DNA from: Owenweeksia hongkongensis DSM 17368
Lineage (GTDB): Bacteria; Bacteroidota; Bacteroidia; Flavobacteriales; Schleiferiaceae
Length of the DNA: 64,000 bases
Direction: 5' to 3'
NCBI RefSeq assembly: GCF_000236705.1
Contig: NC_016599.1
Coordinates: 992,001 to 1,056,000, forward strand
Shown here: in pieces, positions 1 to 64,000 of the stretch
Layout: each line of letters starts with the position of its first letter
How positions within the stretch are numbered: the stretch's first letter is position 1
Program-made: the position numbers and the translations under genes
Notes under the pieces: generated by a model
Databases searched by the model: none
What the model was told of the DNA's origin: nothing
The model's input: only the letters and a program-made list of their open reading frames with translations

Positions 1-903
1 TTGCCCGTATTTATTCAGGATTATACAGATTTTTACAGCAGTATGGAGCACGCCATGAACGTAGGAATTATGTTCCGTGGTAAAGAAAATGCCTTGATGC
101 CAAACTGGAAACACCTTCCTGTAGGTTATCATGGACGTTCCTCTTCTATCATTGTTTCAGGCGAAGATATTCACCGTCCGGTAGGACAGATGAAACCAGC
201 GGATGCTGACGAGCCTGTTTTTGGCCCATCAAAGCTTTTGGATTTTGAATTGGAAATGGGATTCATTACCACTGATGGAAAACACCTTGGCGAACGCATT
301 ACCACCGATGAAGCAGAAGATTATATTTTTGGAATGGTACTTTTCAATGATTGGTCTGCTCGTGATATACAAGCTTGGGAGTATGTGCCGCTAGGGCCAT
401 TCTTAGGTAAAAACTTTGCTTCATCAATATCTCCATGGGTAGTAACTTTGGATGCAATGGAACCTTTCCGCGTGGAAAGTCCAAAGCAAGACCCAACTCC
501 ACTACCCTATTTACAAACCGAAGGAAAACGCACATTTGATATAAACCTCCAAACGTTTATCCAGCCAGAAAACAGCACTGAAAGCAAAGTGTGTGAATCT
601 AATTTCAAGTATTTATACTGGAATATTTCACAACAATTGGCTCATCACACGGTAAACGGTTGTAACATTAATGCCGGAGACATGATGGCTTCTGGAACCA
701 TTAGTGGCCCTGAAAAGGAAAACTTTGGTTCTATGCTTGAACTTTCATGGAGAGGTGCTCATACCATCACATTAGATGATGGTAGTGAGCGTAAATTCAT
801 CAATGATGGTGATACAGTAATCATGCGTGGATACTGCAAAAATGATGATGTAAGAATCGGATTTGGCGAAGTAACTTCAAAAGTACTTCCAGCTATTTTA
901 TAG
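1..903 (+). CDS. fahA: Fumarylacetoacetase, C-terminal 300 residues (5' end outside window)
   Basis: Hydrolyses fumarylacetoacetate to fumarate and acetoacetate, the last step of tyrosine breakdown (EC 3.7.1.2), in the cytoplasm. The frame is open from base 1, so the TTG there is an internal Leu codon and not a start; roughly 120 N-terminal residues lie upstream, judging from the usual length of about 420. Family hallmarks are visible: [13 protein letters not shown] followed by GIMFR, then GYHGRSSS, the metal-ligand segment [18 protein letters not shown] with GPFLGKNF, and GTISGPE near the end. These match the metal-binding acidic residues and catalytic His/Lys/Glu positions known from mammalian FAH. 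A hairpin terminator follows 25 bases after the stop, so this is the last gene of its transcript. Confidence 0.95.
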
Positions 904-927
904 ATTTCTGATTATTTAGATAAATTT

Positions 928-966
928 AAAGACCTGTTTTGGCTTAGCTGAAACAGGTCTTTTTAA
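928..966 (+). terminator. Rho-independent terminator after fahA
   Basis: Perfect 12-base arms AAAGACCTGTTT (928-939) and AAACAGGTCTTT (951-962) with an 11-base loop, continuing into T residues. It separates fahA from the acetyltransferase gene, whose start at 977 is only 11 bases downstream. Confidence 0.85.
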
Positions 967-976
967 TTTCTAAACT

Positions 977-1531
977 ATGCCCGTAAACTACTATAGCTAT
1001 TCGCACGAAAGTGCAAGACTAATAATAAGGCCGCTATTACTGGATGATTCAAAGTACTGGGACGACTTCATGAATAGTGATGAAGCCACTGCCTTATTTC
1101 CGCCCAATCTTAAGCCTCCTCATTTTACTGCCGAAGATTGGATTGCACGACAAAGAAAACGATATGCGGATGATCAATTGGGTTTGCTTGCTTTGATTGA
1201 AAAAAAATCAGGAGATTTTATAGGCATGAGCGGCTTACTAAAACAAGAGGTAGAGGGAAGCCCTGAAATTGAAGTTGGTTATCACCTCCTTCCAAAATTT
1301 TGGAAGAAGGGATATGCTAGAGAAGCGGCACTTTACTTTATGAAGTTTGGTTTTACCGTATTAAAGCCTGAATCCATAATATCCTTAATACATATCTACA
1401 ACATACCATCTCAGCGTGTTGCTCAGACAAATGGATTAACCACCAACAAGAAAGTTATCAAAAATCACGGTCCAGCTTATGTGTACAGAATTTCTGTAGA
1501 AGAATGGGCTAAGACTCGATCCCCGCAATAA
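977..1531 (+). CDS. GNAT-family N-acetyltransferase (RimJ/RimL type)
   Basis: A 184-residue cytoplasmic acetyl-CoA-dependent acyltransferase; the substrate cannot be read from sequence. The N-terminus has the family's ARLIIRPLLLDD strand. The acetyl-CoA pyrophosphate-binding loop is in the segment IEVGYHLLPKFWKKGYAREAA (about residues 98-118), with K-K-G-Y-A-R-E as the Q/RxxGxG/A-type turn. A terminator ends 11 bases before the ATG, so the gene must have its own very short promoter region or read-through. Its 3' end overlaps by 23 bases the convergent response-regulator gene. RimJ/RimL relatives acetylate ribosomal-protein N-termini or small molecules; which applies here is open. Confidence 0.85.
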   Translation: MPVNYYSYSHESARLIIRPLLLDDSKYWDDFMNSDEATALFPPNLKPPHFTAEDWIARQRKRYADDQLGLLALIEKKSGDFIGMSGLLKQEVEGSPEIEVGYHLLPKFWKKGYAREAALYFMKFGFTVLKPESIISLIHIYNIPSQRVAQTNGLTTNKKVIKNHGPAYVYRISVEEWAKTRSPQ

Positions 1532-1913
1532 TTTTTTGCAGTTGATCCTCGCCTACAGGTTTTATAAGATAATCCGAAACATCGCTAATGGCCTTGGCTC
1601 TGTCTACGTCAGCAGGATCTACAGATGAGCTTACCATGTAAATTGTAATTTCCTTACCAACCTTAGGCTTTAATTCTACAAACTCTTCTAAAAACTCCCA
1701 ACCATCCATTACCGGCATATTGATATCTAAAAATATCACATCGGGAAGGGCTTCTGGATTTGAAACATTGTCCAGCATAAAATCAATTGCTTCCTCCCCA
1801 TCAGAAAACACCAAGATTCTTTTAGCTATCTTATTACCCTTCAACCCCTTGGTGAAGGTAAATTGATAGATATCATCATCATCTATCAGACAAATTATAA
1901 ATGGTTTGTTCAT
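1509..1913 (-). CDS. Single-domain response regulator (receiver only)
   Basis: 134 residues comprising a lone CheY-like receiver domain with no output domain. The acidic pocket is the DDDD run at residues 11-14, the phosphoacceptor is D63 in FLDINMP, the switch residue lies in the VSSS segment, and the conserved Lys is K118 in LIKPV. Such proteins relay phosphate or act by protein contact. The reading frame overlaps the convergent acetyltransferase by 23 bases. A PAS histidine kinase lies 0.84 kb upstream on the same strand (2754-3869) with a broken cupin gene between them; the kinase is a plausible partner. It closely resembles the receiver protein at 41820-42221, down to identical positions of the phosphoacceptor (63) and Lys (118). 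Confidence 0.92.
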   Translation of the reverse strand: MNKPFIICLIDDDDIYQFTFTKGLKGNKIAKRILVFSDGEEAIDFMLDNVSNPEALPDVIFLDINMPVMDGWEFLEEFVELKPKVGKEITIYMVSSSVDPADVDRAKAISDVSDYLIKPVGEDQLQKIIAGIES

Positions 1914-2371
1914 ATGTTCCCTTTAATAGTTTAGTTTTCGTGAGTTGATAAACTTACAACACAAAGAATAAACCTAAGCATCTTCGAATAGTTTTTTAAT
2001 AGCGTATTATCTTAGAACAAAAAAAACAAAAATTATACATTTAATAATCAAACTCTTCCTACAATACTAGGCTAGCTCTCCCATTGCAGCTTTATTGGTT
2101 TACTTTTTCTACTAAAGTAATTGTGATCCAAAAGAATGCAATTCAGACCTCTGGTATTTGAAACTAAAGACACAGGTACTGTACGACTACCAAGAGTAGT
2201 TATTCCCTTACTTTTTGTACGCGAGCAGATTCTTGAAACCAAATTCAAGAAAAAGATTCTTTCAAAAAAAGTTTGTTTAGAACAACCGACTAATAGTGTT
2301 GGAAGGATATAGATCTTAAATGGAAAAGGTAAACTCATTTAATAAGAGTATTAAATTGAGCAATTCGATGA
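1914..2371. other. Intergenic region without a supportable gene
   Basis: 458 bases between the receiver gene start and the cupin remnant, AT-rich over 1914-2060. An 88-codon minus-strand frame (2072-2338) exists, but its translation has no domain, signal peptide or motif I recognise, so I do not call it. The region may carry the promoter for the receiver gene; I could not identify a clear -7/-33 pair. Confidence 0.5.
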
Positions 2372-2751
2372 ATGATGGATAACAGAAACAAATGAAAAAG
2401 TAAATATTGCTGACAAACTATCTCTTTTTAGTGACCATTGGAACCCAAGAATCATTGGTGAGCTAAATGGGCAACATGTAAAACTTGTCAAACTAAAGGG
2501 TGAGTTTGTGTGGCACAAGCATGATCATGAAGATGAAATGTTTTATGTGCTTGATGGCTGTTTGAAAATTGAATTTAGAGATAAGATTGTAGAGCTATTA
2601 AAAAAATGAATTTATTATTATTCCTAAAGGCACAGAGCACAGACCGGTGGCTACTGAAGAAGTTTCAGTGATGCTTTTTGAACCAGCAACTACCCTAAAT
2701 ACAGGTGACACATTTGGTAACCTTACAAGAAATGAGTTAGAAAAAATTTAG
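2372..2751 (+). pseudogene. Frameshifted cupin-domain protein
   Basis: Reading codons from 2394 gives EKVNIADKLSLFSDHWNPR, then GELNGQHVKLVKLKGEFVWH, the metal-binding HKHDHEDEMF and the stretch up to VELLKK, then a TGA at 2607-2609. The following +1 frame continues the same family: EFIIIPKGTEHRP, then VSVMLFEPATTLNTG, ending at TAG 2749-2751. The break lies in an A7 run (2600-2606); with one A fewer the two halves join without loss. The N-terminus is also out of frame: ATGATG at 2372 reads seven codons into a TGA at 2393, again repaired by removing one A from an A3 run. Intact relatives are about 115-120 residue single-domain cupins of the 'mannose-6-phosphate isomerase-like' type. Either a recent pseudogene or two base-call errors in A runs. 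It ends two bases before the convergent kinase stop. Confidence 0.85.
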
Positions 2752-2753
2752 AT

Positions 2754-3869
2754 TTATTTAAAGGTAATAGTAAAAGTTGCTCCCTTTCCTACTTCACTTT
2801 CTACATCAATTTTTCCGCCCATACTCTGTATGTTATTGTGTATTAAGTACAGTCCAATCCCTTTACTATCTTTATGATCTGTAAATTTCTGCCTCAAGCC
2901 AAACATGCGATCCTTAAGCATTATAGCATCAAAACCTTTTCCATTATCTGAAAAACTCAATTGTTTTATTCCATTGTTCAATTTGGCTCTAATGGAGATG
3001 ACCGGAAACTCATCTGCCTTTGAGTATTTAATAGAATTGGTTATCAAGTTTAGAAAGATACTCTCCGCATAAATACGACTAAAGTGAACGGTAGAAAAGG
3101 CCTTTAAGTCAAGCTTAAAAGTAGCTTGACTGCCTTTTATTAGTGAATCTATGGATTTACATACCTGATCAAAAATAGCTCTCAGATCCACTTCCTCTAT
3201 CTCAGCCTCTGTTTCTTTTTCTTCCCGCTCCAGTACATCCAAATATTCGTTCAGGGTATTTTTCAAATTTTGAGTAGCCATATTCATCGACTCTAAAATT
3301 TCAATTGTTTCCTCATCCTTTATTTTGGACATATCCAAAAGATCAAAAACCATTTGAAGATTGGCTACAGGGGAGCGCAAATCATGTGAGGTTGAATATG
3401 TAAGCAGCTTTAGGTTCTTATTTACATTGCTCAGTTTCGCTAAAAGTATATTTCTTTCCTCTTCAAGTTTTTTAACATGGGTAATTTCTTTTGCAATTGC
3501 ATAAACCAGTCTTTCACTTTTTAACGGGATAGATGTCCAGGAAAGCCAAACCACCTCTCCAGACCGTTTCACGTATCGGTTCTCGAAGTTCAGCAGAGGT
3601 TTATCATGTTTTAGTTGCTCCCTTCTTTTATCTGTTACCGCTTTATCTTCATCTAGAATAAAATCATTGATGGGCTTACTGTAAATCTCTTCTAGAGGGT
3701 AACCAAGCAAATGTTGAAAAGCAGGATTCACTTTTTTAAAATATCCATCAAAGCCAGCTATGCAAAGTACATCAGGCGATTGTTCAAAGAAAGGCTCCAG
3801 TGAAATATCCTTCTTCTGAAATTGTATTAACGAATCCAAATTGGTCGAGGTGGCTTTCTGTTCTATCAT
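2754..3869 (-). CDS. PAS-domain sensor histidine kinase
   Basis: 371 residues with no membrane segment, so a soluble cytoplasmic sensor. A PAS domain occupies about residues 28-135 (SPDVLCIAGFDGYFKKVNPAF, then RSGEVVWLSWTSIP). The dimerisation H-box is STSHDLRSPVANL with phosphoacceptor H162. The HATPase domain has an N-box at NLITNSIKYS (N278), G1 at DNGKGFD (D308) and G2 at KGIGLYL (about 336-342). It resembles the kinase at 42190-43263 in order and motifs. The likely phosphate acceptor is the receiver-only protein at 1509-1913. The ligand of the PAS domain cannot be told. Gene ends two bases from the convergent cupin remnant. Confidence 0.93.
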   Translation of the reverse strand: MIEQKATSTNLDSLIQFQKKDISLEPFFEQSPDVLCIAGFDGYFKKVNPAFQHLLGYPLEEIYSKPINDFILDEDKAVTDKRREQLKHDKPLLNFENRYVKRSGEVVWLSWTSIPLKSERLVYAIAKEITHVKKLEEERNILLAKLSNVNKNLKLLTYSTSHDLRSPVANLQMVFDLLDMSKIKDEETIEILESMNMATQNLKNTLNEYLDVLEREEKETEAEIEEVDLRAIFDQVCKSIDSLIKGSQATFKLDLKAFSTVHFSRIYAESIFLNLITNSIKYSKADEFPVISIRAKLNNGIKQLSFSDNGKGFDAIMLKDRMFGLRQKFTDHKDSKGIGLYLIHNNIQSMGGKIDVESEVGKGATFTITFK

Positions 3870-4083
3870 CGTTCAATCCTTGTCTGCATGAGTTAGCGCG
3901 AGTCTAAAAATATAGTTTAGCGTTCAAAATCACTACTATCATTCAAAATTTAATAATTTGAATTTGGATTTTTAAAACTAAAGCTGCTGGCAAATTTAAT
4001 CTAAGCTATTTTGGAACTTATTCAATAGAGGGGTTAAAATGAGTTCCGTATGTTATATTTAACTCCATCTACTTCAACTATCT

Positions 4084-4103
4084 CCCTAAAATAGGGTTAT
4101 AAC
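4084..4103. promoter_or_regulatory. Two adjoining small palindromes upstream of the PH-domain gene
   Basis: CCCTA-AAA-TAGGG (4084-4096) is immediately followed by the perfect palindrome GTTATAAC (4096-4103), ending 17 bases before the ATG at 4121. The position is suitable for an operator or a leader hairpin. No regulator is known; the call rests on symmetry only. Confidence 0.3.
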
Positions 4104-4120
4104 ATAAAATCAAAAGCAGA

Positions 4121-4498
4121 ATGGGACTTTTTAATAAAATACTCGGAAATGCCAGCGCGGTAGATTCCAGCAAACTACAAGAAAAGTATAGTCGCCTACT
4201 TATGGAAAACGAAAAGGTAGAACTTGGTTTTACGCTATTTCGTGATGTATTTATGTTTACAGATAGACGTTTAATTTTGGTAGAGGTGCAAGGGGTAACC
4301 GGTAGCAAAGTGGAATATAAATCTATGCCTTACAAAAGTGTATCTCGCTTTTCACTGGAAACGGCTGGTACATTTGACTTGGATGCAGAGCTTAAAATTT
4401 GGATTTCCAGCGAGGATGAACCCTCCATCTGCAAAAAGTTCAATAAAAGTATAAACGTATATGAGGTTCAGAAGTACCTTGCCCAAAAGGTAACTTAG
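4121..4498 (+). CDS. Bacterial PH-domain protein (bPH_1-like)
   Basis: 125 residues with the features of the small bacterial pleckstrin-homology family: an N-terminal helix region MGLFNKILGNAS, then a core containing ENEKVELGF, FRDVFMFTDRRLILVE and YKSMPYKSVSRFSLE. The 'FTDRRLI.V..QG..G.K..Y.S.PY..I..FS.E' pattern is typical. No signal peptide or membrane segment. Family members form soluble oligomeric rings and their role is not established. It stands alone, in a 250-base upstream gap and before a strong bidirectional hairpin, so it is probably monocistronic. Confidence 0.85.
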   Translation: MGLFNKILGNASAVDSSKLQEKYSRLLMENEKVELGFTLFRDVFMFTDRRLILVEVQGVTGSKVEYKSMPYKSVSRFSLETAGTFDLDAELKIWISSEDEPSICKKFNKSINVYEVQKYLAQKVT

Positions 4499-4553
4499 AT
4501 TTTTCCTTTTTAACAATATGCTGAATAATTTGTTACAACCTGATAAAGAAGAA

Positions 4554-4587
4554 GGCCGCTCCAAAGTAATTTGGAGCGGCCCCTTTC
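4554..4587. terminator. Bidirectional terminator between convergent genes
   Basis: Perfect 12-bp stem GGCCGCTCCAAA (4554-4565), loop GTAA, TTTGGAGCGGCC (4570-4581), followed by CCTTTCCTT on the plus strand and TTCTTCTTT on the minus strand. It serves the PH-domain gene (plus) and the 7.1-kb surface-protein gene (minus). Confidence 0.85.
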
Positions 4588-4615
4588 CTTATTAACACAT
4601 CTAAAACAAAGCCCC

Positions 4616-7600
4616 CTAGTCTTTAATCAGACGTTCTTGGGTGCTTAGGTTATCACTGCTTATCTCTAATAGATAAACACCTTTTGGCAATTTGCCAATA
4701 TCCACGGTTCCTTCAAAGTGGCCGTTAATATTATCTTTTACCAAATACATAAGCTCTTTGCCAGCCATATCCGTAATTCGAACGCGAGCCTTATCTGAAG
4801 CTTCTGTCTGGAATGAAATATTTACCACACCATTTGATGGGTTTGGATACACTCTCAAACTGCTATTCAATACATTTCCCTCTATTCCAATACCTTGCAC
4901 CACAACAGTACTGGTAATAGTTTGTGTACCACAAGGGCCTGTAATGGTAAGTGTAACTGTGTAGCTACCATTAGCTGTGTAAGTATGGCTTGCCATTACT
5001 CCTGTTCCTGTATTTCCATCACCAAAATTCCAACTGTAGCTAGTTGCACCTTGTGAAGAGCTGGCATCAAAATCTACCACTTGGCCTGTCATTGTAGCAC
5101 CTTGTACGTTGCTTGTAAAAGCAGGTACCTGTGACGCGGAGGAAGAATACAAAATTTTAGTTCCATCAGGACGAGGACAACCTCCAGAAGTAATCTTCCA
5201 ATCGTAGAAGTAATAATAGTAATCAGGGCCAGAAGCAGAAAAACTATGACCTGTGATACTTGCTACCCCTGACGCTGTATAAGGGTAAACCGCTCCGGCA
5301 CTGTTTCTCCATAAACCGCCAGTGGTACTTCCTCCACCATGCATTTTGTAAGTACCCGCTGGAATGTTCATTCCCACAGCTATTCGTTGCTTGGTTCCTG
5401 CTGCAGTTACACCGGTTACTGGTACGGTTACCGTTTGCAAGATGGCATTGGTAGTAAAGTCTACCAAATTGATGTTCACATTTCCATTAGCATTCGGATA
5501 AACAGTTATACTATCCAAAGTGAATGCTTGTATTGCAGTAAAGTAAAGTTGCTGAACTGAAGGATCAGTAAAGTTAGCTGCCACACCTATGGAGTTGCTC
5601 ACTGGTCCAAATCTATATTGCTGACTCACGCTGGAAAGTGTAAATGTAGTATCAGCTGCAAGCAATGGTCCTACCACTAGTGTATCACCGGTGCCCAACA
5701 CCACTCCATTTATATCCTTCCATTCATAGTTATCTGCAGTTCCAATGGGTGCATACAAAGTATCATAAGCTCCCGCGCAGAATGTATCCATAGCAGCGGT
5801 TACGATTGGTGCCAATGTATTTTTGAAGGTAAATGTAGTCGTAACTGTGTCGTTACTTCTATCTTGATCATTACTCAAATTAGTATAAACCTCAACATTG
5901 TAAACTCCACCGCCCGTAGTATTTATAGGCCCTAGGTTTAGGGTGATAGTTCCCAATGTAGACAATGGTCCTGCATATGTAGTGGTTAGGGTAGTATTTA
6001 CAGACCCGCTAATTACCGCTGTTAATGGAATACCCGATAAGGATGAAAGACCATAATTAGCCAATGAAATATCCACTTGAGTAAGTGCATCTCCACATGA
6101 GCCGGAGCCGGGGTTGCTTGCAATTGCCGTTACAGCAATGTCAAAGTTTAGGGGTGTGAATTCATCTGCTCCCAAGTCTACTACTGTTGATCCGTTAGCT
6201 GGTCTCACATCCCCATCAATATCTACCAAAACTCCCACAGTATTATCACCGGCATCATTTGCCAAACTTCCTACTACATGAAGATCGGTGGGTGTAATAA
6301 ATATGGGTGCTCCTTCTACTGAATTCACGTTAAGTAATGGAAGTGCTGTTTTCCACAATGCCAAAGACGTATAAGTTGGAGTTCCATCTTTTATCAGATC
6401 TGTTCCACCGCGCTTATGGTATAGGTTGTAGTTCACCACATTGGGTGTTACTACGGCAGTACCCGACTCAAATGCATAGTTAGAGCTTCCAACAAAAATG
6501 TTATTTCTCACATCCACAGAAGTTGGTGTAAACTGTCTATAACCATACGCTCCTTCCACAGTGTTATGAAACACATTCAAATAGCTGATGCCAGTAAAGT
6601 AACATCCTGAACCAGTTGATAAGACCATGTTGTTGATAAAAGTACTTTTGGTAGCAGGCACTCCAGACAAACCTGAGTTGGCAGACGAAAGGTATACACC
6701 ATAGGTTTTTGCATCACTAATCTGGTTTCCTTCTATATAGAAGTTATCAGCATACACCATGTAAAATCCATAACTAGCGGTGTTTCGCAGGCCATTTACG
6801 CTGTTTTTCTTGATAGAAATTTCCTGATTATAATAGGCGTATACACCATACAAATACTGATTGAGCAAAGTGTTGTTTTCTATTATTGCACCTTTCACTT
6901 TTGAGGTAGTGCCATTTCCATAGGAAACTATTCCATAATACCCACCAACTACGGTGTTACCCATTACCTTTAGGTAATCCACATCGGCTCCGGCCGAAAG
7001 TCCGGTAGCACTTGTGCTGGCAACTATACCCGCCATTGCAGTGCCAGTGCCTGTAGTACTTACTCTTATGTAGCAATTTTCTATTGTGTTGCTATCAGCA
7101 TTGTTGTGTAACCAAACACCACGTGCAGTATTATTTACTATGGAAAGTCCTTTGAATGTAAAATGTTTAGCACCATCCAAATCGATAACGGCAGTACTAC
7201 TTCCTCTCAAAGTATCTCCAGTAGTAGCCGAACCATCAAAAGTGATCGTATTAATCCCACTAGCTCCATCAATTTCACCGATGGTTTTGCTCACTATATG
7301 GTTTCCCGCTTGAACATTAAATACCACAGCTCCTTTGATTCCACAGCCATTTAATACATCAATCACACTGTCAATGGTAGCAAAGTTAGACGGACCTATA
7401 GGACCTCCCACTGTGTAAGTTCCTGCATTAAGACCGCCACCTAGGCAAGGCGTACAGAAGGTGTATGGCCCCATTACCGGAGGTGCCCCAGGTATTGTGC
7501 TGGTACAGTTTTGAGTTATATAATAATCATAGCAAGAGTTGCCGTTAAGACCAGTAATATTAGAAGTACTTGTGCCCACAGGTACAGTTATAGTAGTCCC

Positions 7601-10600
7601 TACAATTGAAGCTTGCTTAAAACCAACAGGGCCCCACTCAATCATAACTCCAGCTGGATTTGAATTCCAGGAAACCGTAGCCGAGCTTGAAGTAATATTA
7701 CTTGTTGTCAAACCACTTACACCCGTGCATGGTGAGCCGGTAAATTCGATAGCACCCGGATCTACCGGCACTGTACGAAGTACATTATTAATATCAGTAG
7801 CTACATCGCTGGTAAAGTTTACCCCAAACCCGTCAATTACATTTGATTGTGGTGTAAAATTACCTGTAGCAGTATTTACAAAATAAGGCCTTGTAAACTC
7901 AGATACTTGATCGAAACCTGTAGCATTTTTCCAGTTTTGGAAAGATGTAACAGCCGCTCCTCCATAGTATCCAAAAGTGCTTACAGTAAATGTAGGTGGC
8001 GCATAATACACGTTATTATTCACTATAGAACTGGCATCAACAGCTCCACTTTGGTAATAAATGTAAGATGTGCCAGTACCCACTTTCCTGTTAAGGTAGG
8101 TCAGGTTATTCTGAAAATAAGTACGATCGGAAGTACCCGGATTATAAATCACATAAGTGGAAGCAGATGTTCCTGTTGAATTTGCGTCATCTGCAATCAC
8201 GGTATTGTGAATCACCTTAGCATAAGAAGTGATGTATGGTGCAAACAAATACTGTGTGCCTGCACTATTAAAATTATAGATTAGGTTATTTGCCAAGATG
8301 CCATAATTAGCAGCACTACCTATAAAGCTGTAGGCATATATACCATAAGCTGTACTTGTGGTTGTAGTATTTAATGGAAATGGATCATGAACCTTGTTTC
8401 CAATAATCTTAGAGAAATGATTTACATAAGCATAAATACCATAGAATGTGGTATTACCTGTTCTATTTGGACGATGTATCTCGTTACCATTTATCATCGA
8501 GCCTCTAGCATAGTAATTATAAATACCACCATAGTAAAAATCGCGAACCTGGTTATTTATAAACTGGTTTCCATTTAGCGAATCCGTACTGGATCCATAA
8601 GCTATGATTCCATAGTAACCACCTACAATGTTGTTATTAATAATTGTATTGTAGTTTCCACACGAGCCAGAAATGGTGGCAGAACCAGCAGAACCAGAAA
8701 TCACCACTCCACAATAATTGCTAGAGGTAGCCACAGAGTCAGTTAACACAGTACAGTTACTAAGTGTATTATGATCTGCATTGTTGGTAAAGGACACACC
8801 AAAACCATAGGTCGCTCCGGTAGCCTTTATTATTAGGTTATCAATGGTAAACCAATCCGTTCCATTAAAAATAACGGTACCTCTTTCAGCCGAGTTTCCA
8901 GCTGAGTATTGCAATGTTCGGCCATTTCCATTAATCAACACTTGATTTGTAGATGATACTCCTGTAATTGTACCAACCATAAATTGCTCATTATAAGGGC
9001 CAGAGTTTGGAGCTACAGTCACCACTATCGGACCGCATACACCATTTGCCATAAGAGCCGCTGCCAAAGATGTAAAAGAAGTAAAGGTGCTATCATTAGC
9101 TGCAATTAGCGAATTGATGTATAAATTACCCGAATACCCAGACCTTACATTTGTGGCAAATACATTGTTACCTGGATCCGTATCTACTCCCGGCCCTATA
9201 CTTACAAGAGTTGCTACCACTGTGGTATTTGTATTTGCCGTAAGAGGAATATTGTATAAGGTGTCATAAACACTTAATCCTGTTGCAAACACACCACTCA
9301 ATAAAATTGGAGTTTGAGGAATACCATTTACAGTATAGTTCAAGGTAGCCGAAAGCACTGTATCAGTACCTACGTTGATCAACCTTACTACCAAGTTTGT
9401 ACTAGAGCCACAAGAAGCACCAAGCTGGCTAATGGAAGCAATAGAAAGATCGGGGCCTGGAGGGGGTGAAAATTCCCAAATTCCCGGATCAGGGGCTGGC
9501 CCTCGCGCAATACCACCAAAGTCACTTGAAACAATAGATTGAAGATTAAGACCAATGTTATTAAAGTAAGCAGCGGTTGGCTGATACAAAGTATTTGCAT
9601 CAAATAATGGGTCACCAATAGCAGAATTGACATCGTAACTACTTGCGGTTTGCCAATTAGCAAAGGTGCTTTGATTTGAGGTATAATATCCATAGTGATC
9701 ATTTCCGGAACCAGCATTGGCCATGAAGTAGGCATTGCGGTCTATGTCCATTACACTAGTTGTAGTACCAGCATATATCGCATGATGAGGGCCACTTCCT
9801 CCTCTATTTATAGAAATCAAGTTATTCTTAAACTCTATTCCGGTAGCAAGGGTAAGTTGATAAAACCCTCTTGTAAGTCCTGCCGTTGACCCTGGAGAAT
9901 TTGCAACTATAGTATTGTGATAATATTTCCAACCATCAGAAGACGTATTGTAGATATAGTAGTGCGCACCGTTGTTTTGGTTATCTGACATAAGGTTGTT
10001 AAACACTAAACACTCTGCGCCCGGTGTATTATCGCTTGCTGAGGAATAAATACCATAAAGAGCTGTAGTTGTCCCTGTAGCTTGCTTAAACATATCATGA
10101 ACCCAGTTATTGCTAAACTGAGATTTATTACCCACGCTACTATTGTATATCCCATAACCGCCACCATAAGCGAGACGATTCGGACGACTGATCTCATTTC
10201 CAATCACGGTCATACTGTCTTGCCCACTATTGTAAATAGAATAGTAATAGGCATCCTCAATCTTATTTCTAATAAGGGAATTGCCCACATTACGAGAGCC
10301 TACTGTGGTAGTAGCATATGACATCAATGCATAGTATCCTCCTATTATTCTATTATTTTCAATTAGATTATAACTTCCTGAATTACCGCTTGTGGTAGCA
10401 GAAGTCAAACTTGAACTCATTACCAGACCACAATGGTTTGAAGAAGTGGATGTAATGCTGGTTTCAAGCTTACAGTTTCTAATAATGTTATTGTTTGCCC
10501 CATTGGTGAGTTGCAAAGCCCATCCATAAGTTGTGCCTTTATTTACAATGTTTAATGAGTCTAACACAAGGTAGTCAGTTCCGTTTAGCAAAAATGCAGT

Positions 10601-11719
10601 TCGCTCATTGCTGGTGTTAGTGCTATCTCTAAGCTCATTTCCATTTCCATTAATGATCAATCGTGCTGATGGGCCAGCTCCGTTAATTTGACCAAGCACA
10701 AAACGCTCTTTGTAAGGACCAGAATTAGCCACCACATTTACAGTTACATCTGCGGTAATGTTTCCACAAGACAGGGCTGTAGCTAAATCAGCAAAGCTTT
10801 GATAGTTGGTAGCCGAAACAGGTGCGTTTTTATTAATAGTGTAGGTTCCGGAAAGGGTTCCTCCTTGCGTTAAAACCTGTACTGATGAAGAATAAGTGGT
10901 AACACCGCAAGTCACTCCTGCTCTGTAGTAGGTATTTACAGTAGGGTTTGCTGTTACTAGTGCCGAAGTGGCTCCTGCAATATTTGTCCAGTTTACATTG
11001 TCAATAGAAGATTGCCACTGATATGTTTGGCCCGTACCTGTGGTGTTTCCCGAAAGGGATAAATCCACATTTCCTCCAACGCAAACCAATCCTGAATTGG
11101 CAACCGCAGTACCTGCAACTGGTGGGTTGGTACATGGCCCAACCAAGCCATATGTTAATGTTCCTAAAAATCCTCGTGGTTTATTGCCTAAAGCAGACGG
11201 TAATGCGCCACCATATCCGTAGATTGTGGATCCTGTTACCCCCCCTGTTCTTAATGTAACGGGACCATGAGTAAACGCAGTTGGAGACACAGGGCTCGCA
11301 GTACCTGAATAGCGCATCCCGCCTGTAATTACTATACCTATGGGAGTATTTACAGGTACCAAAATAGGCACAAAGCTTTGAAGTGGCACAGGAGTACTGT
11401 TAATTCCACCTCCACCTGCCACAGCACAGGTTTGATTCAAAACCCAACCATTAGCTGCGGTTATTTCCAAGTTTCCAGCAGTATTTAATGGAGCTGAAGC
11501 TATTCCTCCTACCCTTACCCAAACATCGGATGAACTTACACCAGTGTTAAATACATTGGAAATACCAGTAATTTCTACCAGCGTAGTACTCTCTACTTCA
11601 AATGAAACGGCTGAAGAGCCATTATTGTCAGGGTACACCGCATGTGTATTGATGGTACCTTGACCCATCGATAAAAAACTAATTAAAGTTCCGAAGAACA
11701 AAAGAATATTCTTTTTCAT
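4616..11719 (-). CDS. Giant T9SS surface protein with three parallel beta-helix modules, Ig-like, FN3 and PKD domains
   Basis: 2367 residues, starting with a signal peptide (MKKNILLFFGTLISFLSMGQ). Approximate order: an Ig-like domain at 206-286 (YQWQSSIDNVNW); beta-helix module 1 at 290-750; a CARDB-like domain at 753-870; module 2 at 870-1328; a fibronectin III-like domain at 1330-1420; module 3 at 1430-1857; a second CARDB-like domain at 1857-1970; a region of unknown fold; a PKD domain at 2203-2276 (YSWNFGDGNTG); and a type-A T9SS sorting domain in the last 85 residues (LRVYPNPSNGVVNI, ending RLIKD). Each helix module repeats the same plan: NSGPY.E.F..G.I.G, ING.G..L, a 'FNGTDWFTIDNL'-type strand, then NN.I..GYYG.. 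turns (NNIVGGYYGI, NRIIGGYYAL, NTVVGGYYGI). Right-handed helices of this sort bind or cleave polysaccharides or act as adhesins; I see no catalytic motif. Monocistronic: terminator after, 615-base gap before. Confidence 0.9.
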   Translation of the reverse strand: MKKNILLFFGTLISFLSMGQGTINTHAVYPDNNGSSAVSFEVESTTLVEITGISNVFNTGVSSSDVWVRVGGIASAPLNTAGNLEITAANGWVLNQTCAVAGGGGINSTPVPLQSFVPILVPVNTPIGIVITGGMRYSGTASPVSPTAFTHGPVTLRTGGVTGSTIYGYGGALPSALGNKPRGFLGTLTYGLVGPCTNPPVAGTAVANSGLVCVGGNVDLSLSGNTTGTGQTYQWQSSIDNVNWTNIAGATSALVTANPTVNTYYRAGVTCGVTTYSSSVQVLTQGGTLSGTYTINKNAPVSATNYQSFADLATALSCGNITADVTVNVVANSGPYKERFVLGQINGAGPSARLIINGNGNELRDSTNTSNERTAFLLNGTDYLVLDSLNIVNKGTTYGWALQLTNGANNNIIRNCKLETSITSTSSNHCGLVMSSSLTSATTSGNSGSYNLIENNRIIGGYYALMSYATTTVGSRNVGNSLIRNKIEDAYYYSIYNSGQDSMTVIGNEISRPNRLAYGGGYGIYNSSVGNKSQFSNNWVHDMFKQATGTTTALYGIYSSASDNTPGAECLVFNNLMSDNQNNGAHYYIYNTSSDGWKYYHNTIVANSPGSTAGLTRGFYQLTLATGIEFKNNLISINRGGSGPHHAIYAGTTTSVMDIDRNAYFMANAGSGNDHYGYYTSNQSTFANWQTASSYDVNSAIGDPLFDANTLYQPTAAYFNNIGLNLQSIVSSDFGGIARGPAPDPGIWEFSPPPGPDLSIASISQLGASCGSSTNLVVRLINVGTDTVLSATLNYTVNGIPQTPILLSGVFATGLSVYDTLYNIPLTANTNTTVVATLVSIGPGVDTDPGNNVFATNVRSGYSGNLYINSLIAANDSTFTSFTSLAAALMANGVCGPIVVTVAPNSGPYNEQFMVGTITGVSSTNQVLINGNGRTLQYSAGNSAERGTVIFNGTDWFTIDNLIIKATGATYGFGVSFTNNADHNTLSNCTVLTDSVATSSNYCGVVISGSAGSATISGSCGNYNTIINNNIVGGYYGIIAYGSSTDSLNGNQFINNQVRDFYYGGIYNYYARGSMINGNEIHRPNRTGNTTFYGIYAYVNHFSKIIGNKVHDPFPLNTTTTSTAYGIYAYSFIGSAANYGILANNLIYNFNSAGTQYLFAPYITSYAKVIHNTVIADDANSTGTSASTYVIYNPGTSDRTYFQNNLTYLNRKVGTGTSYIYYQSGAVDASSIVNNNVYYAPPTFTVSTFGYYGGAAVTSFQNWKNATGFDQVSEFTRPYFVNTATGNFTPQSNVIDGFGVNFTSDVATDINNVLRTVPVDPGAIEFTGSPCTGVSGLTTSNITSSSATVSWNSNPAGVMIEWGPVGFKQASIVGTTITVPVGTSTSNITGLNGNSCYDYYITQNCTSTIPGAPPVMGPYTFCTPCLGGGLNAGTYTVGGPIGPSNFATIDSVIDVLNGCGIKGAVVFNVQAGNHIVSKTIGEIDGASGINTITFDGSATTGDTLRGSSTAVIDLDGAKHFTFKGLSIVNNTARGVWLHNNADSNTIENCYIRVSTTGTGTAMAGIVASTSATGLSAGADVDYLKVMGNTVVGGYYGIVSYGNGTTSKVKGAIIENNTLLNQYLYGVYAYYNQEISIKKNSVNGLRNTASYGFYMVYADNFYIEGNQISDAKTYGVYLSSANSGLSGVPATKSTFINNMVLSTGSGCYFTGISYLNVFHNTVEGAYGYRQFTPTSVDVRNNIFVGSSNYAFESGTAVVTPNVVNYNLYHKRGGTDLIKDGTPTYTSLALWKTALPLLNVNSVEGAPIFITPTDLHVVGSLANDAGDNTVGVLVDIDGDVRPANGSTVVDLGADEFTPLNFDIAVTAIASNPGSGSCGDALTQVDISLANYGLSSLSGIPLTAVISGSVNTTLTTTYAGPLSTLGTITLNLGPINTTGGGVYNVEVYTNLSNDQDRSNDTVTTTFTFKNTLAPIVTAAMDTFCAGAYDTLYAPIGTADNYEWKDINGVVLGTGDTLVVGPLLAADTTFTLSSVSQQYRFGPVSNSIGVAANFTDPSVQQLYFTAIQAFTLDSITVYPNANGNVNINLVDFTTNAILQTVTVPVTGVTAAGTKQRIAVGMNIPAGTYKMHGGGSTTGGLWRNSAGAVYPYTASGVASITGHSFSASGPDYYYYFYDWKITSGGCPRPDGTKILYSSSASQVPAFTSNVQGATMTGQVVDFDASSSQGATSYSWNFGDGNTGTGVMASHTYTANGSYTVTLTITGPCGTQTITSTVVVQGIGIEGNVLNSSLRVYPNPSNGVVNISFQTEASDKARVRITDMAGKELMYLVKDNINGHFEGTVDIGKLPKGVYLLEISSDNLSTQERLIKD

Positions 11720-12261
11720 AGGGATAAATCATGTTAAAATTAATCGGGTACTGAACCTCCTTCAGTCCGCTCAATTTTAATCAAATAACTAATCCCTAGA
11801 TGCGATTTAGAAGTGTGAACACATAAGAATCAATGGAACTAACCCTCTGTAAACGTGTTGCGTAGAATTTGTCTCTCACAATGATTTGAAAATAACCACT
11901 TTGATTTTTTTAAACTCTTACCAAACGACTAAATAATTTTTCAAAAATTAAATCCAAGTCTCCTTTTTTGTAGAAAAAGTACCAATTACATAATTTCACC
12001 TTACAGAATAAGACTACAAAAACTTATGATTAGCGAAGGATATTTTCTCAAAAACCTCCCGATCATTCTTCATCCACAAAGCCAATATTGTAATTTTAAT
12101 GGTGTTAAAAATCCAACTTATTCGATATAAAAACTCATTATTTAAATGAATGAAACTTAAATAGACAAACTGTTGTAACTCCCTCTAAAACAAACGAACA
12201 AAGCAAAGTCAACTGCACAAATTCATAACACTTATAAGACAATAAATACAGATAAGATCCA
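11720..12261. other. Gene-free upstream region of the giant surface protein
   Basis: About 540 AT-rich bases with no open frame worth calling on either strand. It must hold the minus-strand promoter of the surface-protein gene, but I found no unambiguous -7 TAnnTTTG with a -33 TTG at the proper distance. No tRNA-like fold or repeat seen. Confidence 0.5.
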
Positions 12262-12309
12262 AAATAAAACCCCGTTTTGGTTCCGACAATTATCTGAACC
12301 AAAACGGGG
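12262..12309 (-). terminator. Terminator of the outer-membrane protein gene
   Basis: Perfect 14-bp stem: CCCCGTTTTGGTTC (12270-12283) and GAACCAAAACGGGG (12296-12309). Read on the minus strand it is followed by the T-rich tract GTTTTATTTT. The plus-strand side also ends in TTTT, so it can work both ways. Confidence 0.88.
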
Positions 12310-12334
12310 TTTTGCAATTTTATGTAGTTCTAGA

Positions 12335-12883
12335 TTAGAACTTGAATCCTACACCAACATTTGCGTAAGTAATACCAGCTCCCAACTCACCTACAACGCA
12401 AAAAGTGTCGCTAAAATAATAGCGAGCGCCAACGTAAGCATTGGTATACACTCCATGGTGAGGCTCGGCATACCCGAAATTCCCATCATAATCACCATTA
12501 TAAAGACGAGCACCCGTTAAAAGCCCTGCGTATAAATCAAGATTTTCAACTCCTGTCCAATGAAAATTACCTCTTACTCCAGGCAGAAAACCTACGTAGT
12601 TATAATCTGAGCCAAGGTAAGAATAACCCGACCAGCCCATACCAAGGTATCCACCCATTCCAATGGAGAAATCGCCATTGATAAGATCACCCCAAAAACA
12701 ATGATCAAACGCTACGGCCAAACCTGGAGCCTGGTTGTATCCACCTGGAAAAACTGTTGATCCAAACCCAATCGTAAGGTTTAGTACATTATCTCCTTCA
12801 TCAAAAGTTTGTGATTGTGCTGCTGGTGAAGCCAGTATAAAAACTGCAAAGGCAAATAGTACTGTGATTTTTTTCATGTTCAT
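12335..12883 (-). CDS. Small outer-membrane beta-barrel protein
   Basis: 182 residues with a clear signal peptide (MNMKKITVLFAFAVFILAS, then AAQSQ). The mature part is glycine- and aromatic-rich with alternating hydrophobic positions (IGFGSTVFPGG, IGMGGYLGMGWSGYSYLG, AYVGARYYFSDTF) and ends VGVGFKF with a C-terminal Phe, as expected for a BamA-inserted barrel of about eight strands. Function unknown. The gene is monocistronic, with its own 14-bp terminator. The nearest upstream gene on the same strand is ettA, separated by about 180 bases and a terminator. Confidence 0.8.
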   Translation of the reverse strand: MNMKKITVLFAFAVFILASPAAQSQTFDEGDNVLNLTIGFGSTVFPGGYNQAPGLAVAFDHCFWGDLINGDFSIGMGGYLGMGWSGYSYLGSDYNYVGFLPGVRGNFHWTGVENLDLYAGLLTGARLYNGDYDGNFGYAEPHHGVYTNAYVGARYYFSDTFCVVGELGAGITYANVGVGFKF

Positions 12884-13014
12884 TTGGTTTAAATTAGACT
12901 TGCAAATTAGTAGTTAACGTAATAATGTTGACTGATAACTTCCAAAATTGCAAACAACTGTTTGTGCAATATTTTACTGCCATTCTAACTTCAGTTCAAA
13001 GGAAATGTTCAAAT

Positions 13015-13041
13015 AAAAGGCCACCCTAAAGCAGCCTTTTT
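13015..13041 (-). terminator. Terminator of ettA
   Basis: Arms AAAAGGC (13015-13021) and GCCTTTT (13034-13040); on the minus strand the stem is followed by the T-rich sequence TTTTATTTG. It sits about 23 bases past the ettA stop. Confidence 0.7.
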
Positions 13042-13062
13042 ACCAAACTGTACCGCAAAAGT

Positions 13063-14757
13063 TTATCCGTTTTTAATCAGCTTCTTGTATTTCACTCTGG
13101 TAGGTGCAATATCACCAAGACGTTTCTTCTTATTCTCTTCGTAGTCAGAAAAACCTCCCTCGTAATAATATACCTGAGAATCACCTTCAAAAGCCAGAAT
13201 GTGTGTACACACTCTATCTAAGAACCAACGGTCGTGAGAAATAATAACTGCACAGCCGGCAAAGTTTTCCAAAGCTTCTTCCAGTGCTCGAAGTGTGTTT
13301 ACATCAAGGTCGTTGGTAGGTTCATCCAGTAGCAATACGTTTCCTCCTTCTTTTAGCGCCATTGCTAAATGTAGGCGGTTGCGCTCACCACCAGAAAGTA
13401 CTCCTACTTTCTTACTTTGATCTTGCCCCGCAAAGTTGAAGCGGCTCAAGTAGGCACGTGCATTCAACTTTTGGTTGCCCACCTCTATTTCTTCATTTCC
13501 TTGCGAAATAATTTCATAGATAGATTTCTCTGGCTTTAGGTCTTCATGACTTTGATCTACGTAAGAAATCTTTACAGTTTCTCCTACGTCAAAGGTTCCA
13601 GCATCTGGTTCCAACTGATCCATTATCATTTTGAAAATGGTGGTTTTACCAGCACCGTTTGGTCCAATAATCCCAACGATACCCGCAGGTGGAAGACTAA
13701 AATTCAAATCATCATAAAGAAGCTTTTCACCAAATGCCTTTTTCACATGATTAGCATCAATCACATTACTACCCAAACGAGGACCATTTGGAATAAACAT
13801 TTCGAGCTTTTGCTCTTTATCTCTTTGCTCCTCGCTAAGCATTTTATTGTAATTGTTCAAACGGGCTTTACCTTTTGCCTGACGGCCTTTGGCTCCCATT
13901 CTTACCCAGTCAAGCTCTCGCTCAAGGGTTTTTCTACGCTTGCTTTCCTGCTTTTCTTCCTGAGCAAGGCGCTTCGTTTTTTGATCCAACCAGCTGCTAT
14001 AGTTTCCTTTCCAGGGAATACCCTCACCACGGTCAAGCTCAAGAATCCAACCGGCCACATTATCAAGAAAATAACGGTCGTGAGTTACCGCAATTACAGT
14101 TCCTTTATACTGCTGCAAATGCTGCTCAAGCCAAAGCACTGACTCCGCATCCAAGTGGTTGGTAGGCTCATCCAGTAGCAAGATATCTGGCTGCTGAAGT
14201 AATAGGCGGCAAAGAGCTACCCTTCTACGTTCACCACCAGAAAGCACACTTATAGGAGTATCAGGCTCCGGACAACGAAGAGCATCCATTGCACGATTCA
14301 GCATCGTATCTAGTTCCCATGCATTAGTTGCGTCAATTTTATCTTGAAGCTCTGCCTGACGGGCCATTAACTTCTCCATTTTGTCAGGGTCTTCATAAAC
14401 CTCTGGTAAACCAAAGTCATCATTGATTTTATTGTACTCCGCAAGAATATCCACAGTTTCCTGTGCTCCTTCTTTCACAATGTCGATTACCGTTTTACTC
14501 TCATCAAGCTCAGGCTCCTGTGAAAGGTACCCCACACTGTATCCTGGTGAAATAACAACATCACCTTGATAATTTTTTTCAAGACCAGCAATGATTTTAA
14601 GCAAAGTAGATTTACCCGATCCGTTGAGACCAAGAATACCGATCTTTGCTCCGTAAAAGAAGCTCAAATAAATATTCTTAAGTACCGTTTTGTTGTTGGA
14701 TGAATAGGTCTTGGTCACCCCACTCATCGAAAAGATCACTTTCTTATCGTCCGACAT
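13063..14757 (-). CDS. ettA: Energy-dependent translational throttle protein EttA (ABC-F)
   Basis: 564 residues, close to the family's usual 555-560. Two ABC domains without membrane segments: Walker A GLNGSGKST at about 43-51 and GPNGAGKTT at about 364-372, signature motifs LSGGERRRVALCRLL and LSGGERNRLHLAMAL, and Walker B LLLDEPTNHLD and LLLDEPTNDLD. Between them lies the ABC-F linker that reaches into the ribosome, with the EttA-type run LERELDWVRMGAKGRQAKG. EttA binds the ribosomal E site and gates entry into elongation according to the ATP/ADP ratio. Start ATG follows directly from the conserved N-terminus. A stem-loop lies in its leader (14798-14816). Divergent from the gene at 14841. 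Confidence 0.95.
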   Translation of the reverse strand: MSDDKKVIFSMSGVTKTYSSNNKTVLKNIYLSFFYGAKIGILGLNGSGKSTLLKIIAGLEKNYQGDVVISPGYSVGYLSQEPELDESKTVIDIVKEGAQETVDILAEYNKINDDFGLPEVYEDPDKMEKLMARQAELQDKIDATNAWELDTMLNRAMDALRCPEPDTPISVLSGGERRRVALCRLLLQQPDILLLDEPTNHLDAESVLWLEQHLQQYKGTVIAVTHDRYFLDNVAGWILELDRGEGIPWKGNYSSWLDQKTKRLAQEEKQESKRRKTLERELDWVRMGAKGRQAKGKARLNNYNKMLSEEQRDKEQKLEMFIPNGPRLGSNVIDANHVKKAFGEKLLYDDLNFSLPPAGIVGIIGPNGAGKTTIFKMIMDQLEPDAGTFDVGETVKISYVDQSHEDLKPEKSIYEIISQGNEEIEVGNQKLNARAYLSRFNFAGQDQSKKVGVLSGGERNRLHLAMALKEGGNVLLLDEPTNDLDVNTLRALEEALENFAGCAVIISHDRWFLDRVCTHILAFEGDSQVYYYEGGFSDYEENKKKRLGDIAPTRVKYKKLIKNG

Positions 14758-14797
14758 GTTTTAAACTATTTATTTCTAATATTGTCTCATTCATCAA

Positions 14798-14816
14798 AAG
14801 GGCTTCACCCTTTTAT
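14798..14816 (-). promoter_or_regulatory. Stem-loop in the ettA leader
   Basis: Perfect 7-bp stem AAAAGGG (14798-14804), loop CTTCA, CCCTTTT (14810-14816), about 41-59 bases upstream of the ettA ATG in the 83-base divergent gap. It could be an RNA leader structure of ettA or an operator shared by the divergent genes. Confidence 0.35.
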
Positions 14817-14840
14817 TCAAAGGCTCAAAGATAAGATTAC

Positions 14841-15587
14841 ATGCTGCAATTGAAGAAGATATTTTCTGTCATACTTTTTGTTTTTTTAACAAGCCCTATT
14901 CTTTTAGCTCAACAGCTTTCTGGGATAGTGATAGATGATGCTTCTAAGGAGCAAATTCCTGGTACACATGTGATAAATAAACGCACTTTAAAGGGCACCC
15001 TCACCAATGCTAATGGTACATTCTCCATTAATCTAAATTTTGGCGACACGGTTATTTTCTCAAATATTGCTTATCAATATTTTTACTTTATCTATTCAGA
15101 TAGCACTTCTCCCATTAAAGATGTTGTAATTGAATTGAAGGAGCAAAATTACTTACTGAGCGATGTGAGTATATTTAGCTACAAGCTTACTACCAATAAG
15201 GATAGGGAAATGGAAATAAAAGCTCCAAAAACTCCTAGCAATAAAGACCTTAGCGATGGTAGGATTACGAATGCCACTGTGGCCAATCCAGCAGAATATC
15301 TCTACAACTTATTTGGCAGTAAGCCAAGACAACTAAGAATGCTAGCTCAGCTTAAAGCTGAAGATTACTACCGCGAAGTATTGGAGCAAAATTCTAACAG
15401 GCAGAGCGTGACAAAGCTTACTGGTCTATCAAAAGAAGATCTTGAAGCTTTTATGTTTTACTGTAAATATTCTACCGCTCGTATGTACACCATGAATGAC
15501 TACGAGTTTCTCCGATCAGTGCAACGCTGCTATCAGGTGTACGTAAACGAACGTGAGTTGGAGGGGTTCCTAGAACAGTTTGACTAA
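14841..15587 (+). CDS. Secreted carboxypeptidase-regulatory-like (Ig-fold) domain protein
   Basis: 248 residues with a signal peptide (MLQLKKIFSVILFVFLTSPILLAQQ). Residues about 25-100 form a CarboxypepD_reg-like fold of the sort found at the N-terminus of TonB-dependent receptors: LSGIVIDDASKEQIPGTHV, then KGTLTNANGTFSINLNFGD. The remainder (VSIFSYKLTTNKDREMEIK, a helical YLYNLFGSKPRQLRMLAQLK segment and a C-terminal YQVYVNERELEGFLEQFD) is a Bacteroidota-specific part without a named function. No T9SS sorting domain, so it is probably periplasmic or attached to the outer membrane's inner face. Divergent from ettA, 83 bases apart. Confidence 0.75.
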   Translation: MLQLKKIFSVILFVFLTSPILLAQQLSGIVIDDASKEQIPGTHVINKRTLKGTLTNANGTFSINLNFGDTVIFSNIAYQYFYFIYSDSTSPIKDVVIELKEQNYLLSDVSIFSYKLTTNKDREMEIKAPKTPSNKDLSDGRITNATVANPAEYLYNLFGSKPRQLRMLAQLKAEDYYREVLEQNSNRQSVTKLTGLSKEDLEAFMFYCKYSTARMYTMNDYEFLRSVQRCYQVYVNERELEGFLEQFD

Positions 15588-15696
15588 GCAATAGATTCCA
15601 TTCACTAAAGATTGGGGGCACTCCCCTCCTTTTAGGTGCTATTCACTAATAATAACGGGTAATATTGGCTTATAGAAAAGCATATACCCCTTGATT

Positions 15697-16002
15697 ATGA
15701 CCGTTGATAGCCACCTTAACTCAGTAGTATCTTTTTACAAAACCAATTTCATCGAAAATGATGACGAAAGCGTAAATGATGAAAAATTGGTGCAGTTCAT
15801 TAAGAAACATCTGTTATCTTTGTCTAACTCTCAAGAGCGAATAGAACTTTTTCAAAGGACTTTACGCGCCATTAGAGAGCAGATAGTTCTTAAAAAACTT
15901 AGTATGGTTTATGATCCGTTTTTCTTTGAAAACCCATCATTAAACACTAACAACCGTACTTTAAAAATACTAGTACACGAGTTGAGAAGATTGGTGTATT
16001 AA
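15697..16002 (+). CDS. Hypothetical protein, 101 residues
   Basis: I do not recognise this family. The frame starts with TTG at 15691, but ATG at 15697 is the better start (MTVDSHLNSVVSFYKTNF). The protein is soluble, charged and likely all-helical, with no signal peptide or cysteines: a run rich in D/E (ENDDESVNDEKL), then helices LVQFIKKHLLSLSNSQERIE and FQRTLRAIREQIVLKKLS, and a basic end (LKILVHELRRLVY). It stands alone between the upstream gene (109-base gap) and a good terminator, so it appears to be a real expressed unit. Confidence 0.6.
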   Translation: MTVDSHLNSVVSFYKTNFIENDDESVNDEKLVQFIKKHLLSLSNSQERIELFQRTLRAIREQIVLKKLSMVYDPFFFENPSLNTNNRTLKILVHELRRLVY

Positions 16003-16027
16003 ACGATTCCTCCCTTGATGTGTGATT

Positions 16028-16073
16028 GAAAGCTCTATTTGTCTTTTTTGACAAATGGGGCTTTCTTCTTTTT
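16028..16073 (+). terminator. Terminator after the 101-residue protein gene
   Basis: Imperfect long stem: GAAAGCTC with GGGCTTTC outside and ATTTGTC (16037-16043) with GACAAAT (16050-16056) inside, then TTCTTTTT. Confidence 0.75.
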
Positions 16074-16141
16074 AGGGCCATTCGGTTTGTAAAATAGACC
16101 TTTTGTTCTTCAATATACATCCGGTATTATTTTCTACAGTT

Positions 16142-16149
16142 TACATTTG
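16142..16149 (+). promoter_or_regulatory. Possible -7 element TACATTTG of ribD
   Basis: A perfect match to the Bacteroidota -7 consensus TAnnTTTG, seven bases before the ribD ATG. If used, the transcript would be practically leaderless. No good -33 TTG is seen at 19-21 bases upstream, so support is partial. Confidence 0.35.
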
Positions 16150-16155
16150 CCTTCA

Positions 16156-17190
16156 ATGAAACATGAGCTTTACATACAACGCTGCATCCAACTAGCTGAA
16201 AACGCCAAGGGAAATACATGCCCAAATCCGTTGGTGGGATCAGTGATTGTACATAATGACCAAATAATAGGTGAAGGCTGGCATGCCAAATCGGGTGAGC
16301 CCCATGCAGAGGTTAACGCAATAAACAGCGTACAGGATAAAAGTGTACTTACCGAAAGTACCATTTATGTAAGTCTTGAGCCCTGTGCTCATTTTGGAAA
16401 AACTCCCCCCTGTGCTGACCTTATCGTAAAAAATAAAATTCCCCGCGTTGTAATAGGCTGCCGTGACCCATTTGATGCTGTAAATGGAAAAGGTATCGAA
16501 AAACTACAGGCAGCCGGAATTGAAGTTCTTGTTGGCGTTCTTGAAAAAGAGTGTCTTGAATTAAACAGCGCCTTCTTTACCTATCACACTAAAAAACGCC
16601 CTTATATTATTTTAAAATGGGCTCAAACTCAAGATGGTTATTTGGATAAAATTCGTGAGGAAAAAGACAATGGTGTAAACTGGATTACACAACCAGAAAC
16701 CAAACTCTTAGTGCATCGCTGGCGCCACGAAGTAGATGGGATTTTGGTAGGCGCTAAGACAATTATCAATGATAATCCAGAACTGACGGTGAGATTAGTG
16801 GAGGGTCAAAACCCAATGCGATTGATAATCGACCCCAATAATAGAATTCCCAAAGACGCTAAAATATTTAGCGAAAGCGGAAAAACAGTTGTATTCAGCA
16901 ATGAGCTTCAAGCAAGTCAAGAGAATATCACTTACTTTGAGTTAGATAGTAAAAAATTAGTTTTGGAAAGTGTTCTTAAAGCGTGCTATGATTTACAAAT
17001 TCAATCAATACTTGTAGAAGGCGGAGCACACACTTTACAATCTTTTATAGAAGCAAACCTTTGGGACGAGGCCAGAGTATTGACTGGAGCTAGTTCATTT
17101 GGCCAAGGCCTCAGAGCTCCCTCTTTAACCCTTAATCCTACAGAAACCCATCGCTTTGGAAAGGATTCTCTAAGAATATTCTATAGATGA
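16156..17190 (+). CDS. ribD: Bifunctional riboflavin biosynthesis deaminase/reductase RibD
   Basis: 344 residues from ATG 16156 (an in-frame TTG at 16147 is less likely). The N-terminal half is the pyrimidine deaminase with its zinc site H50-A-E52 (in PHAEVNAI) and C77...C86 (PCAHFGKTPPC). The C-terminal half, from about residue 140 (RPYIILKWAQTQDGYLD), is the NADPH-dependent reductase, with VDGILVGAKTI..DNP and VEGGAHTLQSFIE. Together they convert 2,5-diamino-6-ribosylamino-pyrimidinone 5'-phosphate to the ribitylamino-uracil phosphate (EC 3.5.4.26 and 1.1.1.193). It overlaps the next gene by four bases (ATGA), which implies translational coupling. Confidence 0.95.
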   Translation: MKHELYIQRCIQLAENAKGNTCPNPLVGSVIVHNDQIIGEGWHAKSGEPHAEVNAINSVQDKSVLTESTIYVSLEPCAHFGKTPPCADLIVKNKIPRVVIGCRDPFDAVNGKGIEKLQAAGIEVLVGVLEKECLELNSAFFTYHTKKRPYIILKWAQTQDGYLDKIREEKDNGVNWITQPETKLLVHRWRHEVDGILVGAKTIINDNPELTVRLVEGQNPMRLIIDPNNRIPKDAKIFSESGKTVVFSNELQASQENITYFELDSKKLVLESVLKACYDLQIQSILVEGGAHTLQSFIEANLWDEARVLTGASSFGQGLRAPSLTLNPTETHRFGKDSLRIFYR

Positions 17191-18056
17191 TTTGGCTTCT
17201 ACTTTGTATAGCCTCCTCCACCCTGATTTTTGTGGTATTCAAACTTTTCACGAAGTACAATATCAATAACCTGCAAGCCATTGTAGTCAATTATTTTGTG
17301 GCTTTTACAGTGGGGTACTTATCCAGCGATTTTGACTTCAGTATTATGGACATTGGCACAAAACCGTGGTGTACTGGTAGCATTGTCCTTGGTTTTCTAT
17401 TTATCACTTTATTTCAATTAATGGCCTTGGTTTCCCAAAAGTTTGGAGTTTCGGCCGTGAGTATTGCTGTAAAAATGTCTCTCGTAATACCTGTTATAGC
17501 GGCTGTTATTTTTTATGATGAGGAAATGACTTGGATAAAAATAATAGGTATACTATGCGCTTTGGCTGCAGTTTACTTTGTTACCTATAAACCTGAAAAA
17601 GTAAAAGGAAAAATAGCCTACATATTCTTACCCATTATACTATTTATTGGGAGCGGTTTTTTAGACGCCCTCATCAATTTTATTCAGGCTAAATCCGTCC
17701 CTTCTGGCGAACATGCCTATTTTGCATCCAGCACATTTTTAGCGGCAGGGTTTTTTGGTATCCTCTTCATCAGCTATCAAACCCTAAAAAGAAAGGTTTC
17801 ATTTCACTGGAAAAACATACTTGGCGGGATAGCATTGGGTATTCCCAATTATGGATCCATCTATTTTTTGCTAAAAGCTTTGGAAATTGATTCGCTGGAA
17901 AGCTCTGTCATTTTTCCAATAAACAACGTAGGTATTGTTGCTTTATCAGTAATTGTGGGAAAATTGTTTTTTAAAGAGCATCTCTCCAAAATCAATAAAG
18001 CTGGCATTGCTCTTGCGCTCATCGCCATTCTACTAATTGCCCTAAAAACAAGCTAA
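17187..18056 (+). CDS. DMT-superfamily (EamA-like) permease
   Basis: 289 residues, almost entirely hydrophobic, with nine to ten membrane segments in two similar halves (first half to about residue 140, second from IAYIFLPIILFIGSG). The two EamA-type repeats each end with a segment such as IIGILCALAAVYFVTY and AGIALALIAILLIAL. Such proteins move small metabolites across the inner membrane; the substrate is unknown. Overlap of start with the ribD stop (ATGA) suggests co-translation; a flavin-related substrate is only a guess from position. Confidence 0.85.
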   Translation: MIWLLLCIASSTLIFVVFKLFTKYNINNLQAIVVNYFVAFTVGYLSSDFDFSIMDIGTKPWCTGSIVLGFLFITLFQLMALVSQKFGVSAVSIAVKMSLVIPVIAAVIFYDEEMTWIKIIGILCALAAVYFVTYKPEKVKGKIAYIFLPIILFIGSGFLDALINFIQAKSVPSGEHAYFASSTFLAAGFFGILFISYQTLKRKVSFHWKNILGGIALGIPNYGSIYFLLKALEIDSLESSVIFPINNVGIVALSVIVGKLFFKEHLSKINKAGIALALIAILLIALKTS

Positions 18057-18058
18057 TC

Positions 18059-18685
18059 ATGCATCAGCAGGAAGCTATTCATACCGATAATTTTCGAACC
18101 ATTTATACAACTGGCGAAGGGCTGTATAAAGAAAAGGGCAGTAAATTTATTGGATATGCCTTTCCTGCAAATACGGTGGAAGAAGCAATGGAACATGTGA
18201 ATGCACTCAAGGTAAAATACCATGATGCCCGCCACTATTGCTTTGCTTACCGAATAAACCCAACTCAGCCACAAGTGCGCGCTAATGATGATGGCGAACC
18301 TTCAAACTCGGCAGGAATGCCTATTTACAACCAGCTTCTTTCTGCTGATTTATGGAATGTGATTGTTGTAGTTGTTCGCTATTTTGGAGGAACAAAACTT
18401 GGCGTTTCCGGTTTAATAAATGCTTACAAAGAAGGTGCTGTAGAATCATTAAAGGATGTGAAAATCGAAACCGAATATTTGACGGAAGAGGTAGAAATAG
18501 AGTTTGATTACCCCTTGATGAATGATGTAATGCGATTAATAAAAGAACTTGAGGTAAGCATTATAGAAGAAAAAATGGGGATTAGCGCAGGCTACATTTT
18601 AGGAATTAGAAAGAGTAATCATACACTGCTAATGAAAAGGTTAGAGCAAATTCATGGTGTAAAAATTCATAAAAATATTTCGTAA
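18059..18685 (+). CDS. YigZ/IMPACT-family protein
   Basis: 208 residues. The N-terminal UPF0029 domain (about 15-130) has the signatures KGSKFIGYAFP, DARHYCFAYRI, DDGEPSNSAGMPI and VVVRYFGGTKLGVSGLINAY. The C-terminal half is the DUF1949-like ferredoxin fold (VEIEFDYPLMNDVMRLIKE). Family members are cytoplasmic; the eukaryotic relative IMPACT regulates translation through GCN1, but the bacterial role is uncertain. The ATG follows the permease stop by two bases, placing it in the ribD operon. Confidence 0.92.
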   Translation: MHQQEAIHTDNFRTIYTTGEGLYKEKGSKFIGYAFPANTVEEAMEHVNALKVKYHDARHYCFAYRINPTQPQVRANDDGEPSNSAGMPIYNQLLSADLWNVIVVVVRYFGGTKLGVSGLINAYKEGAVESLKDVKIETEYLTEEVEIEFDYPLMNDVMRLIKELEVSIIEEKMGISAGYILGIRKSNHTLLMKRLEQIHGVKIHKNIS

Positions 18686-18698
18686 TATTGTGCTGTCA

Positions 18699-20510
18699 AT
18701 GAAACTAATCACTGCCACACTCCTACTCTTAACTTTTTCGGCTTTTAGCCAAAAAGCACCTACTCCACTTCCTCAAGCTGGCGCAGATATATTTCTACAT
18801 TCCTATAAAAGTACGGCCAAAGTTTATAACTATTCTGATGAGGCTGTAAAAGATGCTATCATTTCTGAAGCTAAGTTTATAGAGTCTGTAGACCTTGAGC
18901 TCTCTTACAAAGTAAAGAGTAAAGCTCTTACTCACTATCATTTTGATGTATTGATTGAAAAGCAAAAAATATATGCTGCCCCAATTCATGCTTCTTTGGA
19001 TTCAAGAGGAAAGTTGAGAATTCAAAACATCCCAAATATTCCGCAAAATATAAACGGCAGCTTTCCTTCATCTACTTATGCTGAAAACATTCAGCAACAG
19101 ATTGGGGCTGAAAAAATACTTCAAAACAGAGAAGTATTTATTTATCTGGGAGGCGATGAGCTCACCAAAGCAAGGTTAATAGAGTTATCGGGACCAGAGA
19201 CTTTACATAGAAACGTAGTGATCGTAGGTAATGAAATTGTAGCTCAACAGGATTTACATAAGTATCACTCCGCGACTGGACCAAATGATAGTATTGTTTC
19301 TGTTTCAGTTTTTGATCCCGATCCTTTGACAACAGCCAAAGCACCATACAGTGGAGCTTATACAGATAATAATGACAAAAACTCGGTGGAGCTAGAAGCG
19401 GAGCTTAAAAGCAGAAATACCACTTTCACTTTCCAGAATGGATTGTTTTTGGCCGAAAACGATTTTGTGAAAATTGCCGACTTCAGTTTACCATCTATCC
19501 CACCGGTAGCCTCAGCTACTCCTCATTTTCACTTTACCAGAGATTCGGCCTCATTTGAAGATGTAAATGTGATGTATCACATCACTCACCACCGTGAGCA
19601 CTTAATAGATTTAGGCTATCCTAATTTACCTGCCTACCAGATTCAAATTGATCCACATGCACTTCAAGGAAGTGATCAATCTTTTTTTACCACCAACAAT
19701 ACACCACATCGCATATATATGGGTGAAGGTGGTGTAGATGATGCAGAGGATGCGGATGTTATTCTTCATGAATTTTCACACGCTGTGATTTATGCTGCAT
19801 CCCCTTCTACGCAAATTACTATCGAGCGTGGTTGTATTGAAGAAGCTCTGTGTGATTACTTTGCAGCTTCTTACTCAGCCTCAATAAGTGAATTTAACAG
19901 CAGCATAGTTTTTAATTGGGATTCGGGTAATGGCACCGTTTGGTCGCCTGTCCGGTCAGTTGAAAGCACAAAGGATTACGGCTTCCTTTCCTTCAAAACG
20001 GGTAGCTATTATTCCAACACGGACATTTTTGCTTCATGCTTAATGAGCATCAACAAAACACTAGGAAGAAATTTGGCAGATGAACTGGCTGTAGAAACTC
20101 TTTTTAACCTTACTCATAATACTAATATGCCTGACTTTGCAGGATACATGATGATGGCTGATACGCTTCTGTATAATGGTAGCCACTCTCAAGTTATCCA
20201 TGATGCATTTATGGAAAGGAATATTGTACCAAGTATTTCGCTAAATGAATACAGCTTACTAACCGAGGGCGCTATTAAGATTAGTAATACCTATGGTTTT
20301 GGTAAAGGAGAAGCGTTACAGCTATCTTCACCTACCAAGCTTACCCAATACGAGGTGTATTCTGTTGGTGGGCAATTAATCAGCAAAGGTGCGCTTCCTA
20401 ACGAAATGCAGGCTGATCTAGATCTTCCTGAACTGAATACTGGTGTCTATTTGATAACCATTTCTACTCAAAAAGGTTACAGCCAAAGCTTCAGAGTTAT
20501 TCGCTTCTAA
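18699..20510 (+). CDS. T9SS-secreted gluzincin metallopeptidase (M36/M4-like)
   Basis: 603 residues from ATG 18699 (a GTG at 18690 is in frame but gives a poorer signal peptide). Signal peptide MKLITATLLLLTFSAFSQ. Residues 20-290 look like a propeptide/FTP-like region. The catalytic motif is HEFSHA (H357, E358, H361) in ADVILHEFSHAVIYAA, followed by the third-ligand motif GCIEEALCDYFAASY (E381 or E382), spaced as in fungalysin/thermolysin-type gluzincins. The last 75 residues are a type-A T9SS sorting domain (YEVYSVGGQLI...LPELNTGVYLITI...FRVIRF). Probably an extracellular protease; no substrate indication. Starts 13 bases after the YigZ-type gene and overlaps the convergent thioesterase gene by four bases. 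Confidence 0.85.
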   Translation: MKLITATLLLLTFSAFSQKAPTPLPQAGADIFLHSYKSTAKVYNYSDEAVKDAIISEAKFIESVDLELSYKVKSKALTHYHFDVLIEKQKIYAAPIHASLDSRGKLRIQNIPNIPQNINGSFPSSTYAENIQQQIGAEKILQNREVFIYLGGDELTKARLIELSGPETLHRNVVIVGNEIVAQQDLHKYHSATGPNDSIVSVSVFDPDPLTTAKAPYSGAYTDNNDKNSVELEAELKSRNTTFTFQNGLFLAENDFVKIADFSLPSIPPVASATPHFHFTRDSASFEDVNVMYHITHHREHLIDLGYPNLPAYQIQIDPHALQGSDQSFFTTNNTPHRIYMGEGGVDDAEDADVILHEFSHAVIYAASPSTQITIERGCIEEALCDYFAASYSASISEFNSSIVFNWDSGNGTVWSPVRSVESTKDYGFLSFKTGSYYSNTDIFASCLMSINKTLGRNLADELAVETLFNLTHNTNMPDFAGYMMMADTLLYNGSHSQVIHDAFMERNIVPSISLNEYSLLTEGAIKISNTYGFGKGEALQLSSPTKLTQYEVYSVGGQLISKGALPNEMQADLDLPELNTGVYLITISTQKGYSQSFRVIRF

Positions 20511-20920
20511 GCTTCCTTAAAGTAGGGTTCCAACTTATCAACAACATATTGAGGGCAACGCATAGGTCTGCGGGTTTCTGCATTTACAAAAACCAGTTGT
20601 ACAAGTCCCACTGTTAAAAGTTCCCCTGCGCTATTATATATTTCATGATGAAACGTGATTCTCGTGTTGGGAATTTCTCTCAAAAAGGTCTTTATTCTAA
20701 GTTCATCATCATACATTGCAGACTTCAAATATTTGATTTCGAGCTTCAAAACAGGAAGCATAATTCCATCCTCTTCCATGTTTCGATACGTCACTCCAAG
20801 CTGTCGCAAGGTTTCCACTCTACCCACCTCAAAATACTGTGGATAATTCCCATAATAGACCACTCCCATTTGGTCAGTTTCGGCATATCTCGTCCGAAGG
20901 CTTGTAGTGTTTTCAAACAT
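20507..20920 (-). CDS. Acyl-CoA thioesterase, YbgC/4-hydroxybenzoyl-CoA thioesterase type
   Basis: 137 residues forming a single hotdog domain. The catalytic segment is RYAETDQMGVVYYGNYPQYF with D16 as the active-site Asp, followed by the helix VGRVETLRQLG. Length and motif fit YbgC-type enzymes that hydrolyse short-chain acyl-CoA thioesters in the cytoplasm. The C-terminus (PQYVVDKLEPYFKEA) overlaps the convergent metallopeptidase gene by four bases. The 228-base gap to dnaA is divergent, so its promoter lies close to the dnaA control region. Confidence 0.9.
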   Translation of the reverse strand: MFENTTSLRTRYAETDQMGVVYYGNYPQYFEVGRVETLRQLGVTYRNMEEDGIMLPVLKLEIKYLKSAMYDDELRIKTFLREIPNTRITFHHEIYNSAGELLTVGLVQLVFVNAETRRPMRCPQYVVDKLEPYFKEA

Positions 20921-21048
20921 ATTCTTTTCTTACTGATAATTAAAGGTCTTGTGCCGTAGAATGCGGGTTTCAGAGCTATATCGACTGCATTAAGGTGGGC
21001 AAAAAAAACCTAATATTCAATAGCTCAATCATTTTTTTAATCACTTTT

Positions 21049-21057
21049 TTATCCACA
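21049..21057 (+). promoter_or_regulatory. Consensus DnaA box TTATCCACA upstream of dnaA
   Basis: Exact match to the high-affinity DnaA box, 92 bases before the dnaA ATG. The last two bases overlap CACATTTG (21056-21063), a one-mismatch version of the -7 element TAnnTTTG. DnaA bound here would sit on the promoter, consistent with autoregulation. I see only this one box in the gap. Confidence 0.65.
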
Positions 21058-21148
21058 CATTTGCCGCCCTGATAAGTGTAAGGATTATGCCCTCGGCAAA
21101 CCTACCGAGAGGGAATTAATTTTAATGTATCAACCGTAAAAATTTTTG

Positions 21149-22579
21149 ATGGAGCTTACTGCAAAAACAGTTTGGGGGAATTGTCTTGATTATATCAAGG
21201 ACAACATTCCTACACAAAGTTTTAAGACGTGGTTTCTTCCAATCAAGCCTCTGAAACTTAAGGACAATGTTCTGAGCATTCAGGTACCGAGCAAGTTTTT
21301 TTACGAATGGCTAGAGGAGAATTATATTAAACTTCTCAAAAGTGCCATAACCCGCGAACTGGGTGAGGATGCCAAATTGGTGTACAGCATTGTAATGGAA
21401 AACACCTATGGCAACGCCAACCCCTACACTGTGAAAATTCCAAGTAGCAACCGCGCGCCCATTAAAAATCCAAAGGTGAGTATGCCTGTGGATATTGGTG
21501 ATAAAGGAGTTAAAAACCCTTTTATCATCCCTGGGCTTCGCAAAGTGCATGTGGAATCGCAGCTGAACCCTAACTACACTTTTGACAACTTTGTAGAGGG
21601 TGACTGTAATCGTTTGGCGCGATCAGCAGGATACGCGGTAAGTAATAAACCTGGAGGAACCTCATTTAATCCGCTATTGATATACGGAGGCAATGGTTTA
21701 GGAAAAACCCACTTGGCACATTCAATTGGTATTGAAATCAAAGACAAGTACCCTGAAAAAACGGTACTATATGTGTCTGCTGAAAAGTTTACCCAGCAGT
21801 TTATTGATGCAATTCGCAACAATACCAAGAACGATTTTGTGCACTTCTACCAAATGATTGATATACTCATTATGGATGATGTGCATTCTTTTGCCGGTAA
21901 GGAAAAAACTCAAGATGTATTTTTTGAGATTTTTAATCACCTGCATCAACATGGAAAGCAAGTAATATTAACCAGCGACCGTGCACCTGTAGATTTACAA
22001 GGCATGGAACAAAGGTTACTGTCTCGATTTAAGTGGGGCCTTAGCGCTGATCTTCAAGTACCTGATTTGGAGACACGCATTGCCATACTTCATCAAAAGC
22101 TGTACAATGATGGTGTAGAAATGCCAGCTGATGTAATAGAGTATCTTGCTTATAGCATAAACTCTAATGTAAGAGAACTAGAAGGTGCTTTGATATCGCT
22201 ACTGGCGCAATCTTCTTTGAACAAAAAGAAGATTACGGTAGAGTTAGCAAAGCAAATGATTGACAAGTTTGTAAAAAACACTACTCGTGAAATTTCTATT
22301 GACTATATCCAAAAAGTAGTTTGTGACTATTTTGATATGCCAATAGACTTGTTGAAATCACCTACACGCAAAAGGGAAATTGTACAAGCTCGCCAATTGG
22401 CCATGTACTTTTCAAAACAACTTACAAAAGCTTCGCTCGCCAGTATTGGTGCGCAATGCGGAAACAAAGATCACGCTACAGTTTTACACGCCTGCCGTAC
22501 GGTAAATAACCTTGCCGAAACGGACAAGCGCTTTAAGAACTACGTTGAGGACTTGAGGAAGAAATTGACGTTACAGTAG
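21149..22579 (+). CDS. dnaA: Chromosomal replication initiator DnaA
   Basis: 476 residues from ATG 21149; an in-frame TTG one codon earlier is disregarded. Domain I is at 1-85 (WGNCLDYIKDNIPTQSFKTW), a short linker follows, and the AAA+ domain starts at NPNYTFDNFVEGDCN (about 140). Walker A is GGNGLGKT (180-187), Walker B is ILIMDDVHSF, and sensor 2 is in NVRELEGALISL. Domain IV has the DNA-binding signature KDHATVLHACRTV. It melts the origin and initiates replication. A single consensus DnaA box and a small inverted repeat lie upstream; a strong terminator follows. dnaN or recF are not adjacent, as is common in this phylum. Confidence 0.98.
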   Translation: MELTAKTVWGNCLDYIKDNIPTQSFKTWFLPIKPLKLKDNVLSIQVPSKFFYEWLEENYIKLLKSAITRELGEDAKLVYSIVMENTYGNANPYTVKIPSSNRAPIKNPKVSMPVDIGDKGVKNPFIIPGLRKVHVESQLNPNYTFDNFVEGDCNRLARSAGYAVSNKPGGTSFNPLLIYGGNGLGKTHLAHSIGIEIKDKYPEKTVLYVSAEKFTQQFIDAIRNNTKNDFVHFYQMIDILIMDDVHSFAGKEKTQDVFFEIFNHLHQHGKQVILTSDRAPVDLQGMEQRLLSRFKWGLSADLQVPDLETRIAILHQKLYNDGVEMPADVIEYLAYSINSNVRELEGALISLLAQSSLNKKKITVELAKQMIDKFVKNTTREISIDYIQKVVCDYFDMPIDLLKSPTRKREIVQARQLAMYFSKQLTKASLASIGAQCGNKDHATVLHACRTVNNLAETDKRFKNYVEDLRKKLTLQ

Positions 22580-22602
22580 TAACCTTTGAATTACAGATTA
22601 TT

Positions 22603-22631
22603 AAGGCCTCCTTGTTTGGGAGGCCTTTTTT
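22603..22631 (+). terminator. Terminator of dnaA
   Basis: Perfect 9-bp stem AAGGCCTCC (22603-22611) and GGAGGCCTT (22619-22627) followed by a T run. Confidence 0.9.
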
Positions 22632-22718
22632 GTATTACATAAACCGAAAATTAAACCCATCAAATCGGCCTTTTCAATTATTGATATTTCAATTACCTTC
22701 ACCCTACATTTTAACAAA

Positions 22719-22734
22719 TGTCAACAGGTTGACA
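22719..22734. promoter_or_regulatory. Perfect dyad TGTCAAC-AG-GTTGACA, candidate operator
   Basis: A 16-base perfect inverted repeat (7-base arms, 2-base centre) ending 22 bases before the LMW-PTP ATG. Length, symmetry and promoter-proximal position are typical of a dimeric-repressor site. No regulator gene is adjacent. Confidence 0.55.
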
Positions 22735-22756
22735 GTCTTTAAAATAATAGTGAAAT

Positions 22757-23218
22757 ATGAAAATATTAATGGTTTGCCTCGGTAATATTTGCAGGTCACC
22801 ACTTGCCGAAGGTATACTACGCGAAAAAGTAAAAGATCTAAATGTGGAAACTGATAGCGCTGGAACTTCAGCCTATCACGTAGATGAAGCCCCTGATACT
22901 CGCTCCATTCAAATTGGTAGAAAGCACAACATCAATATTTCTGATTTAAGAGGACGACAATTTGTAGTTGAAGATTTTGATCATTTTGACCTAATTTATG
23001 TGATGGATCAAAACAACTATCATAAGGTAATATTGATGGCCAGAAATGAAGAAGATAAATCTAAAGTGAGGTATATCTTAAATGAAATTGAACCTAAGAG
23101 CAACGCAGAAGTGCCAGACCCCTATTACGGTGGAGACAATGGTTTTGAAAATGTATATAAAATGCTAGACGCTGCCACCGATAAGATTGTAGAAAAAATA
23201 AAGAATGGACAACTCTAA
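22757..23218 (+). CDS. Low-molecular-weight protein-tyrosine phosphatase
   Basis: 153 residues, a full-length LMW-PTP. The P-loop is CLGNICRS (C7 nucleophile, R13) at the N-terminus and the general-acid motif is DPYYGG (D121). It is cytoplasmic and removes phosphate from phosphotyrosine; in bacteria such enzymes often pair with BY kinases in polysaccharide export, but no kinase is seen here. First gene of a three-gene operon behind a perfect dyad; its stop overlaps the next gene by 14 bases. Confidence 0.95.
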   Translation: MKILMVCLGNICRSPLAEGILREKVKDLNVETDSAGTSAYHVDEAPDTRSIQIGRKHNINISDLRGRQFVVEDFDHFDLIYVMDQNNYHKVILMARNEEDKSKVRYILNEIEPKSNAEVPDPYYGGDNGFENVYKMLDAATDKIVEKIKNGQL

Positions 23219-23927
23219 ACCAACCGGCAAACTATACCTCATCCCTGCCCTATTAGGAGATGTAGAACCGCTAGAAGTATTGCCGATGGCCGTACGAAAG
23301 GTGATTGATTTTACACACCACTACATAGTAGAGAATGAAAAGTCGGCACGGGCTTTTATAAAAAGGGTACACCCTGGAAAAAGCCAAGACAAGCTAAAAA
23401 TTGAAGTGCTTAATAAGTATACCCAGCCGGAAGATGTACCGGGTTTTTTAGCCCCTTGTTTAGAAGGCCAGCATGTCGGTGTAATTTCTGAGGCGGGTGC
23501 TCCCGGCATTGCCGACCCGGGCAGTAATGTGGTAACTCTTGCTAATGAAAAAGGAATTCGCATTGTACCTCTTGTTGGCCCCTCCTCCATCTTGCTAGCT
23601 ATGATGGCAAGTGGAATGAATGGCCAAAATTTCGCCTTTTCTGGGTATCTACCAATAGAAAAAGGAGACCGCGTGAAAGCTCTAAGACGAATGGAAAAAC
23701 TGAGCAAAGACTCAGGGCAGTCCCAAATTTTTATGGAAACCCCTTATCGCAATCACAAATTACTGGACACTGTTTTGGACACTTGCAGCGACAACACAAG
23801 GCTTTGCATTGCACGGGATATTACCCTGCCATCAGAGTTTATTCAAACACACCCTATTTCATATTGGAAAAAGAACATTCCAGATCTTGAGAAAAAGCCT
23901 GCCATCTTCATTATTTCTGCTCAATAA
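23205..23927 (+). CDS. SAM-dependent methyltransferase, RsmI-like tetrapyrrole-methylase fold
   Basis: 240 residues. The tetrapyrrole-methylase fold is shown by GKLYLIPALLGD at the N-terminus, the SAM-binding ISEAGAPGIADPGS motif and PLVGPSSILLAMMASGM. RsmI 2'-O-methylates C1402 of 16S rRNA, but RsmI proper is about 280 residues with a C-terminal extension; this shorter version, FSGYLPIEKGDR... to the C-terminal KPAIFIISAQ, lacks it. So it is RsmI-like, with target unproven. Overlaps the phosphatase gene by 14 bases and ends directly before the ATG of the next gene. Confidence 0.85.
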   Translation: MDNSKPTGKLYLIPALLGDVEPLEVLPMAVRKVIDFTHHYIVENEKSARAFIKRVHPGKSQDKLKIEVLNKYTQPEDVPGFLAPCLEGQHVGVISEAGAPGIADPGSNVVTLANEKGIRIVPLVGPSSILLAMMASGMNGQNFAFSGYLPIEKGDRVKALRRMEKLSKDSGQSQIFMETPYRNHKLLDTVLDTCSDNTRLCIARDITLPSEFIQTHPISYWKKNIPDLEKKPAIFIISAQ

Positions 23928-24494
23928 ATGAATATCCCAAACCTATCTATCGACCCGAAGGCTGGCCAGCTTTCGGCTATTTTATATTCTAAAGAAATAA
24001 CCTCTCTTCAAAATTTGTTGGATTGGTTATTGGGTTTGCCGTACGGCAGAAATAGTGACCGCACAGATTATACTTTAATACTTAAAGAAAATAAAGGGAC
24101 TTGCAGCACAAAACATGCTTTAGTAAGAGCTGTGGCTATTGAAAACAACTGGCCAGATGTAGATCTTTATATTGGGTTCTTCTTTATGGATTCAAATATC
24201 TATCCCCGATTAAAAGATATTTTGGAAAAAGCTGGCCTCGAAGGTATTCCAGAGGCACATACCTTTTTGGTGATTGATGGAAATTATGTGGACGTCACTT
24301 CCAAAAGCTCCCCTATTGAAGAGGGAATGATTATCGATGAGATGGATATTGAGCCAGAAGGTATTGGTGATCTCAAAGAAAGCATACACAAGGGCTTTAT
24401 TGCCGATTGGGCTGAGGAGGAAAAAATAAACCTCCCGCTTGACCAAATTTGGACCACACGGGAGGCTTGTATTAAAGAGCTTTCTAAAGCTTAA
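23928..24494 (+). CDS. Transglutaminase-like cysteine-protein, 188 residues
   Basis: No named family comes to mind, but the order of residues suggests a papain/transglutaminase-like fold: Cys59 in NKGTCSTKHALVRAVA, His111 in EAHTFLVIDG and Asp122 in YVDVTS, which is the C-H-D triad spacing of small transglutaminase-like domains. It is cytoplasmic (no signal peptide), acidic, with a strand YIGFFFMDSN between. The start abuts the methyltransferase stop with no gap, so it is the third gene of the phosphatase operon. Its end overlaps the S46 peptidase gene by four bases, convergently. The activity (peptidase, deamidase or none) is unknown. Confidence 0.65.
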   Translation: MNIPNLSIDPKAGQLSAILYSKEITSLQNLLDWLLGLPYGRNSDRTDYTLILKENKGTCSTKHALVRAVAIENNWPDVDLYIGFFFMDSNIYPRLKDILEKAGLEGIPEAHTFLVIDGNYVDVTSKSSPIEEGMIIDEMDIEPEGIGDLKESIHKGFIADWAEEEKINLPLDQIWTTREACIKELSKA

Positions 24495-26722
24495 TTGGCT
24501 GGAGCTGTTTCCGGCATCTCTTTACCTTTTACCTTACTCTCTTCGTCAATTACACCAGTTTCAAGCACTGATGTAACAATATCCATTTCATCTACCAAGT
24601 AGCCTGCTCCGGCAAATTTGTCTACTATAAATAACACATAGCGTATATCTACCATAATGTTTCGGCAACGATCAATGTCGTAATTATAATCACTCATAGT
24701 TCCTTCCCAGGTTCGGTCAAAGTTTAGACCAATTAGTTCCCCTTTCCCGTTAAGGGCAGGGCTACCTGAGTTTCCACCTGTAGTATGGTTTGAAGCAATA
24801 AAACATACAGGCATTTTATCCCCTTCAGCATATTTACCATAGTCTTTTGACTTGTACAAATCAATCAGCCTTGCGGGCAAATCAAACTCATAATCACCGG
24901 GTACATACTTAGCAATAACACCACTTAGGTAGGTATGTGATTCATACTCTACACCGTCAGCTGGCTCATATCCATGTACTTTTCCATAAGATATCCTCAG
25001 AGTACTATTAGCATCCGGGTACATTCTCTTCATTGGGAATACTTCACGTAAAGCACCTACATATTTACCTTGAAGAGCATCAATCTTGTCTTCCCAATCA
25101 TTAGTTTTTGGATTCACAGTTTCAATAAAATGAGTCCAAGAGGCAGTAGCAAGCTGCATGGCATCCGTTTTCTTTAGCTTTTTGATAGCCTTTTCAGGAT
25201 TTTCATTAAGCATTTCCTTCCAGTCTTCGCGCTCCTGAAGAACCATTAAATCTTCAAACATATCTTCCACAAAATCATTCAAATCTTCCGCGCTCATTTT
25301 TTTAAGCTTAGCGATAAACTCGGGTACAGGCTCTGTTTTTACTGAAGCCAAATAAACAGGAAGTAAAGTTTGCATCGCTTTTTCATCCAGCTCACTGTCA
25401 TAATCTTTGTAAAACCCATCAAGGCTCTCCGCCTTTTTAGCAGCAGCTTTAGCCAAATCCTCTTCGTTTTCTTCATCATACAAAGCAGTTAAGTTTCTGT
25501 AACCATACAAGTGCTTCATAAGCTCACTGCCGTAATACATGGTTTCTAAAAACATGTATCGCTCAAGCACGATTGGTTTGCGCTCTTCATATAGTTTTTT
25601 CAAATCTGTAAGCAAGGTTCCATAATTTTGACGCCATTCAGCGTTTGCATTTACGGCCTCCTCAAAGCTAGCTTCCATTGCTTCTTTTTTGGCTACAGCC
25701 TTAGTTTCCTTAAGACCTTTCACCTCTCCTTTCCATTTTTTCCAGGCATTGCTGATACGGGCGTATTTTGAGGCATACTGAATTCGAGTAGCTTCACTCT
25801 CACGCATCTTTTTATCCAATATGGCCAAAAGCTCATCGCGAACAGCAATTCGAGCTGGGTCATAATCCTCTATGATATACTTTATCTCGTTAGATGGTAA
25901 GTACTCATTGGTGGTTCCAGGAAAACCATACACCATAGTGAAATCATTCTTTTTAGCTCCGCTCAAGTTTATCTTAAGATGCTGAACAGGCGTGTAAGGA
26001 ACGTTATCATCAGATACATCAGCAGGCTTATTGTCTGCTCCTGCATAAATTCTGAAAATTGAAAAATCCCCTGTATGACGAGGCCATACCCAGTTATCCG
26101 TATCTGCTCCATATTTACCAATAGACGATGGTGGAGCACCAACTAAGCGCACATCTCTAAACTCTTCTTTGGCAATAAGGATGTATTGATTTCCATAGAA
26201 AAAAGCTTTTATCTCTTTTTCATAGGCATCTTCATTTTGAGCTATAATCTTACTGGCATTTTCATCCATTATAGCTTTTCGCTCGGCAGCGTCCATATCT
26301 ACGGTGGTACCTTCAAGCATTTGGTTGGTCACATCCTTCATGTACTTTACAATAGAAGCTGTAAGACCCGGGTTTTTAAGTTCCTCCTCAGAAGACATTG
26401 CCCAAAACCCATCCTTCAAATAGTTTTTCTCCAAGCTACTGTGAGATTGAATTTTGCCGTAACCGCAATGATGGTTGGTAAGCAAAAGCCCTTTTGAACT
26501 GATAAGCTCAGCTGTGCAGCCACCACCAAAATGTACGATAGCATCCTTGATGGAAGAATTGTTTACGCTGTAAATATCTTCAGCAGAAATCTGTAAACCC
26601 ATTGCCGTCATTTCATCAGCATTAAGCTGACCAATAAGATATGGCAGCCACATCCCCTCTTTTGCCTGGGTGCTGACAGCCACAAATAGTAAGGCAAATA
26701 ATAATGAAGTAATTTTTCTCAT
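24491..26722 (-). CDS. S46-family dipeptidyl-peptidase, probably DPP11 type
   Basis: 743 residues from ATG 26722, chosen because MRKITSLLFALLFVAVSTQA is a clean signal peptide; the frame itself stays open 52 codons further upstream without sense. S46 serine peptidases are periplasmic and remove N-terminal dipeptides. Catalytic His is H85 in TNHHCGYG, the nucleophile is S652 in GGNSGSPALNG, and the GADTDNW/TGDFSIFR region supplies the Asp. The residue 18 after the Ser is Arg (R670, in NFDRTWEG); in Porphyromonas gingivalis DPP11 the equivalent Arg673 selects Asp/Glu at P1, while DPP7 has Gly. So acidic specificity is predicted. Ends within a four-base overlap with the convergent gene; divergent from the surface-protein cluster. 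Confidence 0.93.
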   Translation of the reverse strand: MRKITSLLFALLFVAVSTQAKEGMWLPYLIGQLNADEMTAMGLQISAEDIYSVNNSSIKDAIVHFGGGCTAELISSKGLLLTNHHCGYGKIQSHSSLEKNYLKDGFWAMSSEEELKNPGLTASIVKYMKDVTNQMLEGTTVDMDAAERKAIMDENASKIIAQNEDAYEKEIKAFFYGNQYILIAKEEFRDVRLVGAPPSSIGKYGADTDNWVWPRHTGDFSIFRIYAGADNKPADVSDDNVPYTPVQHLKINLSGAKKNDFTMVYGFPGTTNEYLPSNEIKYIIEDYDPARIAVRDELLAILDKKMRESEATRIQYASKYARISNAWKKWKGEVKGLKETKAVAKKEAMEASFEEAVNANAEWRQNYGTLLTDLKKLYEERKPIVLERYMFLETMYYGSELMKHLYGYRNLTALYDEENEEDLAKAAAKKAESLDGFYKDYDSELDEKAMQTLLPVYLASVKTEPVPEFIAKLKKMSAEDLNDFVEDMFEDLMVLQEREDWKEMLNENPEKAIKKLKKTDAMQLATASWTHFIETVNPKTNDWEDKIDALQGKYVGALREVFPMKRMYPDANSTLRISYGKVHGYEPADGVEYESHTYLSGVIAKYVPGDYEFDLPARLIDLYKSKDYGKYAEGDKMPVCFIASNHTTGGNSGSPALNGKGELIGLNFDRTWEGTMSDYNYDIDRCRNIMVDIRYVLFIVDKFAGAGYLVDEMDIVTSVLETGVIDEESKVKGKEMPETAPAN

Positions 26723-27028
26723 ACGTGATTTTGAATTAATATATAGAGCTGTAATTGTCTGGAAAATAGAGATAAGTCTACTTTTCAATTTGTAATATTG
26801 CAGCTTTTTTAAATGCTCAACGCGATAATGACTCATGATTTCCCAAAAGCCTCTTTGTGCAAAGAAACACAATATCACTCAAAGCAGAAGGCTTAGGACT
26901 TTTAGACAACATGTCTTTCCCAAAGAGTTTATTTATCCAAAGATAAAATTAGGCGATAAGACCCTGTCCTATCCAGCCTCTCCTATTCGTATATATCCTA
27001 TCTATTACCCTTGGCTAAATCTAATGCT

Positions 27029-28570
27029 ATGAAGAAACTGCTAATTCTGCTTGTGTTTGGACTTTCTCTAACATCAACCTTTGGTAGCCATATGGCCGGA
27101 GGTGACATTTGGTATGAATATGCCGGTGACTCCTTGTATCCACACCGATACAACGTATTTATAAAACTTTATAGAAATAGGGTAAATGCGGCTACCTTAT
27201 GCAGTGGGGGACCCTGTACTATTAACATATGTATATCCTCTAGCTGTTTTCCTAGCCAAAATGTTGTGGCAACTCTTGTTCCATATATACCTCAATCGGG
27301 CAGTGACACTACAAGTGGTTCCGTAAACGGCTCTATTCTTACGCCAGAATTCAATGATTGTTCTGACCCCATGAGCGCTTCCCCTGCTACTGAACAGTAT
27401 CTCTTTAAAGGACAGGTTGATCTTGGTGGAATATGTTCTGATTATGAATTCGGATATTCATTGTGTTGTCGAAACGTTTCTGATAATTTGGTAAATAGCA
27501 CATCATTAGACTTTAAACTTATAGCTAAGCTCAACAACACATTAGGCCACAATAGTAGCCCAAAGTTTATTACTCCGGGATCAAAATCACTTTGTATAAA
27601 TACTGCTTACTCATGGCCTCAAACTGCCACTGAGCCCGATGGGGACAGCGTTTATTATGCTTTTCGAACACCACTGGATGGAACAGGATGTGGTACTTTA
27701 CCGGAATACTGCGCTTTTGCCCCAGGCTTTAATGAACAAAATCCCATGACCACTTTTGGTCCTATGATTTTAAATCCCATTACTGGAGATTTAAATTTTA
27801 CCCCAGCCGCAGTAGAAGTAGTAACTTTTAAAGTAAATGCCTTCGAGTACCGATTTACAAGTACGGGTCAGCCAATTTTAATTGGAGAGTCTTCGCGAGA
27901 TGTACAGCTACCTATCACAGGAAACTGTGGAACACCACCGCAAGAATGGCTTGCCATAAGCAAGGATACTAACGCTGCTCCAGTTTTAAAATGTAATGAT
28001 AGCAGCGTCACCGTTTTTCTGGATCAATTAATTTACACTAATTCTATCGCCACCGATGGCACCGATTTTAGTTTACTAAATAGTGTGGGTGATATACTTC
28101 CAATAATAAGTGCTGAAGCAAAATCCCTAAATGGCCAAAGTTTAAAAACCAATCAAATAAAACTTACACTCCATCAGCCCATTATGTATAATGATATACT
28201 GCAATTAAAAATCAGGCTAGGATCAGATTTAAACACCTTAATGAGTACCTGCGGATATGAGATTGATGAGGGTGATAGTTTGATACTTAAAGTTGAAGAT
28301 TGTACAACCTCAATTTCTCTAGACGAGCTTAATTTCAACTATTTCAGCACATACCCAAACCCTACAAATGACTTAATCAATTTTCAATACACCAAGTCAG
28401 CAAAGCATGTCTCATTAGAGGTACTGGATTTCACAGGTAGAATAGTGTTGCAAAACAACTTTATCAAACTACCCGAAAATATTAGTGTAAAACATCTTCC
28501 GCAAGGAATCTACTTTATACGCATTTCCACCAAAGAGTGGACAGAAACGAAGCAATTTGAAAAACTATAA
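27029..28570 (+). CDS. T9SS-secreted SHxAGG-domain protein (A1)
   Basis: 513 residues from ATG 27029 (TTG 27011 also in frame). Signal peptide MKKLLILLVFGLSLTSTFG, then SHMAGGDIWYEYAGD directly at the mature N-terminus. The SHxxGG...Y start is known from N-terminal regions of many large gliding-motility-associated Bacteroidota proteins (from memory). Cysteine-rich stretch CSGGPCTINICISSSCFPS, repeated ICSDYEF and YSLCCRN segments, EPDGDSVYYAF, ESSRDVQLPI, then a T9SS sorting domain from about residue 440 (YFSTYPNPTNDLINF, ending KQFEKL). First of five consecutive cargo genes; the large B1 gene starts 9 bases after its stop. Function unknown. Confidence 0.8.
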   Translation: MKKLLILLVFGLSLTSTFGSHMAGGDIWYEYAGDSLYPHRYNVFIKLYRNRVNAATLCSGGPCTINICISSSCFPSQNVVATLVPYIPQSGSDTTSGSVNGSILTPEFNDCSDPMSASPATEQYLFKGQVDLGGICSDYEFGYSLCCRNVSDNLVNSTSLDFKLIAKLNNTLGHNSSPKFITPGSKSLCINTAYSWPQTATEPDGDSVYYAFRTPLDGTGCGTLPEYCAFAPGFNEQNPMTTFGPMILNPITGDLNFTPAAVEVVTFKVNAFEYRFTSTGQPILIGESSRDVQLPITGNCGTPPQEWLAISKDTNAAPVLKCNDSSVTVFLDQLIYTNSIATDGTDFSLLNSVGDILPIISAEAKSLNGQSLKTNQIKLTLHQPIMYNDILQLKIRLGSDLNTLMSTCGYEIDEGDSLILKVEDCTTSISLDELNFNYFSTYPNPTNDLINFQYTKSAKHVSLEVLDFTGRIVLQNNFIKLPENISVKHLPQGIYFIRISTKEWTETKQFEKL

Positions 28571-28579
28571 GTGCTCCAA

Positions 28580-31500
28580 ATGAAAAACTTAATAGCTACA
28601 GTACTCCTAATGGGTTGTACAAGTATGTTCGGGCAATCAGTACTCTTTCACGAAAATTTTGACTCACCCTCTGGCCCTGATAGCGTGAGCGCCTCTATTG
28701 TTATTGCAGGTAATAATCCAACTCTTTGGAATGATACTAACTTCGTGTTTTCGTCTGTCGGTAACTCCTATCACCTTAAAGGCTCGCAAAATAATTCTGC
28801 TGTGAGCTTCGAAACTCCAGCTTTTTCCACTATTGGCCAAAAGCATGTTTATCTAAATTTTAATCAAATAGCAAAAATTTGGATAACCAATAGAGTGGAA
28901 ATTGAAGTATCAACCGACAATGGTACTACATGGTCAACATTGTCGGGTGCAAATGGCTATTATGGTCAATCTTTAAATTTCAGCAGTCTAGGTTTTTTTA
29001 ACTCCGTTTCTTATCCTACCATTTGGGGTTCTTCTTTGAGTCATTTTTCGGGGCCGACTTCTATTCCGAATAATCAATGGTGGCAGCATGAGATTTTTGA
29101 TATTTCCAGCTTCACCCTGCATCCTGTTACTGGTCAAGGATATTCCCAGGTCAAAGTAAGATTTAAAGGTACTTTCCAGTCTTATATTCCTAATATGCCC
29201 TTTACTTATGCAAGCGGCTGGTATGTTGATGACATTGAAGTTATAGGAACTCAATGCGAGATATTTAAACCTACTATAAAAGTGGCTACTTCAGGCACCG
29301 TTATTCCACAGTGTAACAACAAAATTATGCATGGTGGATTTGTAAATCCTACCTTAATTAGTCAACAAAAAGTATGGGAGGTAAATGATAATATTGCCAT
29401 TGCCTCTGTAAAGTTGGAGCAAATAAAAAATGGCGTTGTTCAACCTAATATCCCCCTTTCAAAAATAGGATCCACACAATACTACAGCTATACTTTTGCT
29501 AACTACACACCTTCAGACACTGTACAGTGGCGTATTGAAGCACTTGACACTTGTGGCAACGCGGCTTATTTTCCTGACACAGGATTTTACAAGTTTTACT
29601 TTATTCCTCATAATACCAAGTGTATAACAGGCAACTGTAATTCAGAACATGCGTACATTAAAAAATTCCCATGGAGTCAAAACTTTGAAAGCTCTGCGTG
29701 GGAAGTAGGTTTTGGATCTTCAGGCTTGAATGTGCGTGGAAGCATTCCTGAAAGTCAAGGTTACGAGGCTATTCCAGCTGATAGTATTTCTTACTATGGA
29801 TGGTCAGTGAGACGTTACGCCACACCCAGCACCAATACCGGTCCAAGTGAAGATCATACCACTGGCTACGGCAAGTACTTGTATTCTGAATTTCAAGGTC
29901 AATCCGGAGGAAATAACACAATATTCATACTACCATGTATTGATTTAAGTAATAATACACAGAACTTAAATCTGTCTTATTACTACCACATGTTTGGTGC
30001 TGATATATCTAGGCTTAATGTCCATATAGATTCCACAAGTAGTACTTCTGCCAACTGGCACCTTGCAAAATCTATTCAAAACGAGCAACAACTCTCTTCT
30101 ACCGACCCTTGGCAAAAAGCTATAATTAACTTAGGTGTTTATACTGGTAAGATCATTAAAATTCGATTTGTAGCAATTTCAAATGCTTCTACTTTTCAAC
30201 GCGCAAATATAGCCATTGATGATTTGAAGATTTCAGAAAACCCAGCTGTTGATATTGAGGTAAACTCTATTGTAACCCCTACCAATTTAGCATGTCTGGG
30301 AACTACAAACATACCGGTAGAGGTTCAGATTACAAATTTAAGCTCTGATAGTCTTTATAAAATACCCTTGGCTTACCAGCTTGATAACAATGCGGTAGAA
30401 TACGATACACTTTTCTTAACAGATGCTGCAACTGGAGTCTCCCATAATTTCACTTTTTCACAACTACTCACTTACACCACAAGCGCAAGTCATACTTTAA
30501 AAGTATGGAGTACGGTAGCCTTAGATACTACCAAGTCAAATGATACTGTACAGCTGTCTTTGCTTGATAACAACTTTGAAGCTATTACCTCATTTCCTCA
30601 CGTTTTAAATTTTGAAAATAGCACCTATGCAGGAAGCGGAATTGGTTCATTAAATTCTTCAAACTGGATACTAAACCCAGATGGCAATTCCACTGAAAAA
30701 TGGAGAATAGGAAAAGCTCCTTTTACCAATAATAACATTGGCCCGATGAATGTGGCTGGAAAAAACCAACAGTGCTTAGTTTATCAAAGTCAGTATAGTT
30801 CTCATTCAAATTATGCCACTATTCAATCACAATGTATTGATCTTAATAATCTTACGAATCCAGTCTTAAACTTTCTTTATCATAAAAATAACGCTTATGA
30901 CTTTAGTATTCTTGTAAAAGAAGTTGGCACTTCATCATGGGTTGATATTACACCTACCCTTAGTGATGTTTTGCCAAAAGAGCATATGCATGGTGCTGTA
31001 GTTCCCCTTGGGGCTTATGTGGGCAAAATGATTCAAATAAGTATTAGAGCAAGAAACACTCTTAACGCACCGAGTAACTTTATTGCCATTGACAACGTAG
31101 TAATTCGTGAACAACCCTCTATTGATCTGGAGCTTAGTAAACTTTCGTTTCAAACCACCCAAGCTGGTGTAAATACTATCCCTTCTATATCTATATTTTA
31201 TAATGACTGGAATCATCAAGTTTCTCAATCCTATAGCAAGAGACTTAATGTAGCTCTATATGATAAGTGCGATCCCTCCGCTCCCATAATTTATGGCTGG
31301 AGTGATGTCGATACAAATCCATTACCTACCGCCTCAGTCAACGGACAATTTACTTACAACAATTTAGTATTTCAAAGCCCTGTGCCTGCCGGAAACTATA
31401 GAGCGCGATTTTGGATTGGTGCGGTGGGAGATCAAGGGCCTTTTAACGATACCTTGTATGTGGATTTTTCTTGTTCAGAACTAAGAAGCTTACCTATTCA

Positions 31501-33217
31501 CGAAGATTTTGAGTCATGTGATGACTACCTAAACTCATACGGAAAGATGCGCCAATGGGAAATTGGTAGCCCCACAAAAACTCAAATAGACTCCGCATAT
31601 GGAGGTGATTACTGCATGGTAACAAATGCTGATACCAATAGTCTCCTCGTTGGCAGCTACAATATTTTTGAGTTAGAGCCCTTCACAGGCCTGGATTCCT
31701 TCTATGGGGTGGAGCTCAGCTTTTGGCAAAATTTTGATTTTGGATCAACAAATAGTGGATATGGAGTGGTTCAGCTCTTTGATGGTCAGAATTGGATCAA
31801 TCTTACCAACTTGCATCAAGGAGGAACTAATTGGAACAATTTTATCTCCTCCACTACAGACCCTACACTGAACTACGGTTTTGTAGGTAGCTCCCATGGA
31901 TGGACTCACTCAAGTGTACCCCTTCCACACACAAACAATGGAGGCCCCTATATTCTTCGTTTTCTTACTACAGCAAATAATGTAGAAGGCTGGGCTATAG
32001 ATGATCTTGAAATAAGTATTGCCCCTCAACACTCGAGTAGACCAAATAGTGCAAAATTCAATTCAGGTTTACCAAAATCAGGTTACAATAGTCTTTTTGT
32101 AAATATTACGAATAGTGGTGCTCATCCATTGACTACTTTTAACGTGCATGCGGAAAGTAATGGTATCAACTTAATTACAGAAAGTGTTACCCTACCAACT
32201 CCACTACAGGCTGGGAAATCCACCAATGTTGCGCTCACGCAGGCTTTACTTTTAGACACTACCCTGCAGGATTTACTTATTTACACATCTCTTCCAAACA
32301 ACAATACAGACGCTAAACCCTTGGATGATTCTTTGTATATCAAACTATACTTTATGACTAGCGTAAATAACTTACCATCTTGTATAGATTTAGAGACATC
32401 ACCTTACTTTGTCCCTATTGATATTGCTTCCAATACTATTGATACCAGTTGGATTAATGGATCTCCCGGCAAGAGTGTTATTACCACAGCAAAGAGCGGT
32501 CAAAACACCTGGTTCACTGGCACAAACCACTATGCAAAGCTTTTGGACAGTTACCTGTATTCGCCCATTTACTCTATAAAAGGTGGATTGTGCTATCGAC
32601 TTAGTTTTTGGCACCAGTATGAAACCGAATATAGCTTTGATGGAGGATTAGTTGAATTCACCCTAGATTCAGGATCTACCTGGCAAACACTAGGCTCCTA
32701 TTGGAGCACTGATTCCCTTTGGTATAATACACCAGCTATTCAATCTTTAGATGCATTTAAGCCTGGCTGGAGTGGATCATCTAATGGCTGGGTAAAGGCA
32801 GAAAAAAGCCTTCAAGTATTTTGGGATGGAAAAGTCCAATTCCGTTTCAGATTTGCATCCAATGCTAGTATGAGTGGAGAAGGCTGGGCTATTGATGATA
32901 TTTGTATGGAGCTTATTAACTCAGGTTGTCAAACTATTGGACAGATAGAACCTGTAACCATTAGAAAGGATATCTCTGTATACCCATCTCCTGCCAGTAA
33001 TCATATTATGGTAAAACTGCCGTATGAATCAAGCAAAAAAAGCTGGACATGTATTATCTATAACCTCCAAGGGCAAGCAATTTTAACTAAGCAATTCTCC
33101 CAAAATGACAGTGAAGTTTATAAGATAAATGTGGCACATCTACCCACGGGGTTATACAACATCAAATTATCAAACAATCAGGGAATTGAACAAATTGAAA
33201 GATTTGTAAAAAAATAA
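28580..33217 (+). CDS. Large T9SS protein with five MAM/jelly-roll-like domains (B1)
   Basis: 1545 residues from ATG 28580 (GTG 28571 is in frame but less likely). Signal peptide MKNLIATVLLMGCTSMFGQ. Five jelly-roll domains of the MAM/'choice-of-anchor J' sort each close with a xxIDD/xVDDI strand: about 20-223 (GWYVDDIEVIG), 365-552 (IAIDDLKIS; with the MAM-like core GPSEDHTTGYGKYLYSE), 672-845 (IAIDNVVIRE), 970-1146 (WAIDDLEIS) and 1267-1446 (WAIDDICMEL). CARDB-like spacers (AYQLDN.AVEYDTLFL) lie between. The sorting domain starts near 1466 with YPSPASN, not the usual YPNP, and ends ERFVKK. Likely cell-surface adhesion or glycan binding. Co-transcribed with A1; A2 follows 42 bases later. Confidence 0.82.
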   Translation: MKNLIATVLLMGCTSMFGQSVLFHENFDSPSGPDSVSASIVIAGNNPTLWNDTNFVFSSVGNSYHLKGSQNNSAVSFETPAFSTIGQKHVYLNFNQIAKIWITNRVEIEVSTDNGTTWSTLSGANGYYGQSLNFSSLGFFNSVSYPTIWGSSLSHFSGPTSIPNNQWWQHEIFDISSFTLHPVTGQGYSQVKVRFKGTFQSYIPNMPFTYASGWYVDDIEVIGTQCEIFKPTIKVATSGTVIPQCNNKIMHGGFVNPTLISQQKVWEVNDNIAIASVKLEQIKNGVVQPNIPLSKIGSTQYYSYTFANYTPSDTVQWRIEALDTCGNAAYFPDTGFYKFYFIPHNTKCITGNCNSEHAYIKKFPWSQNFESSAWEVGFGSSGLNVRGSIPESQGYEAIPADSISYYGWSVRRYATPSTNTGPSEDHTTGYGKYLYSEFQGQSGGNNTIFILPCIDLSNNTQNLNLSYYYHMFGADISRLNVHIDSTSSTSANWHLAKSIQNEQQLSSTDPWQKAIINLGVYTGKIIKIRFVAISNASTFQRANIAIDDLKISENPAVDIEVNSIVTPTNLACLGTTNIPVEVQITNLSSDSLYKIPLAYQLDNNAVEYDTLFLTDAATGVSHNFTFSQLLTYTTSASHTLKVWSTVALDTTKSNDTVQLSLLDNNFEAITSFPHVLNFENSTYAGSGIGSLNSSNWILNPDGNSTEKWRIGKAPFTNNNIGPMNVAGKNQQCLVYQSQYSSHSNYATIQSQCIDLNNLTNPVLNFLYHKNNAYDFSILVKEVGTSSWVDITPTLSDVLPKEHMHGAVVPLGAYVGKMIQISIRARNTLNAPSNFIAIDNVVIREQPSIDLELSKLSFQTTQAGVNTIPSISIFYNDWNHQVSQSYSKRLNVALYDKCDPSAPIIYGWSDVDTNPLPTASVNGQFTYNNLVFQSPVPAGNYRARFWIGAVGDQGPFNDTLYVDFSCSELRSLPIHEDFESCDDYLNSYGKMRQWEIGSPTKTQIDSAYGGDYCMVTNADTNSLLVGSYNIFELEPFTGLDSFYGVELSFWQNFDFGSTNSGYGVVQLFDGQNWINLTNLHQGGTNWNNFISSTTDPTLNYGFVGSSHGWTHSSVPLPHTNNGGPYILRFLTTANNVEGWAIDDLEISIAPQHSSRPNSAKFNSGLPKSGYNSLFVNITNSGAHPLTTFNVHAESNGINLITESVTLPTPLQAGKSTNVALTQALLLDTTLQDLLIYTSLPNNNTDAKPLDDSLYIKLYFMTSVNNLPSCIDLETSPYFVPIDIASNTIDTSWINGSPGKSVITTAKSGQNTWFTGTNHYAKLLDSYLYSPIYSIKGGLCYRLSFWHQYETEYSFDGGLVEFTLDSGSTWQTLGSYWSTDSLWYNTPAIQSLDAFKPGWSGSSNGWVKAEKSLQVFWDGKVQFRFRFASNASMSGEGWAIDDICMELINSGCQTIGQIEPVTIRKDISVYPSPASNHIMVKLPYESSKKSWTCIIYNLQGQAILTKQFSQNDSEVYKINVAHLPTGLYNIKLSNNQGIEQIERFVKK

Positions 33218-33259
33218 CTAAAACGAGTTTCAATTTAATTAACCTCTCAAAATTACAGT

Positions 33260-34807
33260 ATGAAAAAATTACTACTTACAATTTTTATCCTTTCTCTTTT
33301 CGCAACTCAGGCCTCTGCCTCACACGCAGCCGGTGGATCTATTTGGTACGAATACATCGGTGACTCAACAGGGATACCCTTCCACTATAAGGTTAATTTG
33401 GAAATTTTGAGAAGAAATGAATCAGGATCGGCAAGCTTAGGTGCAACCCTTCAATTAAATTTAAACTCATCCTGTTATAGTAGTCAGACTATAAGTGTAC
33501 AAAGAGTTGCGCCCCCTTCCCATCTGGATGCAGGTGATGGTGGGTTTCTTCCTGAGCCAAAAAGCAATTGCTCTAATGCGGATATTACTGATCCAAATTG
33601 GATTAATATTTCAATTCATCGATATCAAGCTTATGTTTTACTCCCTGGCAAATGTTCTGATTTTGTGTTTTCCTACTCACTATGTTGCTTAAACAATAAC
33701 ATAACCAACCTTCAAAACCCTGCATCTAATAACATATATTTAGACTCCCGCTTAAATAATACGATAGGGCCAAACACATCTCCCAAATTTGAAATTTCAC
33801 CGGTTTTGTCTTATTGCCTAAACCAACCTGCTTCTAGTTATCATTCGGCCGTAGAACCTGATGGAGATTCGCTATTCTATACATTAGCGCACCCGTGGAC
33901 TGCAGCCAATACCCCGATAGCTTTTGACAGTGCTTACAGTCGTACTCAACCTATATCTACTTTAAATGGTGTTTATTTTGATAGCATATATGGTGTAATG
34001 AGCTTTATACCAAATACTATCGAGAATGATGTAGTAAAAATAAAAGTTCATGAGTATAGAATGGACACTGCATTTCAGGCTCGAATTTTCGTAGGGGTAA
34101 CTAGTCGTCAGGTTCAATATCAAATAGTTTCTACGTGTGACACGGCTAAATTCAGTTGGTCGTTCTCCAAGGATTCTATAGTAATTGACGCCTCAATTGA
34201 CCCCAACTGTTATGATTCTATCGTAAAGTTTAAAACCGGTTTTGCATTTTTAAAGTCAAGCTTAGCGGCAGATGGAAGTGACTTTACGCTAATGGATGTG
34301 GATGCAGGTAATGTGCTCATTCCTGTAGTCAGTGCTACTACCAATGATAAGAGCTCTTCACTATTTGCAGATGAAGTTTGGTTGCAGCTCAATCAGCCTA
34401 TTTACCATGATGGTAAATTTACGATAACGTCAAAGGTAGGGAGTGACACCAACACCATTCTCAATATTTGCGGTACCGCCATTCCGGCTAATGATTCCGT
34501 ATCATTTAATGTTAGCAATTGTCAATCTAATTTTACCATAAATGAGCACAAGGCTAGCTCCATAAAGCTATACCCCTCGCCTGCTAGCGACTATATAATG
34601 ATAGAGCTACCTTTGGGTGAAACTTTGAATCACTGGAATTATACCATCTTTAATATACATGGCCAACAAGTCCTGAATAATCGCTTTGAAAAAAATAAAA
34701 GTAGAGGTCAGAAGGTAAATATCAATTCTCTGGACGCTGGGCTCTACACCATTAAGCTAAGTAGCTCTTCTGGTGAAGTAAGAGTAAGTAAATTTTTGAA
34801 AAAATAA
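33260..34807 (+). CDS. T9SS-secreted SHxAGG-domain protein (A2)
   Basis: 515 residues: signal peptide MKKLLLTIFILSLFATQASA, then SHAAGGSIWYEYIGDS. It shares the family landmarks with A1 and A3 (CSDFVFSYSLCC, VEPDGDSLFYTL, TSRQVQYQI, AADGSDFTLMD, GSDTNTILNICG), but is more divergent and lacks the A1/A3 CPS..C cluster. The sorting domain (about 437-515) reads LYPSPASDYIMIELPLGETL and resembles that of B1 and especially B2 (LYPSPTYHSLTVELPLSQTL), not those of A1/A3, so its C-terminus may be a recombinant. A strong terminator follows, ending the A1-B1-A2 unit. Confidence 0.8.
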   Translation: MKKLLLTIFILSLFATQASASHAAGGSIWYEYIGDSTGIPFHYKVNLEILRRNESGSASLGATLQLNLNSSCYSSQTISVQRVAPPSHLDAGDGGFLPEPKSNCSNADITDPNWINISIHRYQAYVLLPGKCSDFVFSYSLCCLNNNITNLQNPASNNIYLDSRLNNTIGPNTSPKFEISPVLSYCLNQPASSYHSAVEPDGDSLFYTLAHPWTAANTPIAFDSAYSRTQPISTLNGVYFDSIYGVMSFIPNTIENDVVKIKVHEYRMDTAFQARIFVGVTSRQVQYQIVSTCDTAKFSWSFSKDSIVIDASIDPNCYDSIVKFKTGFAFLKSSLAADGSDFTLMDVDAGNVLIPVVSATTNDKSSSLFADEVWLQLNQPIYHDGKFTITSKVGSDTNTILNICGTAIPANDSVSFNVSNCQSNFTINEHKASSIKLYPSPASDYIMIELPLGETLNHWNYTIFNIHGQQVLNNRFEKNKSRGQKVNINSLDAGLYTIKLSSSSGEVRVSKFLKK

Positions 34808-34829
34808 TTTCAATTGAACCACTAACTCC

Positions 34830-34875
34830 AAATAGCGCAGGATGTATGATATACACACTGCGCTATTTGATTTTT
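34830..34875 (+). terminator. Terminator between A2 and A3
   Basis: Perfect 11-bp stem AAATAGCGCAG (34830-34840) and CTGCGCTATTT (34858-34868), then GATTTTT. It divides the cluster into A1-B1-A2 and A3-B2 transcription units. Confidence 0.88.
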
Positions 34876-34910
34876 AAAATCACACAACTCATTAACTATA
34901 CAAATGCATT

Positions 34911-36464
34911 ATGAAAAAGTATTTACACGTCCTCCTTTTCTCTGTCATTTCCCTCACCTCTATGCAGGCTAGTCACTTAGCCGGTGGCGATATTTGGTAT
35001 GAATACATTGGTACAGCAAGCAACCCGCATAGATATAAAGTAAATCTCGCTTTATATAGGGATGAAACAGGCGTGCCTATGTGTCCATCATTTCCATGTG
35101 TCAAGATCGTGTGTATTACTTCTAGTTGTTTTCCCGAAATGTCGATTTCACTGTCTTTTGATCCAATTACTTTAGCACCTAATAGTGATACCCTGGTTGG
35201 GTCCAGAGTTGGCAGCATCATTACGCCAAGTCAATTGAGCTGTCTCAGTCCTGCTGGCGTTTTCTTTTTTCACAAAACTGAACTTTATTACTATAGTGCC
35301 GAAGTAGATCTGCCAGGCATTTGCTCAGACTTTAACTTTTCATTTTCTGAAGTGGCACGAAATCAGTGCGACAATTTGCAAGGGGCATTAGACTTTTATA
35401 TTGAAGCTGGTTTGGATAATAGTCTTGGAAATAATAGTAGTCCTACTTTTTTGTCACCTGCTGTAAAGACATTTTGTGCAGGTAAAGAATTTACATGGCA
35501 CCAATTGGCTAGTGAGCCAGATGGTGATAGCTTATATTACTCACTAGACATTCCTTTAGCTGGAAACTGTGGAGGTGCTTACTCTCCCATAGCTTACACT
35601 CCCGGATATCATCAATCTCAGCCTATTACCACCGCTCCTGGGGCATTTGCTTTTGACTATAAAACTGGTACAATAACTTTTACGGGGTCTCAGCAAGAAG
35701 TAATCACGTTTAAGATAACTGTAGAAGAGTTTCGATTGAACTCTGCAACCAATAGCTTTTATAAAATAGGACAAACATCCAGAGATGTACAGCTGCCAAT
35801 ATTAGCATCTTCATATTGCACAGCATCTCTCTATCATGTACTTTATTCGTCAAATGCTTCTATAGATAGTATTCCCTATTCTACATGCCAGGACAGCTCA
35901 ATCATTGTAAAATTTTACAATCCTATTTTAACCTCAACGGTAGCTGCAGATGGTAGTGATTTTGGATTGACAAACAGCTTAGGACAATTGATTCCAATCA
36001 AAGGAGCATCACCTGTATTAAGAGGTAAAAACAATCTTGAGTGCCGGGAGGTTGAGGTCTTTCTGCACCAGCCACTATCTTATAATGACACCCTCATGCT
36101 CACCGTGAGAAAGGGTTCTGATTTAAACACTCTAGAGACATCATGTGGTTTTGAAATAAATGAAGGAGATAGTTTATTTCTAAAAGTGGACGGCTGCCAA
36201 GGATGGGTTTCTACAGCAGAAACCAAAATGATAGGATTTTCAGTATATCCAAATCCAGCAAATGATTTCCTAAAAATTGAATGTCCGAATCCCGCGATGG
36301 CAATAAATATTAATGTGCTGGACCTAAGCGGAAAAATTCTAATTAACCTTTCCTCTTCAGATGTTCCTGACCACTTAGATATAAGTCCGCTTCCTCAAGG
36401 TTTTTATGCGCTTCAGTTGCAAACTGACGAAGGTATCGAGGTAATCAAATTTGAAAAACGCTAA
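34911..36464 (+). CDS. T9SS-secreted SHxAGG-domain protein (A3)
   Basis: 517 residues: signal peptide MKKYLHVLLFSVISLTSMQA, then SHLAGGDIWYEYIGTA. Closest to A1: both have HRYxVxxxLYR, a CPS/GPC..I.CI.SSCFP cysteine cluster, SEPDGDSLYYSL, GQTSRDVQLPI, AADGSDFGL and GSDLNTLETSCGFEINEGDS, almost identical to the A1 stretch GSDLNTLMSTCGYEIDEGDS. The sorting domain starts YPNPANDFLKIECP and ends VIKFEKR, again A1-like. It starts a new transcript after the A2 terminator and is followed 17 bases later by B2, repeating the A-B order of A1-B1. Confidence 0.8.
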   Translation: MKKYLHVLLFSVISLTSMQASHLAGGDIWYEYIGTASNPHRYKVNLALYRDETGVPMCPSFPCVKIVCITSSCFPEMSISLSFDPITLAPNSDTLVGSRVGSIITPSQLSCLSPAGVFFFHKTELYYYSAEVDLPGICSDFNFSFSEVARNQCDNLQGALDFYIEAGLDNSLGNNSSPTFLSPAVKTFCAGKEFTWHQLASEPDGDSLYYSLDIPLAGNCGGAYSPIAYTPGYHQSQPITTAPGAFAFDYKTGTITFTGSQQEVITFKITVEEFRLNSATNSFYKIGQTSRDVQLPILASSYCTASLYHVLYSSNASIDSIPYSTCQDSSIIVKFYNPILTSTVAADGSDFGLTNSLGQLIPIKGASPVLRGKNNLECREVEVFLHQPLSYNDTLMLTVRKGSDLNTLETSCGFEINEGDSLFLKVDGCQGWVSTAETKMIGFSVYPNPANDFLKIECPNPAMAININVLDLSGKILINLSSSDVPDHLDISPLPQGFYALQLQTDEGIEVIKFEKR

Positions 36465-36481
36465 GCTATAATATCCATCAC

Positions 36482-39400
36482 ATGAAAAAGACTTTCATAA
36501 CCGTACTTGCGTTGCTATTTGGTGCACTGAACGCACAAACCCTGCTGTTTCATGAAAATTTTGATCAGCCCTCAGGACCAGATAGCGTTACCGTCTCAAC
36601 CCTATCTGGGAGTCCTACTACTACATGGAATGATACCAATTCTCTTTATACCTCATCAGGCCATTCTTTCCATATTAAAGGTTCTGCCAACAATTCAGAA
36701 GTTGTTTTTCAAACACAGCCTTTCTCTACGGTAGGGCAAAATCACGTTTACCTTCAGTTTGACCACATTGTTAAACTTTTCTTTGCTAATAATGGAAGCA
36801 TAGAAGTGTCCGTTGACAACGGAGCTAATTGGAATAATGTGATTTATGGAAATTCATACCTAGGAAGCTCAATAAATATTCCTCCTTATAATAGCTTTTC
36901 GAGTGTTTCCTATCTTGATTGGAATGCTTTGGATTTTACTGGCCCCAATTCAATCCCTAATAATCAATGGTGGAAAGAGGAACTATTTGACCTAACCAAT
37001 TTGGTAGTTTCTCCTACTGGCTTTTCACAGGTTATTATAAGATTTAGAGCTGATTTTTCCATAGGTGTACCTCCACAAAATACATTTCTTAGTGGCTGGT
37101 ACGTAGATGACATACGGGTATTGGGTTCAAGCTGCGAGATGATACCCCCAAGCATTGATTCTATTAGCAGTGTTACGAATTTTTGTGATTTTCAAAGCTT
37201 GGAGGGTCTACAACATAATGCAACCACATTTTCGCATTCGCACCAGGTTTCTGCACAGGATAATAATCAAATCGATTCATTAAGATTGGTTGAAATTATA
37301 AATGATACACTTATCAGATACACTAATATGCCCTTAGCTTCTTATCCATCGAATAGATATTTAGCAACATTTAGCGGCTATAATAACTTTGATACTATAA
37401 AGTGGAAAATGGAAGCTTTTGACATCTGTGGAAACAGCTCTTACTTCCCGGACACGGGTTATTATAAGTTTTACTTTGAGCAATCATTTCCAAAATGCGC
37501 TACAGGGTTTTGCAATGCTGGTCATAACTTCATCAATTCCTTTCCTTGGACTCAGGATTTTGAAGACAGTCTTTGGATTGAAGGAACAGGCACATCTGGA
37601 TCATCGGTCAGAGGTAACTTCCCTGAGGAACTCTCCTATTCAGTTGCCCCCATCGAAAATCAACTGTCGGGTTGGTCAATAAGAAGAAATAGTACTCCCG
37701 CCACTTTAAGCGGCCCCAATGGGGATCATACAACCGGTGGTGGAAAATATATTTATTCCGAATATCAGAATAAAACTAATCAGGCAAACACAATTTTCAC
37801 TCTTCCCTGCATTGATCTTACTGATTCTGTAGCTAGATATTTCTCATTTTATTATCACATGTATGGTGCTGACATAAATAGGCTAGCCTTACTTGTCGAC
37901 TCCTCTGCATCTCCAACCGAAGTTTGGCACCAGCCACTAATAATTTGGGGCGAACAACAAATCTCATCTTCAGCTCCTTGGAAAAAAGCATTTATAGACC
38001 TTTCGCCTTATAAGGGTAAAATAATCAGACTTCGATTTGCATCCATCATCAATCCCAATACGCATCATTATGGAAACATTGCCATTGACGATTTAGAAAT
38101 ACAAGATGCTTACCAGTATGATTTAAGTGTAGCTCAATTAAATTCACCAAATACAGATGACCTAGCTTGCTTTGGAACAAGTAATATTCCGGTAACTATA
38201 AATTTGGCAAACCTTGGTGTAGGATCCTTATCAAGTGTAGCACTTGCTTATCAGCTCGATAATGGCCCGGTAGTGTTTGATACCATTGATGCCAGTACTT
38301 TATCACTAGGTGAAGATTCAATTTTTACCTTTTCAACACCACTTAGCCTTTCGCCAAGTTCAAGCCACACCCTTAAGGTATGGTCAGATCTTTTGGGAGA
38401 CCAAAGAACTTCCAATGATACCGTACAATTAGACATCCCTGTGTTGCAGCTTTCCGCCATCAATACTTTCCCCTATATTCTCCACTTTGACAACAGTATT
38501 GCCGTAACAGGCCAGCCTGCCAACTTAAATTCTCCGCATTGGACTATTTCTAGTAATGACTCTGCCTTCTTTTGGGAAATAAATTCTGGATATTTTACCG
38601 ATGATATTTTTGCGCCAAGCAATGGTTTTGGTGTCGAGGGAAACTGTTTGGTATTTAGATCAAGAGTAGGAAGACCTGGGCAGCTTAAGTCTAGTTTAGA
38701 ATCTCAATGTATTGACCTTAGCAGCTTGAGCAATCCTATTCTAAATTTAGATTATTTCACCTCCTATGGCCAGAGCTTAAGCATTTATGCTAGTGAGTAC
38801 GGTCAGAGCTCCTGGACCTTAATTAGTCCCTATATTCAAAATACACCTTTACAAAGCAACTTGCTCGGTCTCAAAGTTTCACTAGCAGCATACGCGGGAA
38901 AAGTGATTCAATTAAAAATTGAGGTAAATAACCCTCCGCAAAATTATATGGCGGTATTGGACAACATTACCATACGGGAACAACCTACGAAGGATCTAGC
39001 TCTTACCATGGTTGATTTAGTACAGGTAGATGAAGGCACAAACACATACCCTTCAATAGCTATAAACTTTAGCAACTGGAATGACACCAGCTCTACTACC
39101 AATTTTCCAAAGGTGCTACATGTGGCGCTCATCAATAAATGTGATCCCACTCTTCCTGTTATTTATGGACAAAGTGACACGAGTTACAATTTTAATAGTG
39201 GACAAAACACTGGTGCAATAGTCAATAGTTTATCCTTTCAAAGCACGGTGCCAGCTGGAGATTACCGTGCAAAGTTTTGGCTGGAAACACCTGGTGACCT
39301 AAGCCCCGAAAATGACACAATTTATCAAGACTTGGTTTCACTCGGCTCAATAAGTCTTCCATATTTTAATGATTTTGAAAACTGCTATAATGAAGTATCT

Positions 39401-41089
39401 CCATACGGTAGAATGAAGCAGTGGGAAGTAGCCACTCCTCAAAAAAACAAGTTGGATTCGGCATTAAAAGGAACAAGTTGCATAGTAACCAACGCAGACA
39501 CTAACGCTCTCAATCATAATGCATATAATAGCTATTTCGAACTGCCTACATTTTCCGGCCTAGATACATTGTATAATGTACGTCTTGAGTTTTGGCAATA
39601 TTTTGATTTTAGTGTTGACAATTCCAACTTTGGGGCGGTAGAAATTTATGATGGTCAGAATTGGGCTCAGCTTACCAACGCAGGTTTATATGGTGTTAAT
39701 TGGAAATCTTATATCTCAAGCACCTCCAACAGTAATTACCCAAAAGGGTTTACCGGAAACTCTAATGGGTGGATTCGATCTTCTTACCCCTTGGATGAGT
39801 TTAATACTCCTGGGCCTAAAAAGCTTCGTTTTGTAACATCAGCAAGCAAAGTATTTGGTTGGGCAATAGATAGCATCGCTATATATGTTCCTAGTCAAAA
39901 TTCAGGTTCCCCTCTTAATCTTGAGTTTACCAACTTAATACCTAAGCAAGGGGCTAATGATGGAAGTGTTCAAATTTCTAATACTGCAGAGGCGCCTCTA
40001 AGTCAGGTTGAGGTTAGTATAGCCACCAGTTCTAGTTCAGTTGTTACAGAAAATTTTAGCCTAAACCCACCCTTAAAAAAAGGGCAGTCGCGCTGGCTTG
40101 TTTTGAGTAATGCCATACAGCTTGATACAAGTATCACTGAATTGATAATTTATACATCAAACCCGAATAATAGAAAGGATGACATCAACAATGATGACAC
40201 CCTTATCATTCCTATTTCTGTTATATCTAATTTTAATGATACACTGCCTCTATGTTTTGATTTTGAAAGTAGCCAGTATTTTGCTCCACTGAATGCCTCC
40301 ACCGGAATTATAAATACTAGCTGGGAAAAGGGTGTACCGTCTAAAACTATTTTTAATAGCCCCCATCAAGGAAGTAATGCGTGGTTTACCTCAGGAAATG
40401 AATACCAGCCACTTTTAAACACCTACCTCTATACTCCCGTATTTGAGGTAACGGGACAGCAGTGCTACACACTTAGCTTTTGGCACCAATACGATACAGA
40501 ATTAAATTATGATGGTTGCCAGGTAGAGCTAAGTCTGGACTCAGGTATTACATGGCAAACTTTAGGTAAATATTGGAGTACAGATACCGCTTGGTACAAT
40601 ACCCAAGCAATTCAGTCTCTTGATGGGGTAAAGCCAGGGTGGAGTGGCTCTTCTAATGGATGGAAAAAGGCACAAAACGATTTTAAAGTTTTCTGGGATA
40701 CTTCCATGCAGTTTAGATTCAGGTTTGCATCCAATGCGAGCAACCACGGTGAGGGTTGGATCATCGATGACCTATGCTTAGAATTAAGTACAGGGAGTTG
40801 TGAAACAGTAGGGCAAGAAGAATTGCAAAGTATGAGCGGTACTTTATCACTATACCCTTCACCTACCTACCATTCACTTACGGTAGAGCTACCACTAAGC
40901 CAAACATTATCCAATTATACCTATCAGATTTACAACCTCCAGGGTCAGATAGTTTTGGATGGTGAATTTGAAAACAATAGGAAAGGTGGACAGTCTATCA
41001 TTGTTGAAACCTTGGCAAAGGGTTTATATACTATCAGAATAACAAGTGAGGCAAAAACTACTTATTCAGCCAAGTTTATGAAGAATTAG
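36482..41089 (+). CDS. Large T9SS protein with five MAM/jelly-roll-like domains (B2)
   Basis: 1535 residues, a full-length paralogue of B1: the first mature residues are TLLFHENFDQPSGPDS against VLFHENFDSPSGPDS in B1. Signal peptide MKKTFITVLALLFGALNAQ. Five jelly-roll domains close at GWYVDDIRVLG (about 217), IAIDDLEIQ (542; core GPNGDHTTGGGKYIYSE), AVLDNITIRE (833), WAIDSIAIYV (about 1136) and WIIDDLCLEL (1435). The fourth domain changes the usual IDD to IDS. The sorting domain has LYPSPTYHSL and ends AKFMKN. In the last jelly-roll the run KPGWSGSSNGW is identical in B1 and B2. Likely surface-exposed and co-transcribed with A3; followed by a strong terminator. Confidence 0.82.
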   Translation: MKKTFITVLALLFGALNAQTLLFHENFDQPSGPDSVTVSTLSGSPTTTWNDTNSLYTSSGHSFHIKGSANNSEVVFQTQPFSTVGQNHVYLQFDHIVKLFFANNGSIEVSVDNGANWNNVIYGNSYLGSSINIPPYNSFSSVSYLDWNALDFTGPNSIPNNQWWKEELFDLTNLVVSPTGFSQVIIRFRADFSIGVPPQNTFLSGWYVDDIRVLGSSCEMIPPSIDSISSVTNFCDFQSLEGLQHNATTFSHSHQVSAQDNNQIDSLRLVEIINDTLIRYTNMPLASYPSNRYLATFSGYNNFDTIKWKMEAFDICGNSSYFPDTGYYKFYFEQSFPKCATGFCNAGHNFINSFPWTQDFEDSLWIEGTGTSGSSVRGNFPEELSYSVAPIENQLSGWSIRRNSTPATLSGPNGDHTTGGGKYIYSEYQNKTNQANTIFTLPCIDLTDSVARYFSFYYHMYGADINRLALLVDSSASPTEVWHQPLIIWGEQQISSSAPWKKAFIDLSPYKGKIIRLRFASIINPNTHHYGNIAIDDLEIQDAYQYDLSVAQLNSPNTDDLACFGTSNIPVTINLANLGVGSLSSVALAYQLDNGPVVFDTIDASTLSLGEDSIFTFSTPLSLSPSSSHTLKVWSDLLGDQRTSNDTVQLDIPVLQLSAINTFPYILHFDNSIAVTGQPANLNSPHWTISSNDSAFFWEINSGYFTDDIFAPSNGFGVEGNCLVFRSRVGRPGQLKSSLESQCIDLSSLSNPILNLDYFTSYGQSLSIYASEYGQSSWTLISPYIQNTPLQSNLLGLKVSLAAYAGKVIQLKIEVNNPPQNYMAVLDNITIREQPTKDLALTMVDLVQVDEGTNTYPSIAINFSNWNDTSSTTNFPKVLHVALINKCDPTLPVIYGQSDTSYNFNSGQNTGAIVNSLSFQSTVPAGDYRAKFWLETPGDLSPENDTIYQDLVSLGSISLPYFNDFENCYNEVSPYGRMKQWEVATPQKNKLDSALKGTSCIVTNADTNALNHNAYNSYFELPTFSGLDTLYNVRLEFWQYFDFSVDNSNFGAVEIYDGQNWAQLTNAGLYGVNWKSYISSTSNSNYPKGFTGNSNGWIRSSYPLDEFNTPGPKKLRFVTSASKVFGWAIDSIAIYVPSQNSGSPLNLEFTNLIPKQGANDGSVQISNTAEAPLSQVEVSIATSSSSVVTENFSLNPPLKKGQSRWLVLSNAIQLDTSITELIIYTSNPNNRKDDINNDDTLIIPISVISNFNDTLPLCFDFESSQYFAPLNASTGIINTSWEKGVPSKTIFNSPHQGSNAWFTSGNEYQPLLNTYLYTPVFEVTGQQCYTLSFWHQYDTELNYDGCQVELSLDSGITWQTLGKYWSTDTAWYNTQAIQSLDGVKPGWSGSSNGWKKAQNDFKVFWDTSMQFRFRFASNASNHGEGWIIDDLCLELSTGSCETVGQEELQSMSGTLSLYPSPTYHSLTVELPLSQTLSNYTYQIYNLQGQIVLDGEFENNRKGGQSIIVETLAKGLYTIRITSEAKTTYSAKFMKN

Positions 41090-41108
41090 GCTGGATATTG
41101 ACTTTATC

Positions 41109-41141
41109 AAAAAAGGAGAACCAATGTGGTTCTCCTTTTTT
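41109..41141 (+). terminator. Terminator after B2
   Basis: Perfect 14-bp stem AAAAAAGGAGAACC (41109-41122), loop AATGT, GGTTCTCCTTTTTT (41128-41141). Confidence 0.92.
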
Positions 41142-41180
41142 GGTTTGGTGTAAACCTATTGAAGGACGGGACATTGAAAC

Positions 41181-41213
41181 AAAAAAAAAGCCCTGAATTT
41201 CTTCAGGGCTTTT
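41181..41213 (-). terminator. Terminator of the cold-shock gene
   Basis: Perfect 12-bp stem AAAAGCCCTGAA (41186-41197), loop TTTC, TTCAGGGCTTTT (41202-41213); on the minus strand the stem runs into an uninterrupted T tract. Confidence 0.9.
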
Positions 41214-41239
41214 AATTTCAAAAGAAAAAATCAAATCAT

Positions 41240-41431
41240 TTATATGGCACGCACGTTTACTGCGTTCATTCCTCTCTTTCCTTCTTGTTCGTCAAATGAT
41301 ACAGCATCACCTTCTCTCACTTCGTGAGAAAGACCTGATACATGTACGAAGATTTCTTGTTGGGTGTCATCGTTTACAATAAATCCATATCCTTTAGAAT
41401 CATTGAAAAACTTCACTTTACCATTAGGCAT
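41240..41431 (-). CDS. Cold-shock domain protein (CspA family)
   Basis: 63 residues, one OB-fold cold-shock domain. RNP1 is KGYGFIV (about 13-19) and RNP2 is EIFVHVSGL (about 26-34), with the N-terminal GKVKFFNDSKG. These proteins bind single-stranded RNA and melt secondary structure. Ends with NAVNVRAI. It carries a possible -7 element TATCTTTG about 30 bases upstream on the minus strand (41461-41468) and a strong terminator, so it is likely monocistronic. Confidence 0.95.
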   Translation of the reverse strand: MPNGKVKFFNDSKGYGFIVNDDTQQEIFVHVSGLSHEVREGDAVSFDEQEGKRGMNAVNVRAI

Positions 41432-41460
41432 AACTAAAATAATTGAAAATTAATAAGTTC

Positions 41461-41468
41461 CAAAGATA
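41461..41468 (-). promoter_or_regulatory. Possible -7 element of the cold-shock gene
   Basis: CAAAGATA on the plus strand reads TATCTTTG on the minus strand, matching TAnnTTTG, 29 bases upstream of the ATG. No -33 TTG at the standard distance, so support is partial. Confidence 0.35.
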
Positions 41469-41509
41469 ATTGAACTCAGCAAATTAGAGGTAGATTCTGA
41501 AAAATAAAA

Positions 41510-41791
41510 TTATTGCTTGATTTCTACCCCTTTCCAAAAAGCAACATAGCCCTCTATACCCTTCGCTAAGTCCTTGGTTTTAGGATAATACCACGCTGCA
41601 TTTTCATTCACATTTCCATTTACTTCTATATCGTAATATGATGCTTCTCCCTTCCATGGACAAAAAGTATGTAACTCGCTGAGCTTGAAAAACTTCTTAT
41701 CTATACTATTAGGAGGAAAATAATGATTGTTTTCAATTACTATGGTTTCATCACTTTCCGCAAGTACCTCTCCGTTCCAAATTGCTTTCAT
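41510..41791 (-). CDS. DUF427 domain protein
   Basis: 93 residues matching the small DUF427 (beta-tent) family: KAIWNGEVLAES near the N-terminus, ENNHYFPPNSI, the typical TFCPWKGEASYYDI core and NAAWYYPKTKD. Cytoplasmic; the function of the family is unknown. Lies 28 bases downstream of the receiver-only regulator on the same strand, so it may be co-transcribed with the kinase/receiver pair. Confidence 0.92.
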   Translation of the reverse strand: MKAIWNGEVLAESDETIVIENNHYFPPNSIDKKFFKLSELHTFCPWKGEASYYDIEVNGNVNENAAWYYPKTKDLAKGIEGYVAFWKGVEIKQ

Positions 41792-41819
41792 GATTCTAGT
41801 TTTGTTCTTTATTTATGAC

Positions 41820-42221
41820 TTAAGCCACCTCCATTAAGATATGCTCCATTTCTTTGTAGGAAATAGGTTTTACTCTAAATTTACTGATTTCCGAATAATC
41901 GAGTGCCCGTTCTCTATCGCGGTAATCAATACTGGATGTAACCAAAAAAAGATCAAGTTCCTTTTTTATTAGCGGTTTAATAGTTAAAAACTCCTCAAGG
42001 AAATCCCAACCGTTCATTCTTGGCATCTTAATATCCAACAGTATTATATCTGGGATTTCAGTCTGGTTATCCAGATTATCTTTAATGTAATTAATTGCAG
42101 CTAAACCATCATCAAAGCAACTTAGCCTATCAAAGTTTTGCTTTAATTCAAGTGTCTTCTTAATAGTAAATTGATAAATTTTATCGTCATCAATTATACA
42201 GAGGTGCTTCTTCGAGTTCAT
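41820..42221 (-). CDS. Single-domain response regulator, second copy
   Basis: 133 residues, a lone receiver. Acidic pocket DDD at 11-13, phosphoacceptor D63 in LLDIKMP, switch region in LVTSSIDY, conserved Lys K118 in RVKPI. It is paralogous to the protein at 1509-1913: same length, same D63/K118 positions, shared IYQFT near the N-terminus and MxGWxFLEEF after the phosphoacceptor. Its start lies inside the kinase gene with a 32-base overlap, so the two are translationally coupled and very likely partners. No output domain. Confidence 0.93.
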   Translation of the reverse strand: MNSKKHLCIIDDDKIYQFTIKKTLELKQNFDRLSCFDDGLAAINYIKDNLDNQTEIPDIILLDIKMPRMNGWDFLEEFLTIKPLIKKELDLFLVTSSIDYRDRERALDYSEISKFRVKPISYKEMEHILMEVA

Positions 42222-43263
42222 TTTGCTTAAAATTTAAGGTTACGGTGGTACCTATTCCTTCTTGACTTTTCAGGCTTATCGCACCCCCGATTGATAGCAG
42301 CCTGTTTTTTACCTGAAATAATCCAATACCACGTGAGTCTGGACGATTATGAAAGGTTTGAAACAAGCCGAATAAATGCTGCTCATTTTCAACCACATCA
42401 AAACCTAATCCGTTGTCTTTAACCTCTATTATTCTATCTCCATTTTTGCGAGAGCAAGTTATTACAATTTTTGGTGTTTCATCTTCTTTACGGTACTTCA
42501 GGCTGTTTGAAACCACCTGTTTCAAAATCATCTCAAACGCTCCCTTTGGTACCTTCCAATCTGAATGATCTTGAATATCAATAACAACCCTGGCCTGAGT
42601 TTGAGATATTTCCTCTTCAAAATTCTCTAATATTGAGCAAATCAAGGGTTGTAGCGATGATGCAGAATGTGACCTGCGCTTAAGTTTGGGATTTATAATT
42701 ACTCCCATTTCATCAATTATATCCAGTGTTTTAGCATTTGATTTTTTCAGGGCATCCATAAATTCTTCCAACTCTTCTTTATCAGCTACGCCTCCATCAA
42801 AAATTGAAAGCAAATAGGCAATATTTGAAACAGGACCTCTTAAATCATGCGAGATTATTGCCGCTATGTTATCCAATTCACCATCCGTCTTAGCTGATTC
42901 TTTTTCAGCTTTGGTGGGTTCTTGCTTCTTAAAAAACTCCATCAAAACACCTCCTTCATCATTAGCTTGTTTAAGTTCTACCTCATGAAACAATAACTCT
43001 TCTCTATTGTATAAATATGAATTAAAACTGGCCGCACCATTTACTAAAAACTCTTTCCAGGCAGTGTCTAAGGCTTTTAAGTCTTTATTCCAAAATGAAA
43101 GGTTACGAATAGAAACAGGCCTTGAAGTGTCTATTTCCTCCTGACAGAGTTGATTTTTAAAAGTGCTATTGACAGCTACAACGTTTCCTGATTTATCAAG
43201 TAAGCATAGAGCTAAATGCTTACTTTCAAACAGTACTTTTTGAAGTGTATTGTTTGTGTTCAA
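42190..43263 (-). CDS. Soluble sensor histidine kinase, second copy
   Basis: 357 residues, no membrane segment. A degenerate PAS-like sensor is at about 1-115 (ALCLLDKSGNVVAVNSTF). The H-box is AAIISHDLRGPVSNIAYLL with H139. The ATPase domain has N253 in VVSNSLKYRKED, G1 DNGLGFD (D283) and G2 RGIGLFQ. The C-terminal tail (QNELEEAPLYN) is encoded in the overlap with the receiver gene. Similar design to the kinase at 2754-3869, but with a different sensor and a 23-residue shorter N-terminal part. Probably senses a cytoplasmic or redox signal; unproven. Confidence 0.92.
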   Translation of the reverse strand: MNTNNTLQKVLFESKHLALCLLDKSGNVVAVNSTFKNQLCQEEIDTSRPVSIRNLSFWNKDLKALDTAWKEFLVNGAASFNSYLYNREELLFHEVELKQANDEGGVLMEFFKKQEPTKAEKESAKTDGELDNIAAIISHDLRGPVSNIAYLLSIFDGGVADKEELEEFMDALKKSNAKTLDIIDEMGVIINPKLKRRSHSASSLQPLICSILENFEEEISQTQARVVIDIQDHSDWKVPKGAFEMILKQVVSNSLKYRKEDETPKIVITCSRKNGDRIIEVKDNGLGFDVVENEQHLFGLFQTFHNRPDSRGIGLFQVKNRLLSIGGAISLKSQEGIGTTVTLNFKQNELEEAPLYN

Positions 43264-43444
43264 AGCGATATGTATGTTAGTTTGTTAGTTAAGATGATGT
43301 TCTCATCGCCACTAAAAATAGTTAAATTCTAAAATATCCGCTTTAAAATCAGGTCATTATTTAGCAATCTTTCTCTAGCATCTGGCCGTGTATTTCAATA
43401 TTCGCCCTTCAAGTAAGCCCCAAAATAGCTGATCTCTATTTCCA

Positions 43445-43475
43445 TTGACTCACCTCCTATTATTGGCTACATTTG
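43445..43475 (+). promoter_or_regulatory. Bacteroidota-type promoter of the E1 dehydrogenase gene
   Basis: TTG at 43445-43447 (-33 type) and TACATTTG at 43468-43475 (-7 consensus TAnnTTTG) with a 20-base spacer, the expected layout for the phylum's housekeeping sigma factor. Transcription should start near 43480, giving a 20-base leader to the ATG at 43500. The best promoter match I found in the window. Confidence 0.7.
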
Positions 43476-43499
43476 CACTCCATTAAAAATGATCTTAAT

Positions 43500-45911
43500 A
43501 TGAGTGATACCCGCACCCAATCTGATAAGCAATTGACGTTTGAAGAGTTTAAAGAAGGAGTAATCAATGACTACAAATTAGCCATTGAAAGCCGCGAAGC
43601 AAGTCTTATCGGACGTAGAGAGGTATTGACTGGTAAAGCCAAGTTTGGAATTTTTGGTGATGGAAAAGAAGTTGCTCAAATTGCCTGGAGTAAGGTTTTT
43701 AAGAATGGTGATTTCCGCGCTGGATACTACCGCGATCAAACCTTTATGATGGCAATCGGCCAGCTTACCACACAGCAATTTTTTGCCAGCTTATACGCAG
43801 ATACCAATCACGAGAACGAGCCAGCTTCTGCCGGAAGGCAAATGAACGGGCACTTTACCACTCAGTCTTTGGATGAAAATGGTAACTGGAAAGACCTTAC
43901 TGCTCAAAAAAATTCATCGGCTGATATATCTCCTACCGCAGGGCAAATGCCACGCCTACTAGGTTTGGCAGAAGCTTCAAAGGTGTATCGTGAAAATAAA
44001 GATCTTAAGGACTTCACCAACTTCTCTAAAAATGGTAATGAGATAGCTTGGGGAACTATCGGTAACGCTTCTACTTCTGAAGGTTTGTTTTTTGAAACTT
44101 TCAATGCTGCCGGTGTACTACAAGTACCGATGGTTATCTCTGTGTGGGATGATGATTATGGTATTTCGGTACACGCCAAGTACCAAACTACTAAAGAGAA
44201 TATCTCTGAAATATTAAAAGGCTTCCAAAAGGATGAAGACACCAATGGTTTTGAAATCCTGAATGTAAAAGGATGGGATTACCCAAGTTTAGTGGAAACC
44301 TATGAGAAAGCAGAAAAAATAGCTCGCGAGCAGCACGTTCCTGTATTGATTCATGTTAATGAAATCACTCAGCCGCAAGGCCACTCTACATCTGGTTCGC
44401 ATGAGCGCTACAAAAATGAGCAGCGCCTTAAGTGGGAACAAGAATTTGACTGTATCAAAAAGATGCGCGAGTGGATGATAATGAGCGCGGTGGCTACAGA
44501 AGAAGAATTGGTAGACATTGAAAAAGCTGCTAAAAAAGTAGCTCGTGAAGCTAAAACTGCAGCTTGGAGCAACTTTATCAATCCTATTAAAGAAGAAGTA
44601 AACACCGTAGTGGGTATGATTGAAGCTGCTGCCGCAAAATCTTCGAATAGTGAGGAAATTTCGGCAATGGCTGCTACTCTAAAAAGCACTATGGATCCTT
44701 TGCGAAAAGATGCTATTTCTGCAGCACGCAGAGCGGTATGGGCACTTCGCAATGACGGTGATGCCAGCGCAGAGTTAAAAAATTGGCTAGAAGCCGAAAA
44801 CGTAAAAAACAAAGATCGTTACAACGATTACCTATATAGTCAATCCGATTTAAGTCCTCTTCGCATTGAAGAGGTTGCTCCAATTTATAGCGATGATTCG
44901 AAAGAAGTTGACGCTCGAATTATCCTTAAAGAAAACTTTGACCGACTACTTACTGAAAAACCAGAAGTGTTAATCTTTGGGGAAGACAGCGGTAAAATTG
45001 GCGATGTAAACCAAGGTTTGGAAGGACTTCAGGAGAAGCATGGCGAAGGCCGTGTGTTTGACACTGGTATTCGTGAAGCTACTATTATGGGTCAAGGTAT
45101 AGGAATGGCGATGCGTGGTTTGCGCCCAATCGCTGAAATCCAATATTTAGATTACTTGCTATATGCACTTCAAATAATGAGTGATGATTTGGCAACTGTA
45201 CACTACAGAACCAAAGGTCGTCAAAAAGCTCCGGTTGTAATTCGTACTCGTGGCCACCGTTTAGAAGGTGTATGGCACAGCGGTTCTCCAATGGGATCTA
45301 TTATTAATACCGTTCGCGGAGTTCATGTTTTAGTACCAAGAAACATGACTAAAGCAGCTGGATTTTATAATACCATGCTGGAAAGTGATGACCCTGCACT
45401 TATCGTGGAATGTCTAAATGGTTACCGTTTGAAAGAGCGTACTCCTGATAACCTTAGCGAAATAAGGACCCCACTTGGTGTAGTTGAAACTATCCGCGAA
45501 GGAAGTGACCTTACCCTTGTAACTTATGGCAGTAGCTGCCGAATTGCAATGGATGCTGCTAATCTTCTAGAAGAAATGGGTATCGACATGCAGGTGATTG
45601 ATGTACAGTCTCTACTTCCTTTTGATAGAAACCATGACATTGTAAAAAGCCTGGCAAACACCAATCGCTTGGTAGTGATGGATGAAGATGTGCCTGGTGG
45701 TGCAAGCGCATTCATTATGCAGCAAGTGCTAGAAGAGCAAGGTGGTTACAAGCATTTGGATAGCAAGCCGCTTAGCATTACTGCAAAAGCTCACCGCCCT
45801 GCTTATGGTACCGATGGAGATTATTTCTCTAAGCCATCAGCTGACGATATTGTAGAGCAAGTATATGCCATGATGCACGAAGCTGACCCTACTCGCTTTC
45901 CAGCAATTTAA
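43500..45911 (+). CDS. Fused 2-oxoacid dehydrogenase E1 (alpha plus beta subunits)
   Basis: 803 residues from ATG 43500. The first half (about 1-400) is an E1-alpha-like thiamine diphosphate domain with YYRDQTFMMAIG, the cofactor motif WGTIGNASTSEG and VWDDDYGIS; the second (about 440-803) is E1-beta-like: FGEDSGKIGDVNQG, FDTGIREATIMGQGIGMAM, AEIQYLDYL, HRLEGVWHSGSPMG and the C-terminal transketolase domain. It decarboxylates a 2-oxoacid (probably branched-chain or pyruvate) and passes the acyl group to E2 lipoate, EC 1.2.4.x. In classical E1-alpha the cofactor loop reads GDG...NN; here it is GNA...DD (see findings). A promoter lies 25 bases upstream. Confidence 0.92.
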   Translation: MSDTRTQSDKQLTFEEFKEGVINDYKLAIESREASLIGRREVLTGKAKFGIFGDGKEVAQIAWSKVFKNGDFRAGYYRDQTFMMAIGQLTTQQFFASLYADTNHENEPASAGRQMNGHFTTQSLDENGNWKDLTAQKNSSADISPTAGQMPRLLGLAEASKVYRENKDLKDFTNFSKNGNEIAWGTIGNASTSEGLFFETFNAAGVLQVPMVISVWDDDYGISVHAKYQTTKENISEILKGFQKDEDTNGFEILNVKGWDYPSLVETYEKAEKIAREQHVPVLIHVNEITQPQGHSTSGSHERYKNEQRLKWEQEFDCIKKMREWMIMSAVATEEELVDIEKAAKKVAREAKTAAWSNFINPIKEEVNTVVGMIEAAAAKSSNSEEISAMAATLKSTMDPLRKDAISAARRAVWALRNDGDASAELKNWLEAENVKNKDRYNDYLYSQSDLSPLRIEEVAPIYSDDSKEVDARIILKENFDRLLTEKPEVLIFGEDSGKIGDVNQGLEGLQEKHGEGRVFDTGIREATIMGQGIGMAMRGLRPIAEIQYLDYLLYALQIMSDDLATVHYRTKGRQKAPVVIRTRGHRLEGVWHSGSPMGSIINTVRGVHVLVPRNMTKAAGFYNTMLESDDPALIVECLNGYRLKERTPDNLSEIRTPLGVVETIREGSDLTLVTYGSSCRIAMDAANLLEEMGIDMQVIDVQSLLPFDRNHDIVKSLANTNRLVVMDEDVPGGASAFIMQQVLEEQGGYKHLDSKPLSITAKAHRPAYGTDGDYFSKPSADDIVEQVYAMMHEADPTRFPAI

Positions 45912-45935
45912 TTTTTTGGACTTAAAATATTTCCC

Positions 45936-47150
45936 TTGGAAAACAGACAACCCCGGTTGCACAAAAACCTCATTGAGGCTGTAATAGATTCACTTGAAAC
46001 CATCTTTGGTAAAGGTTTTTATGCAGACAAAGTGATTGAACGCACACTTAAATCCAACCCAAAATGGGGCTCTCGCGACAGAGCTTTTATTGCGGAAAGC
46101 ACCTACGAAATAGTGCGCTGGTGGAGATACCTATGGGAACTTTATGGCAAGTCGCCTTCGCTAAAGCGAAATGAACTGACCCGAATTTTTGGTCTTTGGT
46201 GGCGCCTTAATGGTCAGGAGCTACCAGAGTGGCATGGCTTTGAAGCGGTTCAGGATATTGACATAAAAAGTGCAAAACGCTCGCTTCCCAATGATGTAGG
46301 CGTGCAGCAGTCCTTTCCTATTTGGTTTGACGAACTGGCTAATGAAGATTTAGGCAAAGATTGGCCAATTATCGCTCAAAATCTCAACCTTCCTGCAGAA
46401 TTGATAATAAGGGCAAATACCCTAAAAACCACTCGCCAGGAATTGAAAACCATTTTTAAGAAAGAAGGTGTGGAAACGCACAATTTCTCAGAAAATGAGG
46501 TCGGCTTGATCTTTAAGCAACGCCAAAATATCTTTAGCAATGCAAGTTTCAAAAGTGGCCTTTTTGAAGTTCAGGATGGTGGTTCGCAACTTATCGCTCC
46601 GTTCCTTAGGCCAGAGCCTGGAATGAAGGTAATTGATGCTTGTGCCGGTGCCGGAGGTAAGACACTTCACCTTGCTGCGCTTATGCAAAACAAAGGTTCG
46701 CTCATTGCCATGGATGTGGAAGAGCGAAAACTTGTGGAACTAAAAAGACGCGCCAAGAGAAATGGTGCTCACAATATTGAAATCAAGCACATCGAGGGTT
46801 CAAAAACCATCAAGAGATTGAAGGACAAAGCTGATCGTCTTTTGCTTGATGTTCCATGTTCGGGTACGGGAGTTATAAAACGTAACCCTGATACCAAGTG
46901 GAAAATCAAACCTGAAGATTTGGAAAAAGTAAAAGGGATTCAACAAGATATTCTAAACGATTACTCCACTATGCTTAAGTCTGGTGGAATGATGGTTTAT
47001 GCTACATGCTCCATTCTACACAGCGAAAACGAAGATCAGGTAAAGACGTTTTTGGCCAAGCGTGAAGATTTTAAATTGATTGAAGAAAAGCGCGTGAACC
47101 CATCCAAAGTATCGGATGGTTTTTACATGGCTCTACTTCAAAAAGCTTAA
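45936..47150 (+). CDS. RsmB/NOP2-family RNA (cytosine-5) methyltransferase
   Basis: 404 residues; the only plausible start is TTG 45936 since no ATG lies near and MENRQPRLHKNLIEAVIDSLE is the normal family N-terminus (compare 'RLHRNLVFAVIDSL' types). The SAM fold has motif I in VIDACAGAGGKTLHLA, the catalytic-Cys motif DVPCSGTGVIKRNPDTKW and YATCSILHSENEDQV (second Cys). It methylates rRNA at C5 of cytosine in the cytoplasm. Unlike E. coli RsmB there is no obvious N-terminal NusB-like domain of full size; which base is modified is unknown. Follows E1 by 24 bases. Confidence 0.9.
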   Translation: MENRQPRLHKNLIEAVIDSLETIFGKGFYADKVIERTLKSNPKWGSRDRAFIAESTYEIVRWWRYLWELYGKSPSLKRNELTRIFGLWWRLNGQELPEWHGFEAVQDIDIKSAKRSLPNDVGVQQSFPIWFDELANEDLGKDWPIIAQNLNLPAELIIRANTLKTTRQELKTIFKKEGVETHNFSENEVGLIFKQRQNIFSNASFKSGLFEVQDGGSQLIAPFLRPEPGMKVIDACAGAGGKTLHLAALMQNKGSLIAMDVEERKLVELKRRAKRNGAHNIEIKHIEGSKTIKRLKDKADRLLLDVPCSGTGVIKRNPDTKWKIKPEDLEKVKGIQQDILNDYSTMLKSGGMMVYATCSILHSENEDQVKTFLAKREDFKLIEEKRVNPSKVSDGFYMALLQKA

Positions 47151-47205
47151 GCAAGCTATTAGTGGGTACTACGTTTTAACTTGAAATTGTCTTAAATTTA
47201 CGAGT

Positions 47206-47421
47206 ATGGAAATACTGAATGTAGAAATACTAAACCCCAAAGCCAAAAAGCTTCTGATGAATTTGATGGATATGAAACTTATAAAAGTTTCTAAATCTGA
47301 ATTCAAGCGAGACAAGTTTTTTGAACTGCTGAAAGACTTGAGGAAAGAGGAGTCACCTTCATTGGAGGACATCCAAAAAGAGGTAAAGGCTGTACGTAAG
47401 CAGATGAATGACGGAGAATGA
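47206..47421 (+). CDS. Antitoxin-like protein of a PIN toxin module
   Basis: 71 residues, all helical and highly charged: MEILNVEILNPKAKKLLMNL, then MKLIKVSKSEFKRDKFFELL, then a C-terminal SLEDIQKEVKAVRKQMNDGE. The stop overlaps the PIN gene start (ATGA), the usual antitoxin-toxin order. The shape (short, charged, Lys/Glu-rich, weak N-terminal strand) fits small Bacteroidota antitoxins found before PIN genes, but I do not recognise a DNA-binding fold. Translational coupling would keep antitoxin ahead of toxin. Confidence 0.7.
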   Translation: MEILNVEILNPKAKKLLMNLMDMKLIKVSKSEFKRDKFFELLKDLRKEESPSLEDIQKEVKAVRKQMNDGE

Positions 47422-47819
47422 GAATTGTATTGGATACCAATATTTGGATAAGTTATCTCCTTTCTCCCCATTTAAGCTGGCTCGATCATTTTTTCAAAAA
47501 TCCTGAATTTCACTTATTATTTAGTGAACAGCTACTTTCTGAATTTCTAAGAGTAGCTAAAAAACCTAAGCTCCAAAAGTACTTTTCCGACAAACAACTC
47601 ACCGATCTTCTTTTGCGTTTTGAAGAGTATGGTGTAATGATAGATGTTCATTCAAATTATGAACTTTGCCGTGATCCTGATGATAACTTTCTTTTAAACC
47701 TTGCTGTAGATGGCCATGCCAATTTTTTAGTGAGCGGAGATGATGATTTACTTGTTTTAGGAAAAATCGACACTTGCCAAATAATTTCACTTACCCAACT
47801 TAAGGAACACATTTCATGA
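47418..47819 (+). CDS. PIN-domain ribonuclease toxin (COG1569 type)
   Basis: 133 residues. PIN-domain acidic residues are present in order: D6 (VLDTNIWIS), E42 (SEFLRVA), D89 in RDPDDN, and D108-D110 in SGDDDLL, which together coordinate metal for RNA cleavage. The sequence VLDTNIWISYLLSP...EFLRVAKKPKL is characteristic of the 'putative toxin-antitoxin system toxin component, PIN family'. It overlaps its antitoxin by four bases upstream and murQ by four bases downstream, so all three genes share one transcript. Cytoplasmic. Confidence 0.85.
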   Translation: MRIVLDTNIWISYLLSPHLSWLDHFFKNPEFHLLFSEQLLSEFLRVAKKPKLQKYFSDKQLTDLLLRFEEYGVMIDVHSNYELCRDPDDNFLLNLAVDGHANFLVSGDDDLLVLGKIDTCQIISLTQLKEHIS

Positions 47820-48619
47820 AAACCACCGAAAGCGATTCTCTATACAATCATCTGGAAAAGATGAGCACACAAGATCTTTTGACTAACATTAATAATGAAG
47901 ATCAAAAGGTGGCACTGGCTGTGCAAACGTGCATTCCAGAAATAGAGAAATTGGTGGATGTGGTGGTTGAAAAAATGAAAGTTGGTGGTCGCCTTTTCTA
48001 CATTGGTGCCGGCACCAGCGGACGTTTGGGTATTTTAGATGCCTCTGAGCTCCCTCCTACTTTTGGCGCTGATCCCAATATGGTGGTTGGCCTTATTGCC
48101 GGTGGCGACACCGCTATTCGCAAAGCTGTAGAATTTGCCGAAGATGATACCCAAGGTGCTTTGCGCGATTTGGGAGAATTTGACATCAACACAAACGATA
48201 TGGTTTTGGGCATTGCTGCCTCAGGAACCACTCCTTACGTAATAGGGGGATTAAAAGAATGCCGAAAACGAGGAATTGCCACAGCCTGCATTACCTGCAA
48301 TGCTGATGCTCCCGTTATCGCTGAAGCAGATTTTCCTATAGTAGCTGTGGTAGGCCCTGAGTTTGTAACTGGAAGTACTCGCATGAAAGCCGGCACCGCT
48401 CAAAAACTAATTCTCAATATGATTTCTACCACCACCATGATAAAGCTTGGCCGCGTAAAGGGCAACAAAATGGTGGATATGCAGCTTAGCAACAACAAGC
48501 TTGTAGACCGTGGCACCCGCATGATTATGAGCGAAACCGGTACTGATGCTGAAACTGCTGAAAGACTATTGAAAGAGCATGGAGGTGTAAGGAAAGCGGT
48601 TGAGGCGTTTTTGAAGTAA
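47816..48619 (+). CDS. murQ: N-acetylmuramic acid 6-phosphate etherase MurQ
   Basis: 267 residues, a SIS-domain protein that cleaves the D-lactyl ether of MurNAc-6-P to GlcNAc-6-P in peptidoglycan recycling (EC 4.2.1.126). Visible motifs: FYIGAGTSGRLGILDASELPPTFG, where E78 matches the E. coli catalytic Glu83; VLGIAASGTTPYVIGGL; and GSTRMKAGTAQKL. The length is about 30 residues below the E. coli enzyme, as is usual in the phylum. Its ATG overlaps the stop of the PIN toxin (ATGA), an unusual operon partner. Confidence 0.95.
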   Translation: MKTTESDSLYNHLEKMSTQDLLTNINNEDQKVALAVQTCIPEIEKLVDVVVEKMKVGGRLFYIGAGTSGRLGILDASELPPTFGADPNMVVGLIAGGDTAIRKAVEFAEDDTQGALRDLGEFDINTNDMVLGIAASGTTPYVIGGLKECRKRGIATACITCNADAPVIAEADFPIVAVVGPEFVTGSTRMKAGTAQKLILNMISTTTMIKLGRVKGNKMVDMQLSNNKLVDRGTRMIMSETGTDAETAERLLKEHGGVRKAVEAFLK

Positions 48620-48799
48620 GTATCTTCATGCCCTTTTTCCCATTGCTGCAAAAAGGACCAAAAAGATTTTGGTATTTAATTTTGAACAGGATAAGAACTC
48701 CGTGAATTAGTTGATTAGATTTTTCACTTCCTCTTCTAATCTTACCAATCGCATTATTTAGGTAAATTTCCAATAACCTCTTAATAACAATTACTAACC

Positions 48800-49594
48800 A
48801 TGGCATACTTCAATAAAGCAATCTTAAAGGAACTCATACCAGTCTACCCAAGTATCCTTATCGTCTTTGGGTACCTTAAACTCTCCTTATATTATCAGTT
48901 CTTCGGGGTACAGATAATTAATTTTATTGATTTTACAGAAATAATAATACTCTTTCTCCCAGATGTAATCTATTACTTGGTATTGCTTAGTTTATCAGTT
49001 TTCCTCCACTATGTAATTGCGCCTAGTGGGTATGGCGCATTTGTTAATGTCTCGGAAGATCACGTTAGCGAAAAGTATTTAGTTAATCGGTTCATTAAAT
49101 ATTTTAAATATCATTTCTGGTATTCTATTTCACTAATCATATGCTTTATACTTGTTGTAGTAGCATACTATCTGCACCGACCAAATTTTTCATTCTTATT
49201 ATTAATCACTTTATTTAGTACACTTCTTTACATACTGGGCTATTTTCTATCCGAAATTCACAGAAAACATCTGCTAAACTCTGGAAAACAACTTAGTGCC
49301 ACAGTCCACAACATTATATCAGTTATAGTACTGTTCTCTTTTTTCACAATTTCCAACGTTAGCAAAGAGATTAGGAGCTCTCTGAATAACCCGTCCATTG
49401 TAAACTTTAAATACCAAGGAAATCAGATTGCAACAAACTCTGAATGTGTTTATCTAGGTGAAACACGCAATTATATTTTTATTCAAGATAAAAGTTCGGA
49501 GAATGCCTACGTCTACCCTAAAGACGATATTTCTGAATTTATAATTTCAAAAACTGACGAAAGTCTGATCCTACTTCAGCTACTCACAAGATAA
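48800..49594 (+). CDS. Hypothetical membrane protein, 264 residues
   Basis: I recognise no family. About five hydrophobic segments: 17-37, 45-72 (FTEIIILFLPDVIYYLVLLS), 106-127, 130-150 and 170-187, followed by a soluble C-terminal part of about 75 residues (NFKYQGNQIATNSECVYLGET, SENAYVYPKDDISEFIISK) with a strand-rich look. The tail may fold as a small beta domain. No signal peptide. It stands alone, 180 bases after murQ and convergent with the esterase gene. Its codon choice looks somewhat more AT-rich than its neighbours, which could mean recent acquisition; I did not measure it. Confidence 0.7.
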   Translation: MAYFNKAILKELIPVYPSILIVFGYLKLSLYYQFFGVQIINFIDFTEIIILFLPDVIYYLVLLSLSVFLHYVIAPSGYGAFVNVSEDHVSEKYLVNRFIKYFKYHFWYSISLIICFILVVVAYYLHRPNFSFLLLITLFSTLLYILGYFLSEIHRKHLLNSGKQLSATVHNIISVIVLFSFFTISNVSKEIRSSLNNPSIVNFKYQGNQIATNSECVYLGETRNYIFIQDKSSENAYVYPKDDISEFIISKTDESLILLQLLTR

Positions 49595-49624
49595 GTCCTT
49601 AAAGATCATATATTCAAAAGCTCT

Positions 49625-49655
49625 ATGATTCACCTGCGATGTAGCTGTGAATCAT
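49625..49655. terminator. Hairpin between convergent genes, possible terminator
   Basis: Perfect 9-bp stem ATGATTCAC (49625-49633) and GTGAATCAT (49647-49655), ending one base before the esterase stop codon. No long T run follows on either strand, so termination is likely but not certain. Confidence 0.5.
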
Positions 49656-50318
49656 TTACTTCACCCCCTTCTCCTTCATCCAACTCTTCAAATCCTCAAA
49701 ACACTCAGGGCTTACACCATGTCCCATTGCGTATTCACGGTATTGATGTGAAATGTTGAGTTGTTCCAAAACCTTCATAGCATTCCTTGCCCAATCTACC
49801 GGCAAAACTTCATCGGCAGTGCCATGGCTGGCAAATATGTCAAGGTGCTTCAGGCTTTCAGGATTGTACTTTTCAGGAACAATATCCGGCATAATGTATC
49901 CACTCAAGGCAATCACCTTTTGAAACTTCTCCGGGTGGCTCAAGCTCAATCCGTAACTCAAAATACTTCCTTGGCTAAAGCCAAGCAGGTTTACATTTTC
50001 AGGGTCCGTTCCATAAGCCTCATGAACTTCATCAATAAACTTAAGAATGGCCTCCATACTTTTTTTGGCCTGAGGAACATTGTTCATCTTTTCGCCAAGA
50101 TTGCTAAAGTCGATTTCATACCATGCATATCCGCCCCAAGGCAAATCGATTGGAGCACGGGCACTAACCACAAAACACTTTTCGTTGAGCATGGGCGCCA
50201 TGCCAAACAAATCTTGCTCATGGCTACCAAAGCCGTGAAGCATCAATAAAAGTGGTGGTTTTTCGGTTTTCTGTTGCGGTGGTAATACTTCGTGAACTAA
50301 ACTTAACGATGCACTCAT
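49656..50318 (-). CDS. Alpha/beta-hydrolase, carboxylesterase/phospholipase (YpfH-like)
   Basis: 220 residues, a small cytoplasmic hydrolase of the Abhydrolase_2 type. The oxyanion region is MLHGFGSHEQDL, the nucleophile S115 is in GFSQGS, D169 is in SHGTADEVLP and the catalytic H200 is in AMGHGVSPE. It hydrolyses short acyl esters; natural substrate unknown. Its ATG follows the Nudix gene's stop with no spacing, so the two are co-transcribed. Confidence 0.92.
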   Translation of the reverse strand: MSASLSLVHEVLPPQQKTEKPPLLLMLHGFGSHEQDLFGMAPMLNEKCFVVSARAPIDLPWGGYAWYEIDFSNLGEKMNNVPQAKKSMEAILKFIDEVHEAYGTDPENVNLLGFSQGSILSYGLSLSHPEKFQKVIALSGYIMPDIVPEKYNPESLKHLDIFASHGTADEVLPVDWARNAMKVLEQLNISHQYREYAMGHGVSPECFEDLKSWMKEKGVK

Positions 50319-50861
50319 TTATCTAATCTTGTCTTTAAAATAGCTGCCTACGTGGGTGATTTTGTCCGCCTTTCCATGCTCTATGTATTTTTTAATAGCA
50401 AAGGCATTGCTGGAAAAAGCAATCTCATCCCATGGAATTTCTTCAGGCGCGAAGAAACGGATTTCTGTGCTTTCTGTGGTCAACTCATATTTATCGCCCA
50501 CCATGTCTGCTTTAAAAATCAGATACACCTGATTGGCATGTGGAAGATTATATACGGTGTGCAAATTTCCTAACTCCACAGTGGCTCCAGTTTCCTCATA
50601 CACTTCACGCTTCGCACCTTGCTCCACAGTTTCCTCATTTTCAAGAAAGCCACAAGGCAGATTCCAAAATCCCAGGCGAGGTTCTATTCCTCTGCGGGCA
50701 AGCATTATTTTTCCATCTTTATCTATCAGGCAGCCCACCACCATGTTGGGATTTGTATAATGGATGGTGTCACAATCCGGGCACACAAAGCGTGGAAAGT
50801 GGTCATCCTCCGGAATTTTATACATCAAGTCGGCACTGCCGCAATTACTACAGTAGTTCAC
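50319..50861 (-). CDS. Nudix hydrolase with N-terminal zinc ribbon
   Basis: 180 residues. An N-terminal zinc ribbon (C4-x2-C7 and C27-x2-C30) precedes the Nudix domain; the Nudix box runs G71-x5-E77-x7-R85-E86-V-x-E89-E90-x-G92, all conserved in GFLENEETVEQGAKREV/YEETGA. The ribbon plus Nudix layout occurs in NADH-pyrophosphatase-like and ADP-ribose-type enzymes; the substrate is not determined here. The start abuts no other gene; the esterase follows without a gap. The TetR gene is 46 bases upstream on the same strand, so all three may form one operon. Confidence 0.92.
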   Translation of the reverse strand: MNYCSNCGSADLMYKIPEDDHFPRFVCPDCDTIHYTNPNMVVGCLIDKDGKIMLARRGIEPRLGFWNLPCGFLENEETVEQGAKREVYEETGATVELGNLHTVYNLPHANQVYLIFKADMVGDKYELTTESTEIRFFAPEEIPWDEIAFSSNAFAIKKYIEHGKADKITHVGSYFKDKIR

Positions 50862-50907
50862 AGTTTTGTTTCAGTTTCCACAAATCTAACAAAGGTTTGG
50901 TGTCTCA

Positions 50908-51585
50908 TCACTTCGTCTCTATCGACTGGAAGATGAATTTCCCAAATTCCAGAGCACTATCTAGGGCGTTTTTTTCGATCAGGTCAAAGGTCAAAATCAC
51001 GGCCTTTTCAACGGCTACCTCAGTTTTTTCGAAGCCTACGCTTTTGTCTCTCTTCCAAAAATTGAGCAAAAACAAAAACTGAAACCATAATAATGAATCA
51101 TAGGTATCCGTCAATTTGTTTCGTTCGGCAACTCGTCCCAGCCTTACTCCCTCTTCTATAAGTTCCTTTACCCAAGCTTTAAACTCTTTCTTCGTTTCTG
51201 CCATCCCGGTAGGTGTACTTCCAAAAGTGGAAAGAACATCTTCAAGTGTAATCATGGCGTAGCTTCTATAACTTTTCATTTGACAGAAAAATTCACTATA
51301 AAAGCTCATAAGCTTCTCGCGAATGCTACGTTCCCCATATTCTAAATTCCCCTCCACTGTTTGAATTACCTGATTAAATAAATCGGACCAAATAGCTTCA
51401 GCTACTCGCTCAAATGAATTGAAGCACAGATAAAAGTCCTCTTCAGAGATATTCAGCCCTTTGCAAAAAGCATTAATACTTGGCGGCTGATGGCCATTCA
51501 TTAATATATATTCACGATAGCCGCTTAATATCTGTTTCTTCAAATCCAAGACAGGACTAACTGGATTTTCCATCTGTGCTTCCAT
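50908..51585 (-). CDS. TetR-family transcriptional regulator
   Basis: 225 residues. The N-terminal helix-turn-helix region (about 14-60) reads KKQILSGYREYILMNG, then PSINAFCKGLNISEEDFYLCF, where the usual 'tv..ia...gvs.gtlY.hF' pattern is altered (F-C-K-G in place of I-A-...). The rest is a helical ligand-binding/dimer domain (FYSEFFCQMKSYRSYAMITLEDV). First in a probable operon with the Nudix and esterase genes; no ligand can be inferred. ATG 51585 is the longest start; an alternative is M5 at 51573. Confidence 0.8.
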   Translation of the reverse strand: MEAQMENPVSPVLDLKKQILSGYREYILMNGHQPPSINAFCKGLNISEEDFYLCFNSFERVAEAIWSDLFNQVIQTVEGNLEYGERSIREKLMSFYSEFFCQMKSYRSYAMITLEDVLSTFGSTPTGMAETKKEFKAWVKELIEEGVRLGRVAERNKLTDTYDSLLWFQFLFLLNFWKRDKSVGFEKTEVAVEKAVILTFDLIEKNALDSALEFGKFIFQSIETK

Positions 51586-51703
51586 TGTGTTTTTAGTTTG
51601 TTGGGCAGAACTCTGTAAAGGTTCCTATTATTCATAATAAGCCGTTAAATCAACAAAATAACAATTTGTCTGTTACCCAAGTATAAATCAAAAACTTAAT
51701 ACT

Positions 51704-52012
51704 ATGAAAACATTTATTCTTTCACTGTCACTCAGCATTCTGTTTGCTATACCCTCTTCATTTGCATTAAATGTAGAAACACCACTGGAACAAAAAGCGG
51801 AGAAAATTGAAATTAAGCACAAGGAAATCCCCAAAGAAGTAAGGATGGACATTACAGACAAATATCATGGAGCGGAAATCTTAATGGCATACAAGGAAGT
51901 GATTGATGGAGAAATAGTGGGCTATCAAGTAGAAGTAAAAAAAGGACCTAAAAAATGGGTTGTATTATATGACAAGAATGGAAATCCTAAAAATACCGTC
52001 CAACCTGAGTAA
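51704..52012 (+). CDS. Small secreted PepSY-like protein
   Basis: 102 residues with a signal peptide (MKTFILSLSLSILFAIPSSFA). The mature part is about 80 residues and contains IPKEVRMDITDKYHGAEIL, AYKEVIDGEIVGYQVEVKKG and a closing VVLYDKNGNP, the helix plus three-strand PepSY-like pattern found in small Bacteroidota periplasmic proteins. Such domains bind or inhibit other proteins. Divergent from the TetR gene (118-base gap), which could regulate it; there is no downstream gene for nearly 600 bases. Confidence 0.75.
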   Translation: MKTFILSLSLSILFAIPSSFALNVETPLEQKAEKIEIKHKEIPKEVRMDITDKYHGAEILMAYKEVIDGEIVGYQVEVKKGPKKWVVLYDKNGNPKNTVQPE

Positions 52013-52369
52013 CACAATGGGGATTGAGGTAGGCAATGTGTAGACAAATTCCCCAAAACTCACATCACACCAAAATATTTAAGTCGCTGATTTTCAATAT
52101 TTTTAAGAGCAACTTGATTTTGGTACGGAATTCACTTTATACAAAGCGTGTTACTAACCAAATAACACCTTCAAAATTTAAATATTTTGAGAGTTCTTTA
52201 ATTTTTCATCTTACTTGCAGCAATGGAGCTTTTGCCCGCTAACATCAAGAGCTTACATTGCCTGTGAATAGCAAATAATTTAGTCTTCATTTAGACAAGA
52301 ATAGATGTTATAACGCTGAATTTTAGCGAAATAAAACAAAAATTCTAGCTTAGTTTATCAAAAAGACTG
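52013..52369. other. Gene-free region after the PepSY-like gene
   Basis: About 360 bases, AT-rich, with a 68-codon plus-strand frame (52036-52242) whose translation is low-complexity and basic, so not called. A weak hairpin GTGTTA/TAACAC lies at 52148-52168. Otherwise nothing recognisable. Confidence 0.45.
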
Positions 52370-52554
52370 TAAATTTGTAAGAGAAGATAACAGCAGCATT
52401 TCAATACAATAGTGGTATGAATGTTGCTTAGAAATAAAACAGAGACCACAATGTGGTTCACAATATTTAAAAAGCTATATAAATAGCAGCGTTAGTTTTT
52501 AGTTGTTCGAGTTGAGCTGAAGTCACCACTGGAGAGTGGTGACTTCTTTTTTTT
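52370..52554 (+). ncRNA. Probable structured small RNA with its own promoter and terminator
   Basis: TAAATTTG (52370-52377) matches the -7 consensus TAnnTTTG, and about 145 bases later there is a textbook terminator: GAAGTCACCACT (52519-52530), loop GGAG, AGTGGTGACTTC (52535-52546), then eight T. No reading frame lies between and no protein gene precedes the terminator for 500 bases, so it is not the end of an mRNA. Between them lie a stem AGCAGCATT with AATGTTGCT (one G-U) around 52393-52430, and GACCAC-AAT-GTGGTT. A transcript of roughly 170 nt with three hairpins is predicted. It lies about 50 bases upstream of an NtrC-type regulator. Not a tRNA; family unassigned. Confidence 0.5.
52519..52554 (+). 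terminator. Strong terminator upstream of the NtrC-type gene
   Basis: Perfect 12-bp stem, four-base loop GGAG, and a T8 tract. It cannot end a protein-coding transcript because none is nearby upstream. Confidence 0.93.
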
Positions 52555-52605
52555 ATACCTACCTGAACAATTTTATCTAAGTATCTTTATTATAGCTTTA
52601 ACGCC

Positions 52606-54024
52606 ATGAACATGAAAGATACAAAACCGAAAATATTGGTGGTAGATGACGACACCACCTTTCTACTAATGTTAAAATCCTTTTTAGAAAAGAAGGGTTT
52701 TATACCCCACACAGAATCAACCGCAGAAAAAGGCCTTCAAGCTATTGAAGAAAATACCTTTGACCTTATACTTTCAGATTACCGCATGCCTGGTATTGAT
52801 GGAATTGAAATGCTTAAAATACTCAAGGAAAAAGGTATCACCACTCCCCTTATTTTGATTACGAGCTATGGTGACATCAAACTTGCCGTAAATGCAATGA
52901 AGCTTGGTGCTTCAGACTACTTGACCAAACCTGTAAACCCTGAAGAACTTTTGGCTTTGGTTACTTCGGTAATTGAAACGCCACAAGAAAAGTCTGTTCC
53001 GCAGGTGAGTGCTCTTGCCAAAAAATCAAACACCAATTCTGACAATACTCCTCAAAGCCATGCTTCAAAAGCTGACTTTGTAAAAGGCGTAAGTCCACAA
53101 ACCAAAAATGTAAACCAATACATTGATTTAGTTGGCCCAACTAATATGAGTGTTCTCATACAAGGCGAAAGTGGAACGGGTAAAGAATATGTAGCTCGTC
53201 AAATTCACAACCTTAGCAAAAGACGAGATAAGGCATTTGTAGCAATAGATTGCGGATCTCTATCCAAAGAACTAGCAGCCAGTGAACTTTTCGGACATAT
53301 AAAAGGAAGCTTTACTGGAGCGTCTGTAGACCGAGTTGGTCAATTTGAGGTAGCCAATGGTGGAACCCTTTTTCTGGATGAAATTGGTAACCTCAGTTAT
53401 GAAATACAAGTTAAACTGCTTAGAGCAATTCAGGAGAAAGTAATAAGACGTGTTGGCGGCCGTGATGACATTCCGATTGATGTAAGATTACTTGCTGCTA
53501 CCAATGAAAATCTTCAGCGTGCCATTGGTGATGGTGAATTCAGGGAAGATTTGTTTCACCGAATAAATGAATTCAAAATTGAAATAGCTCCGCTAAGGGC
53601 TAGAACTGAAGAAGTGAAGCAATTTGCCAATCATTTTCTAAATCAAGCTAATGAAGAACTTGAAAAGAATGTAGAAGGCTTTCAGGAAGAAACAATGAAC
53701 CTACTCATGGAATACGGCTGGCCTGGAAACCTTCGTGAGCTAAAAAATGTGATTAAACGTTCCGTGCTTCTTACGCAAGGTTCACTTGTTGAGAAGAATG
53801 CTTTACCAAGTGAAATCTCCAGTAGATATACACAGCAAGCAGAAGATATTCGAAGCATTCAAGATTCTACAGATTTAAAGCAGCTGGAAAGTGCATTGGA
53901 GAGACAAAAAATAATGGAAGCTCTTGAGAAGGTAAGGTTTAACAAAACAAAAGCAGCTAAACTTCTAAACATAGATCGCAAGACGCTTTATAATAAAATC
54001 AAAACTTATGGGTTGGAGGTTTAA
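52606..54024 (+). CDS. NtrC-family sigma-54-dependent response regulator
   Basis: 472 residues in three parts. The receiver (about 8-125) has phosphoacceptor D58 (LILSDYRMPG) and K108 (LTKPV). The AAA+ domain (about 160-400) has Walker A GESGTGKE (187-194), the sigma-54-contact loop GSFTGA (234-239, a variant of GAFTGA) and Walker B TLFLDEIGNL. The C-terminal Fis-type helix-turn-helix is at about 430-470 (ALEKVRFNKTKAAKLLNIDRKT). It activates sigma-54 promoters after phosphorylation. It converges with a hybrid kinase nine bases away that may be the cognate sensor. A palindrome across the stop codons (54012-54032) probably terminates both. Confidence 0.95.
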   Translation: MNMKDTKPKILVVDDDTTFLLMLKSFLEKKGFIPHTESTAEKGLQAIEENTFDLILSDYRMPGIDGIEMLKILKEKGITTPLILITSYGDIKLAVNAMKLGASDYLTKPVNPEELLALVTSVIETPQEKSVPQVSALAKKSNTNSDNTPQSHASKADFVKGVSPQTKNVNQYIDLVGPTNMSVLIQGESGTGKEYVARQIHNLSKRRDKAFVAIDCGSLSKELAASELFGHIKGSFTGASVDRVGQFEVANGGTLFLDEIGNLSYEIQVKLLRAIQEKVIRRVGGRDDIPIDVRLLAATNENLQRAIGDGEFREDLFHRINEFKIEIAPLRARTEEVKQFANHFLNQANEELEKNVEGFQEETMNLLMEYGWPGNLRELKNVIKRSVLLTQGSLVEKNALPSEISSRYTQQAEDIRSIQDSTDLKQLESALERQKIMEALEKVRFNKTKAAKLLNIDRKTLYNKIKTYGLEV

Positions 54025-54032
54025 CCTCCAAC
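54012..54032. terminator. Palindrome spanning the stop codons of convergent genes
   Basis: GTTGGAGGTT (54012-54021) and AACCTCCAAC (54023-54032) form a 21-base perfect inverted repeat that includes the plus-strand stop codon and lies one base from the minus-strand stop. It folds as an 8-bp stem with a five-base loop in both transcripts. No T tract, so a stop signal or mRNA end-protector. Confidence 0.5.
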
Positions 54033-54033
54033 T

Positions 54034-56583
54034 CTACATTGCTTCCACCTCTTTTCGCAAACTTATAAAGAGCTCTTCAGAAAGCTTTTGAGTTTTATTT
54101 ATGCGTTCTTCAACCAGCTTTTTTGGCTGAGTGCTGTCTACCAGTTTTTCGAGCTCTTGCAGGTGTTGCATTACCGCTGTAGCTTTTAGTTGGCCAAAAG
54201 TATTTTTCATTTTGTGAGCTGTATCACCAACATTCACAAAGTCATTAGCTTCAAAGTACGACTGCAGGAGAGCCAAATGCTCTTCATTAGTTTCCATAAA
54301 GGAGACTAAAAATTCTTTAAGTACTCCTGCATCATCTCCCGCAAAGGCATTAAAGTTTTCCAAAGAAAACAAGGGTTCTTCTTCCAAACTGTTTTGATTT
54401 TCAGAGTCGGATTCTTCCCCTTCTCCGTGATTTATTCCCGCTAGCAAAGCTGCTATCTCATATTCCTTGAAAGGCTTCAATAAAGTAGCATCTACCTTTT
54501 CTAAAGCTGGGTTTTCTGTTTTTTTGATCATTGCATTGGCCGTGCATAGAATCAATGCAGCTCCTTTACTAGCAGAAGACTCAGAACGAATTTCTTCTAT
54601 CACTTCCAGGCCACTCTTACCTGGCATTTGAAGATCTACCAATATATAATCAAAGAAAGAGCTCGCGGCCTTCTCTATTCCAGTTTCTCCATCATAGCAA
54701 CTTTCAAAATCAAGCCCCCACCTTTCTAGAGATGGTTTAAGCAAAACGTGATTCATGCTGTCATCATCAATCAACAGCAAGCGTTTGCCTTCCAAATTTA
54801 TTTCTACACGCTCTAAGTCAAACTTACCACTATACTCATCCTTATCCCCAATTTTAAAGGGAAGCTCCAGTAAAAATACTGAACCCTCATTAATCTCACT
54901 TTCCACGGTAATTCTACCTCTTAGTAAGCTTACCAATTTTTTGCTAATGGTAAGCCCCAGTCCCGTTCCTCCATACTTTCTGGAAATTGAAGTATCCTCT
55001 TGGCCAAACCCCTCGAAAATGCTAGACAGTTTTTCCGGAGCAATACCTTTCCCCGTATCCTCCACAATAAATTCCAGCCATAGTCTATCCTTCCTCTGGT
55101 TTCTGATTTTTACCATTATTTTCACATAACCGTAAGTGGTAAATTTCACACCATTACCAGCAAGATTTATCAGTATTTGCTTTAAGCGAATAGGATCTCC
55201 ATTCACAATGAGCTCTTCTAACTCAGGGTCAATTTCACTCTTCAGCTCAATCCCTTTATTGATTGCCAAATGCTCCAAAGTCGCTAAGCTTTCATTGACC
55301 ACCATCGAAACTTTAAACCCTATTTTTTCCAACCTCAACTTACCCGATTCTATTTTAGAGTAATCGAGAATATCATTCACAAGCATCAACAAATGCTCAC
55401 TACTGCTCCTTACCTTTTGTAATCGCAATCGTTGATCTTCATCTAACCTAGAACTGGCCAACTGCTCCGAAAAACCAATAATTGCATTTAATGGAGTCCT
55501 TATTTCATGACTCATATTTGCTAAAAACTCTTCCTTTACGCTGGCCAAATTTTCTGCTTTGCTCTTTGCTTTACGCAATTCTAATTGAAGCTTACGACCA
55601 GAAAGTATATCTCTTATAACCAGGTAAATAAGAACCATAGATAAGATTCCACCAAGAATTGCAAATATGGCTACCGAGGTAAATGATTGCTTGGCAACGG
55701 ATAAAGTTTCCCTTTTTTCCGCATTGCTAACCAACTCCTCAATTCCTTTGATATTTAAAATAATGGATCGCAGCTGGCTGAAGATCATTTGATCCTTTGC
55801 CACCATTTCCAATTCTTTACCAGTAAGTAAAGCAGATTGCTGCTGACGCTGAGCTTCTGCTGCCTCTAAAGCTTTTCGAGCTGTTGTAATAAGAGTGTCT
55901 ACTTTTTCAAAATAAGCGCTGTCATAAGCTACTGTACGCTCTTTTCGCACCTCACTCCTTACCGGAATCGTGTTATCCTCCTTTTCTTTTTTTGACCCAA
56001 ACACGCGCTGAAACAAACCCGGACTGCTTTCTGACTTCTCGTCATCGGCATCCATGGCTTCAGTGCGGGTTGTGGTGGTCGTGGTAATTTCCTGCTTGGG
56101 CATCAAGAGACTATCACGAAGCATAGTTTCTTGAGTGCGAGACAGTGCACGAAGGGCAGAGCGGTCGATTTGTCTTCTGGATTGTCGAACTTTTATGTCA
56201 ATGAGATTTTCGAAACTTTGCACTTTCTCATTAAACAATAGCCGAAGAGTATCTACTTCCGATTGATATTCTGTGCCAAAACTCTTTTGATATAAGGAAT
56301 CAATCAGCTCGTTGATTTCACCCACATTCTGAATATAAACTTGCAGGTCTTTTGGGTCAAGTGTAAGCGAATACGTTCTCGCATGGCTTTCCAGAGTTCC
56401 AATATCGGTAAGAATGCTTTCCGTAAGCCTGGTTTCGTCTGGTTGGTTATACAATTTATCCAGTGCATAACTAAACTCACGATAGCTCCTAAAGCTAAAA
56501 AAACTGATTGCTCCCAGCACCCCTAAAGTGATAAAGAGCACAATTACAATTTTGAAAATAGTATTATCGGGAGTAAACTTCAT
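54034..56583 (-). CDS. Membrane hybrid sensor histidine kinase with receiver and HPt domains
   Basis: 849 residues, inner membrane. TM1 at about 9-30; a long periplasmic sensor region (about 31-300) with CHASE3-like helices and a serine/threonine-rich stretch (EITTTTTTRTEAMDADDE); TM2 at about 300-325. The kinase core has H-box NMSHEIRTPLNAIIGFSE with H359, N-box in NLAGNGVKFT, DTGKGIAP and GGTGLGLTISK. Then a receiver with D650 (YILVDLQMPG) and a C-terminal HPt domain with H790 (DTAHKMKNTFGQL). This is a full phosphorelay in one protein, so its HPt likely phosphorylates a separate regulator, most simply the NtrC-type gene convergent with it. Confidence 0.93.
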   Translation of the reverse strand: MKFTPDNTIFKIVIVLFITLGVLGAISFFSFRSYREFSYALDKLYNQPDETRLTESILTDIGTLESHARTYSLTLDPKDLQVYIQNVGEINELIDSLYQKSFGTEYQSEVDTLRLLFNEKVQSFENLIDIKVRQSRRQIDRSALRALSRTQETMLRDSLLMPKQEITTTTTTRTEAMDADDEKSESSPGLFQRVFGSKKEKEDNTIPVRSEVRKERTVAYDSAYFEKVDTLITTARKALEAAEAQRQQQSALLTGKELEMVAKDQMIFSQLRSIILNIKGIEELVSNAEKRETLSVAKQSFTSVAIFAILGGILSMVLIYLVIRDILSGRKLQLELRKAKSKAENLASVKEEFLANMSHEIRTPLNAIIGFSEQLASSRLDEDQRLRLQKVRSSSEHLLMLVNDILDYSKIESGKLRLEKIGFKVSMVVNESLATLEHLAINKGIELKSEIDPELEELIVNGDPIRLKQILINLAGNGVKFTTYGYVKIMVKIRNQRKDRLWLEFIVEDTGKGIAPEKLSSIFEGFGQEDTSISRKYGGTGLGLTISKKLVSLLRGRITVESEINEGSVFLLELPFKIGDKDEYSGKFDLERVEINLEGKRLLLIDDDSMNHVLLKPSLERWGLDFESCYDGETGIEKAASSFFDYILVDLQMPGKSGLEVIEEIRSESSASKGAALILCTANAMIKKTENPALEKVDATLLKPFKEYEIAALLAGINHGEGEESDSENQNSLEEEPLFSLENFNAFAGDDAGVLKEFLVSFMETNEEHLALLQSYFEANDFVNVGDTAHKMKNTFGQLKATAVMQHLQELEKLVDSTQPKKLVEERINKTQKLSEELFISLRKEVEAM

Positions 56584-56691
56584 GACACAAATTTAGCCTT
56601 ACGGCAAAGGTATTTTGGTTGTGCCAAGATATTAAATGCTTTTCTGAAAAATAAACAAAACCAAGGCTGTGCTTACTATAAGAAAAAGCCT

Positions 56692-57834
56692 TTAGTAAAG
56701 TTCATACATCTCACTTCCCAGAGGCTCGTCTTCTGTTGAGTTCAGAATATCTTGTATCAAATCATCAATCTGTGCATGGGTAACATTTGGCATACAGATA
56801 ACATGACTTAGATCGCCTTCCGTTGCCAATTGCCATTTTGCCGCTACAACTTTCGGTTGTGGTGGAATAACCACGGTTATGGCATTTGGGTTTCGCCAGG
56901 CTGGAATGTTATTAGCTCTAAATTGCGTTAAAGCATACTCTGCCGTTTCACGGCTTTTTGCCACTCTTGCCTTCAGCCCTTCTATGCCTAATTTGCGCAA
57001 AGCATACCATAAAAACAATGGACTATGACCGTTTCTTGAACCAGTAATGGTTGTATCTGAACTACCGATATAAGAAACCGCCATCGCGATTCTATCTCTA
57101 TTAGCTTTCTTTACCACCACTACCCCACACGGTATCGGGCTTCCAATAAACTTGTGACCACTAATGGCAATACTATCTGCACCATCTTTAAAATCAAAAG
57201 CAGGACGTGGCTCAGTTAAGGCATTAATTATTCCACCCAAAGCGGCATCACAATGCACATAGTGATGTTGAATCGCCAAGCTTTTCATCACTCGCTTGAT
57301 TTGTTGAACATCATCAACTGCCTCTGTCATAGTGGTACCAATATTTGCCAAAACAATAGCCGGCACATTTCTATGGTTACGCATAGATTCCTTTAAATCA
57401 TCATAATCCATTTCACCATTATCCTGAGTTCGGATTACAATACAAGGCATATTTAGCAGGTGTAAATTCTTCTGAACGCTGTAGTGAGTCGATTCAGAAT
57501 AGTAAACCATAGCCTTTGGGTAGCGCTCTCTGGCTAGGTAAAGCCCATATAAGTTTCCTTCGGAACCACCATTACTCACATAGCCCCACCAATTGTTGGG
57601 TTCAGCCCTAAACAGCTTAGCGAAAAAGGCAATCACCTCCTTCTCCATTTCGTTGCTATTCACACCATAAGTGGAATTAATAAAAGGATCACCAAGGTTA
57701 TTCATTGGGTATTTAAGAAATGGCATTAGCTCATCATAGTCAAAATCCTTTGATACCGGGTAACCCAAAAAGTTTTCGGTGTTAGTGATAACTTTCTCCA
57801 AAAGCTCACTGATGATCTGTTTGCTATTATCCAT
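56692..57834 (-). CDS. hdc: Histidine decarboxylase (PLP-dependent)
   Basis: 380 residues, a group II PLP decarboxylase of the bacterial HDC type (EC 4.1.1.22), making histamine from histidine. PLP Lys is K228 in ISGHKFIGSPIPCGVVV; D196 (HCDAALGG) and H117 (STHYSVQK) contact the cofactor ring. The N-terminus GYPVSKDFDYDELMPFL, then NNLGDPF and the GYVSNGGSEGNLYGLYLARE segment, resembles Morganella/Acinetobacter HDC. In this context it could act in acid resistance or histidine use, but no antiporter is adjacent. Divergent from an Lrp/AsnC regulator, which likely controls it. Another amino-acid substrate cannot be excluded. Confidence 0.88.
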   Translation of the reverse strand: MDNSKQIISELLEKVITNTENFLGYPVSKDFDYDELMPFLKYPMNNLGDPFINSTYGVNSNEMEKEVIAFFAKLFRAEPNNWWGYVSNGGSEGNLYGLYLARERYPKAMVYYSESTHYSVQKNLHLLNMPCIVIRTQDNGEMDYDDLKESMRNHRNVPAIVLANIGTTMTEAVDDVQQIKRVMKSLAIQHHYVHCDAALGGIINALTEPRPAFDFKDGADSIAISGHKFIGSPIPCGVVVVKKANRDRIAMAVSYIGSSDTTITGSRNGHSPLFLWYALRKLGIEGLKARVAKSRETAEYALTQFRANNIPAWRNPNAITVVIPPQPKVVAAKWQLATEGDLSHVICMPNVTHAQIDDLIQDILNSTEDEPLGSEMYELY

Positions 57835-57920
57835 TTCTTAAATTTTATACAAAAGAGAAAAATTACCTTTACACCACAATACTTCATGAAAATAAACCTA
57901 GTGTATAGTATTTATTAAAA

Positions 57921-57940
57921 CTTTTAATCAGAATTAAGAG
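57921..57940. promoter_or_regulatory. Inverted repeat in the hdc/Lrp divergent region
   Basis: CTTTTAAT (57921-57928), spacer CAGA, ATTAAGAG (57933-57940), with one mismatch. A second, longer-range pair AATACT (57878-57883) and AGTATT (57907-57912) lies in the same gap. Candidate Lrp operator sites; based on symmetry only. Confidence 0.4.
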
Positions 57941-57974
57941 GTTGAAAGTGGATAAAACAGAAATAATATCACCT

Positions 57975-58445
57975 ATGAAAATTGATCAACTGGATTTACA
58001 GATTTTAGATCTTCTACAGCAGGATGGCAAAATGACTCACAAAGAAATTGGCGGGAAGCTCGCATTATCCACCACCGCTGTATATGAAAGGGTAAAAAGA
58101 CTGGAGCGAAACAATTTCATCCGTGGGTATGTGGCGCTTATAAACCAACCACAGCTAGGCCTTACATTAACTGCATTTTGCTACGTAAGCCTAAGTAGTC
58201 ACAACAAAAAGTATTTATTGGCTTTTCAGGAAGAAGTGATAAAATTAAAGGAAGTCTCGGAGTGTTTTCACATAGCCGGAGAGTACGACTACATTTTGAA
58301 AATAACTGTAAATGATATGGCGGCTTACCGCGATTTTATTGTGAACAAGCTCACCATATTGGAGCATATCAGCAATACACAAACCATTTTTGTAATGGAA
58401 GAAATCAAAAACGAAACGGCTATTCCACTTTACCAGAGAAAATAA
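57975..58445 (+). CDS. Lrp/AsnC-family transcriptional regulator
   Basis: 156 residues from ATG 57975; a TTG at 57942 would add eleven residues, but MKIDQLDLQILDLLQQDGK is the normal family start. The N-terminal helix-turn-helix is MTHKEIGGKLALSTTAVYERVKRLE, and the C-terminal RAM/ligand domain contains CFHIAGEYDYILKITVND. Such proteins form octamers that respond to amino acids. Divergent from histidine decarboxylase, a gene that processes an amino acid, so histidine- or amino-acid-responsive control of hdc is the natural guess. Confidence 0.93.
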   Translation: MKIDQLDLQILDLLQQDGKMTHKEIGGKLALSTTAVYERVKRLERNNFIRGYVALINQPQLGLTLTAFCYVSLSSHNKKYLLAFQEEVIKLKEVSECFHIAGEYDYILKITVNDMAAYRDFIVNKLTILEHISNTQTIFVMEEIKNETAIPLYQRK

Positions 58446-58447
58446 AA

Positions 58448-58479
58448 AAACGGCTTCGAAAAAAAATCGAAACCGTTTC
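58448..58479. terminator. Bidirectional terminator after the Lrp-type gene
   Basis: Stem AAACGGCTTCGA (58448-58459) with TCGAAACCGTTT (58467-58478), one mismatch, loop of A residues. Plus strand goes into TCTAATT; the minus strand ends in TTTTTTTATT, so it also ends transcripts from the right. Confidence 0.8.
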
Positions 58480-58519
58480 TAATTAACTTAACTATTAAGT
58501 AATGTAATTTGATTGAGAG

Positions 58520-58591
58520 TTAACCTGCTATCATGACTAATAGAATGGCTATCAATCCGGAGATGATAACACTAGAATACAGATTTTTCAT
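58520..58591 (-). CDS. Possible 23-residue hydrophobic membrane peptide
   Basis: Minus-strand ATG at 58589-58591 to TAA at 58520-58522, too short for ordinary ORF calling. The peptide begins MKNLYSSVIISGL and continues as an unbroken hydrophobic stretch ending VMIAG: a short polar head, then a single membrane segment with no charge after Lys2. A terminator with a minus-strand T tract lies 41 bases downstream, as expected for a small independent transcript. It resembles tiny subunit-type or stress-type membrane peptides (KdpF-like size), but I cannot name the family. Could also be chance. Confidence 0.4.
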   Translation of the reverse strand: MKNLYSSVIISGLIAILLVMIAG

Positions 58592-58881
58592 CTTTAAATA
58601 AAACATTAATTAATAACCCCTTACACACGCAAAATAAAACAAAAGCCATACCTACCAACATTTTTACAACAAAAACTCACTAAACCACTGACAATCAACA
58701 CCGACAACCCTAACAACTTTTACATCAATCATCTGAATTCGAGGATATATTCCTCAATTTGATGTTTTACCCCCAACTGCTCACCAGAATTTTCCTCATC
58801 GTTAAAACCTTTTGCCCTACTGTCAACGTTTATTAACTCAAACAAATCATCCACGTATCTTCGAAGTGTAAAACCATCCCT
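58592..58881. other. Gene-free region before the VWA gene
   Basis: 290 AT-rich bases with no frame worth calling beyond the small peptide at its left edge. It should contain the promoter of the VWA operon and of the possible peptide gene; I did not identify a convincing -7/-33 pair. Confidence 0.45.
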
Positions 58882-60003
58882 ATGATAGGCATTCGATTTT
58901 CTGAGTTTACAGGAAAAAATAAAACCGTTTTTGAAAAACTCTTTGACATCTTTAAAGAGCTTATTCTTCACACCTCTGGTGATGTGGACGAAGCCTTGGA
59001 CTGGCTAAATGAAATTGATAAGGAATATGGAATCACCACGGCTGAGTACACGATGGATGACTTTATTGAGGAGCTAAAAAAGAAAGGTTACCTACGTGAA
59101 GAAATTGACACACCTAATGGAGACGGAACTGGCGATGGCAGCGGACTCAGTATTACAGCAAAAACAGAAAGAGCCATAAGAAGCAGTGCTTTAGAGCAGA
59201 TATTTGGCAAAATAAAGAAATCGAATAGCGGAAATCACACCACAAAATTTACTGGCCAGGGAGACGAGCAAACCAGTGACATGCGTAGCTATCACTTTGG
59301 TGACAGCCTAGATCAAATTGCCATGAACGAAAGCATAAGAAATGCTTTTGTAAATCAGGGTATTGATGACTTTAGCATGACACATGACGATTTGGTGGTT
59401 CAGGAAAACTACCACAAAGCGCAGATGTCTACCGTGCTGATGATTGACATTAGCCACTCCATGATATTGTATGGAGAAGATAGAATCACCCCTGCCAAGA
59501 AAGTAGCTCTTGCCTTAGCTGAATTGATAAAAACACGCTACCCTAAAGATACTTTAGACATTATTGTTTTTGGGAATGATAGCTGGCAAATAGAACTTGA
59601 AGAACTCCCTTATCTTAAAGTTGGACCTTACCACACCAACACAGTGGCAGGCCTTGAACTAGCCATGGACTTACTGCGAAAAAAGAAAAATGCCAACAAG
59701 CAAATATTTATGATTACCGATGGTAAGCCCAGTTGCCTGCACGAACCTGATGGAACGTATTACAAAAATAGCTTTGGCTTGGATGAATACATTGTAAATA
59801 AATGCCTGAATAAAGCAGCCGCTTGCCGCAGGCTAAAAATCCCAATCACCACTTTTATGATTGCTCAAGACCCTTATTTGCAAAGCTTTATCCAAAAATT
59901 TACTGAAGCTAATAAGAGCAAGGCATTTTTCACAGGGTTAAAAGGATTGGGTGACTTTATTTTTCATGATTATGAAAATAACCGAAGACGAAATATCAAA
60001 TAG
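58882..60003 (+). CDS. von Willebrand factor type A domain protein, partner of MoxR-like AAA+
   Basis: 373 residues, cytoplasmic (no signal peptide). The N-terminal helical part is residues 1-120 with a Gly/Asp-rich linker (TPNGDGTGDGSGLS); the VWA domain is about 180-355 with MIDAS residues D189-x-S191-x-S193 (MIDISHSM), T in NTVAGL and D in MITDGKPS. VWA plus MoxR-type ATPase pairs act in metal insertion or complex assembly. First gene of a three-gene operon: lipoprotein next, then the AAA+ ATPase. Confidence 0.88.
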   Translation: MIGIRFSEFTGKNKTVFEKLFDIFKELILHTSGDVDEALDWLNEIDKEYGITTAEYTMDDFIEELKKKGYLREEIDTPNGDGTGDGSGLSITAKTERAIRSSALEQIFGKIKKSNSGNHTTKFTGQGDEQTSDMRSYHFGDSLDQIAMNESIRNAFVNQGIDDFSMTHDDLVVQENYHKAQMSTVLMIDISHSMILYGEDRITPAKKVALALAELIKTRYPKDTLDIIVFGNDSWQIELEELPYLKVGPYHTNTVAGLELAMDLLRKKKNANKQIFMITDGKPSCLHEPDGTYYKNSFGLDEYIVNKCLNKAAACRRLKIPITTFMIAQDPYLQSFIQKFTEANKSKAFFTGLKGLGDFIFHDYENNRRRNIK

Positions 60004-60062
60004 GCTAACTCAAACAATGCTCTTACATTTGAGTTTTAACTAATTCAAACACATTTCGAACC

Positions 60063-60500
60063 ATGAAACTAAAATCACTACTACTAGCTTGCAGTGCTGC
60101 CACACTAATTTTTTCTTCCTGCAATTCTGACTCAAACTCTCAATCTCTAAAGGGCAAATGGTCATTTAATACAATGCAGGGCGCCTATTCTGAACTTTGG
60201 CTCGATGGCAAATCTTTACTTACCGTAAAATCTGATAGCCGCAATCCCTTCGTATTTGATTACAATCAAAATGGTAACACTATTGTAATTTATCAGCATG
60301 GTTTACGTGGCAAAAAAAGTGAGGAAGTAGATCGCTTTCTTATTGAAAAGCATAATGGAGAAACAGTTACTATTCTACAAGATTCTGTAGAAAATAAGCT
60401 TCAACTCATCAGCGAAGATGTAGGTGATATTAAAAACACAAAATCATACAGAGATTCGGTGCTATTGGATTTTGATTCCAGAGCGCAATCTGAACAATAA
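60063..60500 (+). CDS. Lipoprotein, 145 residues
   Basis: Signal peptide with a lipobox (MKLKSLLLACSAATLIFSSC, Cys20), so it is anchored in a membrane. The mature part KGKWSFNTMQGAYSELWLDG looks like a small lipocalin/META-type beta protein; KGKW...W.LD resembles 'lipocalin-like domain' stress proteins. No further motif. It lies 60 bases after the VWA gene and 3 bases before the ATPase gene, so it belongs to the same transcript even though its product goes to the envelope while the other two are cytoplasmic. Confidence 0.75.
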   Translation: MKLKSLLLACSAATLIFSSCNSDSNSQSLKGKWSFNTMQGAYSELWLDGKSLLTVKSDSRNPFVFDYNQNGNTIVIYQHGLRGKKSEEVDRFLIEKHNGETVTILQDSVENKLQLISEDVGDIKNTKSYRDSVLLDFDSRAQSEQ

Positions 60501-60503
60501 AAT

Positions 60504-61988
60504 ATGGATATAAAGAAAATAACCAACCTTGGTGAGCTCAAAAAATCGGGCTACAAACCACTAACCATAAAGGAAGAGCTTCGAAAGAATTTAGTAGAAA
60601 ACCTAAAAAAGGGAACTACGGTTTTTGAAGGTATTCATGGTTTTGAACACACCGTAATTCCTGACTTGGAGCGAGCCATCCTTTCGGGGCATAACATTAA
60701 CTTTTTGGGTCTTCGTGGTCAAGCCAAAACAAAAATGGCCAGGATGATGACGCGCCTGCTGGATGAATATGTTCCTGCAATTAGCGGTTCCGAACTATCC
60801 GATGATCCTCTGAACCCAATCAGTAAAACGGCATTGGACATCATTGCCGAAAAAGGTGATGACACTCCTATATATTGGATACATCGCGATGAGCGCTACT
60901 ATGAAAAATTAGCCACGCCAGATGTTACAGTTGCTGACCTTATTGGTGATGTAGATCCTATAAAAGCTGCAAATCTAAAGTTGTCTTATGCCGATGAGCG
61001 CGTAATTCACTTTGGAATGATTCCTCGTGCCAATCGCAGCATTTTTGTAATTAATGAATTGCCCGATTTGCAAGCACGTATCCAGGTGGCACTCTTTAAT
61101 ATTTTACAGGAAGGAGATGTGCAGATCCGTGGTTTTAAGCTTAGGCTTAATTTGGATATTCAATTTGTATTTACCGCAAACCCTGAAGATTACACCAATC
61201 GTGGATCAATTGTAACTCCTTTAAAAGATAGAATTGGTAGTCAGATATTGACACACTATCCTGAGGACATTGAGACAGCGAGAAAAATTACCGCTCAGGA
61301 AGCTAAAAGCAATGACGACCGAAACAAAACGGTAATTGTTCCTGATGTGGCAAGGAATCTGTTGGAGCAAATTGCTTTTGAAGCACGCGATAATGAATAT
61401 ATAGATTCCAAAAGCGGAGTATCCGCAAGGCTTACCATTACAGCTTCAGAGAACTTGGTTAGTACTGCTGAGCGCAGAAACCTCGTCAATGGTTCTGATA
61501 AAACCACCATTCGTCTGATCGACTTTTTGGGTGTGATATCTTCCATTACCGGAAAGGTAGAACTAGTATATGAAGGCGAACAAGAGGGAGCCGCCATGGT
61601 AGCCGAGAACTTGATTGGCTCTGCAGTACGAAGCCTCTTAGGTGATTATTTCCCTGAAATGGATCATTTAAAATCCGGAGATAAAGACAATCCATACACC
61701 CAGCTTATTGAATGGTTTGGTCGCGGCAATTCAATTGATTTCCTAACCGACTTTACTGATAAGGAGTATCAGGATATTTTGAATAGCATTACTCCTCTTC
61801 CAAAACTGGTTAATAAATACCAACAAAATACATCTGATGAAGAGAAGTACTTTTTAATGGAAATGGTATTGTGGGCATTAGCTGAATATTCCAAATTGAA
61901 CAAAGAACGATTGGTAAGCGGATACAATTTTTCAGATCTCTTTAGCAGTTACCTGCGAGGTGGGGAGCTAGATATTGATTTAAACTAG
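60504..61988 (+). CDS. MoxR-like / magnesium-chelatase-related AAA+ ATPase
   Basis: 494 residues. The AAA+ core starts after an N-terminal helix region; Walker A is GLRGQAKT (69-76) and the Walker B position reads IFVINEL (180-186) with Asn184 where Asp is usual. Sensor 1 is in TANPEDY, arginine finger candidates in LKDRIGSQ. The C-terminal part (ARLTITASENLVSTAERR; FLMEMVLWALAEYSKLNK) is helical. MoxR-type ATPases are chaperones that work with VWA partners; here the VWA gene is in the same operon. It ends at a strong terminator. Confidence 0.88.
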   Translation: MDIKKITNLGELKKSGYKPLTIKEELRKNLVENLKKGTTVFEGIHGFEHTVIPDLERAILSGHNINFLGLRGQAKTKMARMMTRLLDEYVPAISGSELSDDPLNPISKTALDIIAEKGDDTPIYWIHRDERYYEKLATPDVTVADLIGDVDPIKAANLKLSYADERVIHFGMIPRANRSIFVINELPDLQARIQVALFNILQEGDVQIRGFKLRLNLDIQFVFTANPEDYTNRGSIVTPLKDRIGSQILTHYPEDIETARKITAQEAKSNDDRNKTVIVPDVARNLLEQIAFEARDNEYIDSKSGVSARLTITASENLVSTAERRNLVNGSDKTTIRLIDFLGVISSITGKVELVYEGEQEGAAMVAENLIGSAVRSLLGDYFPEMDHLKSGDKDNPYTQLIEWFGRGNSIDFLTDFTDKEYQDILNSITPLPKLVNKYQQNTSDEEKYFLMEMVLWALAEYSKLNKERLVSGYNFSDLFSSYLRGGELDIDLN

Positions 61989-62010
61989 AATCGTCTTTTT
62001 AGTATAACTT

Positions 62011-62042
62011 AAAAGCTCACGTTTGCAAACGTGAGCTTTTTT
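62011..62042 (+). terminator. Terminator of the VWA/AAA+ operon
   Basis: Perfect palindromic hairpin with arms AAAAGCTCACGTTT (62011-62024) and AAACGTGAGCTTTT (62027-62040), followed by TTAATTT. Confidence 0.92.
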
Positions 62043-62342
62043 AATTTACAGACACTTCAAACTTTCAATTTAGGTCAAAGGAAAGTCATCCAACTACTTC
62101 ATCGATTCTATCTTTATCACTCCAGAATTATTTCGAGAACACAAGTTCATTTTGATACATTTTCTCATTTTAAGAAAAAAATCCCATTGTAAGTTTACTA
62201 TTCTGTCAGAGCTAGATTACACCAAGGAATAATTCTGAAATATTAGGACTACAAATCTTTCTAAACAAACCCCAACCACCTAAATAACAAGTCCATTACC
62301 CCCTGTTTTGCGCCCATCCACCGAATGTTGAATTAAGTATAC

Positions 62343-62375
62343 TATGCATGCATATAAATTTGATTTCAGAAATCA
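62343..62375 (+). promoter_or_regulatory. Promoter of the LruC gene with two overlapping palindromes
   Basis: TATGCATGCATA (62343-62354) is a perfect 12-base palindrome; the -7 consensus TAAATTTG follows at 62355-62362; then the perfect dyad TGATTTC-A-GAAATCA (62361-62375) overlaps its end and the expected start site. TTG at 62328-62330 is a -33 candidate, but at 24 bases it is further away than usual. Both palindromes frame the -7 element, a typical repressor-target layout. Confidence 0.5.
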
Positions 62376-62415
62376 GACAAAGTATTTCGCCCCTTTAATT
62401 TAAAAATCAAAACAG

Positions 62416-64000
62416 ATGAAAACTACATTATTCAACTTCAAAAAAGCCTTCATTGCCACTGCAGTAATTGCGCTGATAAGCTGTCAAAAAGAAAAGGATA
62501 CTCAAGACATTTATTCCAATACCCCTGGAGCCACTTCTTTAAGCCAATTGAACATTGATCCAGATTTTAACTGGTCTTCTTCTATGAAAGGAAATCTAAA
62601 AGTTTCTCTTATCTCTGAAGATAACTTACACATGGAAGGAGAACCTGTACATGTTGTTAATAGTGCCGGAAAAGTATTGGAAAGAGTAAATGTTAAAAAC
62701 GGCATGGCCAACTTTTACATTCATCTTCCTCAACCCGCTGAGGCCTTTATATACTATCCTAACACAGGTGATAGCAAAAAAATAACTGGCACAGGAAATA
62801 TGAATATGCGCTTGACTTCTATAAGTGAGATTCTTTCAGGATCAAAGAAAACCAGTTTTGTCAGCAAAAAATCGACCGCAACAGTTGGGTTAAACCTCTT
62901 ATCAAACAGTGCTTTCAATCTTCCAGGCGGAGTAATCACAGATCTAAGCTTCGGGTATCAGAGCCCAACCGCAATTGATGGTAAATGGTACGTAAGTACT
63001 AATTCTTATGAGTTAAATACCACCACTGTACTAAATGACACAGTATTAAAAATGTCTTTGGATGGTACATCTACTTTTTGGGGACAGACGGTGAATGTTG
63101 TTTCTGGTAGCTCTTTTACCATTAGCTCACTGTGGCAAAATGCAAGCCGTAGAATTGTAGTTAGCTTCTTCGACTCTAGTGATCAATTTATTGGATATTC
63201 TTATCCAAGTAATTTTGGTGTAACTGTTGGTGGGCAACATACAGGTACCATTCCTGCTAATGCAGTAAAAGCTCTGATCTGGTCATCTGCCTCTACCAAT
63301 TCCTACGTTGATGATATTAAATTTATCAGCACTCCTGCAATAAGTGATGCTGACGGTGATGGTGTAGCCGATAATTTGGATATGTTTCCAAATGATCCAA
63401 ATCGTGCCTACCAATCAACTTTTCCTACTGTGGGTAATCAATATTTAGCTTTCGAAGATTTATGGCCTTCAAAAGGAGACTTTGATTTCAATGATATGGT
63501 TTTAAGAAATCAGGTAGTATTTACAAAGGATGCTAACAACTACTTGGTTGACGCAACATTTACCATAGACCTGAATGCAGTAGGAGCCGGAATAAGAAAT
63601 GGACTGGGTATTGTTTTGCTAAACACAAATAAGCAGGCTTTTGGAAGTAATATAGTTGCCGGTATTAGCGGATACGGTTCTGAAAATAGTAATATTGAAA
63701 ATGGAATCGTTGTGTTTGATGATGCTTTTGCTGCACAAAGCACCTATTACACAAACACTGGTTCAGGCCCAAGTGCATCACCAGATCAGTTTCAATTTAC
63801 TGTAACATTTGTTCCAAACACGGTGAATAGCATTCTTCCTGATTTTTATATTTTCCGTAGAGATGATGTATCACATGAAATTCACTTAGATGGTTTTGCA
63901 GCAACTTCCGCGGCAAACACCAACCTTATGAATACTGGTGATGATTTTAATGGAACTTATAATACAGAAGATGGCTTGCCTTGGGCTATCGAAATTATAA
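62416..64000 (+). CDS. LruC-domain lipoprotein, N-terminal 528 residues (3' end outside window)
   Basis: Open from ATG 62416 to the window edge. Signal peptide with lipobox ALISC (Cys23), so outer-membrane/surface lipoprotein. The middle (about 60-310) is beta-rich; a calcium-binding-like DADGDGVADNLDMFPNDPNR loop (about 312-332, as in thrombospondin type 3 repeats) leads into an LruC-type domain: AFEDLWPSKGDFDFNDMVL, and near the end TSAANTNLMNTGDDFNGT with EDGLPWAIEI. Domain order matches Bacteroidota 'LruC domain-containing' proteins of unknown function. Its promoter carries two palindromes, so it may be regulated. Confidence 0.85.
   Translation, partial: MKTTLFNFKKAFIATAVIALISCQKEKDTQDIYSNTPGATSLSQLNIDPDFNWSSSMKGNLKVSLISEDNLHMEGEPVHVVNSAGKVLERVNVKNGMANFYIHLPQPAEAFIYYPNTGDSKKITGTGNMNMRLTSISEILSGSKKTSFVSKKSTATVGLNLLSNSAFNLPGGVITDLSFGYQSPTAIDGKWYVSTNSYELNTTTVLNDTVLKMSLDGTSTFWGQTVNVVSGSSFTISSLWQNASRRIVVSFFDSSDQFIGYSYPSNFGVTVGGQHTGTIPANAVKALIWSSASTNSYVDDIKFISTPAISDADGDGVADNLDMFPNDPNRAYQSTFPTVGNQYLAFEDLWPSKGDFDFNDMVLRNQVVFTKDANNYLVDATFTIDLNAVGAGIRNGLGIVLLNTNKQAFGSNIVAGISGYGSENSNIENGIVVFDDAFAAQSTYYTNTGSGPSASPDQFQFTVTFVPNTVNSILPDFYIFRRDDVSHEIHLDGFAATSAANTNLMNTGDDFNGTYNTEDGLPWAIEII

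Follow-up and report, generated by a model that had tools for sequence, protein, structure and literature searches.

Owenweeksia hongkongensis is a marine bacterium that is motile though non-flagellated (PMC3570807). In strain DSM 17368, the stretch of 64,000 nucleotides that was analysed here (the window), bases 992001-1056000 of its contig, contains a block of five genes encoding short (A) and long (B) surface proteins in the order A1-B1-A2-A3-B2. This arrangement raises the question whether the A and B proteins belong together, by which route the block arose and what its products may do at the cell surface.

Gene order, sorting signals and domain architecture

The genes A1 (27029..28570, 513 aa), B1 (28580..33217, 1545 aa), A2 (33260..34807, 515 aa), A3 (34911..36464, 517 aa) and B2 (36482..41089, 1535 aa, starting 17 bp after A3) are all located on the + strand, and a check of the open reading frames revealed zero other genes between them. 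All five products (5/5) carry a Type A sorting domain of the type IX secretion system (T9SS), matched by PF18962 (E-values from 1e-10 to 2e-12) and by TIGR04183 above its cut-off, which agrees with the preliminary description of five adjacent same-strand genes with T9SS sorting domains. The TIGR04131/CHU_C sorting domain is absent from the A proteins of the cassette, A2 giving only a sub-threshold match to CHU_C. No gene resembling SprF/PorP was noticed in passing near the cassette genes. The T9SS sortase PorU is encoded in the same genome (NF033707, 1269 bits versus a cut-off of 420). The N-termini, judged by eye and from the alignment, show a lysine and hydrophobic start and an A-S-H junction, and in A1, A2 and A3 the motif SHxAGGxIWYEY follows this signal-peptide-like N-terminus. 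No Pfam or NCBIfam model matched the N-terminal part of A. The identity of A1 to A3 is 41-42% and that of A1 to A2 34%, and the paralogues B1 and B2 are 45% identical over their full length. An origin of the block as a foreign island was ruled out by its G+C content, which is like that of its surroundings (block 38.8%, window 38.9%).

Between A2 and A3, a hairpin on the + strand (34829..34869; -24.2 kcal/mol, z -7.3 versus shuffles) has a 12-bp perfect outer stem that is followed by a T-run, ATTTTTAAAA. This probable terminator was passed over by a simple terminator scan because its loop is large; given the perfect stem, the z-score and the T-run, the hairpin previously described as a terminator between two units is real. 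A strong 18-bp hairpin just 3' of B2 (41106..41144, + strand) is the probable terminator of the second unit, and a further terminator-like hairpin of 12 bp (41186..41213), which the scan placed on the - strand, probably marks the end of the cassette. The hairpins after A2 and after B2 make two transcription units likely, predicted as A1-B1-A2 and A3-B2. A scan for sigma-70 promoters gave matches at chance level, and the single occurrence of the Bacteroidota-type promoter pattern lies inside B1.

Both B1 and B2 matched PF00629 (MAM), at 68 and 60 bits and above the cut-off, as well as PF20773 (InhA-like MAM) in 2-3 stretches. An AlphaFold model of B2 residues 1-1193 (mean pLDDT 76.5) was read by us as four jelly-roll domains, JR1 (20-228), JR2 (350-543), JR3 (655-835) and JR4 (960-1136), and Ig-like domains at 240-336, 548-652, 838-956 and from 1140. 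For the region beyond the model, Pfam identified the sorting domain and a fifth jelly roll at 1293-1435. The five jelly rolls proposed earlier for B were thus recovered, four from the model and the fifth from Pfam. For the adhesin-like B1, five jelly-roll/MAM domains, four Ig-like spacers and the Type A sorting domain are predicted, the layout being transferred from the B2 model. The four Ig-like spacers that alternate with the jelly rolls were absent from the preliminary description.

Among the PDB matches of the B model, reelin fragments were best and one domain matched a MAM domain (8yt7, TM 0.70); judged from the model, these matches are a likeness of single domains, the global TM-scores being low. 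Assignment of B to the reelin family, with its order subrepeat-EGF-subrepeat, was ruled out, since Reelin_subrepeat-B remained under its cut-off in B1 and B2 and no EGF-like domain was found by the Pfam scan or in the model, which has Ig-like spacers instead. The AlphaFold model of A3 had a mean pLDDT of 81. Its C-terminal sorting domain (CTD) matched that of NucA cleanly (8glk_D, TM 0.87), the sole good match of A to a solved structure. A single fold for the A head was considered and dropped, the PDB matches being mostly serial Ig-like proteins with TM values of 0.11-0.20 by query length.

Linkage and duplication of the A and B genes

The clade of B1 and B2 has five known members in four genomes from two genera, and all of them (5/5) are located directly behind an A gene. 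The gap between A and B measures 9 and 17 bp in O. hongkongensis, 12 bp in genome G003, 12 bp in G002 and about 30 bp in G060, the last value depending on the chosen start codon. The block of G003 reads A-A-[cyclophilin-like gene, opposite strand]-A-B-A and occupies the same chromosomal place as in O. hongkongensis, upstream of the same dehydrogenase gene. G002 (A-A-A-B) and G060, from the second genus (A-A-B), have different neighbours, and the number of A genes directly upstream of B varies from 1 to 3. The closest relative, G001, whose contig breaks off beside the site, was left out of this judgement. The cassette is rare (4/88 genomes of the family), and comparison of coordinates revealed no further A-B neighbourhood among the A-like and B-like matches listed for the family. 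G018 contains a more distant B-like fragment that lacks an A gene upstream and that the tree places on the side of B3.

B3 is the family-wide relative of B. It resembles B1 and B2 in length (about 1600 aa), in its MAM/jelly-roll make-up and in sequence (about 30% identity) but differs in that its locus is fixed, between an FAH-family hydrolase and clpB, with no A gene adjoining. The A-linked B proteins form a clade of their own, separate from B3 (100/100). The adjacency of A and B is kept in three other Bacteroidota genomes, including one of a second genus; the opposite expectation, that homologues of A and B usually lie apart, holds for the related B3 and fails for all five genes of the B1/B2 clade. 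Matches to the B profile at E 1e-100 or better were obtained in 82/88 family genomes and, outside the family, in none of 298 genomes drawn from the order; of 396 genomes sampled across the phylum, only that of O. hongkongensis itself matched at 1e-60.

Comparison of the A-linked B proteins identified JR5 (in B2 at 40244..40789, + strand) as by far the most conserved domain, with 32% invariant positions. It holds 13 residues specific to the linked proteins, versus at most 4 in any other B domain. Because of this conservation, JR5 is the best candidate for a domain binding A or a ligand.

In the B tree, B1 pairs with B2 to the exclusion of the genes of G003 and G002 (100/99), and in two trees A1 and A3 are sisters against their relatives (95/93 and 99/99). 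The A and B trees agree in the topology (Owenweeksia pair),(G003,G002). These sister pairs support a duplication of the A-B block in the Owenweeksia lineage, as had been proposed from the gene order. The duplication appears to be old, since the copies are about 45% identical and lack long near-identical DNA; recent duplication or gene conversion was ruled out, the only long repeats being of 58 and 49 nt at 73-74%.

Mosaic heads and tails of the A proteins

A-like (SHxxGG) proteins are not confined to the cassette. The genome of O. hongkongensis encodes at least 10 others, several of them short, stand-alone or in tandem, and A-like proteins occur in 80/88 family genomes. The short stand-alone form, which had been taken as unusual, is common in this genome and in the family. 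Many of the family proteins are longer (740-840 aa) and form arrays of 2-4 genes adjoining lepA; this survey sampled 15 genomes, with lepA in view in most and accC on the other side in several. The lepA-locus proteins tested, those of O. hongkongensis and G003, have a Type B sorting domain (TIGR04131/CHU_C). Our literature search found no paper on SHxxGG proteins and no role for them, and no paper joining "type IX secretion" with "MAM domain".

Two types of head (residues 20-297) can be distinguished in this genus. T1 heads are found in A1, A3, A1 of G003 and the A genes of G002, and T2 heads in A2, A2 of G003 and others. The lepA locus has both types as well, and in O. hongkongensis and G003 T1 precedes T2 there. 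The preliminary description grouped A1, A2 and A3 together, but they are not three equivalent copies. A1 and its sister A3 both have a T1 head, but A2 combines the other head type with a B-like sorting domain. A2 is not obligatory, because the G002 cassette has no T2 head. The two types as a family-wide feature were ruled out, since beyond the genus both head profiles score almost equally in most proteins.

In the head tree, the T2 heads of both loci form one clade (100/99), whereas the tree of the following Ig-like region separates the long lepA-type proteins from the short A proteins of genus g1, 11 in all (100/100). A single clade of the short A proteins was rejected for the head region (AU p 1.6e-8) and a T2 clade for the Ig-like region (AU p 1e-4), both p-values being weakened by the definition of the groups after the trees had been seen. 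Such post hoc grouping could hardly explain two opposed and strongly supported trees. The opposition of head and tail trees indicates that heads or tails were exchanged between the loci. On the evidence of these trees, the A genes are mosaics, with heads grouping by type across both loci and the Ig-like region grouping by type of sorting signal.

The sorting domain of A2 (34568..34792, + strand) shares 39-40% identity with the domains of B1 and B2, versus 26-28% with those of A1 and A3, and joins B1 and B2 in a CTD tree based on 86 columns (89/90). In G003, the A gene downstream of B (A2) likewise has a CTD closest to that of its own B (42%, 100/98). These likenesses point to CTDs having been exchanged repeatedly between B and the gene that follows it.

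The type of CTD has consequences for the location of the protein. In F. johnsoniae, Type A CTDs use PorV, leading to static attachment or release, and Type B CTDs use SprF/PorP-like shuttles; a CTD swap alters the destination of T9SS cargo, which follows CTD type (PMC12618676). Anchoring of Type B cargo by PorP-like proteins has been proposed (PMC9143113). PorV reads Type A CTDs by fold and not by sequence (PMC12618676), so that A2 and B could have similar CTDs without being targeted alike. The presence of T1 and T2 heads on both cassette and lepA proteins implies that one cell probably displays the same SHxxGG heads on anchors of two kinds, with tails of Type A and of Type B.

Explanations for the cassette and known systems

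Our preferred explanation is that the cassette encodes T9SS surface adhesins in two transcription units, T1 head-B-T2 head and T1 head-B. A would be a short piece of SHxxGG head and Ig-like domain, and B a long rod in which jelly-roll (MAM/reelin-like) and Ig-like domains alternate. By analogy with known families, all five proteins would be exported via SprA with the PorV shuttle, and PorU would cut off the sorting domain, after which the proteins would either stay on the outer surface in static attachment or be released. Our best guess is that A and B act jointly as putative surface adhesins, which might bind particles, polysaccharide or other cells; JR5 may be the main contact domain of B, and the SHxxGG head of A conceivably a capping or ligand-specificity subunit. 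In the Owenweeksia lineage the A-B block was duplicated, and A heads would have been exchanged with the family-wide lepA array of SHxxGG proteins (Type B/CHU_C). No carbohydrate-binding site was identified, which counts against the adhesion reading, as do the rarity of the cassette and the absence of a T2 head from that of G002. As a whole, from export through joint adhesion and JR5 contact to duplication and head exchange, we give this explanation about an even chance of being correct.

The signs of exchange could also be read differently, with A and B acting independently and the tandem layout mainly serving recombination that alters the surface as a defence against phages or grazers, no A-B complex being formed. 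The mosaic heads and tails, the CTD exchange between neighbours, the three A genes of G002 with similar CTDs (67-75%) but divergent cores (44-60%) and the many SHxxGG paralogues in O. hongkongensis fit such a reservoir. However, A strictly precedes B across tiny gaps in four genomes, and the exchange is not recent, because the block lacks near-identical DNA tracts; we consider this reading somewhat unlikely. It is quite improbable that two ordinary T9SS cargo genes landed together once and were inherited as functionally unlinked neighbours. The linkage could trace to a single event, O. hongkongensis and G003 sharing the site, and the related B3 works without an adjoining A, but the linkage persists in G002 and G060 despite other neighbours, and A and B were duplicated jointly. 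The repeating multi-domain rod predicted for B, together with one to three A genes always lying at short gaps directly upstream of it, would also suit a true filament, in which B would form the outer fibre or sheath and the A proteins would serve as its assembly or capping factors. This seems very unlikely, since every A has its own surface sorting domain and the kind of head also seen in larger, adhesin-like proteins of Type B, features that do not point to assembly work in the periplasm or by catalysis, and no match to a fibre fold was obtained.

In a bolder reading, T1 and T2 heads could be partner subunits on two surface platforms of one cell, the lepA Type B proteins (SprF/PorP-shuttled and possibly mobile) and the cassette Type A proteins (PorV/PorU, static), the latter binding the B rod as a heteromeric T1-B-T2 adhesive structure while recombination keeps the heads compatible; we regard this reading as unlikely. 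The head/tail mosaic is the most interesting new point, alongside the linked, duplicated pair now extended to a second genus, and the swap with the other locus suggests one surface module shown in two ways. Much of the outer surface of marine Bacteroidota consists of T9SS cargo. The conserved duplicated pair with its natural head/tail exchanges provides a defined gene set for asking whether SHxxGG proteins pair, and a natural counterpart of the published CTD-swap experiments deciding between mobile and static display.

Compared with known systems, B shares jelly-roll/MAM folds with reelin repeats and animal MAM-domain adhesion proteins, but low global TM-scores of 0.11-0.2 indicate a likeness in serial arrangement and single domains, not membership. 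The cassette proteins resemble Type A T9SS cargo such as RemA and AmyB of Flavobacterium johnsoniae in their signal-peptide-like start and Type A sorting domain, with PorU in the genome, although such cargo is not known to include a conserved pairing of a five-jelly-roll rod with a small SHxxGG protein. Type B T9SS cargo (TIGR04131/CHU_C, SprB group) is represented by the lepA-locus SHxxGG proteins L041 and L192, which carry the same head types on Type B tails, whereas in the cassette the tails are of Type A.

Genes adjoining the cassette and a large T9SS protein

Immediately behind the A-B cassette, a response regulator and histidine kinase pair is encoded at window 41820-43263 (-). In the closest relative, G001, a homologue of the kinase (40%) adjoins the same dehydrogenase gene that lies downstream of the cassette site in O. 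hongkongensis, and the G001 contig stops there. The pair is a putative regulator. Elsewhere in the window, 4616-11719 (-) encodes a further Type A cargo of the T9SS, a very large protein of 2367 aa with PKD and right-handed beta-helix domains.

B3 and other B-like genes

B3, a MAM/jelly-roll T9SS protein of 1638 aa (L044:6382-11298) related to the long rod protein B, occupies a fixed locus in most family genomes examined, with an FAH-family hydrolase on one side and clpB on the other; this conservation suggests a core surface role for B3. In G049, from a different family, three B3-like proteins are encoded in tandem behind an FAH-family hydrolase (L089:4818-19901). The O. hongkongensis genome also encodes two multi-MAM proteins side by side, one 1728 aa long and the other 2512 aa (L045:1540-14372). 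At L127:10001-11421, a 225-aa ORF matched a single part of B, the first jelly roll (38%). A second ORF comes after it and has a sorting-domain-like tail at its end, and no A gene was found near them on this contig. These ORFs may represent either a frameshift or a truncated form.

Tandem SHxxGG genes

Tandem arrays of SHxxGG genes beside lepA (for example L041:6100-10872 and L192:8943-13859) occur family-wide with 2-4 copies per genome, often flanked by accC on the side opposite lepA. The proteins tested were of Type B/CHU_C, and no role was found for these family-wide array proteins. In G002, which also carries the cassette, three A genes, encoding short SHxxGG-head proteins, lie in tandem (L082:11541-16326). 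Their sorting domains are 67-75% identical and their cores only 44-60%, and this greater likeness of the sorting domains suggests that the three genes have exchanged sequence.
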